From positions 1-64,000 of the IMG/VR virus record IMGVR_UViG_3300036651_001908: 64,000 nucleotides of DNA. The stretch is one strand, 5' to 3'. The notes under the pieces are model-generated. The model searched no databases. It was not told the origin of the DNA and was given only the letters and a program-made list of their open reading frames with translations. The position numbers were made by a program, and so were the translations under genes. The DNA is from a virus. Shown one piece after another: positions 1-64,000 of the stretch (position 1 is the first letter of the stretch; every line of letters begins with the position of its first letter).

Positions 1-28
1 AAATGTGTACTACTCCAGAGCCCGCACC

Positions 29-211
29 TCAGCGGACCATCCAGACGTAGAACTGCATCGTGAGCCACCGGTCGAAATCTTCTTGCCGACTCCCAGGGGC
101 AGGCTTGGTTAACCGACCTAGATACTCCCAGCCGCGCAGTCGATACCGGCTCATCTCGGTGTCTCGCACCACGGCACACTCGTTCGGCGGCTCAGCAGCC
201 ACGCGTAGCAC
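29..211 (-). CDS. hypothetical protein, 60 aa
   Basis: Leftmost leftward ORF, read from a GTG at 211. I do not recognise it. The C-terminal half is protein-like, with aromatic and charged residues (WEYLGRL, then FDRWLTMQFYVWMV). The frame stays open upstream to 268 with no better start; an ATG at 154 is an alternative. It lies 44 bases after the stop of the zinc-binding gene upstream, so the two probably share a transcript. Confidence 0.5.
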   Translation of the reverse strand: MLRVAAEPPNECAVVRDTEMSRYRLRGWEYLGRLTKPAPGSRQEDFDRWLTMQFYVWMVR

Positions 212-255
212 CCCCGGAATGCCATCGTGGCGTCGGATAGAGCGACGAACAGCCC

Positions 256-573
256 CTATTGGGCATCGTCACCCTCTGCGACATTCCCAGAGCCTGATTT
301 GCCCCACCACGCGTGGTCCCCGATGGGCGCTCCGCGCCATGCACCGTCCACCTGGCGCAGTGTTTTGCCCCCGATCGCCTCGGTGTGGGGGTCCTTGCAG
401 ATCGTCTTGCCGTCCACGCTGCGTTGGTGGGCGTCGAACAGCGATATGCCCTCGAAGGTCTCGTGACACTTGGCACAGTGGCCGGTGCGATTGCCCCGCT
501 GACGCCAGACGTGCTCTAGAGAGCATGCGGGGTACTGCACAGCGTTACGCCGGTGGTCATCCATGGTGTACAT
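256..573 (-). CDS. FDXHR-type putative zinc-binding protein, 105 aa
   Basis: The sequence carries CAKC, then FDAHQR and a later Cys (TICKDP) followed by DGAWRG. This is the layout of the small actinophage FDXHR zinc-binding proteins (C-x2-C, F-D-x-H, C). The molecular role of that family is unknown. I chose the ATG at 573 because a TATACT -10 box (581-586) ends 7 bases upstream, giving a leaderless start; an ATG at 564 follows. The frame is open back to an ATG at 750 behind another promoter (779-806), but the added N-terminus is not protein-like. Confidence 0.7.
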   Translation of the reverse strand: MYTMDDHRRNAVQYPACSLEHVWRQRGNRTGHCAKCHETFEGISLFDAHQRSVDGKTICKDPHTEAIGGKTLRQVDGAWRGAPIGDHAWWGKSGSGNVAEGDDAQ

Positions 574-575
574 AC

Positions 576-590
576 GGCATAGTATATGCC
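576..590. promoter_or_regulatory. near-palindromic operator-like element overlapping a -10 box
   Basis: GGCATAGTATATGCC is an imperfect palindrome that contains the TATACT -10 box of the leftward gene starting at 573. A related perfect palindrome lies at 672-683. A protein bound here would block that promoter. Confidence 0.4.
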
Positions 591-671
591 CAGCGATAGT
601 GGGTAATTGCAGTTTTGGATATGTGATACGATCGATTGCGATCGTGTCGGGTTGAGGTGCATGACCGGTGT

Positions 672-683
672 GGCATATATGCC
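672..683. promoter_or_regulatory. perfect palindrome GGCATATATGCC
   Basis: A 12-base perfect palindrome about 95 bases upstream of the similar element at 576-590. The pair could be bound co-operatively by one dimeric regulator. No motif identifies the regulator. Confidence 0.35.
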
Positions 684-778
684 CCGGGTGACTCGAAAAA
701 TCCGCAGGTCGGGCTAACTCCACCCCTTCAGTCTCTCGACTTCGGTTCATCCGGCCCGGGTGGGTTCTTGTTACCTCT

Positions 779-806
779 ATAGTACACCCGTCAGCGGTGG
801 TGTCAA
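779..806 (-). promoter_or_regulatory. sigma70-like promoter, leftward
   Basis: On the minus strand TTGACA (801-806) and TACTAT (779-784) are 16 bases apart. It fires toward the palindromes and the FDXHR gene, giving that gene a second, leadered transcript. Confidence 0.5.
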
Positions 807-922
807 TAGCACAAACGTTCTAATTTCCTCATTTAGAGTTGCCACCTCGCCGCTCGCGGACAACATTTGAGACCGTGTGGAGAGCCCGATTTGTGAACTG
901 TGTTCGAATGTCGGCACAGAAC

Positions 923-952
923 AGGGCCCGGGAAGATTTCTCCTCCCGGGCC
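923..952 (-). terminator. intrinsic terminator after the 966-1720 operon
   Basis: GGGCCCGGGA and TCCCGGGCCC arms enclose an AAGATTTCTCC-type loop. It lies just downstream of the stop at 966. Confidence 0.75.
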
Positions 953-965
953 CTAATTCTTCTGC

Positions 966-1355
966 TCAATTCTGGTGGTTCGCCGTCCAGTGCAGCCGGA
1001 ATGCCGCCAGGGTGTCACGCACCTCGCCGCAGCCGGGCTCGGGGCAGATCCACGTGTCGTTCTCGCCCTCGACGGCCTTCGGGATCGGCCGCATGGTGGT
1101 GGCCCAGTCGGCTCGGGCCTGGGGGTTGGCCTGCTCTGCGAGCACTGCCTGAACCACAGCGTCGTCGTGGTCCCTCAGGGCGTCCAGTGCCTCGCGCTGC
1201 ATCCGCGTGGCGCGGTTCAGGACGCCGAATGCGAGGGCGGTGGCCTCCTGAAGATTCTTGATCACCTTCTCCTGCTCTTCGATCGCTCGTCCGGCCTCAG
1301 TGGCTCGTGCGACGATTGCCTGGCGGACGGTGTCGGTCTTCTCGGTGGTGGTCAT
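966..1355 (-). CDS. coiled-coil protein with C-terminal C2H2-like zinc finger, 129 aa
   Basis: The first ~90 residues are charged and helical (EEQEKVIKNLQEA, then REALDALRDHDDAV), predicting a coiled coil. The last ~25 residues read C-x4-C, about 12 residues, H-x4-H (CPEPGC ... HWTANH), a C2H2-type zinc-finger pattern. Start at 1355 behind AAGGAGAAGG. It is the last gene of a three-gene leftward operon (1720 to 966). A DNA- or RNA-binding accessory protein is plausible, but I cannot name a target. Confidence 0.75.
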   Translation of the reverse strand: MTTTEKTDTVRQAIVARATEAGRAIEEQEKVIKNLQEATALAFGVLNRATRMQREALDALRDHDDAVVQAVLAEQANPQARADWATTMRPIPKAVEGENDTWICPEPGCGEVRDTLAAFRLHWTANHQN

Positions 1356-1369
1356 GATTCCTTCTCCTT

Positions 1370-1519
1370 CTAAATCTTCTTGCCGTGGAGGGGGCAGGTG
1401 TGGTCGTGGTGCAGCGGGCTGCGCTTCTCGGTGCTGAACTTGGTGTCCAGCACGTGGTAGAGGTCGCACCATCCCTCAGGGGTGGTGGGCCAGACGATGG
1501 GGGCGGCTGCGGTGGTCAT
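1370..1519 (-). CDS. small hypothetical protein, 49 aa
   Basis: Short reading frame starting MTTAAAPIVW and ending HHDHTCPLHGKKI. The His/Cys-rich tail (HHDH, C-x2-H) suggests metal binding. AAGGAGCAC-type ribosome site upstream of 1519. Its stop sits just before the ribosome site of the gene starting at 1355, so the two are probably coupled. Confidence 0.65.
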   Translation of the reverse strand: MTTAAAPIVWPTTPEGWCDLYHVLDTKFSTEKRSPLHHDHTCPLHGKKI

Positions 1520-1540
1520 GGTGTGCTCCTTCGGTGGTGG

Positions 1541-1720
1541 TCAGTCCGGGAGGACTTCGGTGATTTCGTGCTCGGGGATGAATGCTCGTGCGCTGTAGAC
1601 CAGGAGGTCGTTCTCGTTCGCGTACTCCAGTGCGTCGTCGTACTCATCGAAGACCATGCTCACGGTGGCTCGGGACTCCCCGACCAGGAATAGGTCCAGG
1701 ATGATTTCGTTGTGGGCCAT
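1541..1720 (-). CDS. small acidic hypothetical protein, 59 aa
   Basis: First gene of the 1720-966 operon. It starts MAHNEIILDLF and is acidic (DEYDDALEYANENDLL). Its likely beta-alpha-beta layout resembles many small phage host-interaction proteins. AAGGAGAAG lies 7 bases before the ATG, and the transcript should begin near 1749 with an ACCACCACC leader. Function unknown. Confidence 0.7.
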   Translation of the reverse strand: MAHNEIILDLFLVGESRATVSMVFDEYDDALEYANENDLLVYSARAFIPEHEITEVLPD

Positions 1721-1754
1721 GATTTCTTCTCCTTCGGTGGTGGTTGATACTGCA

Positions 1755-1783
1755 ATGGTACACCTGCCTGGTGGCAAGTGCAA
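1755..1783 (-). promoter_or_regulatory. early promoter, TTGCAC-17-TACCAT
   Basis: Minus-strand -35 at 1778-1783 and -10 at 1755-1760. The predicted +1 is about 28 bases before the ATG at 1720. The spacer ends GGTG, as in most early-arm promoters. Confidence 0.8.
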
Positions 1784-1814
1784 GGGCCGGGAAGAACTAA
1801 ATCTTCCCGGCCCC
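1784..1814 (-). terminator. hairpin terminator between cassettes
   Basis: GGGCCGGGAAGA and TCTTCCCGGCCC arms with a short ACTAAA loop, abutting the promoter at 1755-1783. Confidence 0.8.
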
Positions 1815-1820
1815 TGGTGG

Positions 1821-2150
1821 TCAGGCCTTGACTTCGTGCCCGACCACCACGTGAGTCTTGAGGTGGCTGACGAACTCCTCTTCGGTGAGGAACTTCTTGC
1901 CGTCGATCCAGCACGCCTTGGCGTCCGGGCTCGTGATCGTGAGGGTGCCGACCTCGGTGGCCTTGAGCCCCGGGGCCTCGTAAACGAGGGGGAGAACGAC
2001 CTCGGGCACGCCGTCCCAGTAGGGGTCGAACGAGTAGTCGAACGGCTCGCTCGGCATGAGTGCCATAGCGTCGCTGATCATCAGCCCGATGGTGTACGGG
2101 GTGAAGGACTCGTCAACGGTGAGGGCGACGGTGTAGGTCTTGGTGGTCAT
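1821..2150 (-). CDS. hypothetical protein, 109 aa
   Basis: Single-gene cassette starting MTTKTYTVALTV. The protein looks like a compact alpha/beta domain with a C-terminal C-x14-H-x3-H stretch (CWIDGKK ... HLKTH) that could bind zinc as a degenerate finger. AGGAGCAGG-type ribosome site. Own promoter (2189-2217) and terminator (1784-1814). Not recognised. Confidence 0.75.
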   Translation of the reverse strand: MTTKTYTVALTVDESFTPYTIGLMISDAMALMPSEPFDYSFDPYWDGVPEVVLPLVYEAPGLKATEVGTLTITSPDAKACWIDGKKFLTEEEFVSHLKTHVVVGHEVKA

Positions 2151-2188
2151 GGTTCCTGCTCCTTGGTGGTGGTTGACTTGATACTGCA

Positions 2189-2217
2189 ATGGTACACCCG
2201 CCTAGCGGCGAATGCAA
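2189..2217 (-). promoter_or_regulatory. early promoter, TTGCAT-17-TACCAT
   Basis: -35 at 2212-2217 and -10 at 2189-2194 on the minus strand. It drives the gene starting at 2150 with a leader of about 33 bases. Confidence 0.8.
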
Positions 2218-2248
2218 GGGCCAGCAAGATTTAGTTCTTGCTGGCCCT
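2217..2248 (-). terminator. hairpin terminator
   Basis: AGGGCCAGCAAGA and TCTTGCTGGCCCT arms, downstream of the gene ending at 2255 and abutting the next promoter. Confidence 0.8.
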
Positions 2249-2254
2249 TGGTGG

Positions 2255-2548
2255 TCAGCGCGTGCCGTGCGCCTCGGCGTAGGTGGCTGCGGGAACGTCC
2301 CACACGGGCAGCAACCCGGCAGCCCTGCGGATCACGTTGTCCGTGTCGGATGCGCCCAGCATGCGCACCCGCACGTATGGCTCTAGCACGCTCAGGATGT
2401 ACCGGCGCTCCGGGTGAGCGATCGACACGGTGCGGAAGGCCTCCAGGGCGGGGAAGTAAGCGGGGCCCTCGTGAATCACGGGGCGGGGGGCAGCCGTGTC
2501 GCTGCTGTCCGTAGCGTCCTCGACCATGAATACTTCGGTGGTGGTCAT
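2255..2548 (-). CDS. hypothetical protein, 97 aa
   Basis: Single cassette starting MTTTEVFMVEDA behind CTGGAGGAC. Mixed alpha/beta composition, no Cys pair and no membrane segment. The region from residue 25 (IHEGPAYFPALEAFR) on looks globular. Own promoter at 2585-2613. Not recognised. Confidence 0.75.
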   Translation of the reverse strand: MTTTEVFMVEDATDSSDTAAPRPVIHEGPAYFPALEAFRTVSIAHPERRYILSVLEPYVRVRMLGASDTDNVIRRAAGLLPVWDVPAATYAEAHGTR

Positions 2549-2584
2549 GATGTCCTCCAGGGTGGTGGTTGATTTGATACTGCA

Positions 2585-2613
2585 ATCTTATGGCGACCAT
2601 GGCAGGCTGTCAA
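2585..2613 (-). promoter_or_regulatory. early promoter, TTGACA-17-TAAGAT
   Basis: Consensus -35 (2608-2613) and -10 (2585-2590). The TGCAGTAT start region matches the other early promoters. Confidence 0.8.
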
Positions 2614-2710
2614 GAGATTTCTCGAAATACAGCAAACTTTCTATAACATACAGCCAGCGCATAGATTCGATTTCGGGCAGGGGCGGTACAACTCCGTCGG
2701 GTTCCCCTTC

Positions 2711-2739
2711 AGTATACACCACACCACGGCTCGGCGCAA
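2711..2739 (-). promoter_or_regulatory. possible leftward promoter, TTGCGC-17-TATACT
   Basis: -35 at 2734-2739, -10 at 2711-2716. Nothing convincing is encoded before the 2585-2613 promoter; a 24-codon ORF (2588-2662) is the only candidate. Confidence 0.45.
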
Positions 2740-2812
2740 GTGTTATACTCAACTCATGAAGATTTTTCTCGGGTAAGGGGAGGTGGGGTGACCGTACCCT
2801 TGCCTGGGGAGA

Positions 2813-2833
2813 GGGGGGCCTTTCGGCCCCCCT
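2813..2833. terminator. bidirectional terminator
   Basis: GGGGGGCC-TTTC-GGCCCCCC followed by TT. It lies between the end of the leftward gene at 2837 and the 2614-2812 intergenic stretch. Confidence 0.75.
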
Positions 2834-2836
2834 TGC

Positions 2837-3124
2837 TCAGTGTGCGCTCACGTCCTCCCGGTGATTGGTGCTCCATGCCCAGCCACCGTCGATGGTGGTG
2901 GTCAGGCGCTCAGCGCCGCACTTGCAGCGGGTGAGGAAGTAGCCCTCCTTCACGGGGATGCCGACGGACGTGAAGTGTCCTTCGGGCCACGCGTTGTCTT
3001 CGGTCATGATGTCCTCCTCCTCGCGCTGGTCGGCGTGCTCACCGCAGTAGCCGTCGTACCCTTCGCCGTCGTCCAGGCTGTTGGTGCAGCCGGGGAATCC
3101 GCAGCGGTCGTCATCCTCAAACAT
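2837..3124 (-). CDS. zinc-binding protein, possibly with an internal second start, 95 aa
   Basis: The N-terminal half holds C-x4-C and C-x2-H (CGFPGC ... YCGEH). The C-terminal half holds CKC and ends WAWSTNHRED. A strong GAGGAGGAC lies before an in-frame ATG at residue 40 (MTEDNAWPEG), so a 56-residue second product starting at 3007 is possible. The main start at 3124 follows a GAGGAGCAAATC-type site. Own promoter at 3164-3192. Confidence 0.65.
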   Translation of the reverse strand: MFEDDDRCGFPGCTNSLDDGEGYDGYCGEHADQREEEDIMTEDNAWPEGHFTSVGIPVKEGYFLTRCKCGAERLTTTIDGGWAWSTNHREDVSAH

Positions 3125-3163
3125 GATTTGCTCCTCAGTGGTGGTGGTTGCCTTGATACTGCA

Positions 3164-3192
3164 ATGGTAGCAGACTACTTCACGCTGAACAA
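3164..3192 (-). promoter_or_regulatory. early promoter, TTGTTC-17-TACCAT
   Basis: -35 at 3187-3192, -10 at 3164-3169. It is embedded in the 3' end of the upstream gene (3175-3501), so no terminator separates the two. Confidence 0.7.
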
Positions 3193-3501
3193 GCCCCACG
3201 GTCCAGGTGGTTCTGGATCCTTCTGCTCGGGCTTGCTCGTGCGCCTCCGGCTCGGGGATGCGTTGTAGCGCTCGCGGAGATACGCCTGCCGGTGCTGGCG
3301 GAACTCAGGGTCGGCACGGTACTTCTCGACCCACTTCGCGGCCTTCCGCTTCTTCTGGGCCTCATACTCTGCCGGGTGGTCCTTGCGCCACTGCTCGCGC
3401 CACTGCCGATTGCGCTCCAGCAATGCCTCCTTCTCTTCGGGGCTCATGTTCTGGTAGCGCTCGCGACGCCGATCGGCGCTGCTCTTCTTCTCATTCATCA
3501 T
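3175..3501 (-). CDS. basic, charged helical protein, 108 aa
   Basis: Dominated by Arg, Lys and Glu (RRRERYQNMSPEEKEALLER, then REQWRKDHPAEYEAQKKRK), predicting long basic helices that could bind nucleic acid. Repeated YRADPEFRQHRQAYLRERY-like segments resemble the helical tails of phage HNH-associated proteins, but no nuclease motif is present. AAGGAGGA precedes the tandem ATG codons at 3501/3498. Confidence 0.65.
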   Translation of the reverse strand: MMNEKKSSADRRRERYQNMSPEEKEALLERNRQWREQWRKDHPAEYEAQKKRKAAKWVEKYRADPEFRQHRQAYLRERYNASPSRRRTSKPEQKDPEPPGPWGLFSVK

Positions 3502-3522
3502 TCCTCCTTGCTACATGCCGAT

Positions 3523-3551
3523 GCCCCGCCCAAATCTTGTTTGGACGGGGC
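3523..3551 (-). terminator. hairpin terminator
   Basis: GCCCCG-C-CCAAA and TTTGG-A-CGGGGC arms around TCTTG. It contains one copy of the AACAAGATTT decamer (minus strand). Confidence 0.65.
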
Positions 3552-3587
3552 CCGACGGTGGGTTGGTCTAGGTTCCGATGGTGGTGC

Positions 3588-3818
3588 TCATGAGTGCGCC
3601 TCGATCCAGGCGGCACGCGCGGCGTAGTCGTCAGACTCGAACACGTCCCGGGGCATTTGCACTTCAGTCCAGGACTCCAGGTACTCCTCGAACGTGAAGG
3701 ATGAGTCCCCGATGTCTTCGTAGTTGCCTCGCATGTCGTCGTAGTCGTTCGCCACGTAGGCGACTTCGGGGTCATCGTGCTCGGTAACCCAGACTCGGAC
3801 GGTATCGGTGGTGGTCAT
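3588..3818 (-). CDS. strongly acidic small protein, 76 aa
   Basis: Very rich in Asp and Glu (TEHDDPEVAYVANDYDDMRG, then DIGDSSFTFEEYLE). The composition resembles antirestriction proteins and DNA mimics, but that is compositional inference only. CCTGAGGAGGACACC precedes the ATG. It follows the gene at 3844-4077 and is probably cotranscribed from its promoter. Confidence 0.7.
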   Translation of the reverse strand: MTTTDTVRVWVTEHDDPEVAYVANDYDDMRGNYEDIGDSSFTFEEYLESWTEVQMPRDVFESDDYAARAAWIEAHS

Positions 3819-3843
3819 GGTGTCCTCCTCAGGACGGTGGTGG

Positions 3844-4077
3844 TTACTCGGTGGGGAACATGCTGGCCCAGCATGCGGGGTGGGTGCCGCTGATCAGCGT
3901 TTCGCGCTCTTCGGCGGTCCAGGTGGGGAACACGTCTTGCGTGTACTCGCCCGCCTGCCAGCGGGTGTACTCGTCGTGAGTCATTCCGATGTGCGTGCCC
4001 CGGTGGCAAAGCGGGCACACCCGGATCACGATGTGCAGGTTCGGGCTGATACATGAGGTGCAGGTGGTGGTTGTCAT
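3844..4077 (-). CDS. zinc-ribbon-like small protein, 77 aa
   Basis: Starts MTTTTCTSCISPNLH; the pairs C-x2-C (CTSC) and C-x2-C-H (CPLCHRGTH) about 15 residues apart are a zinc-ribbon signature. Later part is acidic and aromatic (EEYTRW-type; TQDVFPTWTAEERE). Predicted leaderless: the -10 TACCAT ends 6 bases before the ATG. First gene of a two-gene unit with 3588-3818. Confidence 0.75.
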   Translation of the reverse strand: MTTTTCTSCISPNLHIVIRVCPLCHRGTHIGMTHDEYTRWQAGEYTQDVFPTWTAEERETLISGTHPACWASMFPTE

Positions 4078-4083
4078 ACTTCG

Positions 4084-4112
4084 ATGGTAGCACCTTCAGC
4101 CTGACATGGCAA
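4084..4112 (-). promoter_or_regulatory. early promoter, TTGCCA-17-TACCAT (leaderless)
   Basis: -35 at 4107-4112, -10 at 4084-4089. The predicted +1 is the A of the ATG at 4077. Confidence 0.8.
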
Positions 4113-4144
4113 GGGCCCTGAAGAGAAAATCTTCAGGGCCCTTC
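4111..4144 (-). terminator. hairpin terminator
   Basis: AAGGGCCCTGAAGA and TCTTCAGGGCCCTT arms with a GAAAA-type loop, downstream of the gene ending at 4156. Confidence 0.85.
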
Positions 4145-4155
4145 TAGGGGTAGGC

Positions 4156-4479
4156 CTAGAGGCGGATGCTGTACACCCGGGTGAGTAGGGCGGTCCATGA
4201 GCACGCGTAGTGCATGGCGCTCGCTCGCTTGGTGCGAGGGTCGATGGTCCAGGTGCTCCACATGTCCGGGTGCAGCGAGCCTTCCGCGATTGCCGATAGA
4301 GGCTTGCCACAGTGGTCGCACGGGCGGTTGCCGATTGCCTTGGTGGCATTGCTCACGTGCAGCATGTACGGCTTGCGACGGCGGTACATGGACGCCTTGA
4401 CGCCTGCCAGGTTGTCAGCCTCCGGATAGGCGTGCGCGCCGTTTGTCCACGGCTTGCGGTAGTTGGGCTTGGTGGTCAT
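4156..4479 (-). CDS. zinc-finger hypothetical protein, 107 aa
   Basis: Starts MTTKPNYRKPWT. A C-x2-C pair (CDHCGKPL) is followed by H and another C (YACSW), a plausible zinc site. Start overlaps the stop of the 43-residue gene upstream (ATGA), so translation is probably coupled. Not recognised. Confidence 0.7.
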   Translation of the reverse strand: MTTKPNYRKPWTNGAHAYPEADNLAGVKASMYRRRKPYMLHVSNATKAIGNRPCDHCGKPLSAIAEGSLHPDMWSTWTIDPRTKRASAMHYACSWTALLTRVYSIRL

Positions 4480-4607
4480 TTCTTGCTCCCGGTGGTGTGA
4501 GTGTGCGAGTAGAACGCGGCGTTCGTCGGGAATGCCTTGCCACAGAACTTGCAGGGCAGCGGAGTCGTCAGGGGCTTGGGGCCCTGGACCTTCTTCGATT
4601 GCTTCAT
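4476..4607 (-). CDS. single C2H2 zinc-finger microprotein, 43 aa
   Basis: A basic leader MKQSKKVQGPK is followed by CKFCGKAF, 9 residues, then HTH: essentially one minimal C2H2-like finger. Predicted leaderless from a near-consensus promoter (4614-4642). The 4-base ATGA overlap couples it to the 107-residue gene. A nucleic-acid-binding role is inferred from the fold only. Confidence 0.75.
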   Translation of the reverse strand: MKQSKKVQGPKPLTTPLPCKFCGKAFPTNAAFYSHTHTTGSKK

Positions 4608-4613
4608 ACTGCG

Positions 4614-4642
4614 ACAGTAGTCCTGCCATGGCTGTATGTCAA
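4614..4642 (-). promoter_or_regulatory. early promoter, TTGACA-17-TACTGT (leaderless)
   Basis: Consensus -35 at 4637-4642 and -10 at 4614-4619, six bases before the ATG at 4607. Divergent from the promoter at 4688-4716. Confidence 0.8.
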
Positions 4643-4687
4643 CCCCTGTTCGCAAATCCCAGCAAACATACAGGTTCAGATTGCCTC

Positions 4688-4716
4688 TTGCGCACGTACT
4701 GCCATGGGTGTACGAT
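4688..4716 (+). promoter_or_regulatory. rightward promoter, TTGCGC-17-TACGAT (leaderless)
   Basis: -35 at 4688-4693, -10 at 4711-4716, then TGCAGT and ATG at 4723. The same architecture as the leftward early promoters, inverted. Confidence 0.8.
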
Positions 4717-4722
4717 TGCAGT

Positions 4723-4983
4723 ATGAACAACACAGAGGCGCGGAGCGCCATCCTCTATTACCGCGGCGACACCCTGGTCCGCCGTGCCGTCAACGCAATC
4801 CCGACAGAGTCTGTCGCGGATGCGCTCGCCACCGCTGCATCGCACGTATGGGAAGAGGCGGCCGAACAAGTCTTCGTCGGCGTCCCGGTCACCATGCAAG
4901 AGGCAGCGTGGGGCACGTCCCTCGAATTCACGTCCCCCATCGGGCCCGTGAAGATGGTCGGGACGGCTCTACTCAACCGCTGA
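4723..4983 (+). CDS. hypothetical protein, 86 aa
   Basis: The only rightward gene of the left arm. It starts MNNTEARSAILYYRG; an in-frame codon at 4636 is rejected because the promoter lies downstream of it. Helical in the middle (ESVADALATAASHVWEEAAE) and beta-rich at the end. No motif recognised. Terminated at 5001-5025. Confidence 0.75.
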   Translation: MNNTEARSAILYYRGDTLVRRAVNAIPTESVADALATAASHVWEEAAEQVFVGVPVTMQEAAWGTSLEFTSPIGPVKMVGTALLNR

Positions 4984-5000
4984 ACACTCACCTAGCCACC

Positions 5001-5025
5001 GGGGGTCGGGACACCGACCCCCCTT
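5001..5025 (+). terminator. hairpin terminator
   Basis: GGGGGTCGG-GACA-CCGACCCCC followed by CTT, just after the rightward gene ending at 4983. Confidence 0.8.
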
Positions 5026-5033
5026 AGGTGTGC

Positions 5034-5132
5034 CTAGAACAAGATTTGCGCCACTAGCCAGGCGCTCGCCGCGATCGTGCCCCATGCCACTAGCGCGAGC
5101 GGGACTGCGACCCGGATAGTCTGTCGATTCAT
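5034..5132 (-). CDS. single-helix membrane peptide, 32 aa
   Basis: Starts MNRQTIRVAVPLALV and continues as one hydrophobic helix to its end (LVAQILF), so it is a predicted membrane peptide with a basic N-terminus inside. Bounded by terminators on both sides (5001-5025 and 5149-5180). No good ribosome site is visible (GGCGTG precedes the ATG). The coding of AQILF contains an AACAAGATTT decamer. Confidence 0.5.
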   Translation of the reverse strand: MNRQTIRVAVPLALVAWGTIAASAWLVAQILF

Positions 5133-5148
5133 CACGCCGGGCAGAGTA

Positions 5149-5180
5149 GAGGGCCTGAGGAAGATTTTCCTCAGGCCCTC
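5149..5180 (-). terminator. hairpin terminator
   Basis: GAGGGCCTGAGGA and TCCTCAGGCCCTC arms around AGATTT, downstream of the gene ending at 5194. Confidence 0.85.
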
Positions 5181-5193
5181 AGTGTCGGGCGGG

Positions 5194-5502
5194 TCAGAGC
5201 AGCGCGTAGCGCACCGCGCTCTGGTGCTTGCTGGTGCTCACGCTGTACTTGTGATCCGGGATGGTCCAGCCGTCCGGGGTGTGCCACGCGATCGGGGTGT
5301 GATACGAGTAAACGACGTAGTCAACGGCGTTCACGTCCAGGTAGAACTTGTCCCGCCACAGTCGCGGCAGGGCACCGACGGTGCCCTCGTTCGGGCCCCC
5401 GCGGAAGTTGGGCTCACCGTACGCGTTGCCCCCGGCGCTGAACGGCTGACGGGCCACGATGCGATCGGCGGCGGTGCGGATGTTGGTGGCGGTGGTGGTC
5501 AT
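5194..5502 (-). CDS. hypothetical protein, 102 aa
   Basis: Single cassette starting MTTTATNIRTAADR behind CTGGAGGAC. Contains aromatic, beta-rich segments (DYVVYSYHTPIAWHTPDGW) suggesting a compact beta domain. Promoter 5538-5566, terminator 5149-5180. Not recognised. Confidence 0.75.
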   Translation of the reverse strand: MTTTATNIRTAADRIVARQPFSAGGNAYGEPNFRGGPNEGTVGALPRLWRDKFYLDVNAVDYVVYSYHTPIAWHTPDGWTIPDHKYSVSTSKHQSAVRYALL

Positions 5503-5537
5503 GATGTCCTCCAGGGTGGTGGTTGGTTGATACTGCA

Positions 5538-5566
5538 ATGGTAGCCTACTGCGGCCGGACATGCAA
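5538..5566 (-). promoter_or_regulatory. early promoter, TTGCAT-17-TACCAT
   Basis: -35 at 5561-5566, -10 at 5538-5543; leadered transcript for the gene at 5194-5502. Confidence 0.8.
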
Positions 5567-5602
5567 GAGGGCCAGGGAAGATAATTCTTCTTCCCTGGCC
5601 CT
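5567..5602 (-). terminator. hairpin terminator
   Basis: AGGGCCAGGGAAGA and TTCTTCCCTGGCCCT arms. Nearly identical to the hairpin at 5930-5965, so the cassettes were probably duplicated. Confidence 0.85.
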
Positions 5603-5612
5603 AGGCGGATGG

Positions 5613-5894
5613 TCAGCGCTCTTCGATCCTCAGGTCCCCCCTCAGAACGGTGTAGAACCGTTGCCCCGGGTAGCGGTGGCGCCATTCGATCACTTCGGCG
5701 CGGAGTGCCTTCCAGGTGGTGGTTTTGGCGGAGTGAGTCACGGTCGATTCGGTGACCAGGACCATATCGGCCCCGTGCTCACTGACCAGAACCTCACCCC
5801 CGGCCTCGAAGAATCGTCGGGCGGTGCCGACGGTGGTGCGCGTGGCCCAAACGGGGGCGGTGGTGGTTTCGGTGGTGGTGGTTGATTCGTTCAT
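5613..5894 (-). CDS. hypothetical protein, 93 aa
   Basis: Starts MNESTTTTETTTAP; this Thr-rich start is encoded by an ACCACC tract. The remainder looks like a small alpha/beta domain (EVLVSEHGADMVLVTEST ... WKALRAEVIEW). Predicted leaderless from 5901-5929. Not recognised. Confidence 0.75.
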   Translation of the reverse strand: MNESTTTTETTTAPVWATRTTVGTARRFFEAGGEVLVSEHGADMVLVTESTVTHSAKTTTWKALRAEVIEWRHRYPGQRFYTVLRGDLRIEER

Positions 5895-5900
5895 ACTGCG

Positions 5901-5929
5901 ATAGTACACCCACGCGCCCGGACATGCAA
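5901..5929 (-). promoter_or_regulatory. early promoter, TTGCAT-17-TACTAT (leaderless)
   Basis: -35 at 5924-5929, -10 at 5901-5906, CGCAGT, then ATG at 5894. Confidence 0.8.
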
Positions 5930-5965
5930 GAGGGCCAGGGAAGATAATTCTTCTTCCCTGGCCCC
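5930..5965 (-). terminator. hairpin terminator
   Basis: AGGGCCAGGGAAGA and TTCTTCCCTGGCCC arms, downstream of the secreted-protein gene ending at 5978. Confidence 0.85.
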
Positions 5966-5977
5966 CGATTGGCTAGA

Positions 5978-6538
5978 TCAGGTGTGCGAGCAGCGAGTGC
6001 CTCCCGCCCACACCCGCACATCCCCGGTGCTGAAGTCACGAGGGACTGCCTTCAGCGAGGTGCCGCGGGTGGTCAACTTGCCCGTCTTCAATTCGACCGG
6101 GACCCCATGGATGAGGTAGGCCACCACATACGTTTCGCCGGGGTAGTTCCCGAATACAAGCAGCGAGCCCGGCTCATCCGCGTTGAATTGGCACGGCGTG
6201 CGCACGCCCGAATAGATTTCCGCGGCGAGCGCCAGAGCGCTGGTGGTGAGCGATGGTGCGGCCCCGGGCGTACGCGTCGAACGGGTCGAACGGGTGCGAG
6301 TCGAACGGGTGCGGGTCGAACGGGTGCGGTGGGCCACGGGGATCGGGGCAGGGGCGGCATTCGGAGTCGCACCGCCCGCGATTGCCGCTTGGATTTGGGC
6401 CAGGACGGATGAGTACGAAACCGTGCCGCTGGCCCCGGTCGGTGTCCCGGCGTCAGCAGCGCTGGCGCCGATCGTTAGTCCGCCGACGATGATGCATGCG
6501 CCGGTAGCAAGAGCGGCGATGCGGGTGGTGGTCTTCAT
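5978..6538 (-). CDS. secreted protein with Sec signal peptide and RTRST repeats, 186 aa
   Basis: Residues 1-29 form a classic signal peptide (MKTTTRIAALATGACIIVGG, small residues, then ASAADA). A helical segment and a linker with tandem RTRST units (residues ~72-92) follow. The C-terminal ~80 residues look globular with two Cys (TPCQF ... TRCSHT) that could form a disulfide. It should be exported by the host and may alter the envelope or act outside the cell. Leadered behind CCTGAGGAGGAC; promoter 6577-6605. Confidence 0.75.
   Translation of the reverse strand: MKTTTRIAALATGACIIVGGLTIGASAADAGTPTGASGTVSYSSVLAQIQAAIAGGATPNAAPAPIPVAHRTRSTRTRSTRTRSTRSTRTPGAAPSLTTSALALAAEIYSGVRTPCQFNADEPGSLLVFGNYPGETYVVAYLIHGVPVELKTGKLTTRGTSLKAVPRDFSTGDVRVWAGGTRCSHT
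6277..6330. repeat. tandem 15-base repeat in the secreted-protein gene
   Basis: About three and a half copies of TCGAACGGGTGCG(A/G)G encode the RTRST repeats in the linker of the secreted protein. Such arrays change length by slippage. Confidence 0.75.
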
Positions 6539-6576
6539 GATTTGTCCTCCTCAGGACGGTGGTGGTTGATACTGCG

Positions 6577-6605
6577 ATGGTACACCCGCGAGCGGGCAAA
6601 CGGAA
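6577..6605 (-). promoter_or_regulatory. early promoter with weak -35, TTCCGT-17-TACCAT
   Basis: -10 at 6577-6582 matches the others; the -35 at 6600-6605 departs from TTGCAT. Confidence 0.6.
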
Positions 6606-6640
6606 GGGCCCGGAAGAACTAAAATCTTCTTCCGGGCCCC
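6606..6640 (-). terminator. hairpin terminator
   Basis: GGGCCCGGAAGA and TCTTCCGGGCCC arms around ACTAAAATCT, downstream of the gene ending at 6651. Confidence 0.85.
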
Positions 6641-6650
6641 GGGGTGGTGG

Positions 6651-6830
6651 TCAGTCGCGCGCTAGCGCCATGCCATCGTCGTCCGCTCGCGCGGAGTCGA
6701 TTTCGTAGTCCATGGTGTCCCTCCCTTCGGTGTCGCGGTGGTGGTCTGCGATGAGTGCTGCCACCGCGGGGATGGCGACAATCAGGGTGAGAATCGCGCC
6801 CCACGTGTCAGCGCTGATCAGGTGCATCAT
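6651..6830 (-). CDS. single-helix membrane protein, 59 aa
   Basis: Starts MMHLISADTWGAILTLIVAI: one hydrophobic helix (residues ~10-28) followed by a charged tail (HHRDTEGRDTMDYEIDSARA). The start overlaps the upstream stop (ATGATGA). A strong GAAGGGAGGGACACC precedes an in-frame internal ATG at 6713 that would give a 20-residue acidic peptide, so two products are possible. Likely inner-membrane protein with a cytoplasmic tail. Confidence 0.6.
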   Translation of the reverse strand: MMHLISADTWGAILTLIVAIPAVAALIADHHRDTEGRDTMDYEIDSARADDDGMALARD

Positions 6831-7069
6831 CGGGCCAGCCCTTCACGAGCGGCGATTTCGGCCTGACGCGCGTATCCCCGGGAGTACGCCCGGAAGATTT
6901 CGAGCGTCCGGGGCTGGCCCACGGGGACATTCCCCACTAGATCGCGGATGATGGCGCTCATGGTCGGTGCCATGGTCGCCCCGATCAGGTAGGCCCGTGC
7001 GCCCGCATGGCGGGCGGTGTCTAGTTCGACGGTGGTGGCGGTGGTTTCGGTGGTGGTTGATTGCTTCAT
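6827..7069 (-). CDS. hypothetical protein, 80 aa
   Basis: Starts MKQSTTTETTATTVELDTAR; the later part is helical and basic (EIFRAYSRGYARQAEIAARE). Predicted leaderless. First gene of a two-gene unit with the membrane protein at 6651. Not recognised. Confidence 0.7.
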   Translation of the reverse strand: MKQSTTTETTATTVELDTARHAGARAYLIGATMAPTMSAIIRDLVGNVPVGQPRTLEIFRAYSRGYARQAEIAAREGLAR

Positions 7070-7075
7070 ACTGCG

Positions 7076-7104
7076 ATGGTACGCCCATCCGGCCTGACAT
7101 GCAA
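7076..7104 (-). promoter_or_regulatory. early promoter, TTGCAT-17-TACCAT (leaderless)
   Basis: -35 at 7099-7104, -10 at 7076-7081, CGCAGT, then ATG at 7069. Confidence 0.8.
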
Positions 7105-7106
7105 GA

Positions 7107-7134
7107 GGGCCCGGAAGATTTCTCTCCCGGGCCC
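7107..7134 (-). terminator. hairpin terminator
   Basis: GGGCCCGG(G) arms around an AAGATTTCTCT loop, downstream of the gene ending at 7151. Confidence 0.8.
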
Positions 7135-7150
7135 GATGGTCGGATGGTGG

Positions 7151-7405
7151 TCAGGACACGTACGCCTCTGCGAGTCGCAGGATGCGGTGGTAATCCTCCT
7201 CAGCGGCGATGCGCGCCTCCTGAGCGGCGCGGTAGGCCTCCTCGTTGTCTCCCCATCCGAAGTGATCTTCGGTGGCGCAGGCATCGTACAGAGCATCCGC
7301 GAGGATGATCACGCGGGCGGTGAGGATGGCGGCGACCATCCCGTGGCGGGTGTCCGCCTGGCGGACATAGGGGGTGGCCATCACGGTGGCGGTGTGTGCG
7401 TTCAT
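7151..7405 (-). CDS. helical hypothetical protein, 84 aa
   Basis: Starts MNAHTATVMATPYV. Almost entirely helical, with an acidic aromatic centre (EDHFGWGDNEEAYRAAQEAR). Predicted leaderless from 7412-7440. Not recognised. Confidence 0.75.
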   Translation of the reverse strand: MNAHTATVMATPYVRQADTRHGMVAAILTARVIILADALYDACATEDHFGWGDNEEAYRAAQEARIAAEEDYHRILRLAEAYVS

Positions 7406-7411
7406 ACTGCA

Positions 7412-7440
7412 ATGGTACACCCGCATCCCCGGGCATGCAA
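7412..7440 (-). promoter_or_regulatory. early promoter, TTGCAT-17-TACCAT (leaderless)
   Basis: -35 at 7435-7440, -10 at 7412-7417, TGCAGT, then ATG at 7405. The terminator at 7441-7470 abuts the -35. Confidence 0.85.
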
Positions 7441-7470
7441 GGGCCCCCGGAAGATTTCTCCCGGGGGCCC
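7441..7470 (-). terminator. hairpin terminator
   Basis: GGGCCCCCGG and CCGGGGGCCC-type arms with an AAGATTTCT loop. Confidence 0.85.
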
Positions 7471-7484
7471 TAGGTGGGTGGTGG

Positions 7485-7844
7485 TCAGCGCTGCGAGAGT
7501 GCCATGGTCCAAACGTTTCGGTGCAGCGGCCCAAACGGTCGTTCGGCCGAAACGTGCTCGGTGCCGCGGAAGGGGTCGAGCCCGTGCGCAGTCTCCCGGG
7601 CGAACCTACGGTCTAGGTAGGCCTGCCCGTGCGCCTCTGCCTCTTCCCGGGTGGCGTATTCGCGGGTGGTGACTGCCAGCGTGCCCCACGCCTTGACGCT
7701 GAGGGTGATGGTGCAGACCCACGATCCGCCGCGCCCGGCGTGCGATTCCGGGAGGGACAGCCCCGTGCCGTAGTCAAAGCAGCGCTCGCCCGCGGCAGCG
7801 CCACAGGTGTCGCAGTGGGTGAGGGTTTCGGTGTGTGCGTTCAT
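7485..7844 (-). CDS. zinc-binding hypothetical protein, 119 aa
   Basis: Starts MNAHTETLTHCDTCGAAAGE: C-x2-C (CDTC) plus C (RCFDYG) and an H (ESHAGRG) resemble the zinc-binding head found in many actinophage proteins (C-x2-C-x(7)-C). A beta-rich middle and a helical tail follow. Predicted leaderless from the activator-type promoter at 7851-7896. Confidence 0.75.
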   Translation of the reverse strand: MNAHTETLTHCDTCGAAAGERCFDYGTGLSLPESHAGRGGSWVCTITLSVKAWGTLAVTTREYATREEAEAHGQAYLDRRFARETAHGLDPFRGTEHVSAERPFGPLHRNVWTMALSQR

Positions 7845-7850
7845 ACTGCG

Positions 7851-7896
7851 ATGGTACACCCGTTCCGGCCGATTGCACCCGTGGGTTTCAAGAAAC
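7851..7896 (-). promoter_or_regulatory. early promoter with poor -35 (GGTGCA) and upstream inverted repeat
   Basis: -10 TACCAT at 7851-7856 lies 6 bases before ATG 7844; the -35 position (7874-7879) reads GGTGCA. An inverted repeat GTTTC-AA-GAAAC at 7885-7896 is centred 46.5 bases upstream of the predicted +1, a position suited to an activator. Confidence 0.6.
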
Positions 7897-7913
7897 TTCC
7901 GGGCGCATGGGAA

Positions 7914-7938
7914 GGGCCCCGGCGATTTGCCGGGGCCC
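7914..7938 (-). terminator. hairpin terminator
   Basis: GGGCCCCGGC-GATTT-GCCGGGGCCC, downstream of the gene ending at 7961. Confidence 0.8.
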
Positions 7939-7960
7939 TAGGTGGGTGGGTGGTCGGTGG

Positions 7961-8131
7961 TCAGCCCAACAGGTACGGGTCCCGGATGCTGCTGATCAGG
8001 TGGCGCGGGCCACCGCTCAACAGGCGACGGGCGATAAATCGGCCGCGGCGGGTGGTGACCAGGTAGCGGGCGGTGGCCAGCATTTCGCGCGTGCTGGCGA
8101 CGGGGGCGGTGGTGGTGGTGTGTGCGTTCAT
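7961..8131 (-). CDS. basic small protein, 56 aa
   Basis: Starts MNAHTTTTAPVASTREM; the C-terminal half is Arg-rich (RYLVTTRRGRFIARRLL) and could bind nucleic acid or membranes. Predicted leaderless from 8138-8183. Not recognised. Confidence 0.65.
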   Translation of the reverse strand: MNAHTTTTAPVASTREMLATARYLVTTRRGRFIARRLLSGGPRHLISSIRDPYLLG

Positions 8132-8137
8132 ACTGCG

Positions 8138-8183
8138 ATGGTACACCCGTTCCGGCCGATTGCACCCGTGGGTTTCAAGAAAC
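8138..8183 (-). promoter_or_regulatory. early promoter with poor -35 (GGTGCA) and upstream inverted repeat
   Basis: -10 at 8138-8143, -35 position 8161-8166 (GGTGCA), GTTTC-AA-GAAAC at 8172-8183 centred at -46.5. Almost a copy of 7851-7896. Confidence 0.6.
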
Positions 8184-8200
8184 TTCCGGGCGCATGGGAA

Positions 8201-8223
8201 GGGCCCCGGCAGTGCCGGGGCCC
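8201..8223 (-). terminator. hairpin terminator
   Basis: GGGCCCCGGCA-G-TGCCGGGGCCC with a minimal loop; identical to 8598-8620. Confidence 0.8.
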
Positions 8224-8240
8224 TAGTGGTCGGTGGGTGG

Positions 8241-8528
8241 TTAGTTGTTGCTGGCAGGATCTAGCACGCTGTCACGCGTGCACGCGGGCCCGCCCGGGGC
8301 CTGGCAGGACACAGAGTGCCCCACGGTGGGTGCCGGGGTGCTGGCGTGCCCCACGGCGTAGCCTGCCCCGAAGATTCCCCCCCAGAGGATCAGGGTGGCC
8401 AGGATCACTGCCCAGAGGGGCACGTACACTTCCCGGTCGGTGGTGGGGATGCCACCCTCAGGGGGCAAACCATAGCGCGCCATGGCGCGCGCGGTGCGGG
8501 TTTCTTCGGTGGTGGTGTGTGCGTTCAT
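8241..8528 (-). CDS. single-pass membrane protein, 95 aa
   Basis: A soluble N-terminal ~40 residues starting MNAHTTTEETRTARAM is followed by one hydrophobic helix (VPLWAVILATLILWGGIFGA) and an external-type tail with two Cys (SCQAPGG, ACTRD). It probably sits in the host inner membrane with the Cys tail outside. Predicted leaderless from 8535-8563. No family recognised. Confidence 0.75.
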   Translation of the reverse strand: MNAHTTTEETRTARAMARYGLPPEGGIPTTDREVYVPLWAVILATLILWGGIFGAGYAVGHASTPAPTVGHSVSCQAPGGPACTRDSVLDPASNN

Positions 8529-8534
8529 ACTGCG

Positions 8535-8563
8535 ATGGTACACCCGCCCACGGGTTTGGGCAA
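8535..8563 (-). promoter_or_regulatory. early promoter, TTGCCC-17-TACCAT (leaderless)
   Basis: -35 at 8558-8563, -10 at 8535-8540. It lacks the inverted repeat of its neighbours and has the better -35. Confidence 0.75.
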
Positions 8564-8597
8564 CCCTGCCCTAATTCATGTTCCGGGCGCATGGGAA

Positions 8598-8620
8598 GGG
8601 CCCCGGCAGTGCCGGGGCCC
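8598..8620 (-). terminator. hairpin terminator
   Basis: Same hairpin as 8201-8223, downstream of the gene ending at 8634. Confidence 0.8.
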
Positions 8621-8633
8621 TAGTGGTCGGTGG

Positions 8634-8837
8634 TTAGTTCCGGGTGATCCGGCAGGCGATGGGTTCGGCGTACCATCCGTGCCCGTCGGGCCATTCCGCC
8701 CACGCCTCCATGCGGGCCCCGTATCCAAGTGAGCCTTGCACGAGCGGCGGGACGTTAGCGGCGTCCATGTCCGCGATGGTTCCGCCGATGATGGTGGTGG
8801 TGGTGCCGCGGGTGAGAGTGTAGGTGCGTGCGTTCAT
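8634..8837 (-). CDS. hypothetical protein, 67 aa
   Basis: Starts MNARTYTLTRGTTTTIIGG; the rest is glycine- and tryptophan-containing (MEAWAEWPDGHGWYAEP), suggesting a small beta domain. Predicted leaderless from 8844-8889. Not recognised. Confidence 0.7.
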   Translation of the reverse strand: MNARTYTLTRGTTTTIIGGTIADMDAANVPPLVQGSLGYGARMEAWAEWPDGHGWYAEPIACRITRN

Positions 8838-8843
8838 ACTGCG

Positions 8844-8889
8844 ATGGTAGCACCGATCCGCTCGCTTGCACCCGCGGGTTTCGAGAAAC
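8844..8889 (-). promoter_or_regulatory. early promoter with poor -35 (GGTGCA) and upstream inverted repeat
   Basis: -10 at 8844-8849, -35 position 8867-8872 (GGTGCA), GTTTC-GA-GAAAC at 8878-8889 centred at -46.5. The two central bases differ from the other copies while the arms are kept. Confidence 0.6.
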
Positions 8890-8906
8890 TTCCGCGCGCA
8901 TGGGAA

Positions 8907-8930
8907 GGGCCCGGCATCACTGCCGGGCCC
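8907..8930 (-). terminator. hairpin terminator
   Basis: GGGCCCGGCA-TCAC-TGCCGGGCCC, downstream of the gene ending at 8951. Confidence 0.8.
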
Positions 8931-8950
8931 GGATGGTCGGTGGGTGGTGG

Positions 8951-9127
8951 TCAGGCCTGCCAGCATCCCATGGTGTCGCAGAGGGGGCACGTACCGGGGT
9001 GGCAGTGATGCGTGGCCACCCCCGCTCGGTGGTCTGCCCGCGCCCAGGTGACCAGCACGGCGAGGAAGAGACAGGACAGGCTGACGATGTACAGGACCAT
9101 GGCTAGGTCGGTGGTGTGTGCGTTCAT
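8951..9127 (-). CDS. membrane protein with zinc-binding tail, 58 aa
   Basis: One hydrophobic helix (residues ~8-28, starting AMVLYIVSLSCL) is followed by a cluster of His and Cys (HHCHPGTCPLC ... GCWQA). A membrane-anchored metal-binding tail is the simplest reading. Predicted leaderless from 9134-9162. Confidence 0.7.
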   Translation of the reverse strand: MNAHTTDLAMVLYIVSLSCLFLAVLVTWARADHRAGVATHHCHPGTCPLCDTMGCWQA

Positions 9128-9133
9128 ACTGCG

Positions 9134-9162
9134 ATGGTACGCCTGGCAGCGCTCCCTGTCTA
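9134..9162 (-). promoter_or_regulatory. early promoter, TAGACA-17-TACCAT (leaderless)
   Basis: -35 at 9157-9162, -10 at 9134-9139, CGCAGT, then ATG at 9127. Last promoter of the leftward cassette array. Confidence 0.7.
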
Positions 9163-9403
9163 CGTGCACGCGCCCACGCGCCCACGCGCGCGCGTGAAGC
9201 CTGGCGCTGCTGCTGGCGCTGCTGCTGGCGCTGCTGCTGGCGCTGCTGCTGGCGCTCGCCGCTAGGTTTATTCCGGCTGGCGCGGGGTGGTCGCGCGGGT
9301 GGGCGTGGTCGGTCGTGCGCGCCGCGGGACCAGTGACCAACTGAAATGTGTCATATAGTGGCCCACTGGAAAAATTCTCCAGCCGCTGCCAGCCTCAAAT
9401 GTG
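9163..9403. other. repeat-rich intergenic region
   Basis: No convincing gene. It holds CG-rich sequence with CGCGCGCG, a tandem 12-mer array (9198-9245) and, near 9342-9410, two copies of an AAATGTG-(N)-TATA motif also seen at 12243-12256. A weak hairpin around 9368-9384 may terminate the leftward pair ending at 9404. Confidence 0.5.
9198..9245. repeat. tandem array of the 12-mer CTGGCGCTGCTG
   Basis: Four consecutive perfect copies plus a partial fifth. All three forward readings are low-complexity and none has a supported start, so it is probably non-coding. Confidence 0.85.
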
Positions 9404-9493
9404 CTATATGCGGTCGGTGACGATCAGCCAGGTGGCGAACGCCATCAACCCGAGGATGAACAGCACCCAGACGACCGAGAAGACCGTGTCCAT
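9404..9493 (-). CDS. single-helix membrane peptide, 29 aa
   Basis: Starts MDTVFSVVWVLFILGLM and ends ATWLIVTDRI: one transmembrane helix occupies nearly the whole peptide. The ATG overlaps the stop of the 76-residue gene upstream (ATGA), which supports real, coupled translation. Confidence 0.6.
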   Translation of the reverse strand: MDTVFSVVWVLFILGLMAFATWLIVTDRI

Positions 9494-9723
9494 CACTCAC
9501 TGTCCGGATACTGCCAGCGCTTCCACGCCTCGGTGGGCACGTCGGGATGCGTCTGGTCGTACTGCCGGTCGGCTTCCTCTGCCATCTCCTCGTACTTGGC
9601 GCGCAGGCCCTCTTCCCAGGCCGCCAGTTCGCGTCGCTCCAGTAGAGCCCGACGGCGTACGTCCTCCTCCTTGGCCCAGAGCAGATCGCTGATGATGCCC
9701 CACTGACGCTTCGTGAATGCCAT
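9493..9723 (-). CDS. coiled-coil protein, 76 aa
   Basis: Starts MAFTKRQWGIISDLL. Charged heptad-like helix (RRRALLERRELAAWEEGLRA, then EMAEEADRQY) predicts a coiled coil. AACGGGAGGAC precedes the ATG. It is divergent from the RHH gene at 9763; their promoters overlap. Confidence 0.7.
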   Translation of the reverse strand: MAFTKRQWGIISDLLWAKEEDVRRRALLERRELAAWEEGLRAKYEEMAEEADRQYDQTHPDVPTEAWKRWQYPDSE

Positions 9724-9726
9724 GGC

Positions 9727-9755
9727 TTGTCCTCCCGTTGATTTGGAGTTATACT
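9727..9755 (+). promoter_or_regulatory. rightward promoter, TTGTCC-17-TATACT (leaderless)
   Basis: -35 at 9727-9732, -10 at 9750-9755, seven bases before the ATG at 9763. Confidence 0.65.
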
Positions 9756-9778
9756 ACACGCCATGACGGATATAGCAA
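9751..9778 (-). promoter_or_regulatory. possible leftward promoter, TTGCTA-16-TAGTAT
   Basis: -35 at 9773-9778, -10 at 9751-9756. The -10 overlaps the rightward -10 almost exactly, so the two promoters should exclude each other. Confidence 0.5.
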
Positions 9779-10074
9779 CCAAGATCGGCCGCCCGAACCT
9801 CAGTGGTGGCTTCGAGACCCAGTCCCCGTCCATGACCTTCCGGATGCCCCAGGTGATGTGGGACGAGATGGAGGAGATGGCCCGGCAGGAGGGCGTGCAC
9901 CGCAATCAGATCGTGCGTGCCGCGCTGGACGCGTACCTGCATGGCCGGACGGTGGCTCCGCAGCCGCTGTCCGAGTATGCGATCGTCGCGAAGGCGAAGG
10001 CGCGGAGGAAGGCGGTCGTGGAGGCCGCGCAGGCGGAAAAGGGCGGGACTCCGTCGGGGGAAGAGGCCTCGTGA
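9763..10074 (+). CDS. ribbon-helix-helix DNA-binding protein, 103 aa
   Basis: Residues ~24-60 fit the RHH fold: a strand (SMTFRMPQVM), helix A (DEMEEMARQEG), a turn and helix B (NQIVRAALDAYL). The tail is basic and helical. RHH dimers typically repress transcription. It heads a 12-gene rightward operon and its promoter overlaps the divergent one, so autoregulation is an attractive inference. Confidence 0.8.
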   Translation: MTDIATKIGRPNLSGGFETQSPSMTFRMPQVMWDEMEEMARQEGVHRNQIVRAALDAYLHGRTVAPQPLSEYAIVAKAKARRKAVVEAAQAEKGGTPSGEEAS

Positions 10075-10190
10075 TCCACCTGAGAGGGATCTGGGGCTGG
10101 GACGGCTACCTGCACTGGTACGCGTGCCTGTGCTCGTTCGGGGCCAACCACACGGAGAAGGAACTCAACACCTTTCAGGAGGCGCGATGA
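10071..10190 (+). CDS. small hypothetical protein, 39 aa
   Basis: GTG start overlapping the RHH stop (GTGA), GGGGGAAG upstream. Aromatic-rich (IWGWDGYLHWYACLCSFG) with two Cys. Position between two overlapping genes supports it; function unknown. Confidence 0.6.
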   Translation: MIHLRGIWGWDGYLHWYACLCSFGANHTEKELNTFQEAR

Positions 10191-10420
10191 ACGTCGGGAA
10201 GTTCCTGCTGTTCTGGCTGGTCGCGGTTGTGACCGCGGTGGGGCTGACGGCGCTCTGGTACCTGCTGATGGTGGCCTGCGTGATCTGGTGCCATGACCCG
10301 GCCGGGAAGGCGCTGTCCATCGGGATGAGCCTCGGTCTACTCGTGCCGTTCGGGGCCACCGCGGCGATCCTGGCGACGGCCGACGACTTCGCGAGCGAGC
10401 CGAAGGAAACGAAGAAATGA
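10187..10420 (+). CDS. two-helix membrane protein, 77 aa
   Basis: Two hydrophobic segments (residues ~6-34 and ~41-63) flank a short polar loop with HDPAG, followed by an acidic/basic tail ending EPKETKK. AGGAGG lies before the ATG, and the start overlaps the upstream stop. Likely an inner-membrane protein; no known holin motif, though size would allow one. Confidence 0.7.
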   Translation: MNVGKFLLFWLVAVVTAVGLTALWYLLMVACVIWCHDPAGKALSIGMSLGLLVPFGATAAILATADDFASEPKETKK

Positions 10421-10749
10421 GAGTGCTCTTCCTGGTCCGGGGCTGGGGCATCTTCTTCGTGGGGATGCTGCTCTTCGGGGCGTTCTGCATGGTCTACCTG
10501 GTAGCGGTCGCGGCTGTCATCGTGGCGCTGTGTATAGCGGTTGTCATGGCGGTGGTGGTCGGCATCCAGGCGGCGCGGACGCAGCGCCGCATTTCCCGTA
10601 TTAGGCGGGACCGGATCCTTCGGGAGTTCGCTGCGTTTCACCTGGAAAAGTCGATGGTAGAAGATGAGCCGACGCAGGGGCTGGACCCGGAAACGTATGA
10701 GCCCGGGGTCTCTTCTGCATATGTGCAGAATCGAGGTGTTGCCCTGTGA
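10417..10749 (+). CDS. membrane protein with basic cytoplasmic domain, 110 aa
   Basis: One long or two close hydrophobic segments (residues ~5-50) precede a strongly basic stretch (RTQRRISRIRRDRILREF) and a soluble tail. ATGA overlap with the gene before. Not recognised. Confidence 0.7.
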   Translation: MRVLFLVRGWGIFFVGMLLFGAFCMVYLVAVAAVIVALCIAVVMAVVVGIQAARTQRRISRIRRDRILREFAAFHLEKSMVEDEPTQGLDPETYEPGVSSAYVQNRGVAL

Positions 10750-10967
10750 TCGACCGTGATGAACTCTGCCAGGTGCTGCGCGGCTGGCTGCATGGCGGCA
10801 TGCACATGTGGACCGGTGCTGCGGCTGACGCCATCCTCGCGCTGGACAAGCGTGACGAGCGCGACATCCCGAAGCAGTGCCCGAAGTGCAAGCAGTGGTG
10901 CGTCTACGACGGCTGGGACTGGTCCCACGCGTACGGCGACGTAGGGATTGGATCCTGCAATGGATGA
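10746..10967 (+). CDS. zinc-ribbon-like small protein, 73 aa
   Basis: GTG start overlapping the previous stop. The centre carries C-x2-C-x3-C (CPKCKQWC). N-terminus is helical (ELCQVLRGWLHGGMH). Metal binding is likely; function unknown. Confidence 0.7.
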   Translation: MIDRDELCQVLRGWLHGGMHMWTGAAADAILALDKRDERDIPKQCPKCKQWCVYDGWDWSHAYGDVGIGSCNG

Positions 10968-11298
10968 CACCGACCCGTTCCGCGACGTTGCCTGGCAGCG
11001 CTTCCGTGGCCGCATCCACCCCGAGAGCAAGTGCGAGGGGCAGGCCTGCTGCATCCACCATCCCTCCGACCATCCGCTGGCGACCGCGCCCCTGAACTGG
11101 CGGGCCGACCGCTGGCTGATGGAGCGGATCTGCAAGCATGGTGTCGGTCACCCCGACCACGACGACCTGGCATTCAAGCAGAGGAGCATGGGCCCTGATG
11201 TCTACGAGCGATACGCCTTCGAGTGGCACGGATGCGACGGTTGCTGCTCTGATTGGCACCTTGAAGGCGTACGGGATTCCGATGGCGCCGGAGGGTGA
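10960..11298 (+). CDS. Cys/His-rich hypothetical protein, 112 aa
   Basis: Contains CEGQACCIHH, then HGVGHPDHDD and CDGCCSDWH: enough Cys and His for more than one metal site. The same ERICKHGVGHPD-type phrase is common in actinophage zinc proteins. I use the ATG at 10960; a TTG at 10948 with GTAGGGA upstream is an alternative. Overlaps both neighbours. Confidence 0.65.
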   Translation: MDDTDPFRDVAWQRFRGRIHPESKCEGQACCIHHPSDHPLATAPLNWRADRWLMERICKHGVGHPDHDDLAFKQRSMGPDVYERYAFEWHGCDGCCSDWHLEGVRDSDGAGG

Positions 11299-11437
11299 GT
11301 TCGACCTGGCGACCAACCGGCCGCTCGGTCCTCCGGAGCATGAGCACGACTGGGGCTATGACCGATCGCTCTGTGCCGTGTGCGACGCACAGCACTACTT
11401 CTGCCTGATCTGCGGCGAGACGGAGACCTGCTCATGA
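11282..11437 (+). CDS. C-terminal zinc-finger small protein, 51 aa
   Basis: Starts MAPEGEFDLATNRPLG and ends with HEHDW, CAVC and CLIC, two Cys pairs 9 residues apart, a compact zinc-ribbon. Overlaps the upstream gene by 17 bases; GGGA precedes the ATG. Earlier in-frame starts would overlap much further. Confidence 0.6.
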   Translation: MAPEGEFDLATNRPLGPPEHEHDWGYDRSLCAVCDAQHYFCLICGETETCS

Positions 11438-11733
11438 GTTACGCGCGTTGGGGCGATGGCTCCTCTGTCTACGTCTTCGCGGACGCCTCCGGTGGGGTGG
11501 CCTGCTGTGGCTGCTCGCTGGATGAGTCCGTCTACGAATCGGACGGCGTCGATTTCCTCGGGATCGAGCACAAGAAGGGTGAGCGGATGGCTTTCGGTGC
11601 CACCGTGCACTTCTTCGACGTGGACTCCCTCATCGAACACTTCCAGAAGCACCGCGACGCCGGTGATTTCGTTCCCAAGTACCTGTTCGACCCCGAGACT
11701 TACGACAAAGAAGATTTCGAGGCCCACCGATGA
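11434..11733 (+). CDS. hypothetical protein, 99 aa
   Basis: Starts MSYARWGDGSSVYVFADASG, then CCGCSLDE. Beta-rich start and helical middle (DSLIEHFQKHRDAG). This resembles a small uncharacterised domain frequent in actinophages. ATGA overlap with the upstream gene. Confidence 0.75.
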   Translation: MSYARWGDGSSVYVFADASGGVACCGCSLDESVYESDGVDFLGIEHKKGERMAFGATVHFFDVDSLIEHFQKHRDAGDFVPKYLFDPETYDKEDFEAHR

Positions 11734-11867
11734 TCGCACTCGCCGCTTGCCTGAACGCTGTGATCATCATGATGATCCTCATAGTGATCTTGGGCACCGC
11801 TCTCGTCCTGGGACTTTGGAGGATGCGGCGCAAGGCCGCCCAGACGGAAGCGAGACAACGAGCATGA
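11730..11867 (+). CDS. single-helix membrane peptide, 45 aa
   Basis: Starts MIALAACLNAVIIMM; the hydrophobic helix runs to residue ~30 and ends in a basic tail (WRMRRKAAQTEARQRA), giving a positive-inside topology. ATGA overlaps on both sides. Confidence 0.65.
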   Translation: MIALAACLNAVIIMMILIVILGTALVLGLWRMRRKAAQTEARQRA

Positions 11868-12076
11868 GCGAACCGACCAACGCGTTCCCCCACGGGCTCC
11901 CGATGCACAATCAGGACTACGCGGACTGGCTAGAACGTCTAGTGATCGGTTTCCCGAGCCAGGAGACCGCCAACGAACTGACCCGGATGACCGGGCAGGA
12001 CTTCATCCGCATCTTCGGGCTGGCTCTAGGGATCTTGAAGAAGGACTACTACCCACCGATCAAAGGAGTGGACTGA
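11864..12076 (+). CDS. hypothetical protein, 70 aa
   Basis: Starts MSEPTNAFPHGLPMHN; helical, with aromatic residues and no Cys. ATGA overlap with the membrane peptide upstream and 1-base overlap with the next gene. Not recognised. Confidence 0.65.
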   Translation: MSEPTNAFPHGLPMHNQDYADWLERLVIGFPSQETANELTRMTGQDFIRIFGLALGILKKDYYPPIKGVD

Positions 12077-12231
12077 TGACCATCGGTGACTACATCTACC
12101 CCTGCGACGCCGGAACCGGCAGGCCCATGGGGTACCACAACTTCACTGCCACACCGGGTGGGGTCGTCTGCTCGCTCTGCGGCCAGGTGCCGGGGCAGAT
12201 CAAGACGATCTGGAATTCGTCGCACACCTAG
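12076..12231 (+). CDS. zinc-binding small protein, 51 aa
   Basis: YPCDAGTG, HNF, then CSLCGQVPG: a C...H...C-x2-C arrangement like many phage zinc microproteins. Ends WNSSHT. Start overlaps the previous stop (TGATG); AAGGAG lies upstream. Last gene of the 9763-12231 operon. Confidence 0.7.
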   Translation: MTIGDYIYPCDAGTGRPMGYHNFTATPGGVVCSLCGQVPGQIKTIWNSSHT

Positions 12232-12258
12232 ACAGCGGCCTCAAATGTGTGTTATACT
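12229..12258 (+). promoter_or_regulatory. rightward promoter, TAGACA-18-TATACT
   Basis: -35 at 12229-12234 overlaps the previous stop codon; -10 at 12253-12258. It gives a leadered transcript with AGGAGGT before ATG 12288. The spacer contains AAATGTGTG, shared with 9342 and 9398. Confidence 0.6.
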
Positions 12259-12287
12259 GAAGTATCACACGAGAGGAGGTAGCAACC

Positions 12288-12434
12288 ATGACGCTTGAAC
12301 ATCTGCTCTACGCTTCGGCATCCAGCCCGAGCGCACTTCAGAAGGCGGTCGCTGAGGTTCCGGAGACGGAACTCCGCGGGCTGCTCACCGAGGCGGTCAC
12401 CCGGCTCGAAGCGGCCGAACCCGCCTGGCTCTAG
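12288..12434 (+). CDS. small helical protein, 48 aa
   Basis: Starts MTLEHLLYASASSPSALQ; nearly all helix with regular leucines. Excellent ribosome site and its own promoter and terminator (12448-12478) make it a single-gene unit. Not recognised. Confidence 0.7.
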   Translation: MTLEHLLYASASSPSALQKAVAEVPETELRGLLTEAVTRLEAAEPAWL

Positions 12435-12447
12435 CACCACAGCAAGA

Positions 12448-12478
12448 CGCCCCGACCAAACAAGATTTGGCCGGGGCG
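12448..12478. terminator. bidirectional terminator between convergent genes
   Basis: CGCCCCG-A-CCAAA and TTTGG-C-CGGGGCG arms; the loop region contains AACAAGATTT. It serves the rightward gene ending at 12434 and the leftward operon ending at 12488. Confidence 0.8.
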
Positions 12479-12487
12479 TTCCTGCGT

Positions 12488-12676
12488 CTAGTCCTCGTCT
12501 TCGACCAGGATCTTCATGGCCGGAGCGAAGGGGTCCAGCCAGCACCGCACGGTGCCGTCCTTGAGACGCCGGATGCGGACGCCGCAGCCGATGTCCCGAG
12601 CCCGAGCACAGGTGGTCTGGATGAGTTCGAGGTTGCGCGAGTGCTGCTCTAGAAGGCCTTGCTCGAAGGGCTGCAT
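12488..12676 (-). CDS. small hypothetical protein, 62 aa
   Basis: Starts MQPFEQGLLEQHSRN behind CCAGGAGGTCAC; ends DPFAPAMKILVEDED. Three Cys, an Arg-rich centre (CGVRIRRLKDG) and an acidic tail. Last gene of the leftward 14106-12488 operon. Confidence 0.7.
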   Translation of the reverse strand: MQPFEQGLLEQHSRNLELIQTTCARARDIGCGVRIRRLKDGTVRCWLDPFAPAMKILVEDED

Positions 12677-12804
12677 CAGTGACCTCCTGGGTTCACGATG
12701 ATGATGACCTGTTGGCCGATGGGCTTGCCGTTGTCTCCACGACCGACTCCGCACCACGATGGGTCGTACGGGTGCGGTGGTCCGTCGCAGTGGCACATGG
12801 TCAT
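12676..12804 (-). CDS. small Cys/His-containing protein, 42 aa
   Basis: Starts MTMCHCDGPPHPYDPSWCG, giving C-H-C, H and C within 18 residues, a plausible metal site. One-base overlap with the upstream stop (TGATG) and a close downstream gene place it inside the operon. Confidence 0.65.
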   Translation of the reverse strand: MTMCHCDGPPHPYDPSWCGVGRGDNGKPIGQQVIIIVNPGGH

Positions 12805-13313
12805 CAGTCCACCTGCTTCGGGTAGTGCCCGTTCTGAATGGCGTGCCAGTGCGCCAGCACGGTCGGGTGGATGCCTTCAGGGATGAAGGTGTCACCCATC
12901 CGCTCAGCGACCTGCTCCTGGAGCCACGTCCTGCTGGACTCCTGGCTCAGCCACTCCTCGACACGCTCCACCGGGTTGCTCTGCGGATACAGGGCGTCCC
13001 GCAACTGGAGCATCATGAACGGCCCGTCGATGTGCATGACCATGCCATAGGCCTGGAGAGCGGCGACGGAGGCCTGGAAGCCGGTGACGCCCAACTCGGA
13101 GGCGACGTAGTCGAACGCCATCACGGCGGCGTCGCGCATCGCTTCGATGCACTTCATGTAGCCGTCACCGAAGAGGTCGGAGTTCTCCAGCGTCATCTCC
13201 TCTTGCGGAGTCGCCTCCGTCACCTGCCGGATGCGTAGATCGATGGCATCCTTCAGTTGCTCCAGTGTCGGCGGGGTAGCGGGGATCTGGTCCACCATGT
13301 GGTCTTTCGCCAT
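12804..13313 (-). CDS. hypothetical protein, 169 aa
   Basis: Starts MAKDHMVDQIPATPPTLEQL behind GGAAGGAAC. Alpha/beta composition; a hydrophobic centre (VAALQAYGMVMHIDGPFMML) and a conserved-looking IHPTVLAHWHAIQ end. It is not recognised. Start overlaps the stop of the 120-residue gene. Confidence 0.7.
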   Translation of the reverse strand: MAKDHMVDQIPATPPTLEQLKDAIDLRIRQVTEATPQEEMTLENSDLFGDGYMKCIEAMRDAAVMAFDYVASELGVTGFQASVAALQAYGMVMHIDGPFMMLQLRDALYPQSNPVERVEEWLSQESSRTWLQEQVAERMGDTFIPEGIHPTVLAHWHAIQNGHYPKQVD

Positions 13314-13675
13314 CAGAGTTCCTTCCAGGTAAGTTCGCCGTCTTCCTGACGACGCCTTTCTTCTTCTAAACGCAGTTGCTCTGCGTAGGCCTCGCGGAGT
13401 TTCTGCGTCTTCTCCTCTGCCTCCGCCACGAACTCGCGGAGTTCGGAGATGGACATCTCGTCCTGCTCCCACTCGGGGATCTGACGGTGCACGAGGACGG
13501 CCTTGACACCATCGAGTCGGAGTTTCAGCACGTCAACGATGGCCTGGTCCATGGGCTCGATGAAGACCCGGTCCATGGGACCGCCCTTGACGGACTGGTG
13601 TAGACAGCCGTACTCCACCTTCCCAGGGAACGACGGGTACTTGGGAGCCACCCGTGACTCACGGAAGTCGGTCAT
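13313..13675 (-). CDS. hypothetical protein with C-terminal coiled coil, 120 aa
   Basis: N-terminal ~65 residues are globular (YGCLHQSVKGGPMDRVFIEP). From residue ~75 a continuous charged helix (SELREFVAEAEEKTQKLREA, then RLEEERRRQED) predicts a coiled coil. ATGA overlap with the HD-domain gene, so the two are coupled. Confidence 0.7.
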   Translation of the reverse strand: MTDFRESRVAPKYPSFPGKVEYGCLHQSVKGGPMDRVFIEPMDQAIVDVLKLRLDGVKAVLVHRQIPEWEQDEMSISELREFVAEAEEKTQKLREAYAEQLRLEEERRRQEDGELTWKEL

Positions 13676-14106
13676 GCCAGCACCTCCATTGCTCTTGTGT
13701 ACTTGACGTACAGCCGATCCTGAGTGGCCTGATCCGGTATCTGTGACAACCGGTACAGGTTGTCCTCAACGTCCGCAATCTTCACCTGGTGGGCGATGGG
13801 GTTGGCCTTGGCCCGAGCCCAGTAGTCCGGCAGGTACTCGTTCTTCCGATGGGTGATGGCCTTGACGGCGTCTCCGACCTCCACCCCGAACCGGGAGTAA
13901 ATCTGAGCCTGCACACCCGCGCTGTCCCGAGGAGTGGGGGCGTCCTCAATCACGTCGTGCAGGAGTGCCACGATCTGGAACGTCGGGGTGGTGAACTGCA
14001 AGGAGACGCGGAGCGGGTGCCAGATGTACGGCTGCCCAGCCTTGTCCACCTGGTGCCAGTGCACCTCGTTCGCCATCTCGACGGCGAGGGGGATGAGTTC
14101 GTTCAT
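13672..14106 (-). CDS. HD-domain phosphohydrolase, RelA/SpoT-hydrolase (MESH1)-like, 144 aa
   Basis: The motif order matches (p)ppGpp hydrolases: HWHQVDKAGQPYIWHP (residues 16-31), ALLHDVIED (48-55, the HD motif followed by ED) and KIADVEDNLYRL (~108-120). The length suits a stand-alone hydrolase domain with no synthetase part. Inference: the phage degrades alarmone or a related nucleotide during infection; another nucleotide substrate is possible. It opens a five-gene leftward operon; a TATACT -10 lies 6 bases before the ATG, so the mRNA is probably leaderless. Confidence 0.85.
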   Translation of the reverse strand: MNELIPLAVEMANEVHWHQVDKAGQPYIWHPLRVSLQFTTPTFQIVALLHDVIEDAPTPRDSAGVQAQIYSRFGVEVGDAVKAITHRKNEYLPDYWARAKANPIAHQVKIADVEDNLYRLSQIPDQATQDRLYVKYTRAMEVLA

Positions 14107-14112
14107 ACAGGG

Positions 14113-14118
14113 AGTATA
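14113..14118 (-). promoter_or_regulatory. -10 box TATACT of the HD operon (leaderless)
   Basis: Six bases before the ATG at 14106. No good -35 is visible 17 bases upstream. Confidence 0.55.
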
Positions 14119-14127
14119 CCATACGTC

Positions 14128-14691
14128 TTACGCCGAGGCCAGAGTCTCTTCCTGGCTGAGACCGTTGAGCACCCTGAGGATGGCCTTCGCCATGTCACTC
14201 CGGCCCTCTCGGTAGTCATCGGCCAGGGCCGTTCCGTCCGGCATGACCCACTGCTCGCAGAGGAGCCGGATGGCCTCGTGGCGCTCGGACACGTCCGCCC
14301 ACTCGATGGGGACGACCGGCTTGTCCAGACCGATCAGGACTCGAATCTCGGCGTCATGGATGGGCGATCCGATGCCGGTGGGGTAGCCGACCTCCTTGCA
14401 GCACTTCGCGCAGCGCTGAGCGAGCCTGGCCATCTTCGGACCGGGCAGGTCCATCTCTTCGATGTGCGCCGTACACAGGACTTCGCCACCGAAGTACATC
14501 CCCTGCCGGGAGAGCATGTCGGTCTCGTACTCGTTTAGAGCCGGAGCATGCAACATGCTGTTCGCGCCCGAGGTCGCGGAGTTGGAACCCGAAATCACCC
14601 ACATGAGTTCTGGCTTGCTCAACTCACTGGCTGGTCGGATCACCGGCGCGTGCCGGGCCCGCCGCCGACCGACACTCCGTCGCTCGGTCAT
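14128..14691 (-). CDS. hypothetical protein, 187 aa
   Basis: Starts with a basic tail (MTERRSVGRRRARHAPVIRP). The middle contains EVLCTAHIEEMDLPG and a cluster CAKCC that could bind metal; the C-terminal ~80 residues are helical. AGGGAGA precedes the ATG, which overlaps the stop of the RHH gene. Not recognised. Confidence 0.7.
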   Translation of the reverse strand: MTERRSVGRRRARHAPVIRPASELSKPELMWVISGSNSATSGANSMLHAPALNEYETDMLSRQGMYFGGEVLCTAHIEEMDLPGPKMARLAQRCAKCCKEVGYPTGIGSPIHDAEIRVLIGLDKPVVPIEWADVSERHEAIRLLCEQWVMPDGTALADDYREGRSDMAKAILRVLNGLSQEETLASA

Positions 14692-14852
14692 GCTGTCTCC
14701 CTGTCCGCGGGATGCCTGCCCACCCGCTCCATCGTGATTTCCCGAAGGAACTCGCTCACACTCGCGTTCTGTGAGCCTGCAACTCCTTGCAGGCGCTGGT
14801 AGAGACCTTCCTCACATCGGAACGTCACCATTCGAGTCTTGTTCTCCGTCAT
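14688..14852 (-). CDS. small ribbon-helix-helix regulator, 54 aa
   Basis: TRMVTFRCEEGLYQRLQGVA, then NASVSEFLREITMER: strand, helix A, turn and helix B of a minimal Arc/CopG-type RHH domain. It is coupled by ATGA overlap to the 187-residue gene, and may regulate it or its partner. Confidence 0.75.
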   Translation of the reverse strand: MTENKTRMVTFRCEEGLYQRLQGVAGSQNASVSEFLREITMERVGRHPADRETA

Positions 14853-14920
14853 TGTTCGACCGCCCATCTGGCAACCCCGTCGGGGCCCACTTTGGTTCTG
14901 CCTCTGCTACAGTATAGGAC

Positions 14921-15343
14921 ATGCACCCTGAACAGCAACCCCGAATCCCAGCCTGGTGCCGGGAGGGGGAGGAAGTGATCCGAACCTGGCAGGGCGTGGA
15001 CGAGCCCATCTGGGTCTTCGACTACGTCGCGAAGGTCTCCCCCACCGGGGTGGTCTTCTGCTCCGGCGTGCGCCTGGGTGCGATGAGTGTAGGGGAGCGC
15101 CTCTACTCCGGCGACAACCTGTGGGCCCGGGCCATGGTCTGGTCGTTCGCGCTGAAGCGTCGTCGGATCGAGATGGAGCGGGTGTCCACGGCTCTAGCCC
15201 ACAGCAAGCGGCCATCGAACACGCTGATCCGGCAGGGCAAGGACGCCGTCGATCTGCTCACGAAGGCCCGCTGGGAGTGGGAGAACGCACTTCTAGATTT
15301 GACCCTTGACAGGTCGAGGCGCACTCTAGTACACTCCCGGTAG
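14921..15343 (+). CDS. hypothetical protein, 140 aa
   Basis: Starts MHPEQQPRIPAWCREGEEVI. Mixed alpha/beta; the last ~45 residues are charged and helical. A TACAGT element at 14908-14913 ends 7 bases before the ATG, another likely leaderless start. The 3' end carries the tRNA promoter (15306-15335) and its stop touches the first tRNA. Confidence 0.65.
   Translation: MHPEQQPRIPAWCREGEEVIRTWQGVDEPIWVFDYVAKVSPTGVVFCSGVRLGAMSVGERLYSGDNLWARAMVWSFALKRRRIEMERVSTALAHSKRPSNTLIRQGKDAVDLLTKARWEWENALLDLTLDRSRRTLVHSR
15306..15335 (+). promoter_or_regulatory. tRNA-cluster promoter, TTGACA-18-TACACT
   Basis: -35 at 15306-15311, -10 at 15330-15335, inside the end of the 140-residue gene; the first tRNA begins at 15343. 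Confidence 0.75.
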
Positions 15344-15419
15344 GCGGTCTAGCCCAATCGGGAGAGGCGGCGGGATACAAAACCCGCTCTGAGTCCGAGT
15401 TCGAATCTCGGGATCGCCA
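15343..15419 (+). tRNA. tRNA-like gene with an 8-base anticodon loop, identity uncertain
   Basis: Acceptor GGCGGTC pairs with GATCGCC, D-stem GCC/GGC, T-arm CCGAG-TTCGAAT-CTCGG. The anticodon stem GCGGG/CCCGC (15370-15374, 15383-15387) closes ATACAAAA, eight bases instead of seven. Taking T as position 33 gives anticodon ACA, or a four-base ACAA. The variable loop of seven bases is also long. Either an expanded-loop tRNA or a decayed one. Confidence 0.6.
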
Positions 15420-15420
15420 C

Positions 15421-15500
15421 GGCAGCGATGATCCTGGTGGATCGACCCGGCTGTAAACCGGGCGCCAAGAGCATGAGAGGTTCGATCCCTCTCGCTGCCA
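15421..15500 (+). tRNA. tRNA-Tyr(GTA)
   Basis: Acceptor GGCAGCG/CGCTGCC, anticodon stem CCCGG/CCGGG around CTGTAAA (anticodon GTA), a long class-II variable arm and T-arm AGAGG-TTCGATC-CCTCT. The class-II variable arm is expected for bacterial tRNA-Tyr. Confidence 0.9.
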
Positions 15501-15572
15501 CGGCGGTGCACCCCGTGCTGGCGCTCCTTGGTAGAACCCTTGCAGGAGTCCCAAGAACAGCGAACAGTGCAT

Positions 15573-15655
15573 GCCCCTGTGGTTGGAATCGGTAGACACG
15601 TCGCACTCAAAATGCGATGCCGAAAGGCGTGTGGGTTCGAGTCCCACTGGGGGTA
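15573..15655 (+). tRNA. tRNA-Leu(CAA)
   Basis: Anticodon stem TCGCA/TGCGA closes CTCAAAA (anticodon CAA). A long variable arm (GCCGAAAGGC), a D-arm with GGTAGACAC and T-arm GTGGG-TTCGAGT-CCCAC are typical of tRNA-Leu. The acceptor GCCCCTG/TGGGGGT is weakened by G-T pairs. It would read the rare TTG codon. Confidence 0.8.
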
Positions 15656-15742
15656 CAGAGGGAGTTGCCGGTCCTCTCTCAAAGTGGCGGATACCGCAGA
15701 AGCCCAAGAGAACCCGTGCACGGGACCTCGGGCACCGGCACC

Positions 15743-15748
15743 GATAGT
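15743..15748 (+). promoter_or_regulatory. GATAGT element, 7 bases before ATG 15756
   Basis: CCGATAGTCTTGGGT precedes the ATG. It belongs to the GATAGT class; no -35 is visible. Confidence 0.5.
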
Positions 15749-15755
15749 CTTGGGT

Positions 15756-15998
15756 ATGCCCTCCGCTCGTTTCATCCTGCTGACACCGGTCCAAGCCATC
15801 CAGGTCACCGCCACCAATCTGGCGGAAGTAGCCACATTCGCCGGTGGCACGGTGCTGACCCCCACCGATGACCTCCCGAGCGTCCTGGTGCAGACCCTGA
15901 AGGGGCCTCAGCAGGCCTACGTGGGCTCATACGTCCTCCAGAAGGGGACCAAGTTCGGCGTCGTTTCGCAGGACATCTTCGAGGCCCTGTACCAGTGA
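15756..15998 (+). CDS. hypothetical protein, 80 aa
   Basis: Starts MPSARFILLTPVQAIQVTA; short beta-rich protein (GTVLTPTDDLPSVLVQT) of the kind used for small phage adaptor or inhibitor domains. Predicted leaderless. GTGA overlap with the next gene. Confidence 0.65.
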   Translation: MPSARFILLTPVQAIQVTATNLAEVATFAGGTVLTPTDDLPSVLVQTLKGPQQAYVGSYVLQKGTKFGVVSQDIFEALYQ

Positions 15999-16246
15999 CG
16001 GGGGACCTCGAACGCCGTCAGCCCTTCGAGCAGACGGCGGCGGTCCTCTACGAGCGCTACGCCGGGTTCACCGGTGTGGAGGCACTGAGCGACCACGAGA
16101 AGATTTTGGCACTCGTCAGCCTGATCCCGATGGCGCTCCAGGTGGTGGACGAAGCCCGCGACACCATCGAACGGCTCAACTCTGAGAACGCTGCGCTTCG
16201 AGGTAGTCCGCCAGCGCCTCCTGGCGCAGATGCTCGTTCTGCTTAG
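15995..16246 (+). CDS. hypothetical helical protein, 83 aa
   Basis: GTG start overlapping the previous stop. Helical (EQTAAVLYERYAGFTG, then EARDTIERLNSENAAL), ending in a Pro/Ala-rich tail. The last 71 bases overlap the 3' end of the convergent winged-helix-like gene. Confidence 0.6.
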   Translation: MTGDLERRQPFEQTAAVLYERYAGFTGVEALSDHEKILALVSLIPMALQVVDEARDTIERLNSENAALRGSPPAPPGADARSA

Positions 16247-16523
16247 CCAGGTGCACAACCATGTCCTCCTGGAACTTCAACTTCTTCTCCAGAGGTGACT
16301 GATAGGGGCCGTAGAACTCCTTCTTGCCTTCCTCAGTGAGTCCGGCACGCACGGTGTTTTCGACGTTGCCGTCCATGAGGAAGACCAGGTTCATGTCGCA
16401 CAGCGCCTTCAGTGACTGACGGTTCCGGCTGTCGAAGGTCCAGAAGCCCTCACCAAGCCGATGCCGTGCGAGCAGCACGTCGATGATCAGATCCTGAGTC
16501 GGGGTGAAGCGGTGTGTCGTCAT
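16176..16523 (-). CDS. putative winged-helix DNA-binding protein, 115 aa
   Basis: Residues ~8-75 have a helix, helix, strand, wing layout (LIIDVLLARHRLGEGFWTF, then SLKALCDMNLVFLMDG and RAGLTEEGKKEFYG) like winged-helix regulators. The remainder is a coiled-coil-like helix. TATAGT at 16530-16535 lies 6 bases before the ATG, so it is probably leaderless. The assignment is by secondary-structure impression. Confidence 0.6.
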   Translation of the reverse strand: MTTHRFTPTQDLIIDVLLARHRLGEGFWTFDSRNRQSLKALCDMNLVFLMDGNVENTVRAGLTEEGKKEFYGPYQSPLEKKLKFQEDMVVHLAKQNEHLRQEALADYLEAQRSQS

Positions 16524-16529
16524 GCCATC

Positions 16530-16535
16530 ACTATA
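16530..16535 (-). promoter_or_regulatory. -10 box TATAGT (leaderless)
   Basis: Minus strand, six bases before ATG 16523; no clear -35. Confidence 0.5.
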
Positions 16536-16545
16536 CAGCACAGAC

Positions 16546-16551
16546 GATGGT
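16546..16551 (+). promoter_or_regulatory. GATGGT element, 7 bases before ATG 16559
   Basis: CGATGGTATAGAGC precedes the ATG; almost the same string (CGATGGTATAGGC) precedes the late gene at 36110. Confidence 0.45.
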
Positions 16552-16558
16552 ATAGAGC

Positions 16559-16654
16559 ATGTGCCTCTGCCGTCACTCCCACTACTGTGCCCCGGAGTGC
16601 GCGTGTGACTCGTCCTGCGACTCCTGCGACCACGCGCCTAGAACGGGCGAATGA
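16559..16654 (+). CDS. Cys-rich microprotein, 31 aa
   Basis: Seven Cys and four His in 31 residues (MCLCRHSHYCAPECACDSSC, then CDHAP), compatible with binding one or two metal ions. Predicted leaderless. Its end overlaps the convergent gene at 16638-16895 by 17 bases. Below the usual length cut-off but well placed. Confidence 0.45.
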   Translation: MCLCRHSHYCAPECACDSSCDSCDHAPRTGE

Positions 16655-16895
16655 TCCAGCACTCACTGATTAGGCGCTTGCAGAAGATGCAGTTCGTATC
16701 TTGCTGCATCGTCTCGTAGAGGTCGCGCCGCGCCTGGCACCACAGCACGTCGTTGCGGGGATCCGGGCAGGGAAGTCGGCTGCTCACCGCGTAGTGCGCC
16801 TGCACCGTGCACTTGTGGAGGGCACGGCTGGTGCACCTTAGGTTCTCCTCGAAGAGAGATTCGAGGTGGGCACCGACCAACTCTAGAGACTGCAT
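16638..16895 (-). CDS. Cys/His-rich hypothetical protein, 85 aa
   Basis: Starts MQSLELVGAHLESLFEENL; seven Cys and two His including CIFC near the end (NCIFCKRLISEC). The Cys spacing suggests zinc binding. Divergent from the RHH gene at 16933. A TATCAT lies 5 bases before the ATG. Confidence 0.65.
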   Translation of the reverse strand: MQSLELVGAHLESLFEENLRCTSRALHKCTVQAHYAVSSRLPCPDPRNDVLWCQARRDLYETMQQDTNCIFCKRLISECWIIRPF

Positions 16896-16897
16896 GG

Positions 16898-16925
16898 TTG
16901 ATGATACCACGATGTCTGCTATGAT
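16898..16925 (+). promoter_or_regulatory. rightward promoter, TTGATG-16-TATGAT (leaderless)
   Basis: -35 at 16898-16903, -10 at 16920-16925, seven bases before ATG 16933. Confidence 0.6.
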
Positions 16926-16932
16926 ACGGACC

Positions 16933-17202
16933 ATGTATACCGTGTCTCAGGATGAGGACCCGCCCAGCGGCAGGACGACCAGGATCCTCAACGTCCGACT
17001 CCCCATCCCCCTGTACGACGAGTTCGTTGCGGAGGCAGGTCCGGGCTACGGAGCACGCAGCGACCTGATGCGTCGTATGATCCAGTTCTGGCTCAGCAGC
17101 GTGGACGCCCGCACCTGGAAGAGCCGGTACCAGTCGGAGCGCTCGCTCCGTATCCAAGCAGAAGCAAAACTCAGTCAAATAGCGGAGATAGCGAAATCAT
17201 GA
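16933..17202 (+). CDS. ribbon-helix-helix protein with helical tail, 89 aa
   Basis: TTRILNVRLPIPLYDEFVAE and ARSDLMRRMIQFWL fit an RHH strand, helix and helix; a charged helix (YQSERSLRIQAEAKLSQIA) follows. Start chosen from the promoter at 16898-16925; ATGs at 16912 and 16921 lie upstream. It leads the operon with a glycosyltransferase and may regulate it. Confidence 0.65.
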   Translation: MYTVSQDEDPPSGRTTRILNVRLPIPLYDEFVAEAGPGYGARSDLMRRMIQFWLSSVDARTWKSRYQSERSLRIQAEAKLSQIAEIAKS

Positions 17203-17504
17203 TCCATCGAGAATGGCGCCTGTCGTACTCATTCACGCGCGGCGAAAAGTATGACCCGAACAACAACTGGTGGGTGGTTCTCTACGAGAACAGCGCCCTC
17301 CATAACACCGTCGAGGTCGCTGGCGACCGCCTTTGCGCATTGACCGGACACCGGTGGTGCAATCGGATCTACGGCCCTATCTCCGATTGGGCGATGAATA
17401 GGGAGAACGAAGTGCTCCGTATTCCGATCACCCGAGGTTCGGCCGAGTCGTTGGACCGAGTTTTCGTGGACCGCATGGATTCCCAGATCGAGGAAACAGT
17501 ATGA
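17199..17504 (+). CDS. hypothetical protein, 101 aa
   Basis: ATGA overlap with the RHH gene. Aromatic and polar (WRLSYSFTRGEKYDPNNNWW), beta-rich. Its fixed position before the glycosyltransferase suggests a functional link, but the sequence gives no activity. Confidence 0.65.
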   Translation: MIHREWRLSYSFTRGEKYDPNNNWWVVLYENSALHNTVEVAGDRLCALTGHRWCNRIYGPISDWAMNRENEVLRIPITRGSAESLDRVFVDRMDSQIEETV

Positions 17505-18199
17505 TGATCCATCGGTTTTGGATGGGGCGTCAGATGCCCGAGCAATATCGCGAGTACGGGGAGCAGTGGAAACGGCTAAACCCGGACTGCGCTCTGATCG
17601 ACTGGAACGACAACGTTCTCATGTCTCTAGAAGAAGAATTGCCCCACATCCGCCCGGTGCTAGACGACCTGTACCTCCGGGACAAGGGCCGCAACGGGAT
17701 CGAACTGGCGGTGCAGGTGGCGGACGTGGTCGGCTACGCGCTGGTCCAGCAGCACGGTGGGATCTACGTGAACTGCGACATGCAGCCCGTGCGCCCGCTC
17801 CCCTCCCTCCCCGCGCAGGCCTGGGCCTCCTACGAGAACAACGAGGACTGGCGGATCAACAACGCTGCCATCGGGGCTCGTAGCCCGGGGGACGCGTTCT
17901 GGACGAACCTGCTGCTCGCCCTGCCGGAGAACTACTTCCTGCACCAGTACGACGAGATGGTGATGAGCACCGGTCCTGGCTTCCTGACCGAGTTCGCCCT
18001 GACGCATCCGGGCGAACTCGCCGTACTGCCGATGAGTACCTTCAACTCGAAGCACTGGAAATCGGTGCTGCCTGGCGACGATGCGAGCGCCTACGTGACG
18101 CAGCAGCGGTATCCGTCCGACGCCATCGCGGTGCACCACTGGGGGCACAAGCGCGACGGCCGGACGAACACGGTCGAGAACGCGACTCAGACCTCGTAG
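17501..18199 (+). CDS. DXD-type glycosyltransferase, GT32/capsular-polysaccharide-like, 232 aa
   Basis: MMIHRFWMGRQMPEQYREYG is the IPKxIHxxW-type start of sugar-binding DXD transferases. GIELAVQVADVVGYALVQQH followed by GGIYVNCDMQPVRPL (residues ~86-100) is the nucleotide-sugar and metal site; the usual LDxD is NCDM here. HHWGHKR is near the end. It would transfer a sugar from a nucleotide donor, acceptor unknown: phage DNA, virion protein or host glycan. Convergent with a second glycosyltransferase, 3' ends overlapping by 13 bases. Confidence 0.8.
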   Translation: MMIHRFWMGRQMPEQYREYGEQWKRLNPDCALIDWNDNVLMSLEEELPHIRPVLDDLYLRDKGRNGIELAVQVADVVGYALVQQHGGIYVNCDMQPVRPLPSLPAQAWASYENNEDWRINNAAIGARSPGDAFWTNLLLALPENYFLHQYDEMVMSTGPGFLTEFALTHPGELAVLPMSTFNSKHWKSVLPGDDASAYVTQQRYPSDAIAVHHWGHKRDGRTNTVENATQTS

Positions 18200-18906
18200 T
18201 AGCGCTGAGCACCGACGTGCTCCTGGTAGCCAGGAACGTGCCGGTAGTCCTGCGGCTGCGCGTGCGTGCCGAGCACCCCGATGTTGTCCACACGGCTCGC
18301 CTCTGGCACGACCACGACCTTGTGGTGCAGGGGCAGGATGCGGGTGTTGAGGTTCCAGTCCCAGCCGGACTGATTCCCGGGGTGGCCGTTGTAGGTGCTG
18401 TAGTTGCGGTCCCACGTCGGGCCGATCAGGCTGTCCCAGCGGTCGTGCCAGGTGCCCCAGATCCATGGTGAGAAGCCCGGCCCACGGTGGACGGCGGCTA
18501 GGTCACCACTGGCACCACCGTGTGCACAGACCGTCGCCACCTGCTGATCGTGACGGTACTCGTGGTCGGCCCAGGAGAAGAACTCCAGGATGTCGTCGGA
18601 GACGACCAGGTCGTCCTCCGCACGGACGACGAAGTTGTGCTGCTGGAACTGGTCTTCGAAGCCCACCCAGGGGCAGTACAGGACGCCTAGACGCTCCGTG
18701 TTGACGACGCGTTCCACACGTGAGAGGCCTGTTTCAGCGACGAACTTTTCAACAAGATCGCTCACCTCACGCAGCCGGTTGGACGGTTCGAAGCGGAACT
18801 GCACGTCCCACTGGTCTAGGCCGCGGACCCGGGACCAGGAGTCGAGGACGGGGGACAGATACTCCGGCCGGTTGTAGATGGTGAAGAAGATACTGCGGGA
18901 AGTCAT
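18187..18906 (-). CDS. glycosyltransferase, GNT-I/GT2-like fold, 239 aa
   Basis: SIFFTIYNRPEYLSPVLDSW at the start matches the nucleotide-binding strand and helix of GT-A enzymes. HNFVVRAEDDLVVSDDILEFF (~102-122) carries the EDD metal motif typical of GNT-I-like proteins. HRGPGFSPWIWGTWHDRW resembles their acceptor region. AGTAAGAGAC precedes the ATG. With its convergent neighbour it forms a two-enzyme sugar-transfer pair. Confidence 0.8.
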   Translation of the reverse strand: MTSRSIFFTIYNRPEYLSPVLDSWSRVRGLDQWDVQFRFEPSNRLREVSDLVEKFVAETGLSRVERVVNTERLGVLYCPWVGFEDQFQQHNFVVRAEDDLVVSDDILEFFSWADHEYRHDQQVATVCAHGGASGDLAAVHRGPGFSPWIWGTWHDRWDSLIGPTWDRNYSTYNGHPGNQSGWDWNLNTRILPLHHKVVVVPEASRVDNIGVLGTHAQPQDYRHVPGYQEHVGAQRYYEV

Positions 18907-18933
18907 GTCTCTTACTGTCGGTCCAGAGTATGG

Positions 18934-18939
18934 TATACT
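18934..18939 (+). promoter_or_regulatory. -10 box TATACT (leaderless)
   Basis: Seven bases before ATG 18947. TTACTG 16 bases upstream is a weak -35. Confidence 0.5.
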
Positions 18940-18946
18940 GATGGGC

Positions 18947-19156
18947 ATGGGACGAGAATTTCTAGTCGATCGCTCGTCGTGTCGGGACTCCGGCACGCCC
19001 ATCTGGGCGATCCTTGAGGGCCTGATGGACGGCACCCTCAAGCCGTCTCCATACCCCCACTCGTGGGGCTGGATCCTCTACGGGGACGAGCGTGAGAGCG
19101 TGCTGTATAGTGTAGCACCCCATGCGAGCCCGGTCCGGCACGCTAGGAGAAAATGA
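18947..19156 (+). CDS. small hypothetical protein, 69 aa
   Basis: Starts MGREFLVDRSSCRDSGTPIW; Pro, Trp and Gly-rich centre (PSPYPHSWGWILYGD), basic tail. Leaderless start from the -10 at 18934. ATGATGA overlap with the next gene. Confidence 0.55.
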   Translation: MGREFLVDRSSCRDSGTPIWAILEGLMDGTLKPSPYPHSWGWILYGDERESVLYSVAPHASPVRHARRK

Positions 19157-19389
19157 TGAGCGATTGGTTCCTGGGTCCGTCCGCGTTCCCCTCGGTTGAC
19201 CCGAACTTGATCGAGGTCGGATCCGTGCTGGTGTCCCCCAAGGGCACCCGCTGGTCGGTGACCGCCGTCGAGCAGTCGGGCCGTGGCGCCTCCTATCTAA
19301 TGTGGGACGGGAGGGCCGTGCGCACGTGGCGCTCCTACCAGACGGTGCGGAACTGGACCCTGGCCGAGTCTCTACCGGACAGGACTTGA
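19153..19389 (+). CDS. hypothetical protein, 78 aa
   Basis: Starts MMSDWFLGPSAFPS. Its centre (EVGSVLVSPKGTRWSVTAVE) looks like a small SH3-like beta barrel. The promoter of the ParB-fold gene begins at its 3' end. Not recognised. Confidence 0.65.
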   Translation: MMSDWFLGPSAFPSVDPNLIEVGSVLVSPKGTRWSVTAVEQSGRGASYLMWDGRAVRTWRSYQTVRNWTLAESLPDRT

Positions 19390-19415
19390 CACACCACACC
19401 GGCGTGGCATACACT
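19386..19415 (+). promoter_or_regulatory. rightward promoter, TTGACA-18-TACACT
   Basis: -35 at 19386-19391 overlaps the previous stop; -10 at 19410-19415. It gives a leader of about 60 bases for the ParB-fold gene, one of the longest in the window. Confidence 0.8.
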
Positions 19416-19481
19416 CCTGGTAACAGGCCTTCCTGATCCAAACTTGAAGGCTCCTCACCACACACCGAAGGACACATAACT

Positions 19482-19484
19482 ATG
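19482..19484 (+). promoter_or_regulatory. start codon of the ParB-fold gene, AAGGAC ribosome site
   Basis: ACCGAAGGACACATAACT precedes ATG 19482; the long untranslated leader (about 19422-19481) has no obvious hairpin. Confidence 0.5.
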
Positions 19485-20381
19485 AGCACGACCCTCCTGG
19501 CGCAGAAGGCGCCCGAAGTCGTAGAGGTCGATGAGTCGTACCTCGCTGGCCCGTACCACCGCCTCGTACTCGTCACGCCCGAACTGGCGGAGTACTGGCT
19601 GGACATGAACCTCCACAACCGGAAGGTGTACTTCGGCGTCGTCCGCGAGTACACCACGGCGATGAAGGAGGGTCGCTGGGAGTTCGACGGCGACTCGATT
19701 CAGTTCTCGAAGCAGGGCATCCTGCTCAACGGGCAGCACCGCCTGATGGCGCAGGTCGCCTCCGGCACCACGCTCGTCCAGTCCGTCTGGTACAACCTGG
19801 ACGAGCGGATCCAGACCGTCATGGACACCGGCCGCAAGCGCTCGTTCGCGGACATCCTCGAACTGGAGGGTGAGAAGGACGCGGCCCACCTCGCGGCGCT
19901 GACCAGCATGCTCTACTACTACGAGAAGGGCAGCCGGGGCCAGAACCTGACGAACTTCTCGAACTGGTCGGGCAACCGGGCGCAGCACACGCAGTTGCTG
20001 GAGTTCTTCCAGGAGAACGCCAGCGAAATCCGCAACTGCCTCCCGGCAGCCAAGGCCGCCCACCGCAGCGCCTACGCCCCGATCCGGGTCACCGCGTTCG
20101 CAAATCTCCTTTTCCGTCGCCTCGACGCGTACGAGGCGGATGTCTTCATGAAGGCCCTCACCTCCGGTGTGGGTCTGGAGTACGAGAGCCCGATCCTCCT
20201 CCTCCGCCAGCGGCTCGTCAACGACTACGGCGGGAAGGTCAAGGTCTCCAAGCCCCAGTCGTGGATCGTCCTGGCACTCATCTTCAAGGCCTGGAACTAC
20301 TGGCGGGATGGCGAGTCCATCAAGCAGTTGTCCTTCAAGCCGGGTGGCGCCAGCAAGGAAGTCTTCCCCGAGCCGCACTGA
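19482..20381 (+). CDS. ParB/sulfiredoxin-fold phage protein, 299 aa
   Basis: TTAMKEGRWEFDGDSIQFSK then GILLNGQHRLMAQVASG (residues ~58-90) is the signature of the phage ParB-N-like family, in which the G-Q-H-R box forms the nucleotide site. MDTGRKRSFADIL follows, also diagnostic. The C-terminal ~180 residues are helical. Family members are widespread in actinophages; proposed roles are in DNA binding or nuclease activity, and none is established here. Strong own promoter and terminator. Confidence 0.75.
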   Translation: MSTTLLAQKAPEVVEVDESYLAGPYHRLVLVTPELAEYWLDMNLHNRKVYFGVVREYTTAMKEGRWEFDGDSIQFSKQGILLNGQHRLMAQVASGTTLVQSVWYNLDERIQTVMDTGRKRSFADILELEGEKDAAHLAALTSMLYYYEKGSRGQNLTNFSNWSGNRAQHTQLLEFFQENASEIRNCLPAAKAAHRSAYAPIRVTAFANLLFRRLDAYEADVFMKALTSGVGLEYESPILLLRQRLVNDYGGKVKVSKPQSWIVLALIFKAWNYWRDGESIKQLSFKPGGASKEVFPEPH

Positions 20382-20396
20382 TCCCCAAGACCCTGA

Positions 20397-20430
20397 CCGC
20401 CCGAGACGATCCCTGTTCGTCTCGGGCGGT
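20397..20430 (+). terminator. strong intrinsic terminator
   Basis: CCGCCCGAGACGA-TCCCTGT-TCGTCTCGGGCGG followed by T-rich sequence (TTCGGTCTCTTCTTCT). Confidence 0.9.
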
Positions 20431-20477
20431 TCGGTCTCTTCTTCTGGTATATTGCACCCGAACCACCTGGAGGTGTG

Positions 20478-20723
20478 ATGTCGAACGAAGACATCGAGGC
20501 GTTTGTCCGCGCTTGCGTGAAGTGGGCATGCTTCGACGCAGAGGGCCCGTGCATGGACTACCGGGACGAGCGCCTACGGGGTGACCTCGTGATGTTCGCG
20601 AAGTTGTCCTTCAACGACCCGGTCACCGACAAGGATCCCAAGATGCTATGGGATCTATTTCTAGCCACTCCGGCCTACAAGGACCGGACACAAGCGGCGC
20701 AGGAGAAGGACACCACACCATGA
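20478..20723 (+). CDS. hypothetical protein, 81 aa
   Basis: ATG 20478 behind CTGGAGGTG (a GTG at 20475 is too close to it). Three Cys and helical composition (MSNEDIEAFVRACVKWACF). TATATT at 20449 may be its -10. First gene of an eight-gene rightward operon that leads to the SbcD-like nuclease. Confidence 0.65.
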   Translation: MSNEDIEAFVRACVKWACFDAEGPCMDYRDERLRGDLVMFAKLSFNDPVTDKDPKMLWDLFLATPAYKDRTQAAQEKDTTP

Positions 20724-20965
20724 CTGACGAAGTGAAGATCGATGGCCGCACGCGGCCCCGCACGCAGAAGTTCCTCAACGCCCGCAAGCGCGGGGAAGAG
20801 CACCCTCGTTCGAAGGTGACCGCCGAACAGGTTCGTGAGATGCGCCGTCTGTGGACGGAGGAACGCCTCACGCTGAAGGAGATACAGGAGCGGCTGAATC
20901 TCTCCATCGGGCCGAAGAGCATTCACGGCATCGTGAAGCGCCATACCTGGAAGCACGTGGACTGA
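20720..20965 (+). CDS. helix-turn-helix-like basic protein, 81 aa
   Basis: EEHPRSKVTAEQVREMRRLW then LTLKEIQERLNLSIGP (residues ~28-72) reads as the helix-turn-helix found at the end of many phage HNH/NUMOD homing proteins, here standing alone with a basic N-terminus. DNA binding is likely. ATGA overlap with the upstream gene. Confidence 0.7.
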   Translation: MTDEVKIDGRTRPRTQKFLNARKRGEEHPRSKVTAEQVREMRRLWTEERLTLKEIQERLNLSIGPKSIHGIVKRHTWKHVD

Positions 20966-21165
20966 TGGACGGCCGTCTCGTCGTGACCTACGTCATCGGG
21001 ACGGACACCTACCGCCTGGTAGTGGAGGTGCCTGCCCTGGAAGGGGCAGAGCCCTCTCTATCCTCGCTCTTCCGGACGACACAACTCGCCACCCGGGATC
21101 TAGAAGAACTCGTTCGTCGCCAGCGGTTCCCCACTGAGCGCCCCCGACCGAAGCAGGAATTGTGA
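20965..21165 (+). CDS. hypothetical protein, 66 aa
   Basis: Starts MDGRLVVTYVIGTDTYRLVV: beta-rich front, helical basic tail ending RPRPKQEL. TGATG overlap with the helix-turn-helix gene. Not recognised. Confidence 0.65.
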   Translation: MDGRLVVTYVIGTDTYRLVVEVPALEGAEPSLSSLFRTTQLATRDLEELVRRQRFPTERPRPKQEL

Positions 21166-21311
21166 TCACCAACCGTCAGGCCGCTCTCATCGCAGGGTCC
21201 ATCGCGGCTCTACGCCAGCAGGGCAGTACGTCCACCTCCTCATACCAGCCGATCGATCCAACGCTCCACTACGCGGAGAAGTATCTGAAGTGGTTGGAGG
21301 AGTCCGAATGA
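21162..21311 (+). CDS. small helical protein, 49 aa
   Basis: GTG start with GTGA overlap. Starts MITNRQAALIAGSIAALRQQ and ends HYAEKYLKWLEESE. Overlaps on both sides and good coding composition support it despite its size. Confidence 0.6.
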   Translation: MITNRQAALIAGSIAALRQQGSTSTSSYQPIDPTLHYAEKYLKWLEESE

Positions 21312-21511
21312 CCCACAACACGGATGAGTACACCCTGGTCTGCGCCTACAACACGCACACCGACTGCCCCGGGCGGGATGAGGGAGGAATCTGTACCTGC
21401 CTCTGCCACTTCATGAACACCGGTGATCGGTTCCGGATCGACGGCGTCTCCTTCATCAAGACGGGACGGGAGAGCGTTCGTCGTCTGACCGAGAAGGAGC
21501 GGCTTCAGTGA
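21308..21511 (+). CDS. Cys-rich small protein, 67 aa
   Basis: CAYNTHTDCPGRDEGGICTC then CHFM: a Cys/His cluster for one zinc ion. A basic tail (RESVRRLTEKERLQ) follows. Immediately precedes and overlaps the SbcD-like nuclease gene, so it may be a partner. Confidence 0.65.
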   Translation: MTHNTDEYTLVCAYNTHTDCPGRDEGGICTCLCHFMNTGDRFRIDGVSFIKTGRESVRRLTEKERLQ

Positions 21512-22467
21512 CGAAAATCTTGTTGCTGGGCGACATCCACGCCCGCGACCGCTCTCCGGCCAACCGCAAGGAGGGCTATCTCGATGAAGTCCTCGACCTG
21601 CTCTGGCAGACGGTGGAGTTGGAGAAGTCTCTAGGCTGCGACGCCGTCATCTGGGCCGGGGACATCTTCGACTTCAAGGCGCCGAGCAAAACGAGCCACG
21701 CCACGGTTTTGAAGATGATCGAAATCGTCAAGGCCTATCGGAACCTCTGGATCGTGACCGGCAATCACGACATCTCCAACGACGTGCTGGACTCGCTCTA
21801 CGAGAAGCAACCTCTAGGCGTGCTCCTCCACGCAGGAGCGCACGAACTCGTCGGCTGGCACCCGTCTCTACCGGTGTACGGCGTCCCCTGGCAGCAGGAC
21901 TGGACGACCGGTGACGAGTGGCAGAACGCGTTCGATGACTGGGCGGACTCCCTCAGCAGGGCATGGCAACCCAAGAAGGCGCTCGTCGTCACCCACTGCC
22001 CCATCTATCCTCCGGCCGAAGCAGTGGGCAAGCCATTCGACCTCGTTCCCGCTGAGGATCTGGCTCAGGCCATGGGATACGGGGGCGCGCTCTACTACGG
22101 GCACATCCACGAGGACCACGGGATCTACGAGGTGGACGGCGTCACCTTCTGCAACCCCGGGGCCATCAGCCGCGGTAGCCTGCACGAGTACAACGTGGAG
22201 CGTGAGGTGAAGGTCGCTGTCTGGGACTCGGAGACGGGCTTCGAGCAGATCGTGCTGAACCACCAGCCCGCCTGCGACATCTTCCGGATGGACGAAGTAG
22301 CCGACGCGAAGGACGACAAACGGAACTTCGACGCGTTCTTAGGCAGCATCGGAACGACGACGCTGTCCATGAACTCCACAGCCAGCGTCATACAACACAT
22401 CATGCTTCTTGACGTAGACCTTGAGGTCCGTACCACAGCAGCGCAAATACTCGAAACTCTCCAGTAG
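21508..22467 (+). CDS. SbcD/Mre11-like metallophosphoesterase nuclease, 319 aa
   Basis: All calcineurin-like motifs are present: GDIH (residues 8-11), GDIFD (~50-54), GNHD (~86-89), THCP (~159) and GHIHEDHG (~197-204), with NPGAISRGS after. This is the Mn-dependent 3'-5' exonuclease/endonuclease module of SbcD/Mre11, lacking most of the capping extension. It would trim DNA ends in recombination-dependent replication. A separate half-ATPase at 30182 could be its partner. GTG start overlaps the upstream stop. Confidence 0.85.
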   Translation: MTKILLLGDIHARDRSPANRKEGYLDEVLDLLWQTVELEKSLGCDAVIWAGDIFDFKAPSKTSHATVLKMIEIVKAYRNLWIVTGNHDISNDVLDSLYEKQPLGVLLHAGAHELVGWHPSLPVYGVPWQQDWTTGDEWQNAFDDWADSLSRAWQPKKALVVTHCPIYPPAEAVGKPFDLVPAEDLAQAMGYGGALYYGHIHEDHGIYEVDGVTFCNPGAISRGSLHEYNVEREVKVAVWDSETGFEQIVLNHQPACDIFRMDEVADAKDDKRNFDAFLGSIGTTTLSMNSTASVIQHIMLLDVDLEVRTTAAQILETLQ

Positions 22468-22536
22468 CATAGAAGGGTGCACCGCGCCACCCAGCGGTGC
22501 TGTCCATCTACAAACACCAGGACTGGAGAAGACGCA

Positions 22537-22854
22537 GTGACCGACCTCGTATTGGAGCCCGAGCAGACCGACCCAGGTCTCAAGGGAACCGGCGACGAGT
22601 CTTGGCATGGCACCGTCAGTGGGTACACGTACCACGGATGCCGTTGCGTCCAGTGCCGTGGTGGCTGGAGTACGGCCAATTTGGAGTCTCGCCGCCGTCG
22701 TGCGGAGAACGAGAAGCCGGAGAACATCCACGGGACGGCCAACGGGTACAACAACTACAAGTGCCGTTGTAACGAGTGCCGTGCGGCCTGGGCTGCTCGG
22801 GCGCGTGAGCAACGCGCCCGGAGTCGGGAGAAGGCCAACAACACGTTGGCCTAG
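22537..22854 (+). CDS. protein with duplicated HGT-x2-GY-x4-CRC-x2-C zinc motif, 105 aa
   Basis: HGTVSGYTYHGCRCVQCRGGW and HGTANGYNNYKCRCNECRAAW are two copies of a motif (residues ~24-45 and ~64-85) separated by a basic linker. In actinophages this motif often sits beside HNH nucleases and probably binds zinc and DNA. GTG start with CTGGAGAAG upstream; own terminator. No catalytic residues. Confidence 0.75.
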   Translation: MTDLVLEPEQTDPGLKGTGDESWHGTVSGYTYHGCRCVQCRGGWSTANLESRRRRAENEKPENIHGTANGYNNYKCRCNECRAAWAARAREQRARSREKANNTLA

Positions 22855-22866
22855 GCTCTGAAGCCG

Positions 22867-22903
22867 AAGGACCCCACCGGGAGGTGTACCCCGGTGGGGT
22901 CCT
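22867..22903 (+). terminator. strong intrinsic terminator
   Basis: AAGGACCCCACCGGG-AGGTGTA-CCCCGGTGGGGTCCTT followed by CT. Confidence 0.9.
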
Positions 22904-22960
22904 TCTACGCGTGTCTCAGCACACACTCAGCCAGGTTTCTGACAATCTTGAGCAGACCCC

Positions 22961-22990
22961 TTGACCCAGTGTATTACACGGAGGTATACT
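22961..22990 (+). promoter_or_regulatory. rightward promoter, TTGACC-18-TATACT (leaderless)
   Basis: -35 at 22961-22966, -10 at 22985-22990, ACACAC, then ATG 22997. Confidence 0.8.
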
Positions 22991-22996
22991 ACACAC

Positions 22997-23191
22997 ATGA
23001 ACAAAGACATCCCGACCATCGTCCGCTCCCTAGAGAAGCAGGGCTGTGGCATCCGCAACACCAAGGCGGGCTACATGATCCTGTTCCCCGACGGGAAGTC
23101 CTCCTACACCGTGCACAAGAGCAACCACTCCGACTACCGGACTCTTGCTAACATACGGGCTGCCATGAAGCGGCACGGACTGGAGGTCTGA
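22997..23191 (+). CDS. HicA-like dsRBD-fold protein without the catalytic His, 64 aa
   Basis: LEKQGCGIRNTKAGYMILFP, DGKSSYTVHK and DYRTLANIRAAMKRHGLEV follow the alpha-beta-beta-beta-alpha pattern of HicA mRNA-interferase toxins. The catalytic GSHxxF is GYMILF here, so RNase activity is not expected. No HicB-like antitoxin is adjacent. It probably binds nucleic acid. Leaderless start. Confidence 0.65.
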   Translation: MNKDIPTIVRSLEKQGCGIRNTKAGYMILFPDGKSSYTVHKSNHSDYRTLANIRAAMKRHGLEV

Positions 23192-23192
23192 G

Positions 23193-23504
23193 ATGAACTC
23201 GTACGAGAAGGCCCTAGAGACTCTGACGGCGGACATCCGCTCGAACCTGGAGGAAGGCATCTCCGAGGGGAAGATCGAGATACTGGCGGATGCGCTGATC
23301 CAGCGGGGCTGGACCACCATCGATCTGGTGACCCGGTTCCCCGACGACTACGCGCCCGGACGCCGCGTCGAAATCCTCGACTTACAGCAGGGCAAGTGGG
23401 TCGAAGGGGACGTGTCAGGCCACGTGGGCAACACGGTGCAGGTGGACACCGAGCGTGGTCCCCGCACCGTTGGCTCCAGCCGGAGCATCCGACCCGTCTA
23501 CTAG
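23193..23504 (+). CDS. hypothetical protein, 103 aa
   Basis: Helical N-terminal half (SYEKALETLTADIRSNLEEG) and a beta-rich C-terminal half (RRVEILDLQQGKWVEGDV) resembling a small SH3-like barrel. The 3' end overlaps the convergent gene at 23415 by 90 bases. Confidence 0.65.
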   Translation: MNSYEKALETLTADIRSNLEEGISEGKIEILADALIQRGWTTIDLVTRFPDDYAPGRRVEILDLQQGKWVEGDVSGHVGNTVQVDTERGPRTVGSSRSIRPVY

Positions 23505-23624
23505 ATCCTCGACCGAGTAGCCGTACATCACGGCGTACTCGCGAAGAGACCGAGCGAGTTTCCGGTCTCCTTCCCGAATAGCACGGGCGATCAGGAACCT
23601 GAACTCAAACTCATGAGTAGTCAT
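23415..23624 (-). CDS. hypothetical protein, 69 aa
   Basis: Starts MTTHEFEFRFLIARAIREGD; helical first 40 residues, low-complexity tail where it overlaps the convergent gene (GANGAGTTLGV), which suggests the tail is constrained by the other strand. GATAGT on the minus strand (23635-23640) lies 10 bases before the ATG. Confidence 0.55.
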   Translation of the reverse strand: MTTHEFEFRFLIARAIREGDRKLARSLREYAVMYGYSVEDLVDGSDAPAGANGAGTTLGVHLHRVAHVA

Positions 23625-23634
23625 GTTGCCTAGA

Positions 23635-23640
23635 ACTATC
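23635..23640 (-). promoter_or_regulatory. GATAGT element, leftward, 10 bases before ATG 23624
   Basis: CGATAGTTCTAGGCAAC precedes the ATG on the minus strand. Confidence 0.45.
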
Positions 23641-24001
23641 GACGCGTCCTCCACCAAGGGCGCCATTTCGCAGCGCGCTCAGGACTGACCTTTGCCACTC
23701 GCTCGTAGTAGTGGAACAACTCCTTGCGCATGCGATCGAGCAGTAGGAGAGCGCGCTCGTCCACTTCGCGGGTCATCTCCAAGTCCTGGACCGCGCTCAG
23801 CGGGTCCAGTTCGGAATGGTCGCTCCACGATGGCGGATCGGTCCGCACGGCGCTGATCCACCGCATTGCCATCGCCAGGTCGTCGGCGTCCCGACAGTAG
23901 AACGGCCCGCCCGGATCACCGGGCAGCATGTCCAGTGCCTCCAGCCGGGCGAGGGCTTCGATCAGCAGAGCCTTGTAGTCCGGCTCAGTCGGTGAGTTCA
24001 T
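23636..24001 (-). CDS. hypothetical helical protein, 121 aa
   Basis: Starts MNSPTEPDYKALLIEALARL; helical throughout, ending with a basic tryptophan-rich tail (RAAKWRPWWRTRR). The weak ribosome site and 17-base overlap with the gene at 23985 suggest coupled translation in the clamp operon. Confidence 0.65.
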   Translation of the reverse strand: MNSPTEPDYKALLIEALARLEALDMLPGDPGGPFYCRDADDLAMAMRWISAVRTDPPSWSDHSELDPLSAVQDLEMTREVDERALLLLDRMRKELFHYYERVAKVSPERAAKWRPWWRTRR

Positions 24002-24155
24002 CAAGTGCCGCTTTCTTCTTCCTAGCGCGCTCGCGGATCGCATCAATCTCCTCCTGCGTCCAGCGGGACTCGAAGTGCTTGCCGAAGGTGCAGTAGTCGT
24101 CCACTTCGAGGATGATCCAGTGGTGCAGGCCGTGTCGGCACAGCCACTGCTTCAT
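23985..24155 (-). CDS. small Cys/His-containing protein, 56 aa
   Basis: Starts MKQWLCRHGLHHWIILEVDD, then CTFGKHFESRW: C, H, H, C, H spacing suggests a metal site; the tail is a charged helix (RERARKKKAALDEL). ATGA overlap with the sliding-clamp gene. Confidence 0.7.
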   Translation of the reverse strand: MKQWLCRHGLHHWIILEVDDYCTFGKHFESRWTQEEIDAIRERARKKKAALDELTD

Positions 24156-25378
24156 CGGACCGTCCTCATCTGTTGCAGGACCATGGTGAGCCCCGAGTCG
24201 ATTTCCTCCACGTAGACGGCGGAGGACTTGGTCAGGCTGTCGGCACCGAGGTGCATGGACAGGAACTCGTCGTCGTAGATCGACAGCAGATCCATCAGGT
24301 GCTGCTTGTGTAGAACAAGATCCACCTGGCGCTTGGCTCCGGTGTACTGGCAGGGCATGACCTCCTGCGCAGCGTTGCCGTTCCGGTCTCGCGCGTGAAC
24401 CACCAAATCGTGCCCTGTCTTGCCGTCCGTGGGCAGGACTGTCAGGTTGATCTGCGCGTGGTCTGGATCGGCGTTTACTCGGACGCGGGAGACGCATCCC
24501 AGGAGCACGGTCGGGTCCACCACGAGCCGATCGGTGTTGGAGATGGCCGCGGTCGAGATGATCGACTCCACACTGCCCGGGAAGGGCACCGCCAACTGCT
24601 GCATCGTCATCTGGGTCTGACCCACCTCCACCTGCACCAGACGGGCGTTCGCACCGATGAAGGCGTCCGTGCCGTCGCCGCTCTTCAGCAGGCGGATGAG
24701 TTCCGGCAGCGCGGAGGCCGGGATCGAGAACTCGATGTCCGGCAGGCTGGGCACCTCGATGCGGTGGATCCGGATTCCATCGCAGGCCATGAGGAACCTG
24801 TTCTTCACATGGATCTGTGCCATGGAGGGACGGCCCGTGGGAGACCCTGTGGCGGGCTCCACGGCGTGCAGGGCGCCCAGGAAGGACTGCCGCTCCACCG
24901 TGTGCAATGGCTCAGCCCAGGGCTGGTACGCCACCGGAAGGTCACGGCCCTTCGGCAGCGCCACCGTCCAGAGCGCCCGGCCGGAGCGGATGGTGAGCGA
25001 GCCGCCCTGCACCTCCAGGGAGACCTGCGGATCCGGCGTCCGCTTCAAGATTTCGATCAGCCGGTCAGCCGGAACAAGAATTTGGCCCTCGACGTAGACA
25101 GCCAGCCGGTCGGTGATGGTGCGCACGCTGCGCTCCCCATCGTTGGCCGCGACCTCCACGAAGGATGCCGTCTTGGCCGTCGCACGCCCCGCCCTCAGAC
25201 GGGCGAACTTCGTCCCGGGTATCACTTCACGCCGGGGGACGATTGCGGCGCTCCTGTCGAGCACAGTGATGAAATCCTTGGCACTTCCCTCAACGTGCAG
25301 CCGCACCTCCACGTTGTGTGGTCGGGGGATCAGTTCAGGGTCGGCATCCTCGCGCTCGAAGAGTTCGTGGAGGCTCAC
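24152..25378 (-). CDS. dnaN-like: DNA polymerase III beta sliding clamp (DnaN-like), 408 aa
   Basis: Three repeated clamp-type segments are visible: PHNVEVRLHVEGSAKDFITV and VLVPADRLIEILKRT (domain 1), LHTVERQSFLGALHAVEPAT to FSIPASALPELIRLLKSG (domain 2), then VDPTVLLGCVSRVRVNADPD to YVEEIDSGLTMVLQQMR (domain 3, the usual clamp C-terminus MVxPMR-like). Somewhat longer than cellular DnaN (~370). It tethers a polymerase to DNA; no polymerase lies in the window. It pairs functionally with the clamp loader at 32170. Confidence 0.8.
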   Translation of the reverse strand: MSLHELFEREDADPELIPRPHNVEVRLHVEGSAKDFITVLDRSAAIVPRREVIPGTKFARLRAGRATAKTASFVEVAANDGERSVRTITDRLAVYVEGQILVPADRLIEILKRTPDPQVSLEVQGGSLTIRSGRALWTVALPKGRDLPVAYQPWAEPLHTVERQSFLGALHAVEPATGSPTGRPSMAQIHVKNRFLMACDGIRIHRIEVPSLPDIEFSIPASALPELIRLLKSGDGTDAFIGANARLVQVEVGQTQMTMQQLAVPFPGSVESIISTAAISNTDRLVVDPTVLLGCVSRVRVNADPDHAQINLTVLPTDGKTGHDLVVHARDRNGNAAQEVMPCQYTGAKRQVDLVLHKQHLMDLLSIYDDEFLSMHLGADSLTKSSAVYVEEIDSGLTMVLQQMRTVR

Positions 25379-25620
25379 GCGCCCGCTGCCTTCAGTTCCT
25401 CGGCGGCGGCCACGAGCGCCGACTTGAATTCTTGATCCAGGCGCTCCAGCAGTGAGTTCGCTTCAGCCAGATTGGCGACACCGTAGGTGTCCTTGAGTTC
25501 GGCCAGCGCGTTGCGGAGACCCTGGGTCTCCTTCTCCAGTCGCACCGTCGCCTCGGCGCGCTGGCGCTCTAGATCGTCGCGCTGCTTCTTCAGGGTGGTG
25601 AGGTCGTCTTCAGAGGTCAT
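25375..25620 (-). CDS. coiled-coil protein, 81 aa
   Basis: SEDDLTTLKKQRDDLERQRA and onward is a continuous heptad-rich helix ending in Ala-rich EELKAAGA. TACTAT (25627-25632) lies 6 bases before the ATG, so it is leaderless, and it heads the clamp operon (25620 to 23636). ATGA overlap with the clamp gene suggests a clamp-associated role. Confidence 0.7.
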   Translation of the reverse strand: MTSEDDLTTLKKQRDDLERQRAEATVRLEKETQGLRNALAELKDTYGVANLAEANSLLERLDQEFKSALVAAAEELKAAGA

Positions 25621-25624
25621 TGCT

Positions 25625-26488
25625 CTATAGTACGCCGCTCGGTTCCTCAGCGCTACGGGCACCTGCCTGCATGAGTGGGTTGAACTTCCGGCAGGCATGC
25701 TTCACGTTGCAGAAGTGGCACTCGCTGAAGTCCCGGCGCGGGGAGGTGTCACCCCTCCAGATGTCGCTCGCCATCCCGGAGATTCGCTGGAGCATCTGGC
25801 GACGCCAGTCGTCGCTGATCACGAACTCCTTCACCCGCTCCCGGCACAGCGGCTGGAGGAGGGCCACACCGGTGGTCTTCTCCCCGAACAGCATCCGCAC
25901 GCTCAGGTCGTAGAAGGTGAGTTGGGCGACGGTCTTCTTCCAGTAGTTGTCGTCGGTGGTGTGCTTCACGTCGTAGACCCAGAACTGGTCCTTGTCGTCC
26001 TGGACCAAGATGTCCATCCGGCCGATGATGCGCACCTGCTCCTGGCCACCAGCGGGGTGGGGTAGAGACAGCGGGGCGTCGAAGGAGAAGTCCGGGGTGT
26101 ACCGGTAAGGGACGACGCGCTCCAGCAGGCTGGGCTCGATCTTCCGGAGGGCGTCCTCGACCCCACGGTGCACCTCGCTGCGGTCGCTGGGGTTGCGCCA
26201 GCGCATGGGCCCTTCGGCTTCCATCTCGACCTTCGTCTTGTCGATGAAGGTCGCGACCATGTCCGGCATCTCACCTACGTGGGAGAGCGGGTCGTTCTCC
26301 AGCCAGTAGCGCACGACGCGGTCGGTGACGTTGCCTGGGAAGAAGATCCTCTGGTCCGAGAGTGATCCCTTACGGCCTGCTCTCTGCAAATACCCACGTT
26401 GTTTGCAGGTTTCATGAGTTCGGAGGCTGCTCCAACTGATCTTGATCAAAAGGCGTCCACATCTCACGCACCTTTTGGGTGCGGCCAT
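25625..26488 (-). CDS. PD-(D/E)XK nuclease, RecB/Cas4-like, 287 aa
   Basis: An N-terminal zinc pair (CVRCGRLL) is followed by helices. IIGRMDILVQDDKDQFWVYDVKHT (~156-179) supplies the D and DxK residues of the PD-(D/E)XK core. QLTFYDLSVRML is the usual following helix. CHFCNVKHACRKF near the end, together with earlier Cys, suggests an Fe-S or zinc cluster as in Cas4/AddB-like enzymes. An exonuclease in replication or recombination is likely. It directly follows the WhiB gene. Confidence 0.8.
   Translation of the reverse strand: MAAPKRCVRCGRLLIKISWSSLRTHETCKQRGYLQRAGRKGSLSDQRIFFPGNVTDRVVRYWLENDPLSHVGEMPDMVATFIDKTKVEMEAEGPMRWRNPSDRSEVHRGVEDALRKIEPSLLERVVPYRYTPDFSFDAPLSLPHPAGGQEQVRIIGRMDILVQDDKDQFWVYDVKHTTDDNYWKKTVAQLTFYDLSVRMLFGEKTTGVALLQPLCRERVKEFVISDDWRRQMLQRISGMASDIWRGDTSPRRDFSECHFCNVKHACRKFNPLMQAGARSAEEPSGVL
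25627..25632 (-). promoter_or_regulatory. -10 box TACTAT of the clamp operon (leaderless)
   Basis: Six bases before ATG 25620; no clear -35, and it lies at the 3' end of the upstream nuclease gene. Confidence 0.5.
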
Positions 26489-26489
26489 G

Positions 26490-26852
26490 TCACGCTATTT
26501 TCTGTGCACGGCCTGTGCGACGGGTGCGACGTGACCGAACTCGAAGGCGCAACTCTCGATACATCATGGCGGCTTCTCCGGACTCCAACAATCCGTTGTC
26601 GAAGAAGAAGCCTCCCCTCATACCCTCGACATGTCGATCGTTGAGTGCATCGTGCAGGCAAGCCATGCGAACTGGGCAGTCCTCACAGATCATCCGGGCG
26701 CGCTCGGAGAAGAGATTGTGTTGCTGAATCCAGGCCTCCGCCATTAGAGGCTCGTCGGCCACCACCGCGGAGCAGTCCGCCCTATCACGCCACTCAGCCT
26801 TCACGTCGGCAACAGTGGGGTCGTCGTGGTAGAAGGTCATGTCGGTGGTCAT
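26490..26852 (-). CDS. whiB-like: WhiB-family transcriptional regulator, 120 aa
   Basis: Cys at 27, 56, 59 and 65 give C...C-x2-C-x5-C (CEDCPVRMAC), the WhiB iron-sulfur ligands; EGMRGGFFFDNG is the G-x-x-G-G turn, and a basic tail (RLRVRSRRTRRTGRA) supplies DNA binding. WhiB proteins act with the host primary sigma factor and occur only in actinobacteria and their phages. Phage WhiB can outcompete host WhiB2. It is coupled to the gene at 26849 by ATGA. Confidence 0.9.
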   Translation of the reverse strand: MTTDMTFYHDDPTVADVKAEWRDRADCSAVVADEPLMAEAWIQQHNLFSERARMICEDCPVRMACLHDALNDRHVEGMRGGFFFDNGLLESGEAAMMYRELRLRVRSRRTRRTGRAQKIA

Positions 26853-27037
26853 GCCGCCACCACCTGTGGCTTGCAGCCGCAGAACACGGGGAACGCGTAG
26901 CCCACGACGTAGTCGAGCCCCCGCGTTAGAAAGTCCTGCGCTAGAACGGCGGACACCGCTTTCGTCAGGTTCCCGACACAGATCCAGTCTTCGCTGGGAT
27001 CTTCCCTAACGAGAACGTACCACTCGCGATCATCCAT
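26849..27037 (-). CDS. small hypothetical protein, 62 aa
   Basis: Starts MDDREWYVLVREDPSEDWIC; ends FPVFCGCKPQVVAA. Three Cys. It heads the whiB-nuclease transcript; GATAGT (27044-27049) lies 6 bases before the ATG, so it is probably leaderless. Confidence 0.65.
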   Translation of the reverse strand: MDDREWYVLVREDPSEDWICVGNLTKAVSAVLAQDFLTRGLDYVVGYAFPVFCGCKPQVVAA

Positions 27038-27043
27038 GTCCCT

Positions 27044-27049
27044 ACTATC
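27044..27049 (-). promoter_or_regulatory. GATAGT element of the whiB operon, 6 bases before ATG 27037
   Basis: TGATAGTAGGGAC precedes the ATG on the minus strand; no -35. Confidence 0.5.
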
Positions 27050-27078
27050 ACATGCGGACGGGTAAAAGAACACCCCTT

Positions 27079-27110
27079 GCCAGAATTTTCCTGCCAATCT
27101 GCTGGCAATG
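27079..27110 (-). terminator. possible terminator hairpin
   Basis: TTGCCAG and CTGGCAA arms with a long AT-containing loop, just after the gene ending at 27112. Weaker than the GC-rich hairpins elsewhere. Confidence 0.4.
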
Positions 27111-27111
27111 G

Positions 27112-27582
27112 TCATGGCTCGACCCCGTAGTCCTTCGCGATGGCGTCCAGTTCATCGGCGTTCCGCGGGTTGACCATGAGGCAGAGTTGCATGAGCGAGG
27201 TCTTCTTCACTCGATCGATGATGTCCTTCGCGGTCTCACGGGCGATGTCTCGCCCGGCATGCGGGGTCACCGTGCATGGCTCGGCCAGTGGCTTCCACGA
27301 GATGATCTTCTCCTTGGGGGTCGCTCCGAGACGGGCACCCCCATCAACACTGACCCAGCCGATACCGGTGAGGATCAGCGTCTGTCGCACGGAGTCATTG
27401 ATCCGGGCCACCCTCGCTTCAATGACGGTGAACAACTCGGTGGGGAGTGGGGGCACCGGATCCTTGAGGACCCACCGCTGAGTGGTGCCGTCAGGTCTCA
27501 CGTGCACCACGTACTCGGGTGCACCTTCGATGGAAGCCACTTCCAGCCAACCCTCACCAGGTGGTGTGAAGTCGTCGGCCAT
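27112..27582 (-). CDS. hypothetical protein, 156 aa
   Basis: Starts MADDFTPPGEGWLEVASIEG; contains a beta-rich front (YVVHVRPDGTTQRWVLKDP) and a helical end (DELDAIAKDYGVEP). No known motif. Last gene of a three-gene leftward operon (28171 to 27112). Confidence 0.7.
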   Translation of the reverse strand: MADDFTPPGEGWLEVASIEGAPEYVVHVRPDGTTQRWVLKDPVPPLPTELFTVIEARVARINDSVRQTLILTGIGWVSVDGGARLGATPKEKIISWKPLAEPCTVTPHAGRDIARETAKDIIDRVKKTSLMQLCLMVNPRNADELDAIAKDYGVEP

Positions 27583-27824
27583 CAGATCGCCTCCAGTTCT
27601 TCTTCGTCCACGTCCCACCACTCGCCATCTTCAACCCGGCAGATGCCGCCAGCGTCGGAGTAGTCGGGCTTCACCTTGTTCTCGAACTCGAAGATCGAGA
27701 AGTCGATGATGGTGTTGAGCAGCAACTTCGCCGTCTTGAGGTCGTTGTCTGGCACGATCACCTCGAAGGCCTCCATCGGGACCTGAGGGATGTACCAGAC
27801 CTTGAGGGCGCCCTCGGTCTCCAT
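27582..27824 (-). CDS. acidic hypothetical protein, 80 aa
   Basis: Starts METEGALKVWYIPQVPMEAF and ends in an acidic tail (EDGEWWDVDEEELEAI). The centre (LKTAKLLLNTIIDFSIFEFE) is helix plus strand. Overlaps the starts and stops of both neighbours. Not recognised. Confidence 0.7.
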   Translation of the reverse strand: METEGALKVWYIPQVPMEAFEVIVPDNDLKTAKLLLNTIIDFSIFEFENKVKPDYSDAGGICRVEDGEWWDVDEEELEAI

Positions 27825-28171
27825 CAGTTCGCCTTCTTCACGCTCAGGGCACGGGAGGCCGGGACGGTGAAGCCGTCGCGCACGTCGGCGTCCAGCGTGC
27901 TGGGGTCGATCTTGTGGGCGTAGAACTTCCGGTTCGCCAGGTCGCTGTAGGGCAGCGATGCCTCCGCCATGTCAGCGTCGAACTTCGTCTTGTCCTGGAT
28001 CGTGACGACGACATCGCCGTAGATGTAGGCGCCAGCCTTCTTGGTGGCGTGGGCGTCCTTGATCATCTCGTTCAGAACCTTGTGTCGGGCCTGCAACTTC
28101 TTGATCCCTGCATCGATCTTGGCGTACTCATCGACTTCGGCCTGGGTGAGCCCGTTGGGCAGATCAGCCAT
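27824..28171 (-). CDS. hypothetical protein, 115 aa
   Basis: A helical N-terminus (QAEVDEYAKIDAGIKKLQAR) looks like a Gam-type coiled coil; a beta-hairpin (GAYIYGDVVVTIQDKTKFD) follows. This pattern recurs in phage proteins of unknown role. GAGGAGGAC precedes the ATG. Promoter at 28200-28228. Confidence 0.7.
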   Translation of the reverse strand: MADLPNGLTQAEVDEYAKIDAGIKKLQARHKVLNEMIKDAHATKKAGAYIYGDVVVTIQDKTKFDADMAEASLPYSDLANRKFYAHKIDPSTLDADVRDGFTVPASRALSVKKAN

Positions 28172-28199
28172 GTTGTCCTCCTCGGTTGGTGGTACCCGT

Positions 28200-28228
28200 A
28201 GCATATAGCAGCCGCGCCGATAGTACAA
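28200..28228 (-). promoter_or_regulatory. leftward promoter, TTGTAC-17-TATGCT
   Basis: -35 at 28223-28228, -10 at 28200-28205. It overlaps the rightward GATAGT element at 28219-28224, so the divergent promoters should compete. Confidence 0.6.
28219..28224 (+). promoter_or_regulatory. GATAGT element, 7 bases before GTG 28232
   Basis: GCCGATAGTACAAGAC precedes the GTG start, matching the full consensus of this promoter class. Confidence 0.6.
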
Positions 28229-28231
28229 GAC

Positions 28232-28990
28232 GTGACCAACTTCGCTCTGGGCAAGGCCCCCGCCCGCAAGAACTCGATCCTGCTGTGGCTGGACAACTAC
28301 ATCCACTTCGGTGATCTGCCCGTGGCTCCGCGTGAGTTCGGCCAGCAGGCTCTCGTGACCGACTGGGGCATGCTGGGCAACGACAACTACGGCGACTGCG
28401 TCTGGGCCGGTGCCGCGCACGAGACGATGCTGTGGAACGCCGAAGCGGGCAGCAAGGTGACTTTCGCGGATGACGCCGTGCTCAGCGACTACTCGGCGGT
28501 CACCGGGTTCGACCCGAGCGACCCGTCCACGGACCAGGGCACCGACATGCAGAAAGCCGCTGCCTACCGGCAGAAGACCGGTGTGCTGGATGCCTTCGGC
28601 CACCGGCACACGGTGGAGGCCTACGTCGCGCTGAAGAAGCGCTCCCTGGACTGGATCACCAGGGCTGCCTACGCCTTCGGTGCTGTCGGCGTCGGCATCC
28701 GGTTCCCCTCCACCGCGATGGCCCAGTTCAACGCTGGCAAGCCGTGGTCCTACGTGCCGTTCTCCACCGTCGAAGGCGGCCACTACGTGCCGATCGTCGG
28801 CCGTCTCGCGAATGGCAACCTGCTCTGTGTGACCTGGGGCCAGATCCAGGAGATGACGCCGACGTTCTTCTGGAAGTACAACGACGAGAACGTGGCGTAT
28901 CTCAGCCTGGAGGCCCTGAAGAACTCGGAGAACCTGCTCGGGCTGAACGTCCGGCAGTTGGAAGCCGACCTCCGGGCGCTGAGGCGCTAG
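28232..28990 (+). CDS. papain-like cysteine-peptidase-fold protein, 252 aa
   Basis: LGNDNYGDCVWAGAAHETML (~48-67) places a Cys at the start of a helix as in papain-fold enzymes. EGGHYVPIVGRLANGNLLCV (~187-206) gives the His strand, and VTWGQIQEMTPTFFWKY the usual W-G-x end. Such proteins occur in actinobacteria and phages with unknown substrates. It might process phage or host protein. Leaderless GTG; convergent with the VWA gene. Confidence 0.65.
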   Translation: MTNFALGKAPARKNSILLWLDNYIHFGDLPVAPREFGQQALVTDWGMLGNDNYGDCVWAGAAHETMLWNAEAGSKVTFADDAVLSDYSAVTGFDPSDPSTDQGTDMQKAAAYRQKTGVLDAFGHRHTVEAYVALKKRSLDWITRAAYAFGAVGVGIRFPSTAMAQFNAGKPWSYVPFSTVEGGHYVPIVGRLANGNLLCVTWGQIQEMTPTFFWKYNDENVAYLSLEALKNSENLLGLNVRQLEADLRALRR

Positions 28991-29688
28991 CGGCGCTTGA
29001 ACCGCTTGGGCTTGGCCACCGGGGCAGAAACAACTTCTTCCTGCGGTGCGTTCAGGTCGGCGTTCACGTGAGCGTTCTTCCGGTCGGTGTCGCTGAACGC
29101 GTAGACACCTCCGGCGCGCACGGTGCTCATGGCGGAGGCCGCAGCCATGAACGACGCGCTCACCCCAGCGGAGTTGGCGTCGTACGTGAGGCTCTGGGCC
29201 ACAGGAACACCCATGCCACGCCCCACGCTCACCGCGTCCATGTTCGCGCCCAGGAACGTGAACGTCCAGTCGTACATCGACTGCTGGTGCTCGACCATCT
29301 TCTTGATCTGGGGCTGAGTGAACTCGTGGCTGGAGTTCTCCATCCCGTCGGTGACGACGGCGATGATGACCGTGCCAGGGCGACGAGCCTCGGCCATGCT
29401 GGCGAACTTCAGGCCCATGGTGTTGATCACGGTGCCCATGGCATCCAGCAGGGCCGTGCTGCCGCGGGGGCTGAGGAGCGGCGGGCGGATGCGCCAGCGC
29501 ATGGCGTCCTCGTACGGGTGCTCCACCTGCCCGTCGAAGGTGAAGACATCGATCAGCAACTTGCCCGGCTGCTCTGCCTGGGCGTCGAGGAGTTGCTGGA
29601 TGGCGGGCTCCATGTCGGAGCGGAGGCTGTGCATCGAACCGCTGCGGTCGAGCACCAGCGTTAGATGGCAGTAGGTCTCATCGGGCAT
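28987..29688 (-). CDS. VWA-domain protein, 233 aa
   Basis: LTLVLDRSGSMHSLRSDMEP (~9-28) is the MIDAS DxSxS motif; SPRGSTALLDAMGTVINTMG supplies the Thr and VVTDGMENSS (~115-124) the distal Asp. The last ~50 residues are a low-complexity basic tail. VWA proteins bind partners through a metal and often work with AAA ATPases or proteases. Ends 3 bases into the convergent papain-like gene, which could be a partner. Confidence 0.85.
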   Translation of the reverse strand: MPDETYCHLTLVLDRSGSMHSLRSDMEPAIQQLLDAQAEQPGKLLIDVFTFDGQVEHPYEDAMRWRIRPPLLSPRGSTALLDAMGTVINTMGLKFASMAEARRPGTVIIAVVTDGMENSSHEFTQPQIKKMVEHQQSMYDWTFTFLGANMDAVSVGRGMGVPVAQSLTYDANSAGVSASFMAAASAMSTVRAGGVYAFSDTDRKNAHVNADLNAPQEEVVSAPVAKPKRFKRR

Positions 29689-30023
29689 GGGGAGACCATA
29701 GCGTATCTAGGACCCCTCCGCTACTGGCGCTCGGGCCAGATGAGGTGTATGGTCCCGTCTTGCCGCGAGGCGGGGCCGGGTCGCGAGACCCACTACGACG
29801 AAGCGACCGAAGGCTTATGGCCGGGATATGCGCAACTCCTATACCACAGGATAAAGCCTACTATCCCCCCTGTTCGATTCCCATCTTCATCCCGAAGAGG
29901 GCAGCCTGAGGGAGTGAGAAGTAGTTGTCTCTTACTGCCATGTTTGGGGTAAGGGGCCAACTACAACTCGCTCTCTCAGCAGTTCTCAAACCCTCTTCAT
30001 CCCCACCACCAGAGGAGAAAAGA
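29689..30023. other. intergenic region, no confident gene
   Basis: About 335 bases upstream of the VWA gene. A rightward frame from 29740 (MRCMVPSCREAGPG ...) ends at 29952 but has no ribosome site and a poor tail. An inverted repeat GTAGTTG (29922) ... CAACTAC (29958) and several CTCTCT and TCATC stretches make it richer in A/T than its surroundings. I see no tRNA. Confidence 0.4.
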
Positions 30024-30185
30024 ATGCATATTCCTTCCCCACAGGAAATCGAAGATTCACGTACTCTAAAGGGTGGGTGGAAAAGGGACTCTCTAAAGGA
30101 ATGGGGAATTCCATGGCCCCCACCCAGTGGCTGGCGAGAGTTGCTTCAGAGGCGCTACAACGCAACATCGGTGCGTGAGCGATGA
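30024..30185 (+). CDS. small hypothetical protein, 53 aa
   Basis: AGAGGAGAAAAGA precedes the ATG. Starts MHIPSPQEIEDSRTLKGGWK and contains a Trp/Pro block (WGIPWPPPSGWRELLQRRY) that recurs in actinophage small proteins. ATGA overlap with the half-ATPase gene suggests coupling. Confidence 0.65.
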   Translation: MHIPSPQEIEDSRTLKGGWKRDSLKEWGIPWPPPSGWRELLQRRYNATSVRER

Positions 30186-30850
30186 CACCTTCGGAATCAG
30201 TTGTCCTCCCCGACCTCCAGGATCTAGAGACTCGCTTCCGCTTCCGCCGTCGGCAACTCGACCAGGAGGCCGGGGTCATCGCCTCACTCCAGAAGCGGAT
30301 CACCGACCTCGATGCCGAGATGGCCACGCTGGAGCACCAGGCCGTCGTGCTGGAGCAGACGACCGCCCTGCTGAACTCCCTCGGGGAGGAGCGCCAAGCG
30401 GTGGCGCAGACCACGATCGAGGATCTGGTCACCCAGGGGTTGCAGTCGATCTTCGATCCGACGCTGTCGTTCCACATCGCCACCACCGTGAAGGGCAAGA
30501 CCACCACCGTCGAGTTCTTCGTCAAGACCACCCTGGCCAGCGGGTCGATCGAGACCCCGGTCATCGACGCCCGTGGCGGCGGCCTGGTGGCCGTCATCTC
30601 GTTCCTGCTGCGGCTGACCGTCCTGCTGCTCCAGCGGGGCCGGGGTGACCACCTGCTCGTGCTGGACGAGTCGTTCGCCATGGTGAGCGAGGACTACCTG
30701 GACAACGTCGGCTCGTTCCTGAAGCAACTCGTGGAGCGCACAGGGGTGCAGATCATCATGGTGACGCACCAGCAGACCCTTGTGGAGTATGCGGATGTAG
30801 TATACCGTTTCTCGTTAGAGGACGGCGAGACGAAGGTGAGGACAGAATGA
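30182..30850 (+). CDS. SbcC/Rad50-like C-terminal half-ATPase without Walker A, 222 aa
   Basis: Residues ~15-75 are a coiled coil (RQLDQEAGVIASLQKRITDL). DARGGGLVAVISFLLRLTVL (~122-141) is the ABC signature-like helix, LLVLDESFAMVS (~158-169) the Walker B with catalytic Glu, and IIMVTHQQT the H-loop. The P-loop half is absent and no P-loop partner is seen nearby. Stand-alone proteins of this design occur in other actinophages. A complex with the SbcD-like nuclease at 21508 is inferred. Confidence 0.75.
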   Translation: MTPSESVVLPDLQDLETRFRFRRRQLDQEAGVIASLQKRITDLDAEMATLEHQAVVLEQTTALLNSLGEERQAVAQTTIEDLVTQGLQSIFDPTLSFHIATTVKGKTTTVEFFVKTTLASGSIETPVIDARGGGLVAVISFLLRLTVLLLQRGRGDHLLVLDESFAMVSEDYLDNVGSFLKQLVERTGVQIIMVTHQQTLVEYADVVYRFSLEDGETKVRTE

Positions 30851-30975
30851 CCGACGGCAACGACATCAAGAAGTACGCGGAGCGCGGCTGCCCGAAGGCG
30901 GAGGACGGCATCCACGTGTGGTCCGAGCAGGACAACGGCACCAAGCAGTGTGACCTGTGCGGAGCGCTTGAGTGA
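30847..30975 (+). CDS. zinc-ribbon microprotein, 42 aa
   Basis: Starts MTDGNDIKKYAERGCPKAED; H, W and CDLCGALE follow. C-x(8)-H ... C-x2-C is a typical phage zinc-ribbon. ATGA overlaps on both sides. Confidence 0.7.
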   Translation: MTDGNDIKKYAERGCPKAEDGIHVWSEQDNGTKQCDLCGALE

Positions 30976-31214
30976 AGACCCTGAAGATCTGGTACCGGGC
31001 GCTGCTGCCCGACGGCAGGGTGTGGTGCGAGTCCGCCAGCGAGCGGGAGTGCGTGGATCAGGGGGCGCTGAGTGTTCAGCCCGTGCACTACGAGCAGATG
31101 CACGTCATGGTCGTGGACGGACCGTGGGAGCCCTACACCCCATCCGAGGTCTTGCTGAAGGAAGCGGAGGAGTTCGCTCGACTCCGCCAGGAAGAACTGG
31201 AGATGGAAGAATGA
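30972..31214 (+). CDS. hypothetical protein, 80 aa
   Basis: GTG start overlapping the upstream stop. Starts MKTLKIWYRALLPDGRVWCE, beta-rich front and acidic helical tail (EEFARLRQEELEMEE). Not recognised. Confidence 0.65.
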   Translation: MKTLKIWYRALLPDGRVWCESASERECVDQGALSVQPVHYEQMHVMVVDGPWEPYTPSEVLLKEAEEFARLRQEELEMEE

Positions 31215-31462
31215 AACCACTGAAGCAGCAACTGACGCCCCGGAAGCCGAAGCCCGACGACAGCCTCTACACCCCGGCGTATGCCATCGGTGTGGCTGAC
31301 ACGGAGCCGATCGATCACCCCGAGTTCGGCTCGGCCGAGATTCGGATCTGGCACAACGAGAAGCAGTCCACGACCCTGCACCTGAGCCAGTCCGATGCGC
31401 AGGCTCTAGCGGCGAAACTGAACGCCTACCTCAGCCGCAAGCGGGGCGGGTACCTCGCATGA
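31211..31462 (+). CDS. hypothetical protein, 83 aa
   Basis: Basic N-terminus (MKPLKQQLTPRKPKPDD), then a beta-sandwich-like centre (AEIRIWHNEKQSTTLHLS) and helix (DAQALAAKLNAYLSRK). ATGA overlap upstream. Not recognised. Confidence 0.65.
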   Translation: MKPLKQQLTPRKPKPDDSLYTPAYAIGVADTEPIDHPEFGSAEIRIWHNEKQSTTLHLSQSDAQALAAKLNAYLSRKRGGYLA

Positions 31463-31686
31463 TGTACCCGGACGACCTCCGCGCGGCGCTGGCCTTCCTC
31501 GACTGGCTGAACGACAACCACTCGCACAACACCACCGCAGCCAGCGAGAAGTTGAAGTCAGACGACACCCTCTGGACCTACGCCGGACGGATTCAGATCG
31601 TGAACCCCGAGCATGGGAACGCGGTGGGTTGGGCCGTCTGGCATGGTGATGGGTTCTGGTGGTTCGAGCCACCGAGGGAGAAGTAA
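31459..31686 (+). CDS. hypothetical protein, 75 aa
   Basis: Starts MMYPDDLRAALAFLDWLNDN; tail rich in Trp and Gly (GWAVWHGDGFWWFEPP). Overlaps its neighbours (ATGATG and TAATG). Not recognised. Confidence 0.65.
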   Translation: MMYPDDLRAALAFLDWLNDNHSHNTTAASEKLKSDDTLWTYAGRIQIVNPEHGNAVGWAVWHGDGFWWFEPPREK

Positions 31687-31904
31687 TGCCGCATCCTGAT
31701 TTCGATCCGAAGACGATGAAGATCGTGGACCGGCTCACCGAGCGGGAGATTCCCATCTCGCCGGGGTCGCTCTACGCCCTGCGAGCGTCCGCGAAACTCC
31801 ACCTCATCTCTCAGGTGGTGTGGCAGATGAAGGACGACCCGGAGTCGTCGGGCTGGGCCGAGGACATCACCGAGATTCTGGAGAAGGTGGACTGGTATGA
31901 GTAA
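31686..31904 (+). CDS. hypothetical protein, 72 aa
   Basis: Starts MPHPDFDPKTMKIVDRLTER; helical end (GWAEDITEILEKVDWYE). One-base TAATG overlap with the gene before. Not recognised. Confidence 0.65.
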   Translation: MPHPDFDPKTMKIVDRLTEREIPISPGSLYALRASAKLHLISQVVWQMKDDPESSGWAEDITEILEKVDWYE

Positions 31905-31950
31905 GCCCCTGACCTTGATTCAGCGAATTCAAGCCTGCTGGCATGAGTAG
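31897..31950 (+). CDS. possible 17-aa coupling peptide
   Basis: MSKPLTLIQRIQACWHE begins in an ATGA overlap and ends inside the next start (ATGAGTAG). It closes an otherwise 38-base gap and would keep ribosomes moving to the next gene. Size makes it uncertain. Confidence 0.4.
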   Translation: MSKPLTLIQRIQACWHE

Positions 31951-32173
31951 CGCGTTCGGGTATCTCCGCCAGACCTCGGAGCCGAGCATCCAGTGGCGTG
32001 CCCGCCTGCCGGTCACCTTCCGGGTGAGGGAGGCGGAGGGTGGCTTCTACCGCATCCAGATCCGTCTCGGCAGCGGCCACCTGATCGATCAGAGCGTCAA
32101 GGTGATCGACGGCGTGATGGAGGTCACCGTGTCAGAGGACGCGGTGACCATGGGTAGAGGGCAGTTCGAATGA
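31943..32173 (+). CDS. hypothetical beta-rich protein, 76 aa
   Basis: Starts MSSAFGYLRQTSEPSIQWRA; alternating strands (VTFRVREAEGGFYRIQIRLG ...) suggest a small beta barrel. ATGA overlap with the clamp-loader gene, so coupled to it. Confidence 0.65.
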   Translation: MSSAFGYLRQTSEPSIQWRARLPVTFRVREAEGGFYRIQIRLGSGHLIDQSVKVIDGVMEVTVSEDAVTMGRGQFE

Positions 32174-33288
32174 CTGAGCCGCTAGCGCTGAAGTACCGGC
32201 CTACCAACTTCGAGGACATCGTCGGCCAGCGCCTCACTGCCGTCGTCCTCGCGCAGATGGTGAAGACCGGCTCAGTGCCAGCGGGCCTCCTGTTCTCCGG
32301 GCCGTCTGGGAGTGGCAAGACCACCGCGGCCCGGATCCTCGCATCCGCCCTCACCGACGCCGAACTCGGCTACATCGAGGTGGACGCCGCCAGCAACGGT
32401 GGGGTGGACGCCGTCCGGACGATGATCGACTCTCTACGGTTCGGCACCGGCGAGCCTCGCGTCATCGCATACGACGAAGCCCAGTCGATGAGCCGGGAGG
32501 CGTACAACGCTCTCCTGAAGACGCTGGAGGAACCACCGCCCGGCGTGCACTTCATCCTGATCACCACCGAGCCGGAGAAGATCCCGGAGACGGTGAAGAC
32601 CAGGGTGATGGAGTTCGAGTTCCAGCGCATCCCCACCGAGGCGATCTTCGACCGGATGGTGCAGGTCGTCACCGCCGAGAAGATCAACATCACCGGTGAC
32701 CTGCTCCGGCTGCTCACCCACCGGGCGCAGGGCAACCTGCGCACCGCGCTGACCCTGCTGGACCAGGTGTGGCGTGCCGGAATTGGCACAGTTGAGTCAT
32801 TTCTGGACCTCCTCGGAGAAGAAGATTTTGCTCCGGCGCTCATCGCAGCGAGTGCCAACGGCGACTTGGAGCAGGTGTTCATCGCCTTCGAAACCCAGAT
32901 GGCGCGTGGGGGCAACCCCGGCGTGATCGTGAGTGGGCTGGTGCACTGCTTCCGGGATGTGCTGGTGCTGCGCTCCGGGGGCAAGATCGCCACCACCGGG
33001 CCCGGTCTGGAGGCCCGGATGGAACTGGCCACTAGGCTCGGCCCAGACCGGATCGTCTCCGTGATCAAGTTGCTCTGGGATCTTCGTACCCGTGTCCGCG
33101 CCAGCGACGATCCGGTCTCCAACGTAGAACTCGTTCTCGTGCTGATGACCGACATGTTCGCGCGTGGCAAGGCCGCCGCGCCGCCGATAGTTCATGCTGT
33201 CAAGCCCGTTACCGCGTCGATCCCCGTGCAGGCTCCGCAGCGTCCTTTGACACCGGAAGAACTTCGTCAACGTTTGGCTGGTCGCTGA
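32170..33288 (+). CDS. dnaX-like: DnaX-like clamp-loader ATPase, 372 aa
   Basis: LKYRPTNFEDIVGQ (7-20) is the conserved clamp-loader start. GPSGSGKTTAA (~44-54) is Walker A; RVIAYDEAQSMSREAYNALL (~100-119) is Walker B with DEAQ, then KTLEEPPPGVHFILITTEPE and TVKTRVMEFEF (sensor 1 and the SRC-like segment). The zinc-binding Cys of cellular DnaX are missing. It should load the phage clamp (24152). No separate delta subunits are visible. Confidence 0.85.
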   Translation: MTEPLALKYRPTNFEDIVGQRLTAVVLAQMVKTGSVPAGLLFSGPSGSGKTTAARILASALTDAELGYIEVDAASNGGVDAVRTMIDSLRFGTGEPRVIAYDEAQSMSREAYNALLKTLEEPPPGVHFILITTEPEKIPETVKTRVMEFEFQRIPTEAIFDRMVQVVTAEKINITGDLLRLLTHRAQGNLRTALTLLDQVWRAGIGTVESFLDLLGEEDFAPALIAASANGDLEQVFIAFETQMARGGNPGVIVSGLVHCFRDVLVLRSGGKIATTGPGLEARMELATRLGPDRIVSVIKLLWDLRTRVRASDDPVSNVELVLVLMTDMFARGKAAAPPIVHAVKPVTASIPVQAPQRPLTPEELRQRLAGR

Positions 33289-33289
33289 T

Positions 33290-33538
33290 ATGTGGATTCT
33301 GCTTATGCTCGCTGCGATGGTGCTGCCTGAGGCGGGGGTCCTTCTGGCCGCCTGGCTACTTCACCGACGACGAGTGCGGCGGGGTCTCCAGGCCGTGTAC
33401 TCCCTAGCGGCGGAGTTGGTCAGCCACTGCATGCACTGTGGCCGCATGGTCCGCCAGGGCATCGGCTACTGCGACGTGGTCTGCCGACACGGCTACGAGC
33501 GACGATTCAGTTCGTCGCACTGGACAGACTCGGATTAG
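33290..33538 (+). CDS. membrane protein with zinc-binding tail, 82 aa
   Basis: Hydrophobic helix at residues ~3-24 (MLAAMVLPEAGVLLAAWLL), basic stop-transfer (HRRRVRRG), then HCMHCGRM and YCDVVCRHGYERR, a C-x2-C/C-x3-C-type zinc site. Begins one base after the clamp-loader stop; last gene before the late region. Confidence 0.65.
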   Translation: MWILLMLAAMVLPEAGVLLAAWLLHRRRVRRGLQAVYSLAAELVSHCMHCGRMVRQGIGYCDVVCRHGYERRFSSSHWTDSD

Positions 33539-33584
33539 GTGTGCTATAGTCCAGACAGGTCCTCGTGGTGGTGGGCTGTCTCCT

Positions 33585-33622
33585 AAGAAGGCCCCGGGTA
33601 GTCCTTTCCCCGGGGCCTTCTT
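33585..33622 (+). terminator. strong intrinsic terminator closing the middle operon
   Basis: AAGAAGGCCCCGGG and CCCCGGGGCCTTCTT arms. It isolates the 30-33.5 kb operon from the late genes. Confidence 0.9.
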
Positions 33623-33632
33623 CGTGCCTGCC

Positions 33633-33638
33633 GATAGT
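33633..33638 (+). promoter_or_regulatory. GATAGT late-promoter element
   Basis: TGCCGATAGTTGTGG lies immediately after the terminator and 29 bases before ATG 33668, which has its own GGAGG. Confidence 0.6.
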
Positions 33639-33667
33639 TGTGGTAAAGGCTTCGGAGGCGAATCGCC

Positions 33668-33958
33668 ATGACTACTTGGCCCCCCAGTATCCATCAGGAC
33701 GTGACGGATACCATCAACTCACTACTGACCCTTGCTCCAGGGTCCGCAGCGGTCGGTTCCGTGCCGGTGGTGAGCAGCACGGGCGTCGTCACGTATGGCA
33801 TCCCGGCCACGTCGGGCTTCATCTTCTACGACCCCACCGGGGGTTGGCCGTCCTCACCGAGCGTGGGCAAGTTGGTCTTCTACTCGGTCGGCTACCCGTC
33901 GGCTCCGGCGCCCACGACCGGATCGAATGACTCGGTCTGGTTCTTCTCTCCCTCATGA
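33668..33958 (+). CDS. small virion-associated protein, 96 aa
   Basis: Low in charge, rich in Ser, Thr, Gly and Pro (LAPGSAAVGSVPVVSSTGVV), typical of virion fibre or collar parts. TCGGAGGCG precedes the ATG. ATGA overlap with the beta-helix protein suggests it is an N-terminal partner or adaptor of it. Confidence 0.6.
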   Translation: MTTWPPSIHQDVTDTINSLLTLAPGSAAVGSVPVVSSTGVVTYGIPATSGFIFYDPTGGWPSSPSVGKLVFYSVGYPSAPAPTTGSNDSVWFFSPS

Positions 33959-35136
33959 CCACCGCTGCGGTTGCTCGACTTCTGGCAGGCACGTGGACGA
34001 CAGTTCTGGGTACCGGGACGCCAGTCACCCCGCCTCCCTCGGGTCCGCCTCCCTACACGCAGGACTCTGGTCTGGGCACGAACGGCGGACTGGAGCCCAC
34101 GGGCTACACCAGTTACTCCTCGCTGTCCGGAGCGACGATCGTGCAGCGGCTCACCGCGGCAGGCACCCACGTCATGTCGGTGGGCCCTGGCACCTACACG
34201 CTGGCGGGCTTCTCCTCCAACGCCTACGACAGCAATCACGTCGCCACGTCTGCGGGGTTCATTGGCGCGGGGTCGTCAAAGACGTTCCTGACGATGGCGG
34301 CCGGTTCTTCCAGTGGGGCGGCCTTCACTTCCAACACTAATCCGTACACGGCGCTGCGGTTCAACACCGATCCCGGTGGTTTCTTGGAGGACTTCACCTT
34401 CACTGCGACCGCGCAGTCAGTCTCGGACAACTCCGGCAGCAGCCACAATGCCAATAACACCTACAACGGCATCTCCATTGTGGCATCCGACTGGACGATC
34501 CGGCGGATCAAGGTCCTGGGTGTTCCCGGCACCTATTCTGCCCCTCCTGGTGAGACGTTCCCGCTGAATCTCTTCAAGGCCTACGGAACCATTCTCATCG
34601 AAGATGTCGAAATCGATGGACAGGGTGCCTCGGCATCCAACCTCGGGGTCAACGGTACAGGTACGAGTGCCACGGTTGGTACCACGAACATGACGGTCAA
34701 CCGGATGTACTCGCATAACAACCCGTATTCGGGGGGTATTGCGCTGTGGGAGTCGAAGGGCTCCTTCACCTTCAACGACTGCACATTCGACATGTGCCGC
34801 TGCTTCTGGAACATCGAGCGCATGACTGGAACGGTAGACCTGTACCGGCCTCGCATTGGCACCCTGCATACGTTGGGTGCGGCAGTCACCGGCATCTTCT
34901 GTGAGGCGGATGCTACGTGGGGTGCAACCGATGCGAAGAACTTCCGGTTCAACATCCACGACCCCCGCAACCTGGATGACACTCCGTACACCGGTTCGCC
35001 CATCTCGGTTCTTTACGGATCAGCCAATGATGGGGGCACGAACTACTACGGTCGTTCGAACTTCCGGTGCTACAACGCATCTGGGACGGACATCTCCTCT
35101 TCGTTCTACTCCACCGGTGGAAACCCCTACAACTAG
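33955..35136 (+). CDS. parallel beta-helix tailspike/fibre-like protein, 393 aa
   Basis: After a Pro-rich leader (~20-35), residues ~60-390 show pectate-lyase-type repeats of short strands (THVMSVGPGTYTLAGFSS, NGISIVASDWTIRRIKVLG, LNLFKAYGTILIEDVEIDGQ). Such solenoids form receptor-binding or polysaccharide-degrading tailspikes. No catalytic residues can be assigned. Likely a host-recognition protein. Confidence 0.7.
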   Translation: MTTAAVARLLAGTWTTVLGTGTPVTPPPSGPPPYTQDSGLGTNGGLEPTGYTSYSSLSGATIVQRLTAAGTHVMSVGPGTYTLAGFSSNAYDSNHVATSAGFIGAGSSKTFLTMAAGSSSGAAFTSNTNPYTALRFNTDPGGFLEDFTFTATAQSVSDNSGSSHNANNTYNGISIVASDWTIRRIKVLGVPGTYSAPPGETFPLNLFKAYGTILIEDVEIDGQGASASNLGVNGTGTSATVGTTNMTVNRMYSHNNPYSGGIALWESKGSFTFNDCTFDMCRCFWNIERMTGTVDLYRPRIGTLHTLGAAVTGIFCEADATWGATDAKNFRFNIHDPRNLDDTPYTGSPISVLYGSANDGGTNYYGRSNFRCYNASGTDISSSFYSTGGNPYN

Positions 35137-35145
35137 GAATAGATC

Positions 35146-36087
35146 ATGACTCTTCTACAGTGGCGGATGGACGGTACCAATGGTGCCGCTCTCACCACCG
35201 CCAACTCTGGGTTCACCTCTATCATCGCTTCGGGTAGTGCGACGGCGGTCTATTCGACCGGCGCCGCCTTCCAGGGCAGCACTGGTGCTGTTTTCACATC
35301 TGATGGCACCAATGCTTCTATCGCCGTGGCGACGTTCAACGCTTCGTGCACACAGTGCGCTATCTCGATCGCGTTCAAGATTCCCGCTTCCACCCCCGCA
35401 GCGGACTATGGTGTCTTCACTGTCTATGACACGTCAAGTGCCCGCTGCTTCGGTTTCGCGTACCGGTCGAATGGCTATGTCATTTTCAATGACAAGGGAA
35501 ACACTTACACCACCCTGCTGACGGCCGCGCAGGCGACTGCTAACACGTACTTCCGGTTCGAGATTCAGGTCTCGGCTCTGTCAACGACTGCCGGTACCTT
35601 CAGCGTTCAGGTGTACAACGCCGCAGGCACCCAGGTGGGCTCGACGGTGAACGTGTCGAACGGCAACCTCGGCACCACGGCGATGAGTTACACCCATCTC
35701 GGTGCGACTACTGCTACCGCATTCACCGCGACTCTGGACTCCCTCCAACTCAACGATGGCAGCACCAGTCCGATCGGGCTGCTGTCCACGGCTACCCCTC
35801 CGACCGCGAGTGCGACGGTCTCGAACAACATTTCGGTGATCGACGCCAGTGCATCGCACACGAACGACAGTGGCACGCTGACCTTCTCCATCTCCCCCGG
35901 CACCGGGCTGACCTTGCTCGCCCCAGGGATTTGGAAGGCCACCCCACAATCCACCTCGACCACCTACACCTACACCGTCACGGATTCGGTGGGCTCGTCC
36001 AACACTGCGACCGGCACCGCTGTCGTCCCCGCGGCCACGGCGACGGGCATCGCCAGCAAGGTTTTGGTGGGCGGAGTCTGGACCTAA
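35146..36087 (+). CDS. LamG-like/Ig-like virion surface protein, 313 aa
   Basis: Residues ~1-200 have concanavalin-type strands (MTLLQWRMDGTNGAALTTAN ... RFEIQVSALSTTAGTFSV), a LamG-like jelly roll. Residues ~215-300 form an Ig-like domain (FSISPGTGLTLLAPGIWKAT). Such domains bind glycans on phage surfaces. GGAATAGATC precedes the ATG. It ends VLVGGVWT, a common fibre-protein end. Confidence 0.65.
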   Translation: MTLLQWRMDGTNGAALTTANSGFTSIIASGSATAVYSTGAAFQGSTGAVFTSDGTNASIAVATFNASCTQCAISIAFKIPASTPAADYGVFTVYDTSSARCFGFAYRSNGYVIFNDKGNTYTTLLTAAQATANTYFRFEIQVSALSTTAGTFSVQVYNAAGTQVGSTVNVSNGNLGTTAMSYTHLGATTATAFTATLDSLQLNDGSTSPIGLLSTATPPTASATVSNNISVIDASASHTNDSGTLTFSISPGTGLTLLAPGIWKATPQSTSTTYTYTVTDSVGSSNTATGTAVVPAATATGIASKVLVGGVWT

Positions 36088-36097
36088 CCTGCCTGTC

Positions 36098-36103
36098 GAT
36101 GGT
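36098..36103 (+). promoter_or_regulatory. GATGGT late-promoter element, 6 bases before ATG 36110
   Basis: GTCGATGGTATAGGC precedes the first gene of the packaging operon. Confidence 0.5.
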
Positions 36104-36109
36104 ATAGGC

Positions 36110-36553
36110 ATGGCTGAAACTCCCTTCGACGCGCCGCTGGATGAACTGGCGGCAGCCTTCGAACTGCCGGAGTACATCGCTGAGGACGAAGTTCTGTCCG
36201 GGTTGTACCACGAAATCGTGCTGCGCCTCCGCCGTGAGGCCGCGGGGCTGCCGATGAAGACGGCCCACATGCTGCTCATTGAGCGCATCGCATCCTTCTA
36301 CGTGACCATCCGGTACAAGGAGAATCACCAGGAGTTTCGGGGCTACCAGCAGAAGGAATTCAACACCTACTGGCTGAGTCTGACCCAGGAGTTCAACAAG
36401 GTGCTCCAGGCCAACGACGAGAAGTTGCGTGAGGCCATGCTGATCGAGATTCAGACGATCGTCTCGGATACTCTGAAGTTGATCACCGACCCCGCTGACC
36501 GGCAGAACGTGCGCCGGAAGTTGTCTGAAGAATTTGCAAAGATGGAGGTCTGA
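36110..36553 (+). CDS. possible terminase small subunit, 147 aa
   Basis: Helical throughout: EAAGLPMKTAHMLLIERIAS (~42-61), then YQQKEFNTYWLSLTQEFNKV (~78-97). I associate this pattern with the small protein preceding the terminase in actinophages, but no helix-turn-helix is clear. Position at the head of the packaging operon supports it. Leaderless from the GATGGT element. Confidence 0.45.
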   Translation: MAETPFDAPLDELAAAFELPEYIAEDEVLSGLYHEIVLRLRREAAGLPMKTAHMLLIERIASFYVTIRYKENHQEFRGYQQKEFNTYWLSLTQEFNKVLQANDEKLREAMLIEIQTIVSDTLKLITDPADRQNVRRKLSEEFAKMEV

Positions 36554-36554
36554 A

Positions 36555-36947
36555 ATGGGTTACGTGTTCCCCAACTCGATGCTGAAGATCGACAAGGACG
36601 GCAACACCGTCATGTCGGATTCTCTGGAGCCTGGCGAGAAGATGATCGATGGCACGACCTACGACCAGATCGTGGCTGGTGAGCACGCCGATCCGTCCCC
36701 GGTGGACACGAACCCGACGACCGTCCTCACGGTGGACGAGTCCGGTGTGAACACCGCTCTCGTGACTTCGGATGGTCACCTGGTCACCCGTCTGCTCCCG
36801 CTGGAACTGCGGGCCGCGGAGAACGCTGCGGTGGCTGCCGCCGTGGCTGCTGCACAGCCCACGGCGAACGAGCCCGTCACGGCGCAGCGCGCTGAGGCGA
36901 ATGACTCCGAGCCCATCGCTGACGCCCAGGATGCGCCCCAGGCATGA
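36555..36947 (+). CDS. hypothetical virion-operon protein, 130 aa
   Basis: Starts MGYVFPNSMLKIDKDGNTVM behind ATGGAGGTCTG; Ala/Glu-rich tail (AENAAVAAAVAAAQPTANEP). The last codons overlap the next gene (ATGA). Possibly a head accessory protein; not recognised. Confidence 0.6.
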   Translation: MGYVFPNSMLKIDKDGNTVMSDSLEPGEKMIDGTTYDQIVAGEHADPSPVDTNPTTVLTVDESGVNTALVTSDGHLVTRLLPLELRAAENAAVAAAVAAAQPTANEPVTAQRAEANDSEPIADAQDAPQA

Positions 36948-37774
36948 GCGCCCTCGATGACTGGAACATGATTGTGTTCCTGACCGGTGGTGTGGGTCCA
37001 TGCTCGCTGGACCGCTCCCCGAAGAGCAACTGGGTGCAGAAGAACGGCGGCCTGCCGAACTACATCTGCCACATCGCTCGCGCGATCACCGGGAACGGCC
37101 ATTCCATCAACGAGGCCATCCCCATGGCGATCGGTACGGCCAAGCGCTGGGCTGCCGGGGGCTCGACCAACGGAACCGCCACGGCGAAGAGGGTGCACCC
37201 AGCCACCCAGGCCAAGGCCGCCGCCGCTGTCGCCCAGTGGGAGGCGCTGCGCGCTCGTGCACATGCCGGTCACGTCGTCAAGGCCACCCACCCTCTAGGC
37301 GGCCAGTACCTGATGCTGACCGACATCGGCTCGTTCAACACCGAGATGGTCCGGCAGGCGTGGTCCGCGATGCAGCGTGACCTCCAGTTGGGCCACCGGC
37401 CCTACGACCCGGATAACGACGGCGACGACGACTCCCCCGAGTTGGCCTCGGGCTACATCATCGAACTTGGTTCGGACTACATCATCGTGGAGTACTACGA
37501 CAAGGATGGGGTCGGCGCCAGTTTCGCTCGCTATCCTTACACGGTCGAGGGCAACACCGTTTCGTTCGACAACCCTCAGCAGGTGAAGCAGGCCTACGTC
37601 CCGGTCAGCGATGATGACCCGAATCAGCCCGACGAAGACGGCGACGACGACTCGCAGGAGCCGGACGACGAAGACGAAGAATTGACTCCCGAAGAGGAGC
37701 AGGCAGCCAAGGACGAGAACCCGTTCGTCGGCTACACGCCTCTGGAGAAGATCACGCGCGCTGCGGGGTACTAA
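36944..37774 (+). CDS. conserved actinophage protein with an acidic C-terminus, 276 aa
   Basis: SNWVQKNGGLPNYICHIARA then AIPMAIGTAKRWAAGG and HPATQAKAAAAVAQWEALRA (residues ~28-105) form a helical module I know from actinophage head operons, where its role is unsettled. The C-terminal ~60 residues are extremely acidic (DEDGDDDSQEPDDEDEELTP). It ends immediately before the terminase. Confidence 0.6.
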   Translation: MSALDDWNMIVFLTGGVGPCSLDRSPKSNWVQKNGGLPNYICHIARAITGNGHSINEAIPMAIGTAKRWAAGGSTNGTATAKRVHPATQAKAAAAVAQWEALRARAHAGHVVKATHPLGGQYLMLTDIGSFNTEMVRQAWSAMQRDLQLGHRPYDPDNDGDDDSPELASGYIIELGSDYIIVEYYDKDGVGASFARYPYTVEGNTVSFDNPQQVKQAYVPVSDDDPNQPDEDGDDDSQEPDDEDEELTPEEEQAAKDENPFVGYTPLEKITRAAGY

Positions 37775-39646
37775 ATGAAGATGCGTGACATGGCTGAGTT
37801 CTTCTCTCAGCCAGAGCCGCCTCCCCCCACAACGGTCGAATCGATCTTCGAAGAGGAGCCCGTCTCCCTCGACGTGTTCATTCGGGACAAGAAGTACCTG
37901 GGCTCCGAGTGGAATCTCTCGCCCATCCAGGCCGAGTCCGTGCGCACGATCGAGCGGATCTACCTGCCTTCGTTGTACCCCGAGATGGCGAAAGAGTTCG
38001 GTGGCTACTGGGCCGAGCCAATGCCGATGAAGAACATCATCACCCTCCAGTGGGGCAAGGGATCCGGCAAGGACCACGTCTGCCGTATCTCGTCCCTCCG
38101 GGTGGCGTACCTGCTGCTCTGCCTGAAGAGCCCGCTTCAGTACTTCGACATGCCGGAGGACGACTCCATCCACCTGCTGAACATCGCAGCGAACTCGGCT
38201 CAGGCGAACCGGGCGTTCTTCACCCCGCTGACCAAGTCGGTGAAGCGTGGGTGGTTCGCGGACAAGGCAGACCCGAAGCGCGACTCCATCCAATATGCCA
38301 AGAACATCGAGTCCGTCTCTGGGCACTCTGATGCAGAAGGGCAGGAAGGATTGAACATTCTGCTCGGTGTCGCGGATGAGATTGATGCGTTCAAGGCCAG
38401 TGACGAGATGGTGGGCCAGGGCAAGCGAGCCCGTGAGGCATCCACCTCCGCCGAATCCATCCTGAAGATGCTGAAGGGTTCGGCCTCGACCCGATTCCCT
38501 GAGTCCTACAAGCGCGTGGCCATCTCCTACCCGCGCTACGTCGGCTCCACGATCCAGCGGCTCACTGCCGAGGCGGAGGATGACATCAAGGAGGTCGGAC
38601 CGACCTCGATCTACTTCGCGTCCGGCCCCTATGCCACGTGGGACGTGAACCCCCGCATCAAGGGCAAGGAGTCCTTCGCTTCTGACTACCGGCGCAACCC
38701 GGTGGAGGCCGCGGCCATGTACGAGTGCAAGCCGCACCTCGCGACCGACCCGTACTTCCGCAACTTCGAAATCTTCAAGCAGGCGATCGATGCTGAGGAT
38801 CAGCCGCTGCATGTGGACTACGAACTGGAGAACATCAAGTCCAAGCGCACCGGCTCAGTCCAGCAGGTGTGGACGCCGAAGTTCGACTTCGCCTCCGACT
38901 TCGTTCCCGTCCAGGGTGCGCGCTACGCCCTCCACGGCGACCTCGCCATCAAGGGCGACCGGGCCGGTATCGCCATGGCGCACGTCGAGCGCTGGGAGTA
39001 CAAGAAGGACGTTTTACAAGACGAAGAGGGCGGTGACTACGAGGTCTTCACCTATGCGCCCCACGTCAAGGTGGACTTTGTCATCTCATTCGAGGCCGAC
39101 CTGAGCATCATGCCCGCCCGGGAGATTCAGATCCGCTGGGCTCGGTCACTCGCCTACCTGCTGATCAAGCGGGGCTTCGTCATTGACCGGTTCACCTTCG
39201 ACGGCTTCCAGTCCACCGACTCCATGCAGATTCTAGAAATGCATGGCATCACGAGCGAGAAGGTCTCGGCTGACCGCACGGACGATGTCTGGATGACGCT
39301 GCGGGATGTGGCCAGCGATGGCCGTCTGAAGATGCCGTACGACCCGCTGCTGCTCACCGAACTCGGTGCTCTGTCCCGCATCGGGGGCAAGGTGGACCAC
39401 CCTCCGCACGGCTCGAAGGATCTTGCGGACGCGCTCGCCTGTGCCGTGACTGGGGCCATCAATGCGGGCGGTGAAGAAGATGTCGATGGTACCGAGGTAG
39501 AAGTCGGTGCCACCTATTTCGATCTAGGTGAGGCTCTGACCCCTCTAGAGGGGTTGGAGGACATGGACGTGTTCCAGCCGGATGGGGCTTTCGCGCCACT
39601 TCTTGGGATGAAGGAGGTGCAGCACGATGAGTTCTTCGGTTGGTGA
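37775..39646 (+). CDS. terL: terminase large subunit, 623 aa
   Basis: LQWGKGSGKDHVCRISSLRV (~90-109) is Walker A; LLGVADEIDAFKAS (~196-209) is Walker B with catalytic Glu. The nuclease half shows RYALHGDLAIKGDRAGIAMA (~386-405), DRFTFDGFQSTDSM (~471-484) and HGSKDLADALACAV (~545-558), giving the acidic RuvC-like cluster. It packages DNA through the portal. ATG 37775 chosen; ATG 37784 is close. The 3' end overlaps the portal gene by 20 bases. Confidence 0.9.
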   Translation: MKMRDMAEFFSQPEPPPPTTVESIFEEEPVSLDVFIRDKKYLGSEWNLSPIQAESVRTIERIYLPSLYPEMAKEFGGYWAEPMPMKNIITLQWGKGSGKDHVCRISSLRVAYLLLCLKSPLQYFDMPEDDSIHLLNIAANSAQANRAFFTPLTKSVKRGWFADKADPKRDSIQYAKNIESVSGHSDAEGQEGLNILLGVADEIDAFKASDEMVGQGKRAREASTSAESILKMLKGSASTRFPESYKRVAISYPRYVGSTIQRLTAEAEDDIKEVGPTSIYFASGPYATWDVNPRIKGKESFASDYRRNPVEAAAMYECKPHLATDPYFRNFEIFKQAIDAEDQPLHVDYELENIKSKRTGSVQQVWTPKFDFASDFVPVQGARYALHGDLAIKGDRAGIAMAHVERWEYKKDVLQDEEGGDYEVFTYAPHVKVDFVISFEADLSIMPAREIQIRWARSLAYLLIKRGFVIDRFTFDGFQSTDSMQILEMHGITSEKVSADRTDDVWMTLRDVASDGRLKMPYDPLLLTELGALSRIGGKVDHPPHGSKDLADALACAVTGAINAGGEEDVDGTEVEVGATYFDLGEALTPLEGLEDMDVFQPDGAFAPLLGMKEVQHDEFFGW

Positions 39647-41369
39647 CAACTCTGATCAGACCGAGCAGAGAAGCCTCAAGGGCATCGATGAGCATCAGGA
39701 CAAGAAGCCTGATCCCAAGTCGTATGAAATCGAAATCGGCACTGACCTCAACATGCCGTTCAGCACGCCGTTCAACGGCACTGCTCTCGGCGTGCAGAAG
39801 ACTGCTGACGAAGAACTCCAGGAGATTCGGCGCAACTCCGGCTGGGAGGTGGATGAGGGGCCGACCGTTCGGCAACTGGTCACCATGCGCCGTATGGACG
39901 GCCAGGCCCGTGCGCTCTACCGCCTGCTCTCGCTGCCTGTCCGTGCCGCGCTGAAGTCCGCGACGTTCATTCCGGCCAAGGGCGGCACGGCTGAGGCCGA
40001 CTTCATCTCGAAGGTCTTCACCACGCCCCCCGAGGGCGGCGGAATGTCCGTCACCTTCCACCGGGTGATGAGCCAGATCCTCCAGGGGCTCTTCGACGGC
40101 TTCGCGCCCTTCGAGAAGATTTTCTGGGTCCCGGACTACGGTCCCCTCAAGGGCAAGATCACGCTGAAGAAGTTGGCCTACCGGCCCAGCGAGACGATCA
40201 CCTTCATCACCGACCGGCAGGGCCACTTCCGAGGCTTCCGCCAGCGCGCCGTGATCATGGGCAAGGCCCTCGACGCATACATCCCCGCCTCCAACGCGTT
40301 CTACTACGCGGCCCAGGAGGAGGAGCGGAAGTTCTACGGAATCTCGTTCTTCCAGAGCGCCTTCTACCACTACGACAAGAAGGTCAAACTCTATTACATC
40401 GCCCACGTGGCGGCCCAGCGCTCCGCTGTCGGCACCCGAGCAGGCACTTACCCGCTGAACGCGAACAACGCGCAGCGCGGTGAGTTCGCCAAGTCGCTGT
40501 CGAACCTGAGCCTCGCGCAGTTCATGCTCATGCCTGAGAACTTCAAGGTGGAGATGCTGAAGGAGTCGGGCACGTTCGACTTCCTGGGCTACATCAACCA
40601 CCACAACAGCCAGATGAGCAAGAGCGTCCTCGCGGCGTTCTTCGACGCGAACACCGGTGCCGGAGCGAATGAGGGCTCCTTGGTGTCCTTCGCCGCCCCC
40701 GGCGACGACATGTTCCTGATGATGCTGCGCGCCGTGATGGACGACATCGCTACGGCGATCAACCACTACATCATCCCGCAGTTGGTGGACTTCAACTTCG
40801 AGGGCGGCAAGTACCCGGTCTTCAGTTGGGGCGAACTCACCGACGAGCAGCGTGCCGCGGTGGCGAACTCCTTCGACAAGTTGTCCATCGCTGGCCAGAC
40901 GATGAACGTCACGCCCGAGTTCATGCGTGCTCTGGAGCAGAAGCAGGCCAAGGAGATGGGCCTGGAAATCGACTACGACGCAGTCGAGAAGCGCGAGCAG
41001 GAGCAGCAGCAACAACTGGCTGGCGGCTTCCCGGGGATGCCTGGTGGGCTTCCTGGCATGGGCATGCCAGGTGCCTCCCCGATCGCAGCCGGTCCGGGCG
41101 CTCCGGGCGCTCCCGTCCAGCCCTCGATGGTCCCACCGAACCGGCTCACCCCGGGCGCTCCGGGCACCATCTCGCCGGTGCCGGGTCAGACGGGCATGCA
41201 GCAGGCCGCTGGTCGGACGACGACGCAGTTGAGTCCCGCGCAGCGCGTGGAGGCGTTCCAGTCCTCGCTGGCCAAGTTGACCGACGAGCCCGATCGGTAT
41301 GAGAACCTGTTGCGCCTCGCGTCAGAGATGCTGGACGAGACTCCGGAAGAAGATCAAGAGCCGTTCTGA
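39627..41369 (+). CDS. portal protein, DUF935-like, 580 aa
   Basis: RMDGQARALYRLLSLPVRAA then FHRVMSQILQGLFDGFAPFE (~85-160) and ISFFQSAFYHYDKKVKLYYI (~240-260) are typical of DUF935/gp18-type portals. The C-terminal ~110 residues hold a Gly/Pro/Met-rich stretch (FPGMPGGLPGMGMPGASP). Twelve copies should form the DNA channel. Lies between terminase and MuF protein, the canonical order. Confidence 0.85.
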   Translation: MSSSVGDNSDQTEQRSLKGIDEHQDKKPDPKSYEIEIGTDLNMPFSTPFNGTALGVQKTADEELQEIRRNSGWEVDEGPTVRQLVTMRRMDGQARALYRLLSLPVRAALKSATFIPAKGGTAEADFISKVFTTPPEGGGMSVTFHRVMSQILQGLFDGFAPFEKIFWVPDYGPLKGKITLKKLAYRPSETITFITDRQGHFRGFRQRAVIMGKALDAYIPASNAFYYAAQEEERKFYGISFFQSAFYHYDKKVKLYYIAHVAAQRSAVGTRAGTYPLNANNAQRGEFAKSLSNLSLAQFMLMPENFKVEMLKESGTFDFLGYINHHNSQMSKSVLAAFFDANTGAGANEGSLVSFAAPGDDMFLMMLRAVMDDIATAINHYIIPQLVDFNFEGGKYPVFSWGELTDEQRAAVANSFDKLSIAGQTMNVTPEFMRALEQKQAKEMGLEIDYDAVEKREQEQQQQLAGGFPGMPGGLPGMGMPGASPIAAGPGAPGAPVQPSMVPPNRLTPGAPGTISPVPGQTGMQQAAGRTTTQLSPAQRVEAFQSSLAKLTDEPDRYENLLRLASEMLDETPEEDQEPF

Positions 41370-42163
41370 TGACCTCGTACCGCGACCAGATCAGTGCCAC
41401 CGTTGGTGCTCACAGCGCGGTCAACTCGCTGGAGTCACAGGCACGTTCCCGTGTGGCAGCACTGATTCAGCAGTATGAAGCCGGACAGATCACTGGCCAG
41501 CAGATCCGCTACCGTCTAGAGAATCTGGTGCGCCAGGCGTATCGGGCGTCCGGCGAGATAGGCAGCAATCTGGTCGCTGCCCAGTCCGGACTGGAGGACT
41601 GGCAGCCGCAGGAGCGAGTCTTCTCCTCCGCGTACCTGAACGCGCTCCTCATGGATGTGCGCCGGAACCTCCAGGACTACAAGGCCTCGGAGCGGGATGC
41701 TCTAGCGCAGCGGCGACTCCAGTTGCGGATCCAGGCCTCCATCGGCGTCGGCACCCAGCGGGGCTACACCGACGCGCAACTCAAGGGCTACAAGGAACTC
41801 AAGGACTTCGGCTTCCAACTCCGCAAGGTCTGGTGGGCGAACTTCGTCAACAACACCCCCTGCCCAATGTGTGCTGCGCTGCACGGCAAGGACGTGGAAC
41901 TCGAAGAGGACTTCGGCCAGGGGCTGGGGACGAAGGTCTACCACAACCTGGAGGGGCCGCCCCGGCATCCGAACTGCCAGTGCACCCTGGTGGTGCTGAT
42001 CAGCACGCTGGAGAACGCCTACGAGGGCATGAACTTCGATGCCCCACAGAAGGTGGTCACCGACATGTCCACTGACCAGGTTCGCAAGATGCCGCTCGCG
42101 TTCTTCTTGGCCGTCGTCAAGACCCTGAAGAAGATCATCTCGAAGTTCGGACACAAGTCATGA
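41369..42163 (+). CDS. MuF-type minor capsid protein (SPP1 gp7-like), 264 aa
   Basis: KVWWANFVNNTPCPMCAALH and GPPRHPNCQCTLVVLISTL (~153-215) form the C-x2-C...H-x2-C-x-C block of the Mu F/SPP1 gp7 family. The N-terminal half is helical. These proteins bind the portal and DNA and enter the cell with the genome in some phages. TGATG overlap with the portal gene. Confidence 0.85.
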   Translation: MTSYRDQISATVGAHSAVNSLESQARSRVAALIQQYEAGQITGQQIRYRLENLVRQAYRASGEIGSNLVAAQSGLEDWQPQERVFSSAYLNALLMDVRRNLQDYKASERDALAQRRLQLRIQASIGVGTQRGYTDAQLKGYKELKDFGFQLRKVWWANFVNNTPCPMCAALHGKDVELEEDFGQGLGTKVYHNLEGPPRHPNCQCTLVVLISTLENAYEGMNFDAPQKVVTDMSTDQVRKMPLAFFLAVVKTLKKIISKFGHKS

Positions 42164-42384
42164 TCGTCAGCACCAGTACCCGGTTCCTCTTCGACTCCTT
42201 TCCCTCCGCCGTGCTGGCGCTGCTGACCGTGCTTCAGGATGCCAGGATTACGGAGAAGGACTACACGTTCTCTGGCCTCGACCCCAAGCAGATCCGTACC
42301 AGTGGGCTCGTTCTCACAGGCGACATCACTGACATCTCCGCTGAACTGGAGAAGATCCCGGGCGCCGTCTCCTTCCCGGACTGA
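42160..42384 (+). CDS. small virion-operon protein, 74 aa
   Basis: Starts MIVSTSTRFLFDSFPSAVLA; alpha/beta with VLTGDITDISAELEK. ATGA overlap with the MuF gene. Not recognised. Confidence 0.65.
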   Translation: MIVSTSTRFLFDSFPSAVLALLTVLQDARITEKDYTFSGLDPKQIRTSGLVLTGDITDISAELEKIPGAVSFPD

Positions 42385-42414
42385 CTCCGAAAATCTTGTT
42401 TGGCTGCTCCGGTC

Positions 42415-42420
42415 GATAGT
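42415..42420 (+). promoter_or_regulatory. GATAGT late-promoter element of the giant gene
   Basis: GGTCGATAGTCCCTT lies 41 bases before ATG 42462. Two AAATCTTGTT decamers flank it (42391-42400 and 42434-42443). Confidence 0.55.
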
Positions 42421-42461
42421 CCCTTCGTGGGCGAAATCTTGTTGGCGCCCGACGACAGGAG

Positions 42462-45400
42462 ATGGCCTTGAGCGACCTCGATCCGTACGAGGAGATTCTT
42501 CTCCTGAGTCTCGGGATGCGGCACGTCCGTACCCTTCAGGGCGCTGAGTTCTTCCATCTCCCTCTCGGTGCGTTCATTACGCCGGAGGAGATAGAGGCGG
42601 CCACGGCAGCCAACGGGGGCGATCTTGCGCAGGATGCGGCCGAGGCAGCGCAGGATGCAGCCGAGGCCCAGTCCGACGAAATTGCGGACAAGGCGGAAGC
42701 CGCGCAGGATGCGCAGGCCAAGGCAGCGAACGCTGCTTCCAAGATCGCCAAGTTCAAGTTCAAGGGCGTTCCGCCTGGCGCCCTGGGCACGAAGAGTGAG
42801 GCGGAGAAGTCCGCCGCGGCATATGCCAAGAACCCGTCAGCCACGATCTTCAAGAACCTCCCGAGCCACCACCCGTACAACCTGCCCGCAGATCACCCCC
42901 GGCACCTTGCTCCCCCCGCTTCCGAGGCGGCTGCCCTCGCGCTGGACCACCAGCATCACCTGGTCAGCGGCAACCCCGACACGCAGTTCCAGCCCCACCC
43001 GTCAACGTTGACCGGTCCGAACGAGTTCTCCGTCGGGCCGATGAAGTACAACGTCCCGGCTGGTTCCCGGATGTTCCAGCCCAAGGGCATGCCGAACGTC
43101 CGCATCCTCATCACGCCGGACGAGACCGTGCACGCCTTCACCCACGTGGGCGAAGTCGATGTCCCGATGGATCTTCAGCAGGCCTTCGCTGACGTGCTCC
43201 CCCCGGGGGCGAAGAGCAACGATCTTTACCAGACGAAGAACTTCGATGTCGCCGCTCCGGTCACCAGCGACCTGAAGGCGCACATCCAGAACACCCACGA
43301 CACCAAGGCCGCCGCGCGCTATGCCGCAGCCCTGGTGCAGAGCGACCACGCCAACACGGCGGCGGCAGCCGCATCCCCTCCTGCCAAGGGTGCTCCGCCC
43401 GTGGAGCCGCCCGCTGCCATGACCCCGGAGGAGGCGGGGCAGCACGCGTCGATCACCGGTGCGCTCATGCACGCGCACCCCGGGGCAGAACTGGTCAACG
43501 GTGATGGTGAGACCGAGTTCATCAAGCAGCCCGATGGCACGTGGAAGCACGCGCTGTTCAACGCCACGGTGGATGAGTCCGTCGTCCAGAAGTTGGTCAC
43601 CTCGGGCGAACTCCACATCAAGGGTGCTGCTCCCGGCCTGACTCATGATTTCAAGGGCATGTCCAAGGAGCAGTGGCTCGCGTTCTTGAACAAGGCTCCC
43701 GTAGGGGCCAAGTTCCAGATCGACGGCAAGGACATGGTCAAGGGGGAGGACAAGACCTGGAACGGCATTCCTGCCGAGAAGATGGGCACCCTCCGGCTCA
43801 TCGCCAACAACTATGAGGACGGCACCGGCCCGGCTATCCCGAAGAAGGAGGCACCGGCCAGCCCGTACTCCGCTCCGCAGGAGGCGTGGAAGGAGTCGCC
43901 GGTTCCCACCGGGCCGGACCAGATCACGGCCGCCCAGATTCAGGTTGGGGACAAGGTCAATGGCGACCCGGTCACGAAGACCTTCAAGACCGAGACCCCC
44001 GGTCGCGTTCGCGTTGTCACGCGGAGCGAGGCCGGAATGCTCCAGGAGCATTCCTGGCTGAAGACGACCCAAATCGGGGTGGAGCGAGCCAACCACGGTC
44101 TGTCGTTCGATGAGAAGTACCCGAACGCGAACAACGGGAAGCCCAACACCGGGAAGTCGATGAACGACTTCACCAACACTCCGGGTGGAGGCACGGCAGG
44201 TCAGGGTCTCAACACGCCTAAGAAGGCGGACGCGGGTAGTGTAGAGAAGCCCGCAGCGGCTACCCCGCCGCCCAAGAACGAGAATCTGGCTAAGCCGGAG
44301 TATCAGCCATTCGTAGCGCCGAAGGAGAGCAATGTCGGATCAGAAGCCGGAGCAGGAGCAGGTGGAAACCAACCTGCAAGCGGGAACGCTCAGCCCGCAG
44401 GATCGGGAAACGTTCCTGCACATGATGGCGGGAACGGCAACGCCAACGCCGGATCAACTGGTGGATCTTCAGAAGCAGTGGCCGGACAGCAACATCCTGA
44501 TGGCAATGGGGCTGGGCCTGGGGTAATCCCCCCCGAAATCGTCAAGGGTGAACTGCCGCATTCTCCTGCGGTCCAGGCCCTCGCCGCGAAGGGGCTTGTC
44601 ACCCCGCAGATGGTCGAACTCCACGCCGACAAGGGCGCGCAGTTCTTCCAGGACGCCATCTCCCGGCTCAAGGAGAACAACCCCTACGCTGCTGCTGTCT
44701 ACGTCCACCCGGTGGACGAGTACAAGAACATGCGGCTCTTCGTCACGCAGGACGGCACCGCTGGCTTTGCCGTCGATGGGAACAACGCCGTCTCGCTGTT
44801 CATCAGCCCGAAGTCCCCGCACAAGGGTGGCTCGGTCGCGATGCTCACGATGCAGACCGAACTCGGTGCCCGGCGTCTCGACGCCTTTGACACTGTGCTG
44901 CCCGGGATCTACGCCAAGGTCGGCTACGTGCCGTCCGCCCGCGTGAAGTGGGATGACAACTACGCCCCGGACGGCTGGGACAAGAACACCTTCAAGCCGT
45001 GGAACAACGGCGAGCCTGACGTGGTGTTCATGGTTCATGATCCTGCCCACTCGGATGGCACGTACCACCCGGGCGAGGGCAAGGTGTTCGCCTCCTACGA
45101 CCAGGCGGAGGCGTTCACCAAGAAGGCCGCGCTCAACCCGAGCCTGGTCAACCCGGCCAACACCACGCCGGGAGAGGTGCACCACCAGCCCGGTGAAGTC
45201 CTGTCCCACCAGGATCTGAAGAGCCTGCCTCCGGGGCACACGGTGGAGCACACGCCCTCCGGAGTTCAGTACACCAGCCAGGGCCAGGGCCAGTTCCTCT
45301 CACACAAGAGCAACGGCGTCGGTGATGTCGGCCTGATGAAGACGGCTGCTGACGCGGGCAAGATGGCGTACCACTCCAAGACCTCGGGCGCAGCCCCGGC

Positions 45401-48400
45401 TCCGGAGAAGGCTCCTGAGCCCCCGGCCGCCACTGAGGTTCCCAAGGCTCCCGCCGCGCCCCCGGCCGCTCCCGCTCCGGAGAAGAAGTCCGGTCCGGCG
45501 ATGAAGAAGGCCGAGCAGTTGACCAAGGGCGACAAGATCGCCACGGGCACCGTCTTCGGCGTCGATCACATCAACGCGCCCAAGGGCAAGGTCCACGTCT
45601 ACTACCACAACCACAAGGGCGTCATGCAGAAGGGGGAGTGGAACAAGTCCACTCTCATCGGTTACGAGGCCCCGAAGGCTGCCACGCCTGCTCCTGAGAA
45701 GGCTCCTGAGCCCGCAGGATCTGGTGGTGGGGCCGCGCAGCCTCCGACGCCTCCCGAGGCGCCTGCCGCGCCCAGCGGGGGCAATGCGGAGGGGTCTGGC
45801 TCGTCCGACTCCAAGCAACTGTGGGAGAACGGTCCGCAGTTCAGCACGCAGGACATCCAGGCGGCGCACGATGCGCTGAAGAACGCCGGTGCGTTCCAGG
45901 TCTCCTACGGCTTCAAGAGCATCCCCAGCAACCCGCTGGCGAGCCACCAGGCCGAACTCAAGGCCGAGGCCAAGAAGCAGTTCCCGACGATGCAGCCGAA
46001 GGCCGCCGTCGTGAAGTTGCTGCACAACCAACTCTCCCCGGAGCAGAAGGCGGAGAGCAAGGCCGAAGAGGTCGCGAAGATCCACATCGGAGCCAAGGAG
46101 CCGAAGCCCACACAGCAGGGCTTCAACGGTGGTGACTACACCGCAGACGAAATCCGGCACGCCATTCAGGCGCTGGAAGCCGACAACGGCAAGTTGGTGA
46201 AGTCCATTCTCAACAAGGCGGGCAGCCCGCTTGGTGAGTTGAGCCCGATCACGTTGCCGGAGGTGGGGTTCAACAAGGACAAGACCATCACCAAGCAGAA
46301 GTTCATCGACCACCTGAAGAGCCTGCTGCCGAAGGAGACTGGCCCGAAGAAGGTCACGGTCCGTCCTGAGAAGGACATCACCACCGGCACGATCGGCACG
46401 CCGCTGGAGAAGGACGGGCGCTTCGTCGCCCCGCCCAAGGCCGCTCCGAAGAAGGTCACGGTCCGCCCCGAGAAGGACATCACTACGGGCACGGTGGGTA
46501 CTCCGCTGGAGAAGGATGGGCGCTTCAAGGCCAAGGAGAAGTTGCCCCATCAGCCGGGCGACCTCCTTACCGGTGAGCAGGTCAAGGCTCTCCCGGATGG
46601 GCACGTCATTGCGTGGCACACCCATGACGGTGCGACCCACCCCGATGTGCAGCACACCGGGATCAAGGCGGGCGACAAGGTCAACAACGACCATGGGACC
46701 CAGAACAACGTCAGCACACTTGCCATCGTGGCTAACTCGCACGATCCGAATTCTGCTTCTGTGATGAACAAGCATGGCGTTCACTACGTGGGCGGTCCCG
46801 GTGCAACGAAGTTGGATGTCTCGAAGTACAAGAACGAGTTCTCCAAGGCCGAAGAGCCGAAGTTGCCCACTGCATTGGAGAACTTCGACAAGCCTGAGGA
46901 CACCGGACACGGACTTCAGCCGGGCGACCACGTTGATCAGGCTGCCTTCGACAAGTTGGTTCCCGGTGACCAGATCAAGACCTACCCGGGGGGCACGGTT
47001 TACTACACGCTGATGCCCGGTGGTCAGTCCTTCGAGTCCAGCCTGTCCGGCAGTCTCTTCGACAAGGAGGAGATGAACCCGACGGCCTACACCGGCATGG
47101 AGTTCAAGGGGCATGATGCTTCTCATGACGCTGTAACCCCGTCGGCTACCCCTGCGGCCTCTGAGGCTGAGATGCAGACGCACGACCAGGCTGTGGCGCA
47201 GACCCAGGAGTTCACTCCAGCGACGCAGGACCAGATCAACAACGCCGGTGTGGGCTCGCAGATGATCCTTCACTCAGTGAATGGGACTGAGTATCCCTTC
47301 ACCATGGGTACTAACGGTCAGTGGCACAACCCTCAGATGGGTGAGTTCAGCCCCGACCAGATCGATGCCAGCAAGGGTCATTTCGAGATGACCAAGGAAC
47401 TCAAGAAGTTGCCGACCGGCGACCCGAAGACCGTCGAGGAGATGCACGCCTTCCCGGAGAAGACGCAGTTCACCTACCACGCTGCATCCGGGACGATCTA
47501 TGACGCGGCTAAGTCCACCTCGGGGACCGTGCAGATTGCAGGCCTGGGCAACTACACGCCCGAGGGTGTGAAGGACCAGATCACAGCCGGGAAGTTCCAT
47601 GTGGAGCACATCCCCACTCCCGACGCTCATCCGCTCTCCCCTGCGGAGGTCGCTGCTCTCGGTGTGGGTTCCCGTGTCTTCTACTCGGGCGGCTTCGGTC
47701 GCGTCCTGGAGCGCAAGCCCGACGGCATGTGGCAGAGCCCCGGTGGGCAGGATGTGGGAGACGTTACCGGCATCGGTACGGCGCCCATCTACCTGGTCTC
47801 CGAGGCCGACAAGGGCGACCCGGCGAACATCGGCTACAGCCCTGAGATTCTGGATGCCAAGCCGAACAGCGTCGTGACCTACGCCGACGGTGCCGTGGCC
47901 AAGAAGATGGCCTACGCCTGGAACCTGTACAACTCGGATGGCGAGAGTGGAGGCACGCTCAACCCGGCCGTCGTCGCGCAGGACGTAGCCGATGGGCACG
48001 CGACACTGACCCACACCCCCACCGAGGCACAGCCCTTCGCACCCGGGAAGTACATCTCCAACGGCAAGGCCGCCATGCACGTCCTCCCGGACGGCACCGG
48101 TGTCTACGTCGCGAGCACGGGCACGACTTCCAAGTTGTCCAAGGCGAACGTGCTGAAGAACCACGACGCCGGGATGAGCAACTACCTGGGTGCCAACCAC
48201 CCGGTGCCCGAGATTGCGCCCAAGGAGTCGAAGGCTCCTGGTGCGGTCACCAAGGCTGCCGTTGCCGTTCCGACGAGCAAGGACATCCCGGATGGCAACT
48301 ACTACCTGAAGTCCAAGGCCGGTGACAGCATTCTCGTTACTGCCAATGGTCAGCAGGTGGCGAAGAACGGCGAGAACATCGGTGACCTGAAGAAGTTGAA

Positions 48401-51400
48401 GTTGGCCTTCAACAAGGGCCAGATCCTCGACCTCAACGGCACCTCGATTACACCGGTTGGCTACTCCGGTGGTGTCTCCCTGCTCGATACTCCGACGACC
48501 ATTCCGGCTTTGCTCGACCTCCAGAAGTACCTGGATCAGCATCCGGACCTGTTCAAGACGCCCTACTGGTATGGCGTCACGGACAACTTGTCCGCTGCGG
48601 GTTTCCCTCTGTCGTTGAGCGCATTCGTCAAGGCGTACAACGAAACGGCCGGTCCGGGGATGGCAGCCACCACCGGGCACTACTTCATGCAGGACGCACC
48701 CGCGGATGTGAAGGAGGCGATGGCCAACTTCTTCTCGCAGTCGGTCGCAAATCTTCTTGCGAAGGTGGACACGGCGATCCCCGACGCCAACACGTCGGCC
48801 CTGTTCGACTGGACGACGAACGGCCAGGCGAAGCCCCCGCTCCAGTTGGTCTCGATCCCGAAGATCAGCAGCAGCACCGACCCGGCCACGCTCAACGCGT
48901 ATGTGAAGCAGATCACTGAAGCACTCGGCGCGCAGAAGATTTTCAACCTGACCGGCATGACCAAGTACGCCAAGATGGATTGGATCAACGCGGTCAAGAA
49001 GGGCAACTTCGCCCACGCCTACGATTTGGAGGTCGCGTCACACTCGAACAAGGGGAAGGTGCACCCGTCGGGGTACCTGCACCCGGGCTACGAGGGCAAT
49101 GCGGCGACGAACAAGATCCAGTGGGGTCCCGCAGTCGAGGGCGAGGTCCCGGCTGGTGTTCCGGTCGAGGGTAACTGGACCTCCATCGGTGTGGCTGCTT
49201 CCACCGAGGAGTTGCAGAACTACCTCATCGCAGCGCACATGCAGCACCCGGAGCACCTGACCCTCGCGCAGCAGCGTTCCTGGGTCACGTACCACCGCAC
49301 CGGAGACAAGCAGGCCACGGATCAGTTGTCCGCCATGGCGGCTGTGAAGGCGCAGAACGGCGACCCTCAGATCAGTCCGACTCCGGTGTGGACGGACAAC
49401 GTCCAGCCTGCGAAGTCGTACGCCGTGTGGTTCGACAAGGGTCCGTTCCCCACCGAGAACGACATCTACAACGGGCTCACCGACGCCCCGGCCGAGTACC
49501 TGAAGGACAACGCCGGGAACGCCGAACTCCAGAAGTCGTGGGACGCCTGGTCCTCGCCGTACAAGAACAACTACACCAGCCTTCAGGATATGGCACACGG
49601 CGGCTCCTGGGGCACGCAGAAGAAGTTCCTGACGGATCACTTCACCCGGCTCCGGGAGGAGGCTGCGGCGGAGGAAGCCAAGCCGAAGTTCTCGTTGGTG
49701 AAGGAGATTGCCCAGGGCCAGCATCCCGCCTACCTGGTGGAAGACCACGGCAATCAGTACATCTTCAAGCCGGTGGATCCGGGCAAGGACTACCGTGCAG
49801 AAATCGAGGCGGCTGCCCTGCAACTGGGCGCGCTCTGGGGCTTCACGGAGCCGACGGCATCCGTCCAGTCTCTACCGACTGCCTCCGGCGAGCCCATGTT
49901 CGGTGGCCAGGTTGGCCTCCTCCAGTCCCTGATCCCGAACGTCGGGAACATGAACTTCGCTGACGGCCCGGTGGACATCGCGAGCCTGCACCCGAAGCAG
50001 TTGGGCCAGATCGCTGCCGAGCACGTCCTGGACTGGGCGATCGACAACAACGACGGCCACGGCGACAACCTCCTGATGACCCCGGACGGCAACATCGTCG
50101 GCATTGACAAGGGTCGTGCCTTCGCTGCCTTCGGCACCTGGGACGGGCTGAACGGCCCCGGCATGAACTACCAGGCCGAGACCATCGCTTCCAAACTGTT
50201 CATGCTGGCCAAGGCCGGTGTGCTCACCCAGGAGCAGATGGATGGCGCGTACAAGGCGGCGCTGAAGGCTGCGAACAAGATTTTCAAGTCGCCGGATGCA
50301 TCGGCTGTCTCGATCATCGCGAAGGGCCTGGCGAACCGGCCGCACTACCAGCAGGGTCCCGGCTCGAAGGAAGCCGTCATCCAGGCCTTCCTCGATCGCA
50401 AGCACGGGATCGTGGATGACATCAACAAGTTGTGGACGGGGATCTACGCCAAGTCCGGACTGACCAAGCCGGAGCCTCCCGTCAAGGCCTTGAACGAGGA
50501 CTTGCAGTCTGGCTTCCATGAGCCCGACCTCAGCGCGGCCATTCAGGACAAGGCGGTGTGGGGCGTGACCACGTTCCACGCTTCTCCGGACATCAAGAAG
50601 GGTTCCGTCCTGATTTGGCAGGAGAAGAACTCCAACGGCGATCCGGTCGCCAAGGGGCTGTTCGCCGTCAACAAGTACGCCGAGGGCAAGTTGCTGTCCT
50701 GGCTTGATGGCCATCTCAGCACTGATACCAGTGGCTCGTACGCGAGTGCGCAGTCGCTGGCCAACTTCCCGAACATGGAGCCCTTCCGCAAGGCCCTCTC
50801 CACCGCGGGTCGCGAGGTCAGTGATCACCTGGAGTCCGGGAACCCCAGCCCGGAGGTCATGCAGAAGTTCCAGGAGACCAAGGATCAACTTCTTGCGGAT
50901 GCCCAGTTCGGAGACACCCTTCCCGTCACTGCTGGGCAGGGCACCGATCCGATCAAGTTCCCCTCGGGCAATGCAGTGGATCCGGGCGCGCTGGGTCAGT
51001 ACCGTGCTGCGCTCACCCACTACCTGGACGCCGCTTACGAGGTGGAGCAGGCGCAGAAGGAGCAGCGTAAGACCGAGAAGTCACTGTTCGGGATCTACCA
51101 CCCGATCGCGGCGAAGACCACTCCGGCCACCTACCTGAACCCGGAGAAGGGTCTGGCCTACACCGAACTGACTACCGGAGACTTCATCACGAACATGGGG
51201 GTTGTGGTTCCGGCATCGCAGTTGCCTGACGGGGCGAAGGAGGGCTTGAACGGCTGGACTGCCATCAATGGGGCTCAGCAGTCCAGCGGGCTCACGGTGG
51301 TGAAGGAGCACGCGGGCGACCTGGCCGGGGCACTGAAGGAGGGCGGGCTCAAGGAGCAGTCCGACACCTTCAGCACCGCGGGCCACAATGGTTCGGAGTA

Positions 51401-52547
51401 CGTCGTTCATCTGACTACCGGTGAGTACATCCGGTTCCGTAACAGCGATCACACCAGCACCGATCAGTCGCAGTGGGACCAGATCCGCTTCCGGCTCTCC
51501 GGTTCCGATCACGAGGCCAGCCTGTCTCGGGTGGAGGCCGTGCTCAATCAGATGGGCCTGGACATGTCCGGGGCCGAGCCTGAGCACACGGAGGACATCT
51601 ACTGGAAGGAGATGTTCAATGCTCTGATCGGCAGCAGTCAGCAGATTCCGGCTGCTCAGAAGCAGGTTCTCGAAGACATGGCGCAACTCCGGAATGACCT
51701 CATGACGGAGCATGGTGTCTCGTACGACGGGATTGCGGACAAGCACCTGATCGAAGCCATTGCGGCGTCGAAGACGGTTGTTCCGGATCAGCATCAGTTC
51801 TGGCACGACAAGGCGGTGCAGGCATTCGGCCAGAAGAAGGTCGATGAGTGGCTGGCTGCGGAGAAGCACCTGCCGCAGTTCCAGCACTTTGATCTGGCCA
51901 ACCCGGAGAAGACGACCGGTCACGCTTTCTGGAACCGGCTCGACTTCACCCTGGAGCAGATCCTGGCGAAGCAGACGCTGCTTGGTCAGGGCACCATGGG
52001 TAAGGACAAGTCGTTGGCCAACTTCATCAAGTCCGGTAACTCGATCAGCACCGAGGAGCGCTTGCGCATGCTTGGTGTATTCGGTCACGGTATCTCGAAG
52101 GAGTCCGACCAGCCCAAGGGTGGTGCCAACTACGTCTTCGCCCGTACCGCCTATGACAAGGCGAAGTACGAAGGGGCTGCGGGCTTCGGTCCGCACGTCA
52201 TCTACTGGAACCCGGCGCTGTTCTTGCAGACCGGAACCAAGGGGTTCAACTACGACGCGTACGGCGAGCAGGACTCTCTATATAGAGCACAGGCCGACAT
52301 CCTGAAGGCACTGCGCCACGGGAACATGGACAACGAGACCGACATCCAGAACGCCATCTCCGTCTTCGACTACATGGAAATCATGATCTTCGATCTGGCA
52401 GAGAACCGCAATGCCGCGATTCAGAAGATGAAGGCGCTCGGACATGCCATACTGCGTGGTGTACCCATCGAGGAGCGGCTGATCATGCGTCAGGACGTAA
52501 ACAAGGCCATGGCGACCGTCATGGCGGCGTGGGGGAAGAACACATGA
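42462..52547 (+). CDS. giant polyvalent virion protein, 3361 aa
   Basis: Start at ATG 42462 with GACAGGAG upstream. Regions: Ala/Glu coiled helix (~45-95); GNAT-like domain (~727-866: VHPVDEYKNMRLFVTQDG, KGGSVAMLTMQTELGARRLD, GIYAKVGYVPSARVKW, PDVVFMVHDP); many beta domains of ~70 residues (G-D-x-x-x-x-A-L-P-x-G motifs) to ~2000; helical modules; a HipA/PI3K-like kinase domain (~2408-2580: QYIFKPV, then DNNDGHGDNLL and GIDKGRAF); and a C-terminal domain (~3180-3346: NYVFART, NETDIQNAISVFDYMEIMI) like those ending MuF-linked proteins. Probably packaged and injected as a set of host-acting enzymes. Contains an overprinted ORF. Confidence 0.85.
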   Translation: MALSDLDPYEEILLLSLGMRHVRTLQGAEFFHLPLGAFITPEEIEAATAANGGDLAQDAAEAAQDAAEAQSDEIADKAEAAQDAQAKAANAASKIAKFKFKGVPPGALGTKSEAEKSAAAYAKNPSATIFKNLPSHHPYNLPADHPRHLAPPASEAAALALDHQHHLVSGNPDTQFQPHPSTLTGPNEFSVGPMKYNVPAGSRMFQPKGMPNVRILITPDETVHAFTHVGEVDVPMDLQQAFADVLPPGAKSNDLYQTKNFDVAAPVTSDLKAHIQNTHDTKAAARYAAALVQSDHANTAAAAASPPAKGAPPVEPPAAMTPEEAGQHASITGALMHAHPGAELVNGDGETEFIKQPDGTWKHALFNATVDESVVQKLVTSGELHIKGAAPGLTHDFKGMSKEQWLAFLNKAPVGAKFQIDGKDMVKGEDKTWNGIPAEKMGTLRLIANNYEDGTGPAIPKKEAPASPYSAPQEAWKESPVPTGPDQITAAQIQVGDKVNGDPVTKTFKTETPGRVRVVTRSEAGMLQEHSWLKTTQIGVERANHGLSFDEKYPNANNGKPNTGKSMNDFTNTPGGGTAGQGLNTPKKADAGSVEKPAAATPPPKNENLAKPEYQPFVAPKESNVGSEAGAGAGGNQPASGNAQPAGSGNVPAHDGGNGNANAGSTGGSSEAVAGQQHPDGNGAGPGVIPPEIVKGELPHSPAVQALAAKGLVTPQMVELHADKGAQFFQDAISRLKENNPYAAAVYVHPVDEYKNMRLFVTQDGTAGFAVDGNNAVSLFISPKSPHKGGSVAMLTMQTELGARRLDAFDTVLPGIYAKVGYVPSARVKWDDNYAPDGWDKNTFKPWNNGEPDVVFMVHDPAHSDGTYHPGEGKVFASYDQAEAFTKKAALNPSLVNPANTTPGEVHHQPGEVLSHQDLKSLPPGHTVEHTPSGVQYTSQGQGQFLSHKSNGVGDVGLMKTAADAGKMAYHSKTSGAAPAPEKAPEPPAATEVPKAPAAPPAAPAPEKKSGPAMKKAEQLTKGDKIATGTVFGVDHINAPKGKVHVYYHNHKGVMQKGEWNKSTLIGYEAPKAATPAPEKAPEPAGSGGGAAQPPTPPEAPAAPSGGNAEGSGSSDSKQLWENGPQFSTQDIQAAHDALKNAGAFQVSYGFKSIPSNPLASHQAELKAEAKKQFPTMQPKAAVVKLLHNQLSPEQKAESKAEEVAKIHIGAKEPKPTQQGFNGGDYTADEIRHAIQALEADNGKLVKSILNKAGSPLGELSPITLPEVGFNKDKTITKQKFIDHLKSLLPKETGPKKVTVRPEKDITTGTIGTPLEKDGRFVAPPKAAPKKVTVRPEKDITTGTVGTPLEKDGRFKAKEKLPHQPGDLLTGEQVKALPDGHVIAWHTHDGATHPDVQHTGIKAGDKVNNDHGTQNNVSTLAIVANSHDPNSASVMNKHGVHYVGGPGATKLDVSKYKNEFSKAEEPKLPTALENFDKPEDTGHGLQPGDHVDQAAFDKLVPGDQIKTYPGGTVYYTLMPGGQSFESSLSGSLFDKEEMNPTAYTGMEFKGHDASHDAVTPSATPAASEAEMQTHDQAVAQTQEFTPATQDQINNAGVGSQMILHSVNGTEYPFTMGTNGQWHNPQMGEFSPDQIDASKGHFEMTKELKKLPTGDPKTVEEMHAFPEKTQFTYHAASGTIYDAAKSTSGTVQIAGLGNYTPEGVKDQITAGKFHVEHIPTPDAHPLSPAEVAALGVGSRVFYSGGFGRVLERKPDGMWQSPGGQDVGDVTGIGTAPIYLVSEADKGDPANIGYSPEILDAKPNSVVTYADGAVAKKMAYAWNLYNSDGESGGTLNPAVVAQDVADGHATLTHTPTEAQPFAPGKYISNGKAAMHVLPDGTGVYVASTGTTSKLSKANVLKNHDAGMSNYLGANHPVPEIAPKESKAPGAVTKAAVAVPTSKDIPDGNYYLKSKAGDSILVTANGQQVAKNGENIGDLKKLKLAFNKGQILDLNGTSITPVGYSGGVSLLDTPTTIPALLDLQKYLDQHPDLFKTPYWYGVTDNLSAAGFPLSLSAFVKAYNETAGPGMAATTGHYFMQDAPADVKEAMANFFSQSVANLLAKVDTAIPDANTSALFDWTTNGQAKPPLQLVSIPKISSSTDPATLNAYVKQITEALGAQKIFNLTGMTKYAKMDWINAVKKGNFAHAYDLEVASHSNKGKVHPSGYLHPGYEGNAATNKIQWGPAVEGEVPAGVPVEGNWTSIGVAASTEELQNYLIAAHMQHPEHLTLAQQRSWVTYHRTGDKQATDQLSAMAAVKAQNGDPQISPTPVWTDNVQPAKSYAVWFDKGPFPTENDIYNGLTDAPAEYLKDNAGNAELQKSWDAWSSPYKNNYTSLQDMAHGGSWGTQKKFLTDHFTRLREEAAAEEAKPKFSLVKEIAQGQHPAYLVEDHGNQYIFKPVDPGKDYRAEIEAAALQLGALWGFTEPTASVQSLPTASGEPMFGGQVGLLQSLIPNVGNMNFADGPVDIASLHPKQLGQIAAEHVLDWAIDNNDGHGDNLLMTPDGNIVGIDKGRAFAAFGTWDGLNGPGMNYQAETIASKLFMLAKAGVLTQEQMDGAYKAALKAANKIFKSPDASAVSIIAKGLANRPHYQQGPGSKEAVIQAFLDRKHGIVDDINKLWTGIYAKSGLTKPEPPVKALNEDLQSGFHEPDLSAAIQDKAVWGVTTFHASPDIKKGSVLIWQEKNSNGDPVAKGLFAVNKYAEGKLLSWLDGHLSTDTSGSYASAQSLANFPNMEPFRKALSTAGREVSDHLESGNPSPEVMQKFQETKDQLLADAQFGDTLPVTAGQGTDPIKFPSGNAVDPGALGQYRAALTHYLDAAYEVEQAQKEQRKTEKSLFGIYHPIAAKTTPATYLNPEKGLAYTELTTGDFITNMGVVVPASQLPDGAKEGLNGWTAINGAQQSSGLTVVKEHAGDLAGALKEGGLKEQSDTFSTAGHNGSEYVVHLTTGEYIRFRNSDHTSTDQSQWDQIRFRLSGSDHEASLSRVEAVLNQMGLDMSGAEPEHTEDIYWKEMFNALIGSSQQIPAAQKQVLEDMAQLRNDLMTEHGVSYDGIADKHLIEAIAASKTVVPDQHQFWHDKAVQAFGQKKVDEWLAAEKHLPQFQHFDLANPEKTTGHAFWNRLDFTLEQILAKQTLLGQGTMGKDKSLANFIKSGNSISTEERLRMLGVFGHGISKESDQPKGGANYVFARTAYDKAKYEGAAGFGPHVIYWNPALFLQTGTKGFNYDAYGEQDSLYRAQADILKALRHGNMDNETDIQNAISVFDYMEIMIFDLAENRNAAIQKMKALGHAILRGVPIEERLIMRQDVNKAMATVMAAWGKNT
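44332..44526 (+). CDS. overprinted gene inside the giant ORF, 64 aa
   Basis: GAAGGAGAGCA precedes the ATG, a strong ribosome site, in the +1 frame of the giant gene. The product (MSDQKPEQEQVETNLQAGTL ... PDQLVDLQKQWPDSNILMAM) is protein-like and helical, whereas the giant frame here is a Gly/Asn/Ala linker whose third positions are unusually A/T-rich. Codon bias therefore follows the small ORF exactly between its start and stop. A +1 frameshift from the giant frame is an alternative way to make it. Function unknown. Confidence 0.6.
   Translation: MSDQKPEQEQVETNLQAGTLSPQDRETFLHMMAGTATPTPDQLVDLQKQWPDSNILMAMGLGLG
46347..46526. repeat. near-identical 26-residue duplication in the giant gene
   Basis: KKVTVRPEKDITTGT(I/V)GTP and LEKDGRF occur at 46347-46424 and 46449-46526, separated by an Ala/Pro linker. 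A recent internal duplication. Confidence 0.8.
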
Positions 52548-52849
52548 ACATCCAAGGTGACCCTCGGGTCGAAGTGAAGCGGGTCTTCCCCTACGGGGCT
52601 CAGGCGGCGACGGAGAATCCGAATCAGCCGGACTTCAAGATCGTGGATGTCCAGGTCAAGCAGGCCGCGGATGGTGAATGGATCATGGGCGGCTGGGCCT
52701 ACCCGAACAAGATGATGACCTTCGAACTCGCGGACGCCACCGAGACACCCCGAGGCTGGATCGTCTACAAGGGCAGCGTCCGCTACCTGCTCACCCCGCT
52801 GAGCCAGCAAGTGGGGCAAGCGCTCTACGCGGAGATTGAGGCGATCTGA
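52544..52849 (+). CDS. hypothetical protein, 101 aa
   Basis: ATGA overlap with the giant gene. Starts MNIQGDPRVEVKRVFPYGAQ; beta-rich centre (FKIVDVQVKQAADGEWIMGG). Might be a chaperone or partner of the giant; nothing recognised. Confidence 0.65.
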   Translation: MNIQGDPRVEVKRVFPYGAQAATENPNQPDFKIVDVQVKQAADGEWIMGGWAYPNKMMTFELADATETPRGWIVYKGSVRYLLTPLSQQVGQALYAEIEAI

Positions 52850-53133
52850 TGGCGCTCTATCTGATCCACTGCAAGCCCAATGGTGAGCCGGTCGGGATCT
52901 GGGACGACACCGGAGACCACGTCTACGCCGATCCGAAGTACGAGACCCGGGGGCAGTTGACCTTCGACTCCCGTGGGTCGAAGAACCCGTGGTCCTCCTT
53001 CGTGGACGGACTCAGTCGGGGCACGCCGCACGCTTCGCTGTGGCAGTCCGATGACACCCCGCTGGACAAGGGACAGGCGCTTGATCAGGCCCGGAGCCAG
53101 TACCAGGGGCTCAACAAACCTCCGCTCCGATAG
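52849..53133 (+). CDS. hypothetical protein, 94 aa
   Basis: Starts MALYLIHCKPNGEPVGIWDD; TGATG overlap with the gene before. Mixed composition (RGQLTFDSRGSKNPWSSFVD). Last gene before the lysis gene. Not recognised. Confidence 0.65.
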   Translation: MALYLIHCKPNGEPVGIWDDTGDHVYADPKYETRGQLTFDSRGSKNPWSSFVDGLSRGTPHASLWQSDDTPLDKGQALDQARSQYQGLNKPPLR

Positions 53134-53134
53134 T
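53129..53134 (+). promoter_or_regulatory. GATAGT late-promoter element of the endolysin gene
   Basis: TCCGATAGTACAAG lies 10 bases before ATG 53145 and overlaps the end of the upstream gene. Confidence 0.55.
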
Positions 53135-53144
53135 ACAAGTCGAA

Positions 53145-54683
53145 ATGACTGATGTAGCGGAAGTTGATGTTGACAACTCGCGCCCCCGCCTGAGTGGGGG
53201 TGGTGAGGGCCTTCTGCGCCCGGACTTCGGGTTCGCCGCAGCCGCCGCATCTCTACTGGGATGCGACCTCTCCCACTGGAACGGTGCCGTTGACATCGCG
53301 AAACTGGGCGCCCAGTTCGTCATCCTCAAGTTGGGGGGCTCGGATTCGGGCCGCTACACCGACCGGATGTACTCCACTTGGGCTCCCGAGGTTCGTGCCG
53401 CGAAGAAGCACCTCGGGCACTATTGGTTCAACGGAGCCGGTGACCCCGTTGCGGACGCCCGGTACTTCGTCGCGAACCTCTCGCACTACCAGGACGAGGA
53501 TCTTCTTGTTCTAGACATTGAGTCGGAGATTCCGGGTACGCCATGGACTCCGTCGCATGCTCTGGCATGGTTCAAGGAGGTCCGGGCGCTGAAGCCGAAG
53601 GCTCGGCTCGTGGCCTACATGTCGTCCTCCGTGACGACTGCTTTCGATTGGTCCGAGGTCGTCAAGTTCGGTGTCGAACTCTGGGTCGCGAACTACGGAG
53701 CCAACACCGGGAGCAAGCCGTCGGGCACCCCGGTCGTCGGGCACTGGAAGAACTGGATCATCTGGCAGTACACCAGCGTCGGTCGCATCGCGGGTGTCCC
53801 CGGTGCGGTGGACCTCAACTTCGCACACCCCAGCCTCTTCGCTCCGCTTCCTGCTCCGACGCCGGTTCCCAAGCCGGTTCCCAAGCCTGTCCCCGCTGTG
53901 CCTACCAAGGCCGAGGGCACAGCCATTCAGGAGTGGGCCAAGCACGGTGGCTACACGGGTCCGATCGATGGTGACCCGCAGAAGTACACCTGGACGGCCT
54001 GCCAGGTCCTGCTCAAGAAGGACTGGGGCTACACCGGCATCGAGGACGGCGTTCCGGGCACCCTCACTTACGAGGCGTTCGAGCGTTTGGCCAAGGCTAA
54101 GGGCGGCTACACCGGCTCGGTGACCAATGGTGTGCCCGACGCTGCCCTCTGGGCTGCGGTCGCTAAGGCTGTCACCCCGGCCCCTGCGCATGTTCCTGCC
54201 CCGGTTCCTGCGCCCGCACCTGCTCCGGCCCCCAAGCCGATCCCAGCCCCTACTCCTACCCCGGCGCCTGTTCCCGCTCCGGTTCCCCCCAAGGATGACG
54301 CCATGCAGACCATTTACTCCCGTACCTTCGCTCCGAATCAGCCTGTCAAGCCCGCTGAATGGACCACCGTCGAACTGGACGGGAAGGGTGTCTTCTCCTT
54401 CATCATCGCCAATGAGGATGGGAACTACGACATCAACGCGTCGTTCCAGTTCGCAGGCATCCCGGTGGGAGACAGCGCGCAGGCACGTCTAGCGATCGTG
54501 GACGCCAACGGCAAGGTGCTGCACCAGACGCCGGTGGTGGAGTTCGCGGGCACGCCCGGCAGCACCTTCGCTGCCCTCGGGCGCTTCGTCGCACTGAAGA
54601 AGGGCGAACGTCTTCGCGTGCAGGTCGCGGCCTTCACGCCGGGCGTGGTCCTGGCCCGCGGCGACGTGCAGTGGCACTCCTAG
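53145..54683 (+). CDS. GH25 muramidase endolysin, 512 aa
   Basis: LLGCDLSHWNGAVDIAKLGA (~37-56) with D-x-S-x-W, HYWFNGAGDPVADARYFV (~89-106) and DEDLLVLDIESEIP (~117-130, the catalytic D-x-E) identify a GH25 lysozyme. LWVANYGAN and IIWQYTS follow. Residues ~260-345 hold two peptidoglycan-binding-like repeats (GGYTGPIDGDPQKYTW; GGYTGSVTNGVPDAAL). A Pro/Ala linker (~348-385) leads to a beta-sandwich domain (~388-512). No signal peptide, so a holin is needed; none is obvious. Confidence 0.9.
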   Translation: MTDVAEVDVDNSRPRLSGGGEGLLRPDFGFAAAAASLLGCDLSHWNGAVDIAKLGAQFVILKLGGSDSGRYTDRMYSTWAPEVRAAKKHLGHYWFNGAGDPVADARYFVANLSHYQDEDLLVLDIESEIPGTPWTPSHALAWFKEVRALKPKARLVAYMSSSVTTAFDWSEVVKFGVELWVANYGANTGSKPSGTPVVGHWKNWIIWQYTSVGRIAGVPGAVDLNFAHPSLFAPLPAPTPVPKPVPKPVPAVPTKAEGTAIQEWAKHGGYTGPIDGDPQKYTWTACQVLLKKDWGYTGIEDGVPGTLTYEAFERLAKAKGGYTGSVTNGVPDAALWAAVAKAVTPAPAHVPAPVPAPAPAPAPKPIPAPTPTPAPVPAPVPPKDDAMQTIYSRTFAPNQPVKPAEWTTVELDGKGVFSFIIANEDGNYDINASFQFAGIPVGDSAQARLAIVDANGKVLHQTPVVEFAGTPGSTFAALGRFVALKKGERLRVQVAAFTPGVVLARGDVQWHS

Positions 54684-54847
54684 TCCCAGTCGGTTGACCG
54701 GATCTGTCGCTTCGCGATACGGCGCTGCCGCTTCGCAGCGGAGTGCTTCGCCCACGCTAGGTACTTGTGCGTGTGCGAGACGTAGCGCCTGCACATCTTG
54801 CAGAAGGCGTCGTGCTCGTCTTGCTTCTCGTCCCTGTGTCCCATCAT
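54680..54847 (-). CDS. basic zinc-finger microprotein, 55 aa
   Basis: Starts MMGHRDEKQDEHDAFCKMCR, then HTH and a basic helix (AKHSAAKRQRRIAKRQIR): C-x2-C ... H-x-H is one zinc finger with a DNA-binding tail. TAGTAT (54855-54860) lies 7 bases before the ATG. Its stop overlaps that of the convergent endolysin. Confidence 0.65.
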   Translation of the reverse strand: MMGHRDEKQDEHDAFCKMCRRYVSHTHKYLAWAKHSAAKRQRRIAKRQIRSTDWD

Positions 54848-55218
54848 GTGCTAGATACTACACCCTCTAGAACAAGAACTCTAGCCTCGATCGTCTCTTG
54901 GCCAGCGAGCATGGCGCGGGTCACCCGATGGTGGCCGTCCTCCAGGTAGTTCTCTCCGCCCCAGACGATGACATGCGGATGAACGTCGCCCCCCACCGGG
55001 GTGGCCACTGGGCCAATGAGGGGCTGGAAGTAGATCCCATCCTGTGTGGCGGTGAGAGTATCGATCCGCACCGACTCCACTGGGACCTCTAGCCATGTCG
55101 CTGAGGTCTTCCCCGACGTGCCCCAGGGGCAGCCGTTCTCTCTGCTGATCACGCGGCGAAACACGTTTCTACTATCGGGATAGAACTGGATTCCGAGTCT
55201 GCCGATAGTACGTGTCAT
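54844..55218 (-). CDS. ParB-nuclease-like domain protein, 124 aa
   Basis: Starts MTRTIGRLGIQFYPDSRNVF. GGENYLEDGHHRVTRAMLAG (~90-109) is the D-G-x-H-R box of ParB/Srx-fold proteins, preceded by the expected strand (HPHVIVWGG). Small stand-alone versions are common in actinophages. Its ATG shares two bases with the rightward protease ATG at 55217. ATGATG overlap with the zinc-finger gene. Confidence 0.7.
   Translation of the reverse strand: MTRTIGRLGIQFYPDSRNVFRRVISRENGCPWGTSGKTSATWLEVPVESVRIDTLTATQDGIYFQPLIGPVATPVGGDVHPHVIVWGGENYLEDGHHRVTRAMLAGQETIEARVLVLEGVVSST
54855..54860 (-). promoter_or_regulatory. -10 box TAGTAT (leaderless)
   Basis: Minus strand, seven bases before ATG 54847. Confidence 0.5.
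55204..55209 (+). promoter_or_regulatory. GATAGT late-promoter element of the head operon
   Basis: GCCGATAGTACGTGTC precedes ATG 55217 by 7 bases. It lies within codons 4-6 of the divergent ParB-like gene. Confidence 0.6.
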
Positions 55219-56320
55219 GGCTACCGGTCGTGCAATCGTCCCCCCAGTGCGGGGTGAGGGATTCGTAGAACTCGCGCGCTCGCGCAAGGGCCGCGTCTTC
55301 GAAAAGCAGATCCTCAATTACGGGGACCTGCTCTACCCGGGTGTCAAGGGTGGCAAGGTCCACATCGATGACGAGTGGGCCGACAAACTCATCACGAACT
55401 TCTCCAACGGAGTCTGCGACATCGTCCAGGTTCCGAAGGCTGGCCCGAATAACGAGCACACCGAAGACCCCGATCGCAACATCGGTGAGGTCATTGGGCT
55501 TGTGAAGCGCAACGGAAAGATTTACGCGCACCTCGATGCTCGTGATGCTGAGGCGGCTGAGAAGTTGGGCAAGACCCTTCTCGGGGCGTCAGCGATGCTG
55601 CACCTCGACTACACCGACACCAAGACGGGATCGAAGGTCGGGCCGACTCTTCTCCACGTCGCGGTCACAAACCGCCCGTATATCACGGGTCTTGAGGACT
55701 TCGAGGAAGTCCTCGCTGCTTCTGCCGATGGTAGTGGCGAAGAGGTCGTCATGCTGACGGCTACGGACAATCAGGAAGGAAGCGTCATGACGCTTGAGGA
55801 ACTTCTTGCTGAGTTGAAGTCTGAGCACGGCATCGACGTTGCCGAACTCCAGACCAAGGCTGAGCAGAGCGAGATGGCCGCAGCCCTCTCCAACAAGATC
55901 GAGACCGAACTCGGTACTGCTGGCGTGCTCACGCTGAGCAATGGCGAGAAGGCAACCGCAGACGAACTCATCAACGCCATCGGAGAGGCCGGTCAGAAGA
56001 TCGTCTCCCTCTCCTCGCGGGTGGACGAGTTGGTCGAGAAGGGTGCCAAGGACGCGGCGGCCTCTCGGGTCGAGGGTCTGGTCCGTAGCGGCCACATCCT
56101 CCCGAAGAACAAGGACGCCCAGATCGAACTTCTGCTCTCGAACAGCGACCTGTTCGAGAAGTTGCTTCCCGAGAAGCCTCTCGTGAAGTTGTCCAACAAC
56201 GAGGAGGACGGCGAAGCCGGATTCCACGTCGAGGACGACCAGCAGAAGCAGACCGTCGAGGCCGAAGTTGCTCGTCTGACCCAGGTGGCAGACCAGCAGC
56301 GCGGGTTCGTTCGTTCCTGA
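55217..56320 (+). CDS. prohead protease-scaffold fusion (Mu gpI-like), 367 aa
   Basis: Residues ~15-175 match Mu I-type prohead proteases: HIDDEWADKLITNF, NNEHTEDPDRNIGEVIGLVK (the H of the catalytic region), GKTLLGASAMLHLDYTDTKT (with the Ser) and HVAVTNRPYITGLEDFEEV. Residues ~190-367 are acidic and coiled-coil-like, a scaffold. Cleavage would release the scaffold before packaging. Leaderless start from the GATAGT element. Confidence 0.8.
   Translation: MATGRAIVPPVRGEGFVELARSRKGRVFEKQILNYGDLLYPGVKGGKVHIDDEWADKLITNFSNGVCDIVQVPKAGPNNEHTEDPDRNIGEVIGLVKRNGKIYAHLDARDAEAAEKLGKTLLGASAMLHLDYTDTKTGSKVGPTLLHVAVTNRPYITGLEDFEEVLAASADGSGEEVVMLTATDNQEGSVMTLEELLAELKSEHGIDVAELQTKAEQSEMAAALSNKIETELGTAGVLTLSNGEKATADELINAIGEAGQKIVSLSSRVDELVEKGAKDAAASRVEGLVRSGHILPKNKDAQIELLLSNSDLFEKLLPEKPLVKLSNNEEDGEAGFHVEDDQQKQTVEAEVARLTQVADQQRGFVRS
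55787..56320 (+). CDS. internal in-frame start: free scaffolding protein, 177 aa
   Basis: AGGAAGGAAGCGTC precedes an in-frame ATG at codon 191 (MTLEELLAELKSEHGIDVAE), exactly at the protease/scaffold boundary. It would make scaffold without protease, as lambda Nu3 is made within C. Confidence 0.6.
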   Translation: MTLEELLAELKSEHGIDVAELQTKAEQSEMAAALSNKIETELGTAGVLTLSNGEKATADELINAIGEAGQKIVSLSSRVDELVEKGAKDAAASRVEGLVRSGHILPKNKDAQIELLLSNSDLFEKLLPEKPLVKLSNNEEDGEAGFHVEDDQQKQTVEAEVARLTQVADQQRGFVRS

Positions 56321-56360
56321 CCTCAACTCAACTCCCCAGATCAGATTTTAGGAGGGCACC

Positions 56361-56795
56361 ATGACGAACTCTCTCGGGTTCTTCACGCAGTACCCCGGTA
56401 ACGCAATTCCGGGTGCAGGCTTCACCAGTGGCAACAACTTCGTTGACGACGAGTTGCTGTTCTCCACGCACAACTACATCCAGAAGGGTGTGACGCTGGA
56501 GCCCGGAAACGGAGTTCTCCCGCTCGGCACCATCCTGGCTCGTCGTACCGACACCAAGCGCTACGTCGCGTACAACTCGGGCGGCTCCAACGGCACCAAC
56601 GTCGCGCTGGGCATCCTGCGCAACACGGTGGACACCGGGACCGACTCGTCTGCCAACGCCCAGATCTGGCAGGCGAACATCCTCTACTCCGGCCTGCTCA
56701 AGTACTCCGCGGTCTCCGCGGCGAACTCGGGCGTCTCGCTGACCTCGGTGCTGAACGCCACGGTCAACACGACCGCGGGGTTCTTCAAGTTCTGA
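56361..56795 (+). CDS. head decoration protein, lambda gpD-like, 144 aa
   Basis: VTLEPGNGVLPLGTILARRT (~43-62) and VALGILRNTVDTG (~80-92) are the conserved core of gpD-type decoration proteins. TTTTAGGAGGGCACC precedes the ATG. Between protease and capsid genes, the lambda order C/Nu3-D-E. It would trim the capsid threefold axes and stabilise it. Confidence 0.8.
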   Translation: MTNSLGFFTQYPGNAIPGAGFTSGNNFVDDELLFSTHNYIQKGVTLEPGNGVLPLGTILARRTDTKRYVAYNSGGSNGTNVALGILRNTVDTGTDSSANAQIWQANILYSGLLKYSAVSAANSGVSLTSVLNATVNTTAGFFKF

Positions 56796-56964
56796 TTCTG
56801 ACATCGGGAAGTTGACGGTGCGGCAGGGCGCAATCCCTGCCAATCCGTGAGCGGCCCGAAAGCCACTCAATAGACCAGCCAAGTGACTCCTTTCGCGGGA
56901 GGGCGCAGGTCGGACACCACGGTGTCGCTGACATCAACCCCATCTATCCGAAAGGAAAGTCGAG

Positions 56965-58008
56965 ATGTCCGTCATTTCGCTTCTCCAGCCCGTCGTACTG
57001 ATGGGCGTGATTCAGAAGTTCACGACGCCGGAGAATCTGACGCTGCTGAACTCCGTTCAGAAGACCCCGTGGCCGTTCCCCACGGCCCAGTGGGAGGTCA
57101 TCCGCGGTTCGCGCGCCATCGCGCGGCCCAACGTCCCGAACTCCGAGGCGCACGTCGTGCCCCGGCTCGGTCGCGAGAGCCAGTCGGCTGCCTTCATCTA
57201 CCTCCGGGAGAAGAAGGTCTTCGAGCCGACCACGCTCCACTGGCTGCGCCAGGCTGCGAACAACACGTCCGAACTCGCCAAGGTCAACGCTGAGGCTGCT
57301 GTTCTTCGCGAGATTCAGGACCTCAACACACGGTTCGACAACTTCGCGGAGTTCCTGCTCTGGCAGTCCCTGACGGGCCAGATCACCCTGGACTACCCGG
57401 ACGTGCAGGCGAGCGTGAACTACAAGTTCCTCTCGACGCACAAGCCGAGGGTCGTCGCCTCCTGGGCTTCCGCGACCGCCATCCAGATCATGTCGGACAT
57501 CCGCGCCATCAAGCGCCTCATCCGCCGTGATGGCCGCGTCCAGGCCCAGGTCGCGTACGCGACTGAGCCCACCCTGGCGTACATCTTCAACGCCTTCGCC
57601 AACACCGGCACCCAGCCCGGAACGCTGCTGAGCGACCGCATGAAGGACATGTACTACAGCAACGGCACGCTGCCGGGGTTCATGGGCCTCGACTGGCAGG
57701 TTCAGGAGAACGTGTACGACGCCACCGGCGCCGCCTACACGGCCAACCCGACCAACCCCGGCCAGGAGCAGATGTTCCTCCCGGACAACGCTCTCGTCGT
57801 CGCCAACCTCCAGGACAACCGTCCGTTCGAACTCATCCAGGGCCCGACGGCCGACGATGAGGCCCCGGACGGGTTCACCGGCAAGTACGCGAAGACCTGG
57901 CAGGAGAAGGACCCCTCGGCCCGTCAGTACCTGCTGGAGTGGAACGTGCTCCCGATCATCACGCGCCCCGAGCAGATCGTCTACGTCGCGGATGTCACCG
58001 CTCCGTGA
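56965..58008 (+). CDS. major capsid protein, lambda gpE family, 347 aa
   Basis: TAQWEVIRGSRAIARPNVPN (~40-59), ESQSAAFIYLREKKVFEPTT, then FDNFAEFLLWQSLTGQITLD (~125-144) and EWNVLPIITRPEQIVYVADV at the end fit the gpE-type HK97-fold capsid family. CGAAAGGAAAGTCGAG precedes the ATG. It is the most abundant virion protein by expectation; the long gap upstream (56796-56964) may hold a regulatory leader. Confidence 0.85.
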   Translation: MSVISLLQPVVLMGVIQKFTTPENLTLLNSVQKTPWPFPTAQWEVIRGSRAIARPNVPNSEAHVVPRLGRESQSAAFIYLREKKVFEPTTLHWLRQAANNTSELAKVNAEAAVLREIQDLNTRFDNFAEFLLWQSLTGQITLDYPDVQASVNYKFLSTHKPRVVASWASATAIQIMSDIRAIKRLIRRDGRVQAQVAYATEPTLAYIFNAFANTGTQPGTLLSDRMKDMYYSNGTLPGFMGLDWQVQENVYDATGAAYTANPTNPGQEQMFLPDNALVVANLQDNRPFELIQGPTADDEAPDGFTGKYAKTWQEKDPSARQYLLEWNVLPIITRPEQIVYVADVTAP

Positions 58009-58023
58009 GCATGATGCTCTAGT

Positions 58024-58055
58024 GAAAGGCCCCGGCTAACCACCGGGGCCTTTCT
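58024..58055 (+). terminator. strong terminator after the capsid gene
   Basis: AAAGGCCCCGG-CTAACCA-CCGGGGCCTTT followed by CT. Confidence 0.9.
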
Positions 58056-58098
58056 CGTGGTACAGCAATTGTTCACTTGTGTGGTGTAGGGTGGTGGC

Positions 58099-58404
58099 AT
58101 GTTCGAAAACGAACACCGCGACCTTCTACTGAAGTGGATGCGGAACATCAGCGCAGAGTTACGCGCTCTGCGGAGGGAGATTCATCACATGTCCGACGAC
58201 CAGACCCACCTCGACGCCGACGTTCAGGCGCTCACCGATGGCCTCACCGCTGTGGAGGCGGAGATTGCGGCGCTGAAGAGCCAGCCGCAGGCTGCCGCGC
58301 TCAACTTCACGGCGCTCGACGCGGCCGTGGCCCGCATCAAGGGTGACGTGCCCGTGGCTCCGGCCCCCGCGCCCGCCCCCGCACCCACCCCGCCCGCCGT
58401 CTGA
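58099..58404 (+). CDS. coiled-coil virion-operon protein, 101 aa
   Basis: Residues ~1-75 are helical (SDDQTHLDADVQALTDGLTA); the tail is Ala/Pro-rich (PVAPAPAPAPAPTPPAV). ATG 58099 follows TAGGGT by 6 bases (leaderless); ATG 58189 (MSDDQTH) with CGGAGGGAG upstream is an alternative. Between two terminators, so separately transcribed. Confidence 0.6.
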   Translation: MFENEHRDLLLKWMRNISAELRALRREIHHMSDDQTHLDADVQALTDGLTAVEAEIAALKSQPQAAALNFTALDAAVARIKGDVPVAPAPAPAPAPTPPAV

Positions 58405-58446
58405 GTGGTAGGCTGACGCCTGCAACGGGCACTAGCCCGAAGAAGT

Positions 58447-58486
58447 GAAGGCCCCGAGTGCTCCGGACGGTGCATGAGGGGCCTTC
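58447..58486 (+). terminator. terminator with long loop
   Basis: GAAGGCCCC and GGGGCCTTC arms around a ~22-base loop, after the 101-residue gene. Confidence 0.65.
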
Positions 58487-58537
58487 GCGCTGTCTGGTAA
58501 AAGAAGAAATCAACTTCTCTTCTCGGCGTGTCGGGTG

Positions 58538-58543
58538 CATAGT
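58538..58543 (+). promoter_or_regulatory. CATAGT element, 6 bases before ATG 58550
   Basis: GTGCATAGTGTATGC precedes the ATG; a variant of the GATAGT class. Confidence 0.4.
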
Positions 58544-58549
58544 GTATGC

Positions 58550-58903
58550 ATGCCAGGAATGCGAGCGTACGACCAGCGGTTTCATGACCTACCTGCGTGG
58601 GCCAAGGAAGAACTCAAGGGGGCGCAGGAGGAGATAGATCGCCTACTCGCCACCGTCGCCCGTCTCGTCGGGAAGGAACAGACCACTGTCTCCATCCGGC
58701 GTGAGGATGCGGGTGGGGAGCAGATCAGACAGTTCATCCCCGAGGGCACCGGAGTAGATTTCGATCTACCGAACGGCTCTCGTCTCACCGTGAAGAGGGA
58801 CGTGAACTCTCTACGCGTGACCGAGGGAACCGACACGTCACAGATCGTCGTGGTCCCCCAGACCACCGGTGTGATCAACATCGGAGTGCTCCGACAGAAG
58901 TAA
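58550..58903 (+). CDS. hypothetical virion-operon protein, 117 aa
   Basis: Helical N-terminus (EELKGAQEEIDRLLATVARL), beta-rich C-terminus (VDFDLPNGSRLTVKRDVNSL). Transcribed as a single unit with terminator 58909-58935. Not recognised. Confidence 0.65.
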   Translation: MPGMRAYDQRFHDLPAWAKEELKGAQEEIDRLLATVARLVGKEQTTVSIRREDAGGEQIRQFIPEGTGVDFDLPNGSRLTVKRDVNSLRVTEGTDTSQIVVVPQTTGVINIGVLRQK

Positions 58904-58908
58904 TTCTC

Positions 58909-58935
58909 CAGAGTTTACAACAAGAAGACTCTGGT
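58909..58935 (+). terminator. hairpin terminator
   Basis: CCAGAGT-(TTACAACAAGAAG)-ACTCTGG, immediately after the 117-residue gene. Confidence 0.6.
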
Positions 58936-58964
58936 CACCCATACTATATGTGCGGCGAACCGCC

Positions 58965-58970
58965 GATAGT
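58965..58970 (+). promoter_or_regulatory. GATAGT late-promoter element
   Basis: CGCCGATAGTACC precedes AAGGAGGAAAC and GTG 58988; leadered transcript. Confidence 0.6.
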
Positions 58971-58987
58971 ACCAACAAGGAGGAAAC

Positions 58988-59629
58988 GTGCCCGCACGTA
59001 ATTCAGGCTCAGAGGAGCCGCTGGATCTAGACGATCTTCTCGGCACCGATGAGGACGTGGCTGCGGCTGTCGTCTCGGAGCACCCGGAGATGGTCCCTGC
59101 CGAGTCGGCTGAAGAGCGTCGCATCCGCGAACTCCAGGCTGAACTCGCCAAGCCCGCCCCGAAGAAGAACGCTCGGCCCACTCCCGAGAGCCAGTTGACG
59201 CCGGACCAGAAGAAGATCCGCGACCTCGAAGACCAACTCGCTCGCCGTCGTAGCCAGGAGGCGGACGACGCTGACACCGAGTGGGAGGAAGCCTCAGGTG
59301 AGGGAGAGCGAATTCTTCTTCATGTCTGCGAGGACGGCCTGATCGCCATGGGTGTCGTCTGGTACCGCGGCCAGGAGATTGAGTTCGTCGTCGGCTCCGA
59401 GGCCTACGAGCAGACCAAGGACCGCAACGGCGTCTCCTGGCTGGACATGCTGGACGACATCGACGCGCAGTTCGAGCGCTGGGGCGCCCAGTACATCAAG
59501 CGTGGTCCGTGGCGTGGCAAGAAGTGGGGAGACACCTCTGTGCTCTCCGACCCCGAGGAGATTGCAGCGGCCAAGACCGCTGCCGAAGCCGAGCGTCGGC
59601 GCAACCGCGCTGCACCCGTCATCCGCTAG
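58988..59629 (+). CDS. conserved head-operon protein, 213 aa
   Basis: GTG start behind AAGGAGGAAAC. The N-terminal ~100 residues are acidic/charged and disordered-looking (EEPLDLDDLLGTDEDVAAAV, then IRELQAELAKPAPKKNARP). A beta-rich domain (~105-150: ILLHVCEDGLIAMGVVWYRG) and a basic helical end follow. Such proteins follow capsid genes in actinophages; the role is not established. Confidence 0.65.
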   Translation: MPARNSGSEEPLDLDDLLGTDEDVAAAVVSEHPEMVPAESAEERRIRELQAELAKPAPKKNARPTPESQLTPDQKKIRDLEDQLARRRSQEADDADTEWEEASGEGERILLHVCEDGLIAMGVVWYRGQEIEFVVGSEAYEQTKDRNGVSWLDMLDDIDAQFERWGAQYIKRGPWRGKKWGDTSVLSDPEEIAAAKTAAEAERRRNRAAPVIR

Positions 59630-59640
59630 TGAGGTAACCG

Positions 59641-60363
59641 ATGCCCTACCCGACTTTCACCGCCCAAGATGTCGCTGACTTCTCGGGTAGGGACATCTCC
59701 TCCTACCCAGTTCCCTTCTCTACGATGGCGCTGCACCAGGCAGCCCTCCTCTTCAAGATTGCCACGGGCATCTCGGACGACCTCTACCCGACGGATCCGG
59801 ACGCGGCCCAGATCGCCAGGTACGGCATCATCGCTCTAGCGGACGAACTCATTCTTCAGCAGCCGTTCCAGCAGATCGTTGCCTCTCCGATCAACTCCGA
59901 GAGCATCGGCTCGTACCACTACATGAAGTCGTACAGCCGCTCGGTGTCCACGGCATCGTTGAAGTTGCAGGGCAACACTTTCGCCAAGATGACGCGCTCG
60001 GCCATCATGGGCTCCGTCACGGGCTGCATGTGGTTCGACATCGCGGTGGACACCCTCGGACTCAAGAACTCGGCGCGTGGACAGTTCCTCAATGGGGGCA
60101 TCGAAATCATGGAGCATGATGCTCCGCTGGTGACGGCCCAGGGCCTCAACCGTCGGATGCTTTCGCCTTCCGACCTGAACCTCTTCGACTTCTCCATGGG
60201 CGGCCTGGGCGGGATCGGCTGGGACCCGGCTCAGGGCTATGGGAACGTTCCGATCTACATCGCAGGCCAGCCGCAGCCGTCCGCTCCCCCGCAGGCCTCC
60301 ATCATCAGTGGGTCAGCGGAAGGTATCGAGTACCCGAACGACCAGCAGGGCTTCTTCGAGTAG
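59641..60363 (+). CDS. probable head-tail connector/virion protein, 240 aa
   Basis: GAGGTAACC precedes the ATG. Helical first half (MALHQAALLFKIATGISDDL; RYGIIALADELILQQPFQQI), Gly-rich tail (DFSMGGLGGIGWDPAQGYGN). Position after the capsid fits an adaptor (gp15-like); motif support is lacking. Confidence 0.55.
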   Translation: MPYPTFTAQDVADFSGRDISSYPVPFSTMALHQAALLFKIATGISDDLYPTDPDAAQIARYGIIALADELILQQPFQQIVASPINSESIGSYHYMKSYSRSVSTASLKLQGNTFAKMTRSAIMGSVTGCMWFDIAVDTLGLKNSARGQFLNGGIEIMEHDAPLVTAQGLNRRMLSPSDLNLFDFSMGGLGGIGWDPAQGYGNVPIYIAGQPQPSAPPQASIISGSAEGIEYPNDQQGFFE

Positions 60364-60380
60364 GTCATTTCTCTCCTGCC

Positions 60381-60386
60381 GATTGT
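60381..60386 (+). promoter_or_regulatory. GATTGT element, variant of the late class
   Basis: TGCCGATTGTAGAG lies 43 bases before ATG 60430. Confidence 0.4.
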
Positions 60387-60429
60387 AGAGAGGGAGCCCT
60401 CAGGGCTGGACCCAATCGGAAGGTAACTC

Positions 60430-60663
60430 ATGGCACTCGATAGGCGCAGGGTCACAATGACCAATGCCGTCGCCACCGCAAACGGGGTGGAGATTCACCA
60501 GGCTGAGGACTTCGTAGACATCGAGCACATCGATGAGTACGTGGCCGACGCGAAGACTCGCTGGCAGGCCGTCACGGTCGGAGACGAGCCGGACGATGGC
60601 CCCGCTGGGGCCGACGGCACGTATGACGTGGTTGCTGCCACCAATCCCCCGCAGGAGGGCTGA
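60430..60663 (+). CDS. small virion-operon protein, 77 aa
   Basis: Starts MALDRRRVTMTNAVATANGV; acidic and Gly/Pro-rich end. CGGAAGGTAACTC precedes the ATG. Not recognised. Confidence 0.6.
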   Translation: MALDRRRVTMTNAVATANGVEIHQAEDFVDIEHIDEYVADAKTRWQAVTVGDEPDDGPAGADGTYDVVAATNPPQEG

Positions 60664-60666
60664 TCC

Positions 60667-61032
60667 ATGGTACGCAACAACACGATGCTGAACACCCTCG
60701 CGAACGCCTACAAGGGCGCGGCGGTGTACGGCGCTCTCTTCACCGGCGCCGGTCCGGCCTCCGGTGCGTCGAACACTGCTTCCAACGAGTGCACGGGTGG
60801 TTCTCCCGCCTATGCACGGAAGGTGCTCGCCTGGGGCTCCCCGGCTGCCGGTGTCGTCTCCTCGACTGCGGTCACCTTCGACATCGCTTCGGGCACGACG
60901 GTGACGTACTTCGGTGTGACCACCTCCGGTACTGCGGCCACCGCGGACGTGCAGGACTCGGTCTCGATCACCTCGCAGAACTTCGCGTCGCAGGGGACCT
61001 ACCAGATCACCCCGACCTACACCCAGACCTGA
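60667..61032 (+). CDS. putative virion (fibre/tail-associated) protein, 121 aa
   Basis: Starts MVRNNTMLNTLANAYKGAAV; then Gly/Ser/Thr-rich strands (ASGTTVTYFGVTTSGTAATA) ending FASQGTYQITPTYTQT. This end phrase recurs in actinophage virion proteins of unknown position. Own terminator follows. Confidence 0.65.
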   Translation: MVRNNTMLNTLANAYKGAAVYGALFTGAGPASGASNTASNECTGGSPAYARKVLAWGSPAAGVVSSTAVTFDIASGTTVTYFGVTTSGTAATADVQDSVSITSQNFASQGTYQITPTYTQT

Positions 61033-61051
61033 TCCGGGGGAACGCTGACTG

Positions 61052-61084
61052 GGGGCCGACTGCCACGAGCGGTCGGCCCCTTTT
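61052..61084 (+). terminator. strong terminator
   Basis: GGGGGCCGAC(T)-GCCACGAGC-GGTCGGCCCC followed by TTTT. Confidence 0.85.
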
Positions 61085-61097
61085 CGGTCCTAGGCAG

Positions 61098-61107
61098 AAC
61101 AAGATTT
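61098..61107. repeat. AACAAGATTT decamer, intergenic copy
   Basis: One of seven copies found in the window (3532, 5038, 12459, 21515, 42391, 42434, 61098; either strand). It sits just before the ribosome site of the gene at 61124. Confidence 0.6.
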
Positions 61108-61123
61108 AGGAAGGACCAGGCCC

Positions 61124-61923
61124 ATGGCCGATTCCTCGGTAGCGATCACAGCCGGTACAGGCACGCCCATCCGTGTACTGACTGCCTTGGGCACCGCGAG
61201 TGCCGACCAGCAGGTCATCACCATCGCGGACTCTTCCGGCAACCTTCTTGGTACGCAGGCCGCTCCTATTCCGGTTTCGATTGCGCAGAGCGGGGGCCAG
61301 ACCACTACCTCGGGCACCATCTCCGCGTCTGCGACGAACACTCCAGGCACGGCAGTCACCGCCTCCACCACGGCACAGATCGTACGGCAGCCCTGCCCGG
61401 GGTGGCCTACTTCCGTGTCCGCTGCTCGGCTTTCACGTCGGGCACCATCGCGGTCCTCATGGCCCCCGGTCCCACGTTGGTGGAACCGAACCCGTCGCTT
61501 GCAGCGTCCAGCGCTGTCATCGGCACCGTCGTGGATTCGCCCATCCTGACCGCGGTGGCCACGATGACCACTGTGGTGAACTCTGCACCGGGTGCTACGG
61601 GCACGATTGGCCACGCCGCAGCGACCATCACGGCTGCGGTCACCACTGCCGCTGCCTTCCTCAGCGCTCCGGGCGCGGGGCTCTCGATCTACATCACCGA
61701 CATCAATGCCACGAACTCCGGGGCATCGGCCACGCTTGTGTCTCTATTCGCGGGCGCTGCAACGGTGCCTCTCGCTGCGAAGTACCTCCCTGTGACAAGC
61801 AGTGCGCCGCCCACCTCGTACCACACTCCGATCCGTGTCGGGACCGCGACGGCTCTGAACTACACCAACTCGGTGGCATCCACTTCGGTCTTCGTGCAGG
61901 TCACGTACTACGTCGCCCCGTAG
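61124..61923 (+). CDS. virion protein split by a -1 frameshift (about 266 aa if joined)
   Basis: ATG 61124 behind AGGAAGGACC begins a Thr/Ser-rich protein that is convincing to ~61400 (QVITIADSSGNLLGTQAAPI). After that the good protein continues in the -1 frame (GVAYFRVRCSAFTSGTIAVL ... SVFVQVTYYVAP) to 61923. The first frame degenerates into Arg/Pro/Ser to 61549. The shift point contains C-CCG-GGG (61396-61402), a classical X-XXY-YYZ slippery heptamer. Either programmed -1 slippage or a missing base in the sequence. Confidence 0.65.
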
Positions 61924-61935
61924 GAGGTGTAAGCC

Positions 61936-64000
61936 GTGCCCGGAACCTTTGTCTCCTCTTCTAGCAACCACGTTGTTGGCGCATCTTCCCTGACCGGCAC
62001 CATCGTGGTGAACGCGCCAGCGAGTATCGCCTCCGGCAACCTTCTTGTCGCTGTTTTTACCAACTCCCACAACGGTGGCGTTCAGAGCGACTTGACTGCG
62101 CCCTCCGGGTGGACACGGGCCGATTCAGCGTTCTTCCGCAGCACGGTCGGTACCGGTTCGGTATTCTGGAAAGTCGCCTCTGGGGCCGAACCTTCGACTT
62201 ACACCTTCACGAGCACATACTCGTCTGCGGGCGGCCACTATTTGAACACTGCCATTCTCCAGTACGCAAGCATCGACCCCATCACTCCTGTGTCGGCCGC
62301 GCCCGTTTGGACGGCATACACCTCGGGTACGACTGCGCCTGCCGCCGCCAGCGTGACCCCTACGACCGCGAACGGCACCTCGATCGAGGCGTGGGCTGGC
62401 TTCAACGGGGGCTCGGTCACCACCTTCCCCTCAGGAGCCATTGGCCGCACCTCATATACCGACTCCTCGAACTACAGCCTCTATACCGCTGACGCCCCGC
62501 TGACCGCTGGGGCTGGGACGGCGACTGGATCGAAAACTCCGACCACCAGTTCGGATGACTGGATCAGCGTCCAGTTGGTGCTCAACCCCCGGACGACGGC
62601 AGCCTATTCAGCCAGCGCGGCGCTTTCAGGTTCTGGATCCCTTTCTGCATCTCTGCTCCCTGGCCTGGCCTCCTCTGCAACTCTCGCGGGCTCGGGCGGC
62701 CTGACCGCGGTCAACGTTCCCAACATCGTCTTTTCTGGCGGTATGGGGGGCGCTGGTGCGCTGACCGCGACCAACACCCCCTCGGTCATCACGACTGCTG
62801 CCCTCTCCGGAGCCGGTGCACTGACCGCTGCCAACCTGCCCTCTTTCCCCATCACCCCCCAGTTGGCCGGTGCAGGAGCACTGACCGCGACCAACACTCC
62901 CTCCTTCTCGATCACCCCGCAGTTGGCAGGTGCTGGGTCACTGAGCACCACCGTCCTGCCCAGCCTGATCCTCACTCCGCAGTTGTCCGGCGCGGGTGCA
63001 CTGAGTGCCACGAACACCCCTAGCCTGATTTTGGCGACGGCCCTGGCAGGGGCGGGGGTGCTGTCGGGCGCTGTCACCGCTCTATCGATCACCCTGGCCC
63101 AGTCGCTCACGGGAACCGGTGCCCTGACCGCGACCCTGAAGCCGATCGAGGTCACCACCGCTGCACTCTCCGGAGCAGGCTCTTTGACGGTGGCCCCGCT
63201 CGTCTTCGAAGCCACGACGGCTGCCCTCTCTGGAGCAGGTGCGCTGACGGCGACCAACCTGCCATCCTTCCCCATCACTCCCCAGTTGACCGGTGCGGGT
63301 TCCTTGACCTCGGTCGGTGGCCCGCTCTACACCGCTACGGCCACGCTCTCTGGCACTGGCTCGCTGACGGCCACCAACCTGCCCAGCCTGATCCTGGCCT
63401 CCAGCCTGACCGGCTCCGGCACGCTGTCCAGCACGGTCAAGCCGGGCCTGATTCTGGCGACCGCGCTCACTGGTGCCGGTGCTCTGACCGGAGCCGTCTC
63501 CGGTCTCTCGCTTATTTCTGCTTCTACCCTCACCGGCGCTGGCGCCCTCTCAGTGTCGGCTACACCTATCTTGGTGACCACAGCGGGGCTGTCCGGTGCA
63601 GGCACCCTGACCTACATCGGTGGCCCGCTCTACACCGCGACCGCATCCTTCTCGGGCACTGGCTCTCTGGCGGCTCCTGTGCTGCCTTCGCTGATTCTCG
63701 CTACAGCACTTACGGGCGCTGGCAGCCTCACGGTGGCACGGGTATCCGCCCTGGCCACAAACGCCGCCCTGGCTGGCGCGGGTGCCCTGTCTGGTGCCAT
63801 CACCGGTCTTACACTGGTCCTCTCACAGAGCCTGTTGGGGTCGGGAACGCTTTCGGCGGCCGTGTTGGCGAAGCCGATCCTCGCCATCGCGCTTTCGGGC
63901 TCCGGTTCGCTCACTGCCGCCAACCTGCCCAGCGTCAGCACGGCGGCTGCCCTGACAGGCTCCGGTGCCCTGACCTACATCGGTGGCCCGCTCTACACCG
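61936..64000 (+). CDS. repeat-built fibre-like virion protein, N-terminal part (runs off the window)
   Basis: GTG start behind TAGGAGGTGTAAGCC; open to the window end (688 codons). Residues ~1-215 form a beta-sandwich-like domain (VGASSLTGTIVVNAPASIAS; GSVFWKVASGAEPSTYTFTS). From ~220 a ~20-residue repeat L-(S/T/A)-G-(A/S/T)-G-(A/S/T)-L-(T/S)-x5-P-x7 runs more than 20 times. The repeats suggest a beta-solenoid shaft. Likely a long tail or head fibre. The upper-strand reading is preferred over three long antisense ORFs. Confidence 0.75.
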   Translation, partial: MPGTFVSSSSNHVVGASSLTGTIVVNAPASIASGNLLVAVFTNSHNGGVQSDLTAPSGWTRADSAFFRSTVGTGSVFWKVASGAEPSTYTFTSTYSSAGGHYLNTAILQYASIDPITPVSAAPVWTAYTSGTTAPAAASVTPTTANGTSIEAWAGFNGGSVTTFPSGAIGRTSYTDSSNYSLYTADAPLTAGAGTATGSKTPTTSSDDWISVQLVLNPRTTAAYSASAALSGSGSLSASLLPGLASSATLAGSGGLTAVNVPNIVFSGGMGGAGALTATNTPSVITTAALSGAGALTAANLPSFPITPQLAGAGALTATNTPSFSITPQLAGAGSLSTTVLPSLILTPQLSGAGALSATNTPSLILATALAGAGVLSGAVTALSITLAQSLTGTGALTATLKPIEVTTAALSGAGSLTVAPLVFEATTAALSGAGALTATNLPSFPITPQLTGAGSLTSVGGPLYTATATLSGTGSLTATNLPSLILASSLTGSGTLSSTVKPGLILATALTGAGALTGAVSGLSLISASTLTGAGALSVSATPILVTTAGLSGAGTLTYIGGPLYTATASFSGTGSLAAPVLPSLILATALTGAGSLTVARVSALATNAALAGAGALSGAITGLTLVLSQSLLGSGTLSAAVLAKPILAIALSGSGSLTAANLPSVSTAAALTGSGALTYIGGPLYT
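62590..64000. repeat. ~60-base tandem degenerate repeat array
   Basis: Units coding LxGxGxLTAxxxPSxxxxxx recur about every 60 bases to the window end, with variation inside units, so the array is old and under protein-level selection. Confidence 0.8.

What the first reader, a model, noticed from the sequence alone, without database searches (positions are those of the whole stretch)
44332..44526. A complete gene overprinted inside the 3361-codon ORF
Seen directly: GGAGAG-type ribosome site, ATG, 64 protein-like codons and TAA in the +1 frame of the giant gene. Over exactly this interval the giant frame turns into a Gly/Asn/Ala/Ser linker with many A- or T-ending codons (GGA, GCA, GGT, AAT, CCT), while the embedded frame carries the GC-rich third positions typical of this genome. 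Selection therefore seems to act on the small frame. Its 195-base length (a multiple of 3) would allow insertion of a whole small gene without breaking the giant frame. It may encode an immunity, chaperone or timing factor for the giant, or a short form made by +1 frameshifting. I know of no described equivalent, but could not search.
Basis: partly seen in the sequence, partly recalled or inferred. Interest (0 to 1): 0.78.

Follow-up and report, generated by a model that had tools for sequence, protein, structure and literature searches.

The report
Small gene overprinted beside phage acetyltransferase
A 64-codon gene is written in a second reading frame inside a phage's giant 3,361-codon gene, right beside a GNAT (acetyltransferase-like) domain; unrelated phages hide small genes at the same place, so phage 'polyvalent' genes appear to carry concealed partner genes that annotation misses.

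Summary
In the window, 44332-44526 is an ATG-to-TAA ORF in the +1 frame of the 3361-aa gene, with AAGGAG four bases before the ATG. Over it the giant's third-position GC collapses (0.385 against a mean of 0.823; z -7.3, next lowest window -3.0), starting at the ATG codon. An open frame alone is not evidence (P 0.90 by synonymous redraw). Independent evidence comes from relatives. (1) The ORF lies 27 nt before a GNAT-fold domain. Microbacterium phage Caron has a +1 ORF at the same spot, and the two, with two antisense ORFs beside the same domain in L012/L018, form one protein family. (2) About 20 other phage genes carrying this domain have small +1-frame ORFs abutting it, from several unrelated families. 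(3) In 24 related DC33-like sequences, host-frame synonymous change drops from about 0.28 to 0.08 and 0.10 over the two embedded ORFs, so both frames are under selection. I conclude that it is a real overprinted gene, probably the older frame, tied to the GNAT domain. Its role as the GNAT's partner or immunity protein is inferred, as is expression. Frameshifting is unlikely. I found no described equivalent in the papers searched.

The parts
44332..44526 (+). embedded small gene, 64 codons (MSDQKPEQ...MGLGLG), +1 frame of the giant, TAA stop
   Evidence: family
44322..44327 (+). Shine-Dalgarno-like AAGGAG, 4 nt before the ATG of the small gene (it also encodes giant Lys-Glu)
44314..44316 (+). 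TAG closing the +1 frame six codons upstream of the ATG; it limits any frameshift entry to 44317-44331
44331..44567 (+). segment of the giant frame with collapsed GC3 (Gly/Asn/Ala/Ser linker)
42462..52547 (+). giant host gene, 3361 aa, no cysteine, polyvalent-type multidomain protein in the head module
44553..45116 (+). GNAT-fold domain of the giant, directly after the small gene (AF2 mean pLDDT 94.7; PDB hits GNATs; phrog_2563 E 4.9e-12)
39627..41369 (+). portal protein (context)
   Evidence: phrog_113 E 2.3e-38
41369..42163 (+). head morphogenesis / MuF-like gene directly before the giant (context)
   Evidence: phrog_4728 E 8.2e-9
53145..54683 (+). endolysin-like gene after the giant (context)
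   Evidence: phrog_291 E 1.1e-38
55217..56320 (+). head maturation protease (context)
   Evidence: phrog_976 E 1.5e-7
56965..58008 (+). major head protein (context)
   Evidence: phrog_29 E 2.3e-25

Best explanation
44332-44526 is a real protein-coding gene overprinted in the +1 frame of a phage polyvalent-type gene, placed at the border of a GNAT-fold domain. SHOWN: the ORF; the codon-position reversal; the GNAT fold by prediction; a small-protein family recurring at the flank of the same domain in unrelated phages; in a related set, strong synonymous constraint confined to the embedded ORFs. INFERRED: the small frame is ancestral and was a separate gene between two modules; the giant formed when the upstream module read through the small gene's alternative frame into the GNAT module, leaving the small gene intact and its alternative frame as a linker. 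INFERRED: ribosomes start at AAGGAG-N4-ATG on the giant's own mRNA, so the small helical protein is made at the same time and place as the GNAT protein. INFERRED, about 0.35: it is a partner of the GNAT domain, most likely an immunity or holding factor that keeps the effector harmless in the producing cell until the giant is packaged and injected. The confidence below is for the gene being real and overprinted, not for the partner role.
For: Giant GC3 minimum at the ATG, z -7.3. AAGGAG plus ATG, and an in-frame stop six codons upstream. Smith-Waterman with the window small protein alone against 4,650 six-frame segments of 38 GNAT loci ranks first and second the antisense ORFs directly after the GNAT domain in L012 (score 60) and L018 (51), next 42; shuffles reach neither (0 of 3000). 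A profile of window+Caron+UtzChips finds L012 E 4.7e-9 and L018 E 1.1e-6 among 13,876 segments, next 0.51; L012+L018 find Caron E 1.4e-6 and window E 0.054, next 1.2; L012+L018+Caron+UtzChips find window E 0.015, next 0.39. tblastn of the L012 small protein in 50,697 phage records hits only Caron, UtzChips and Barnstormer, inside gene 4. DC33-like set, 24 sequences: synonymous difference 0.276/0.237/0.309 outside against 0.077 and 0.103 over the two embedded ORFs. Twenty-five representative embedded ORFs, all +1 and inside the host ORF, with the host frame kept open against odds (P(open) mostly below 0.06). Alternative-frame coding signal lies next to the GNAT domain in 10 of 12 cases, P 3.6e-7.
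Against: No expression data. No diverged close relative of the window giant carries this region (L002, L003, L005 and L009 are essentially the same phage), so selection was measured in relatives, not in the window's own ORF. The window member is the weakest of its family in the reverse search (E 0.054 and 0.015). SD spacing is short. Synonymous redraws leave the giant frame open over the small gene in 21% of cases, so dual constraint is not shown for the window itself. Small genes at the same slot belong to several unrelated families, which fits a specific GNAT partner less well. About a third to a half of GNAT loci show no clear embedded gene.
Confidence: 0.85

Rival explanations
1. The small ORF is not translated; the giant frame here is a low-complexity linker whose unusual codons come from repeat expansion or relaxed codon selection, and the +1 ORF is a by-product.
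For: Open +1 frames are common in this gene and expected here (P 0.90); the host frame is a Gly/Asn/Ala/Ser linker; no expression data.
Against: No other linker of the giant shows a comparable GC3 drop (next z -2.99). The ORF's translation, not the linker's, is conserved: small-frame similarity to Caron P 0.005 against host-frame P 0.75; the family is found on either strand.
Confidence: 0.07
2. A programmed +1 frameshift yields a short form of the giant's N-terminal part ending at 44526.
Against: The +1 frame is closed by TAG at 44314, leaving 15 nt for a shift; in many relatives the frame is also closed within a few codons of the ATG; family members occur antisense and other small genes stand alone after the GNAT gene.
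Confidence: 0.03
3. The gene is real but has no functional tie to the GNAT domain; flanks of this domain are tolerant sites where passenger small genes survive gene fusion.
For: Several unrelated small families occupy the same slot (PxLT family, MPFKSK family near phrog_1375, several downstream families).
Against: Adjacency to the GNAT domain is strongly enriched over the rest of the same giants; small genes also follow standalone GNAT genes in Gastranaerophilales, with a tandem copy in L087.
Confidence: 0.35
4. The small gene arose de novo on top of an older giant linker (classical overprinting).
For: Most viral overlaps are thought to arise this way (PMC8227390).
Against: The small frame has the genome-typical codon pattern and the giant frame the aberrant one, which by the codon-usage criterion in that review makes the small frame the older; the small family exists elsewhere in other arrangements.
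Confidence: 0.12

Closest known systems
Polyvalent proteins of phages and conjugative elements (Iyer et al. 2017, PMC5512222)
   Same: Giant multidomain protein encoded among head genes; GNATs are a listed effector domain class, with solo versions.
   Different: A text search of that paper for 'overlap', 'reading frame' and 'small gene' found no report of small genes overprinted in another frame next to the effector domain. No Pfam LPD domain reached cut-off in the window giant.
MuF polymorphic toxins of temperate phages with downstream small immunity ORFs (Jamet et al. 2017, PMC5576092)
   Same: Head-associated protein with a C-terminal effector; small ORFs next to the effector region, proposed as immunity genes. 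Caron gene 4 is a VG15 capsid domain plus the GNAT domain.
   Different: There the small ORF lies downstream of the toxin gene; here it is inside the host gene in the +1 frame, usually upstream of the effector domain. Toxicity of the GNAT is untested.
Viral overlapping genes (phiX174 E and K; HBV P/S modular-fusion model; review PMC8227390)
   Same: Same-strand internal +1 overlap. The HBV model, a short gene between two modules later joined through its alternative frame, is the same logic.
   Different: Those are mostly compact genomes; here the phage record is 124 kb, so genome compression is a poor explanation, and the arrangement recurs in unrelated phages beside one domain family.

Membership tests
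Overlapping (overprinted) gene pair | Two complete reading frames on the same DNA | tested here: met
Overlapping (overprinted) gene pair | Own initiation signal for the internal frame | tested here: met
   AAGGAG-N4-ATG; SD-like sites at many relatives. Bioinformatic only
Overlapping (overprinted) gene pair | Both frames under purifying selection | tested here: inconclusive
   Met in the DC33-like relatives and consistent in the Caron trio; not measurable in the window's own gene, which has no diverged relative
Overlapping (overprinted) gene pair | Both proteins expressed | not testable with these tools
   needs ribosome profiling or mass spectrometry
Phage polyvalent protein | Large multidomain protein encoded with head or packaging genes | tested here: met
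   3361 aa, between MuF-like and protease/major head genes
Phage polyvalent protein | Known effector domain, such as a GNAT | tested here: met
   GNAT fold: AF2 pLDDT 94.7; top PDB hits YjaB, PA1377, GCN5, with TM about 0.45. Catalysis untested
Phage polyvalent protein | Packaged and injected | not testable with these tools
   needs virion proteomics
Toxin-immunity pair | Effector domain with an adjacent small gene | tested here: met
   adjacency enriched, P 3.6e-7
Toxin-immunity pair | Effector toxic and neutralised by the small protein | not testable with these tools
   no assay
PxLT-motif small family of the upstream slot (L008, L010, L011, L022, L023, L056, L084) | Window small protein recovered by a leave-one-out profile | tested here: not met
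   E 2.7, rank 6
TxxDRxxF...ATPEQ...WxDxxIxMALxSG small family (Caron, UtzChips, L012, L018) | Window small protein recovered by a profile of the others, above background | tested here: met
   E 0.015, first non-member, next 0.39; window alone ranks L012 and L018 top of 4,650 segments. Modest but consistent

The most novel reading that the evidence does not exclude
Phage polyvalent effector genes carry a class of hidden, older partner genes. GNAT-effector-plus-partner cassettes were fused into giant virion genes by reading through the partner's alternative frame (mostly +1, sometimes antisense), so one mRNA makes both the injected effector and the protein that controls it.
Probability: 0.35. 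Interest if true: 0.88.

Novelty: new variant of a known kind. Interest (0 to 1): 0.76.

Why it matters
Annotation pipelines usually keep one frame per locus, so these genes are absent from databases: the window small protein has no Pfam, PHROG or NCBIfam match, and Caron's is unannotated under its 'minor capsid protein'. If the pattern is general, phage effector genes contain an uncounted set of small proteins, found by a simple signature (a dip in host synonymous change or GC3 with an opposite signal in +1). It also offers a way to fuse domains without losing the gene between them, and makes partner/immunity pairs for virion-delivered GNAT effectors directly testable.

Tried and rejected
L004 (39% tblastn hit to the small protein) lies inside an unrelated gene and shares only the seed peptide: chance. 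L101 and L102 likewise. Direct tblastn of the window small protein in phages gave only E about 6 or worse. Pfam, PHROGs and NCBIfam give nothing for it. A weak DUF433 match (E 0.0019, below cut-off) for the PxLT family hit only 2 of 12 members and was not pursued. Placing the window protein in the PxLT family was tested and dropped. Openness and length of the +1 frame were rejected as evidence. The frameshift reading was judged unlikely. The AF2 model of the small protein alone (pLDDT 70, all helical) is too weak to interpret. A scan of the rest of the 124 kb record for other embedded ORFs gave candidates inside ORFs that may themselves be spurious; these were not resolved.

Full report
1. What is there. 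The window is bases 1-64000 of a 123,755-base virus record. The giant ORF 42462-52547 (3361 aa, no cysteine) lies in the head module: portal, a MuF-like head morphogenesis gene, the giant, an endolysin-like gene, a maturation protease, the major head protein. Inside it, in the +1 frame, is ATG 44332 to TAA 44526 with AAGGAG ending 4 nt before the ATG; the +1 frame is closed by TAG at 44314-44316.

2. Is it more than chance? Length and openness are not: synonymous shuffles give about six +1 ORFs of 64 codons or more in this gene, and this interval stays open in 90% of redraws. The codon pattern is: giant GC3 over the ORF is 0.385 against a mean of 0.823, the lowest of all windows, z -7.3 after correction for amino acids, next -2.99. 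The best low-GC3 segment begins at the ATG codon (44331) and ends 41 nt past the stop. The small frame shows normal position-specific GC (0.67/0.39/0.78).

3. The neighbour. Directly after the small gene the giant has a domain (44553-45116) that matches phrog_2563 (E 4.9e-12). It is predicted with pLDDT 94.7 from 30 relatives, and the best PDB matches are GNATs. The match is fold-level (TM about 0.45, 12% identity); activity is not shown. I used this domain to collect 81 loci plus Caron, UtzChips, Barnstormer and DC33.

4. The same design elsewhere. In many of these loci a protein-like small ORF lies in the +1 frame of the host ORF, abutting the GNAT domain on its upstream or downstream side. 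All 64 signals above threshold were +1, none +2. Among 39 non-redundant hosts, signals adjacent to the domain outnumber distant ones 10 to 2 although adjacent DNA is 15% of the total (P 3.6e-7). Synonymous redraws of the small genes would usually close the host frame (P(open) mostly below 0.06; 0.21 for the window), so in most cases both frames are kept. Some host choice and start choice was made by eye; the family and constraint tests below do not depend on it.

5. Direct selection test. In 24 distinct DC33-like sequences, host-frame synonymous difference is 0.276 upstream, 0.237 in the GNAT region and 0.309 downstream, but 0.077 over the upstream embedded ORF and 0.103 over the downstream one. 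In the sliding scan the troughs of the 3.5 kb coincide with the two ORFs. In Caron, UtzChips and Barnstormer the start region and the small ORF are conserved while flanks diverge.

6. Is the window's own protein part of a family? It is not a convincing member of the PxLT family that fills the upstream slot in L008, L010, L011, L022, L023, L056 and L084. It does resemble Caron's small ORF (pairwise E 0.002; shuffle P 0.005, against 0.75 for the host frames). Searching with the window protein alone, the top two of 4,650 segments are ORFs on the opposite strand, directly after the GNAT domain, in L012 and L018. A window+Caron+UtzChips profile finds them with E 4.7e-9 and 1.1e-6, next 0.51; the reverse searches recover Caron (1.4e-6) and, more weakly, the window (0.054, or 0.015 with Caron included), each time above background. 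Their position-specific GC is that of coding DNA on the antisense strand, while the host's GC3 falls from 0.94 to 0.63-0.74. Recurrence beside the same domain, on either strand, is hard to explain unless the small frame encodes a protein. I could not find a clear ribosome site for the antisense copies, so whether they are still expressed is open.

7. Origin. By the codon-usage criterion for overlaps (PMC8227390) the small frame, with genome-typical codons, is the older and the giant's linker the younger. The simplest history is a small gene lying beside a GNAT gene, as still seen after the GNAT gene in Gastranaerophilales loci L085 and L087 (L087 with a near-identical second copy), later enclosed when neighbouring modules fused through its alternative frame. 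This is inference.

8. Function. Overlap on one mRNA guarantees co-production with the GNAT protein if the start is used. Polyvalent proteins are thought to be injected effectors (PMC5512222), and MuF toxins carry adjacent small ORFs proposed as immunity genes (PMC5576092). I therefore favour a GNAT partner, most likely immunity or holding factor, at about 0.35. A passenger at a tolerant site is the main alternative, because several unrelated small families use the slot.

9. Novelty. Overlapping genes, polyvalent proteins and toxin-immunity pairs are known. Small genes overprinted at the flank of one effector domain across unrelated phages were not found in the library searches, which cover open-licence papers only. 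I rate it a new variant of a known kind.

Noticed in passing
L012 4717-4565 and L018 4831-4541 (minus strand): Relatives of the window small protein lie antisense inside the host ORF directly after the GNAT domain; no clear ribosome site seen.
   Followed up: partly
L008 5563-5751 and DC33-like loci L025-L055: A second +1-frame embedded ORF (MENPQSLPNQEPE...) directly after the GNAT domain, also under strong synonymous constraint.
   Followed up: yes
L071 3639-3773, L074 3804-3935, L067 3864-4004: A different small basic protein (MPFKSKAQ.. type, L071 matches phrog_1375 E 6e-4) fills the embedded slot; no SD but A-rich upstream sequence.
   Followed up: partly
L085 4566-4763; L087 3414-3584 and from 3612: Standalone small genes with strong SD sites follow the GNAT gene; in L087 a near-identical second copy follows in tandem.
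   Followed up: partly
window 42462-52547: The 3361-aa giant contains no cysteine at all.
   Followed up: no
L006 2776-12480: Full-length homologue of the giant (at least 3235 aa) in a 95 kb contig that appears to lack the GNAT region.
   Followed up: partly
L070 6390-6530: Strong alternative-frame coding signal (LLR 26) in a polyvalent gene far from the GNAT domain; possibly another embedded gene.
   Followed up: no
L008 (PQ492659.1): Limnohabitans phage DC33 is filed under Inoviridae although its 39 kb record encodes a 3125-aa polyvalent protein with LPD22 and ART-PolyVal domains; the classification looks doubtful.
   Followed up: no
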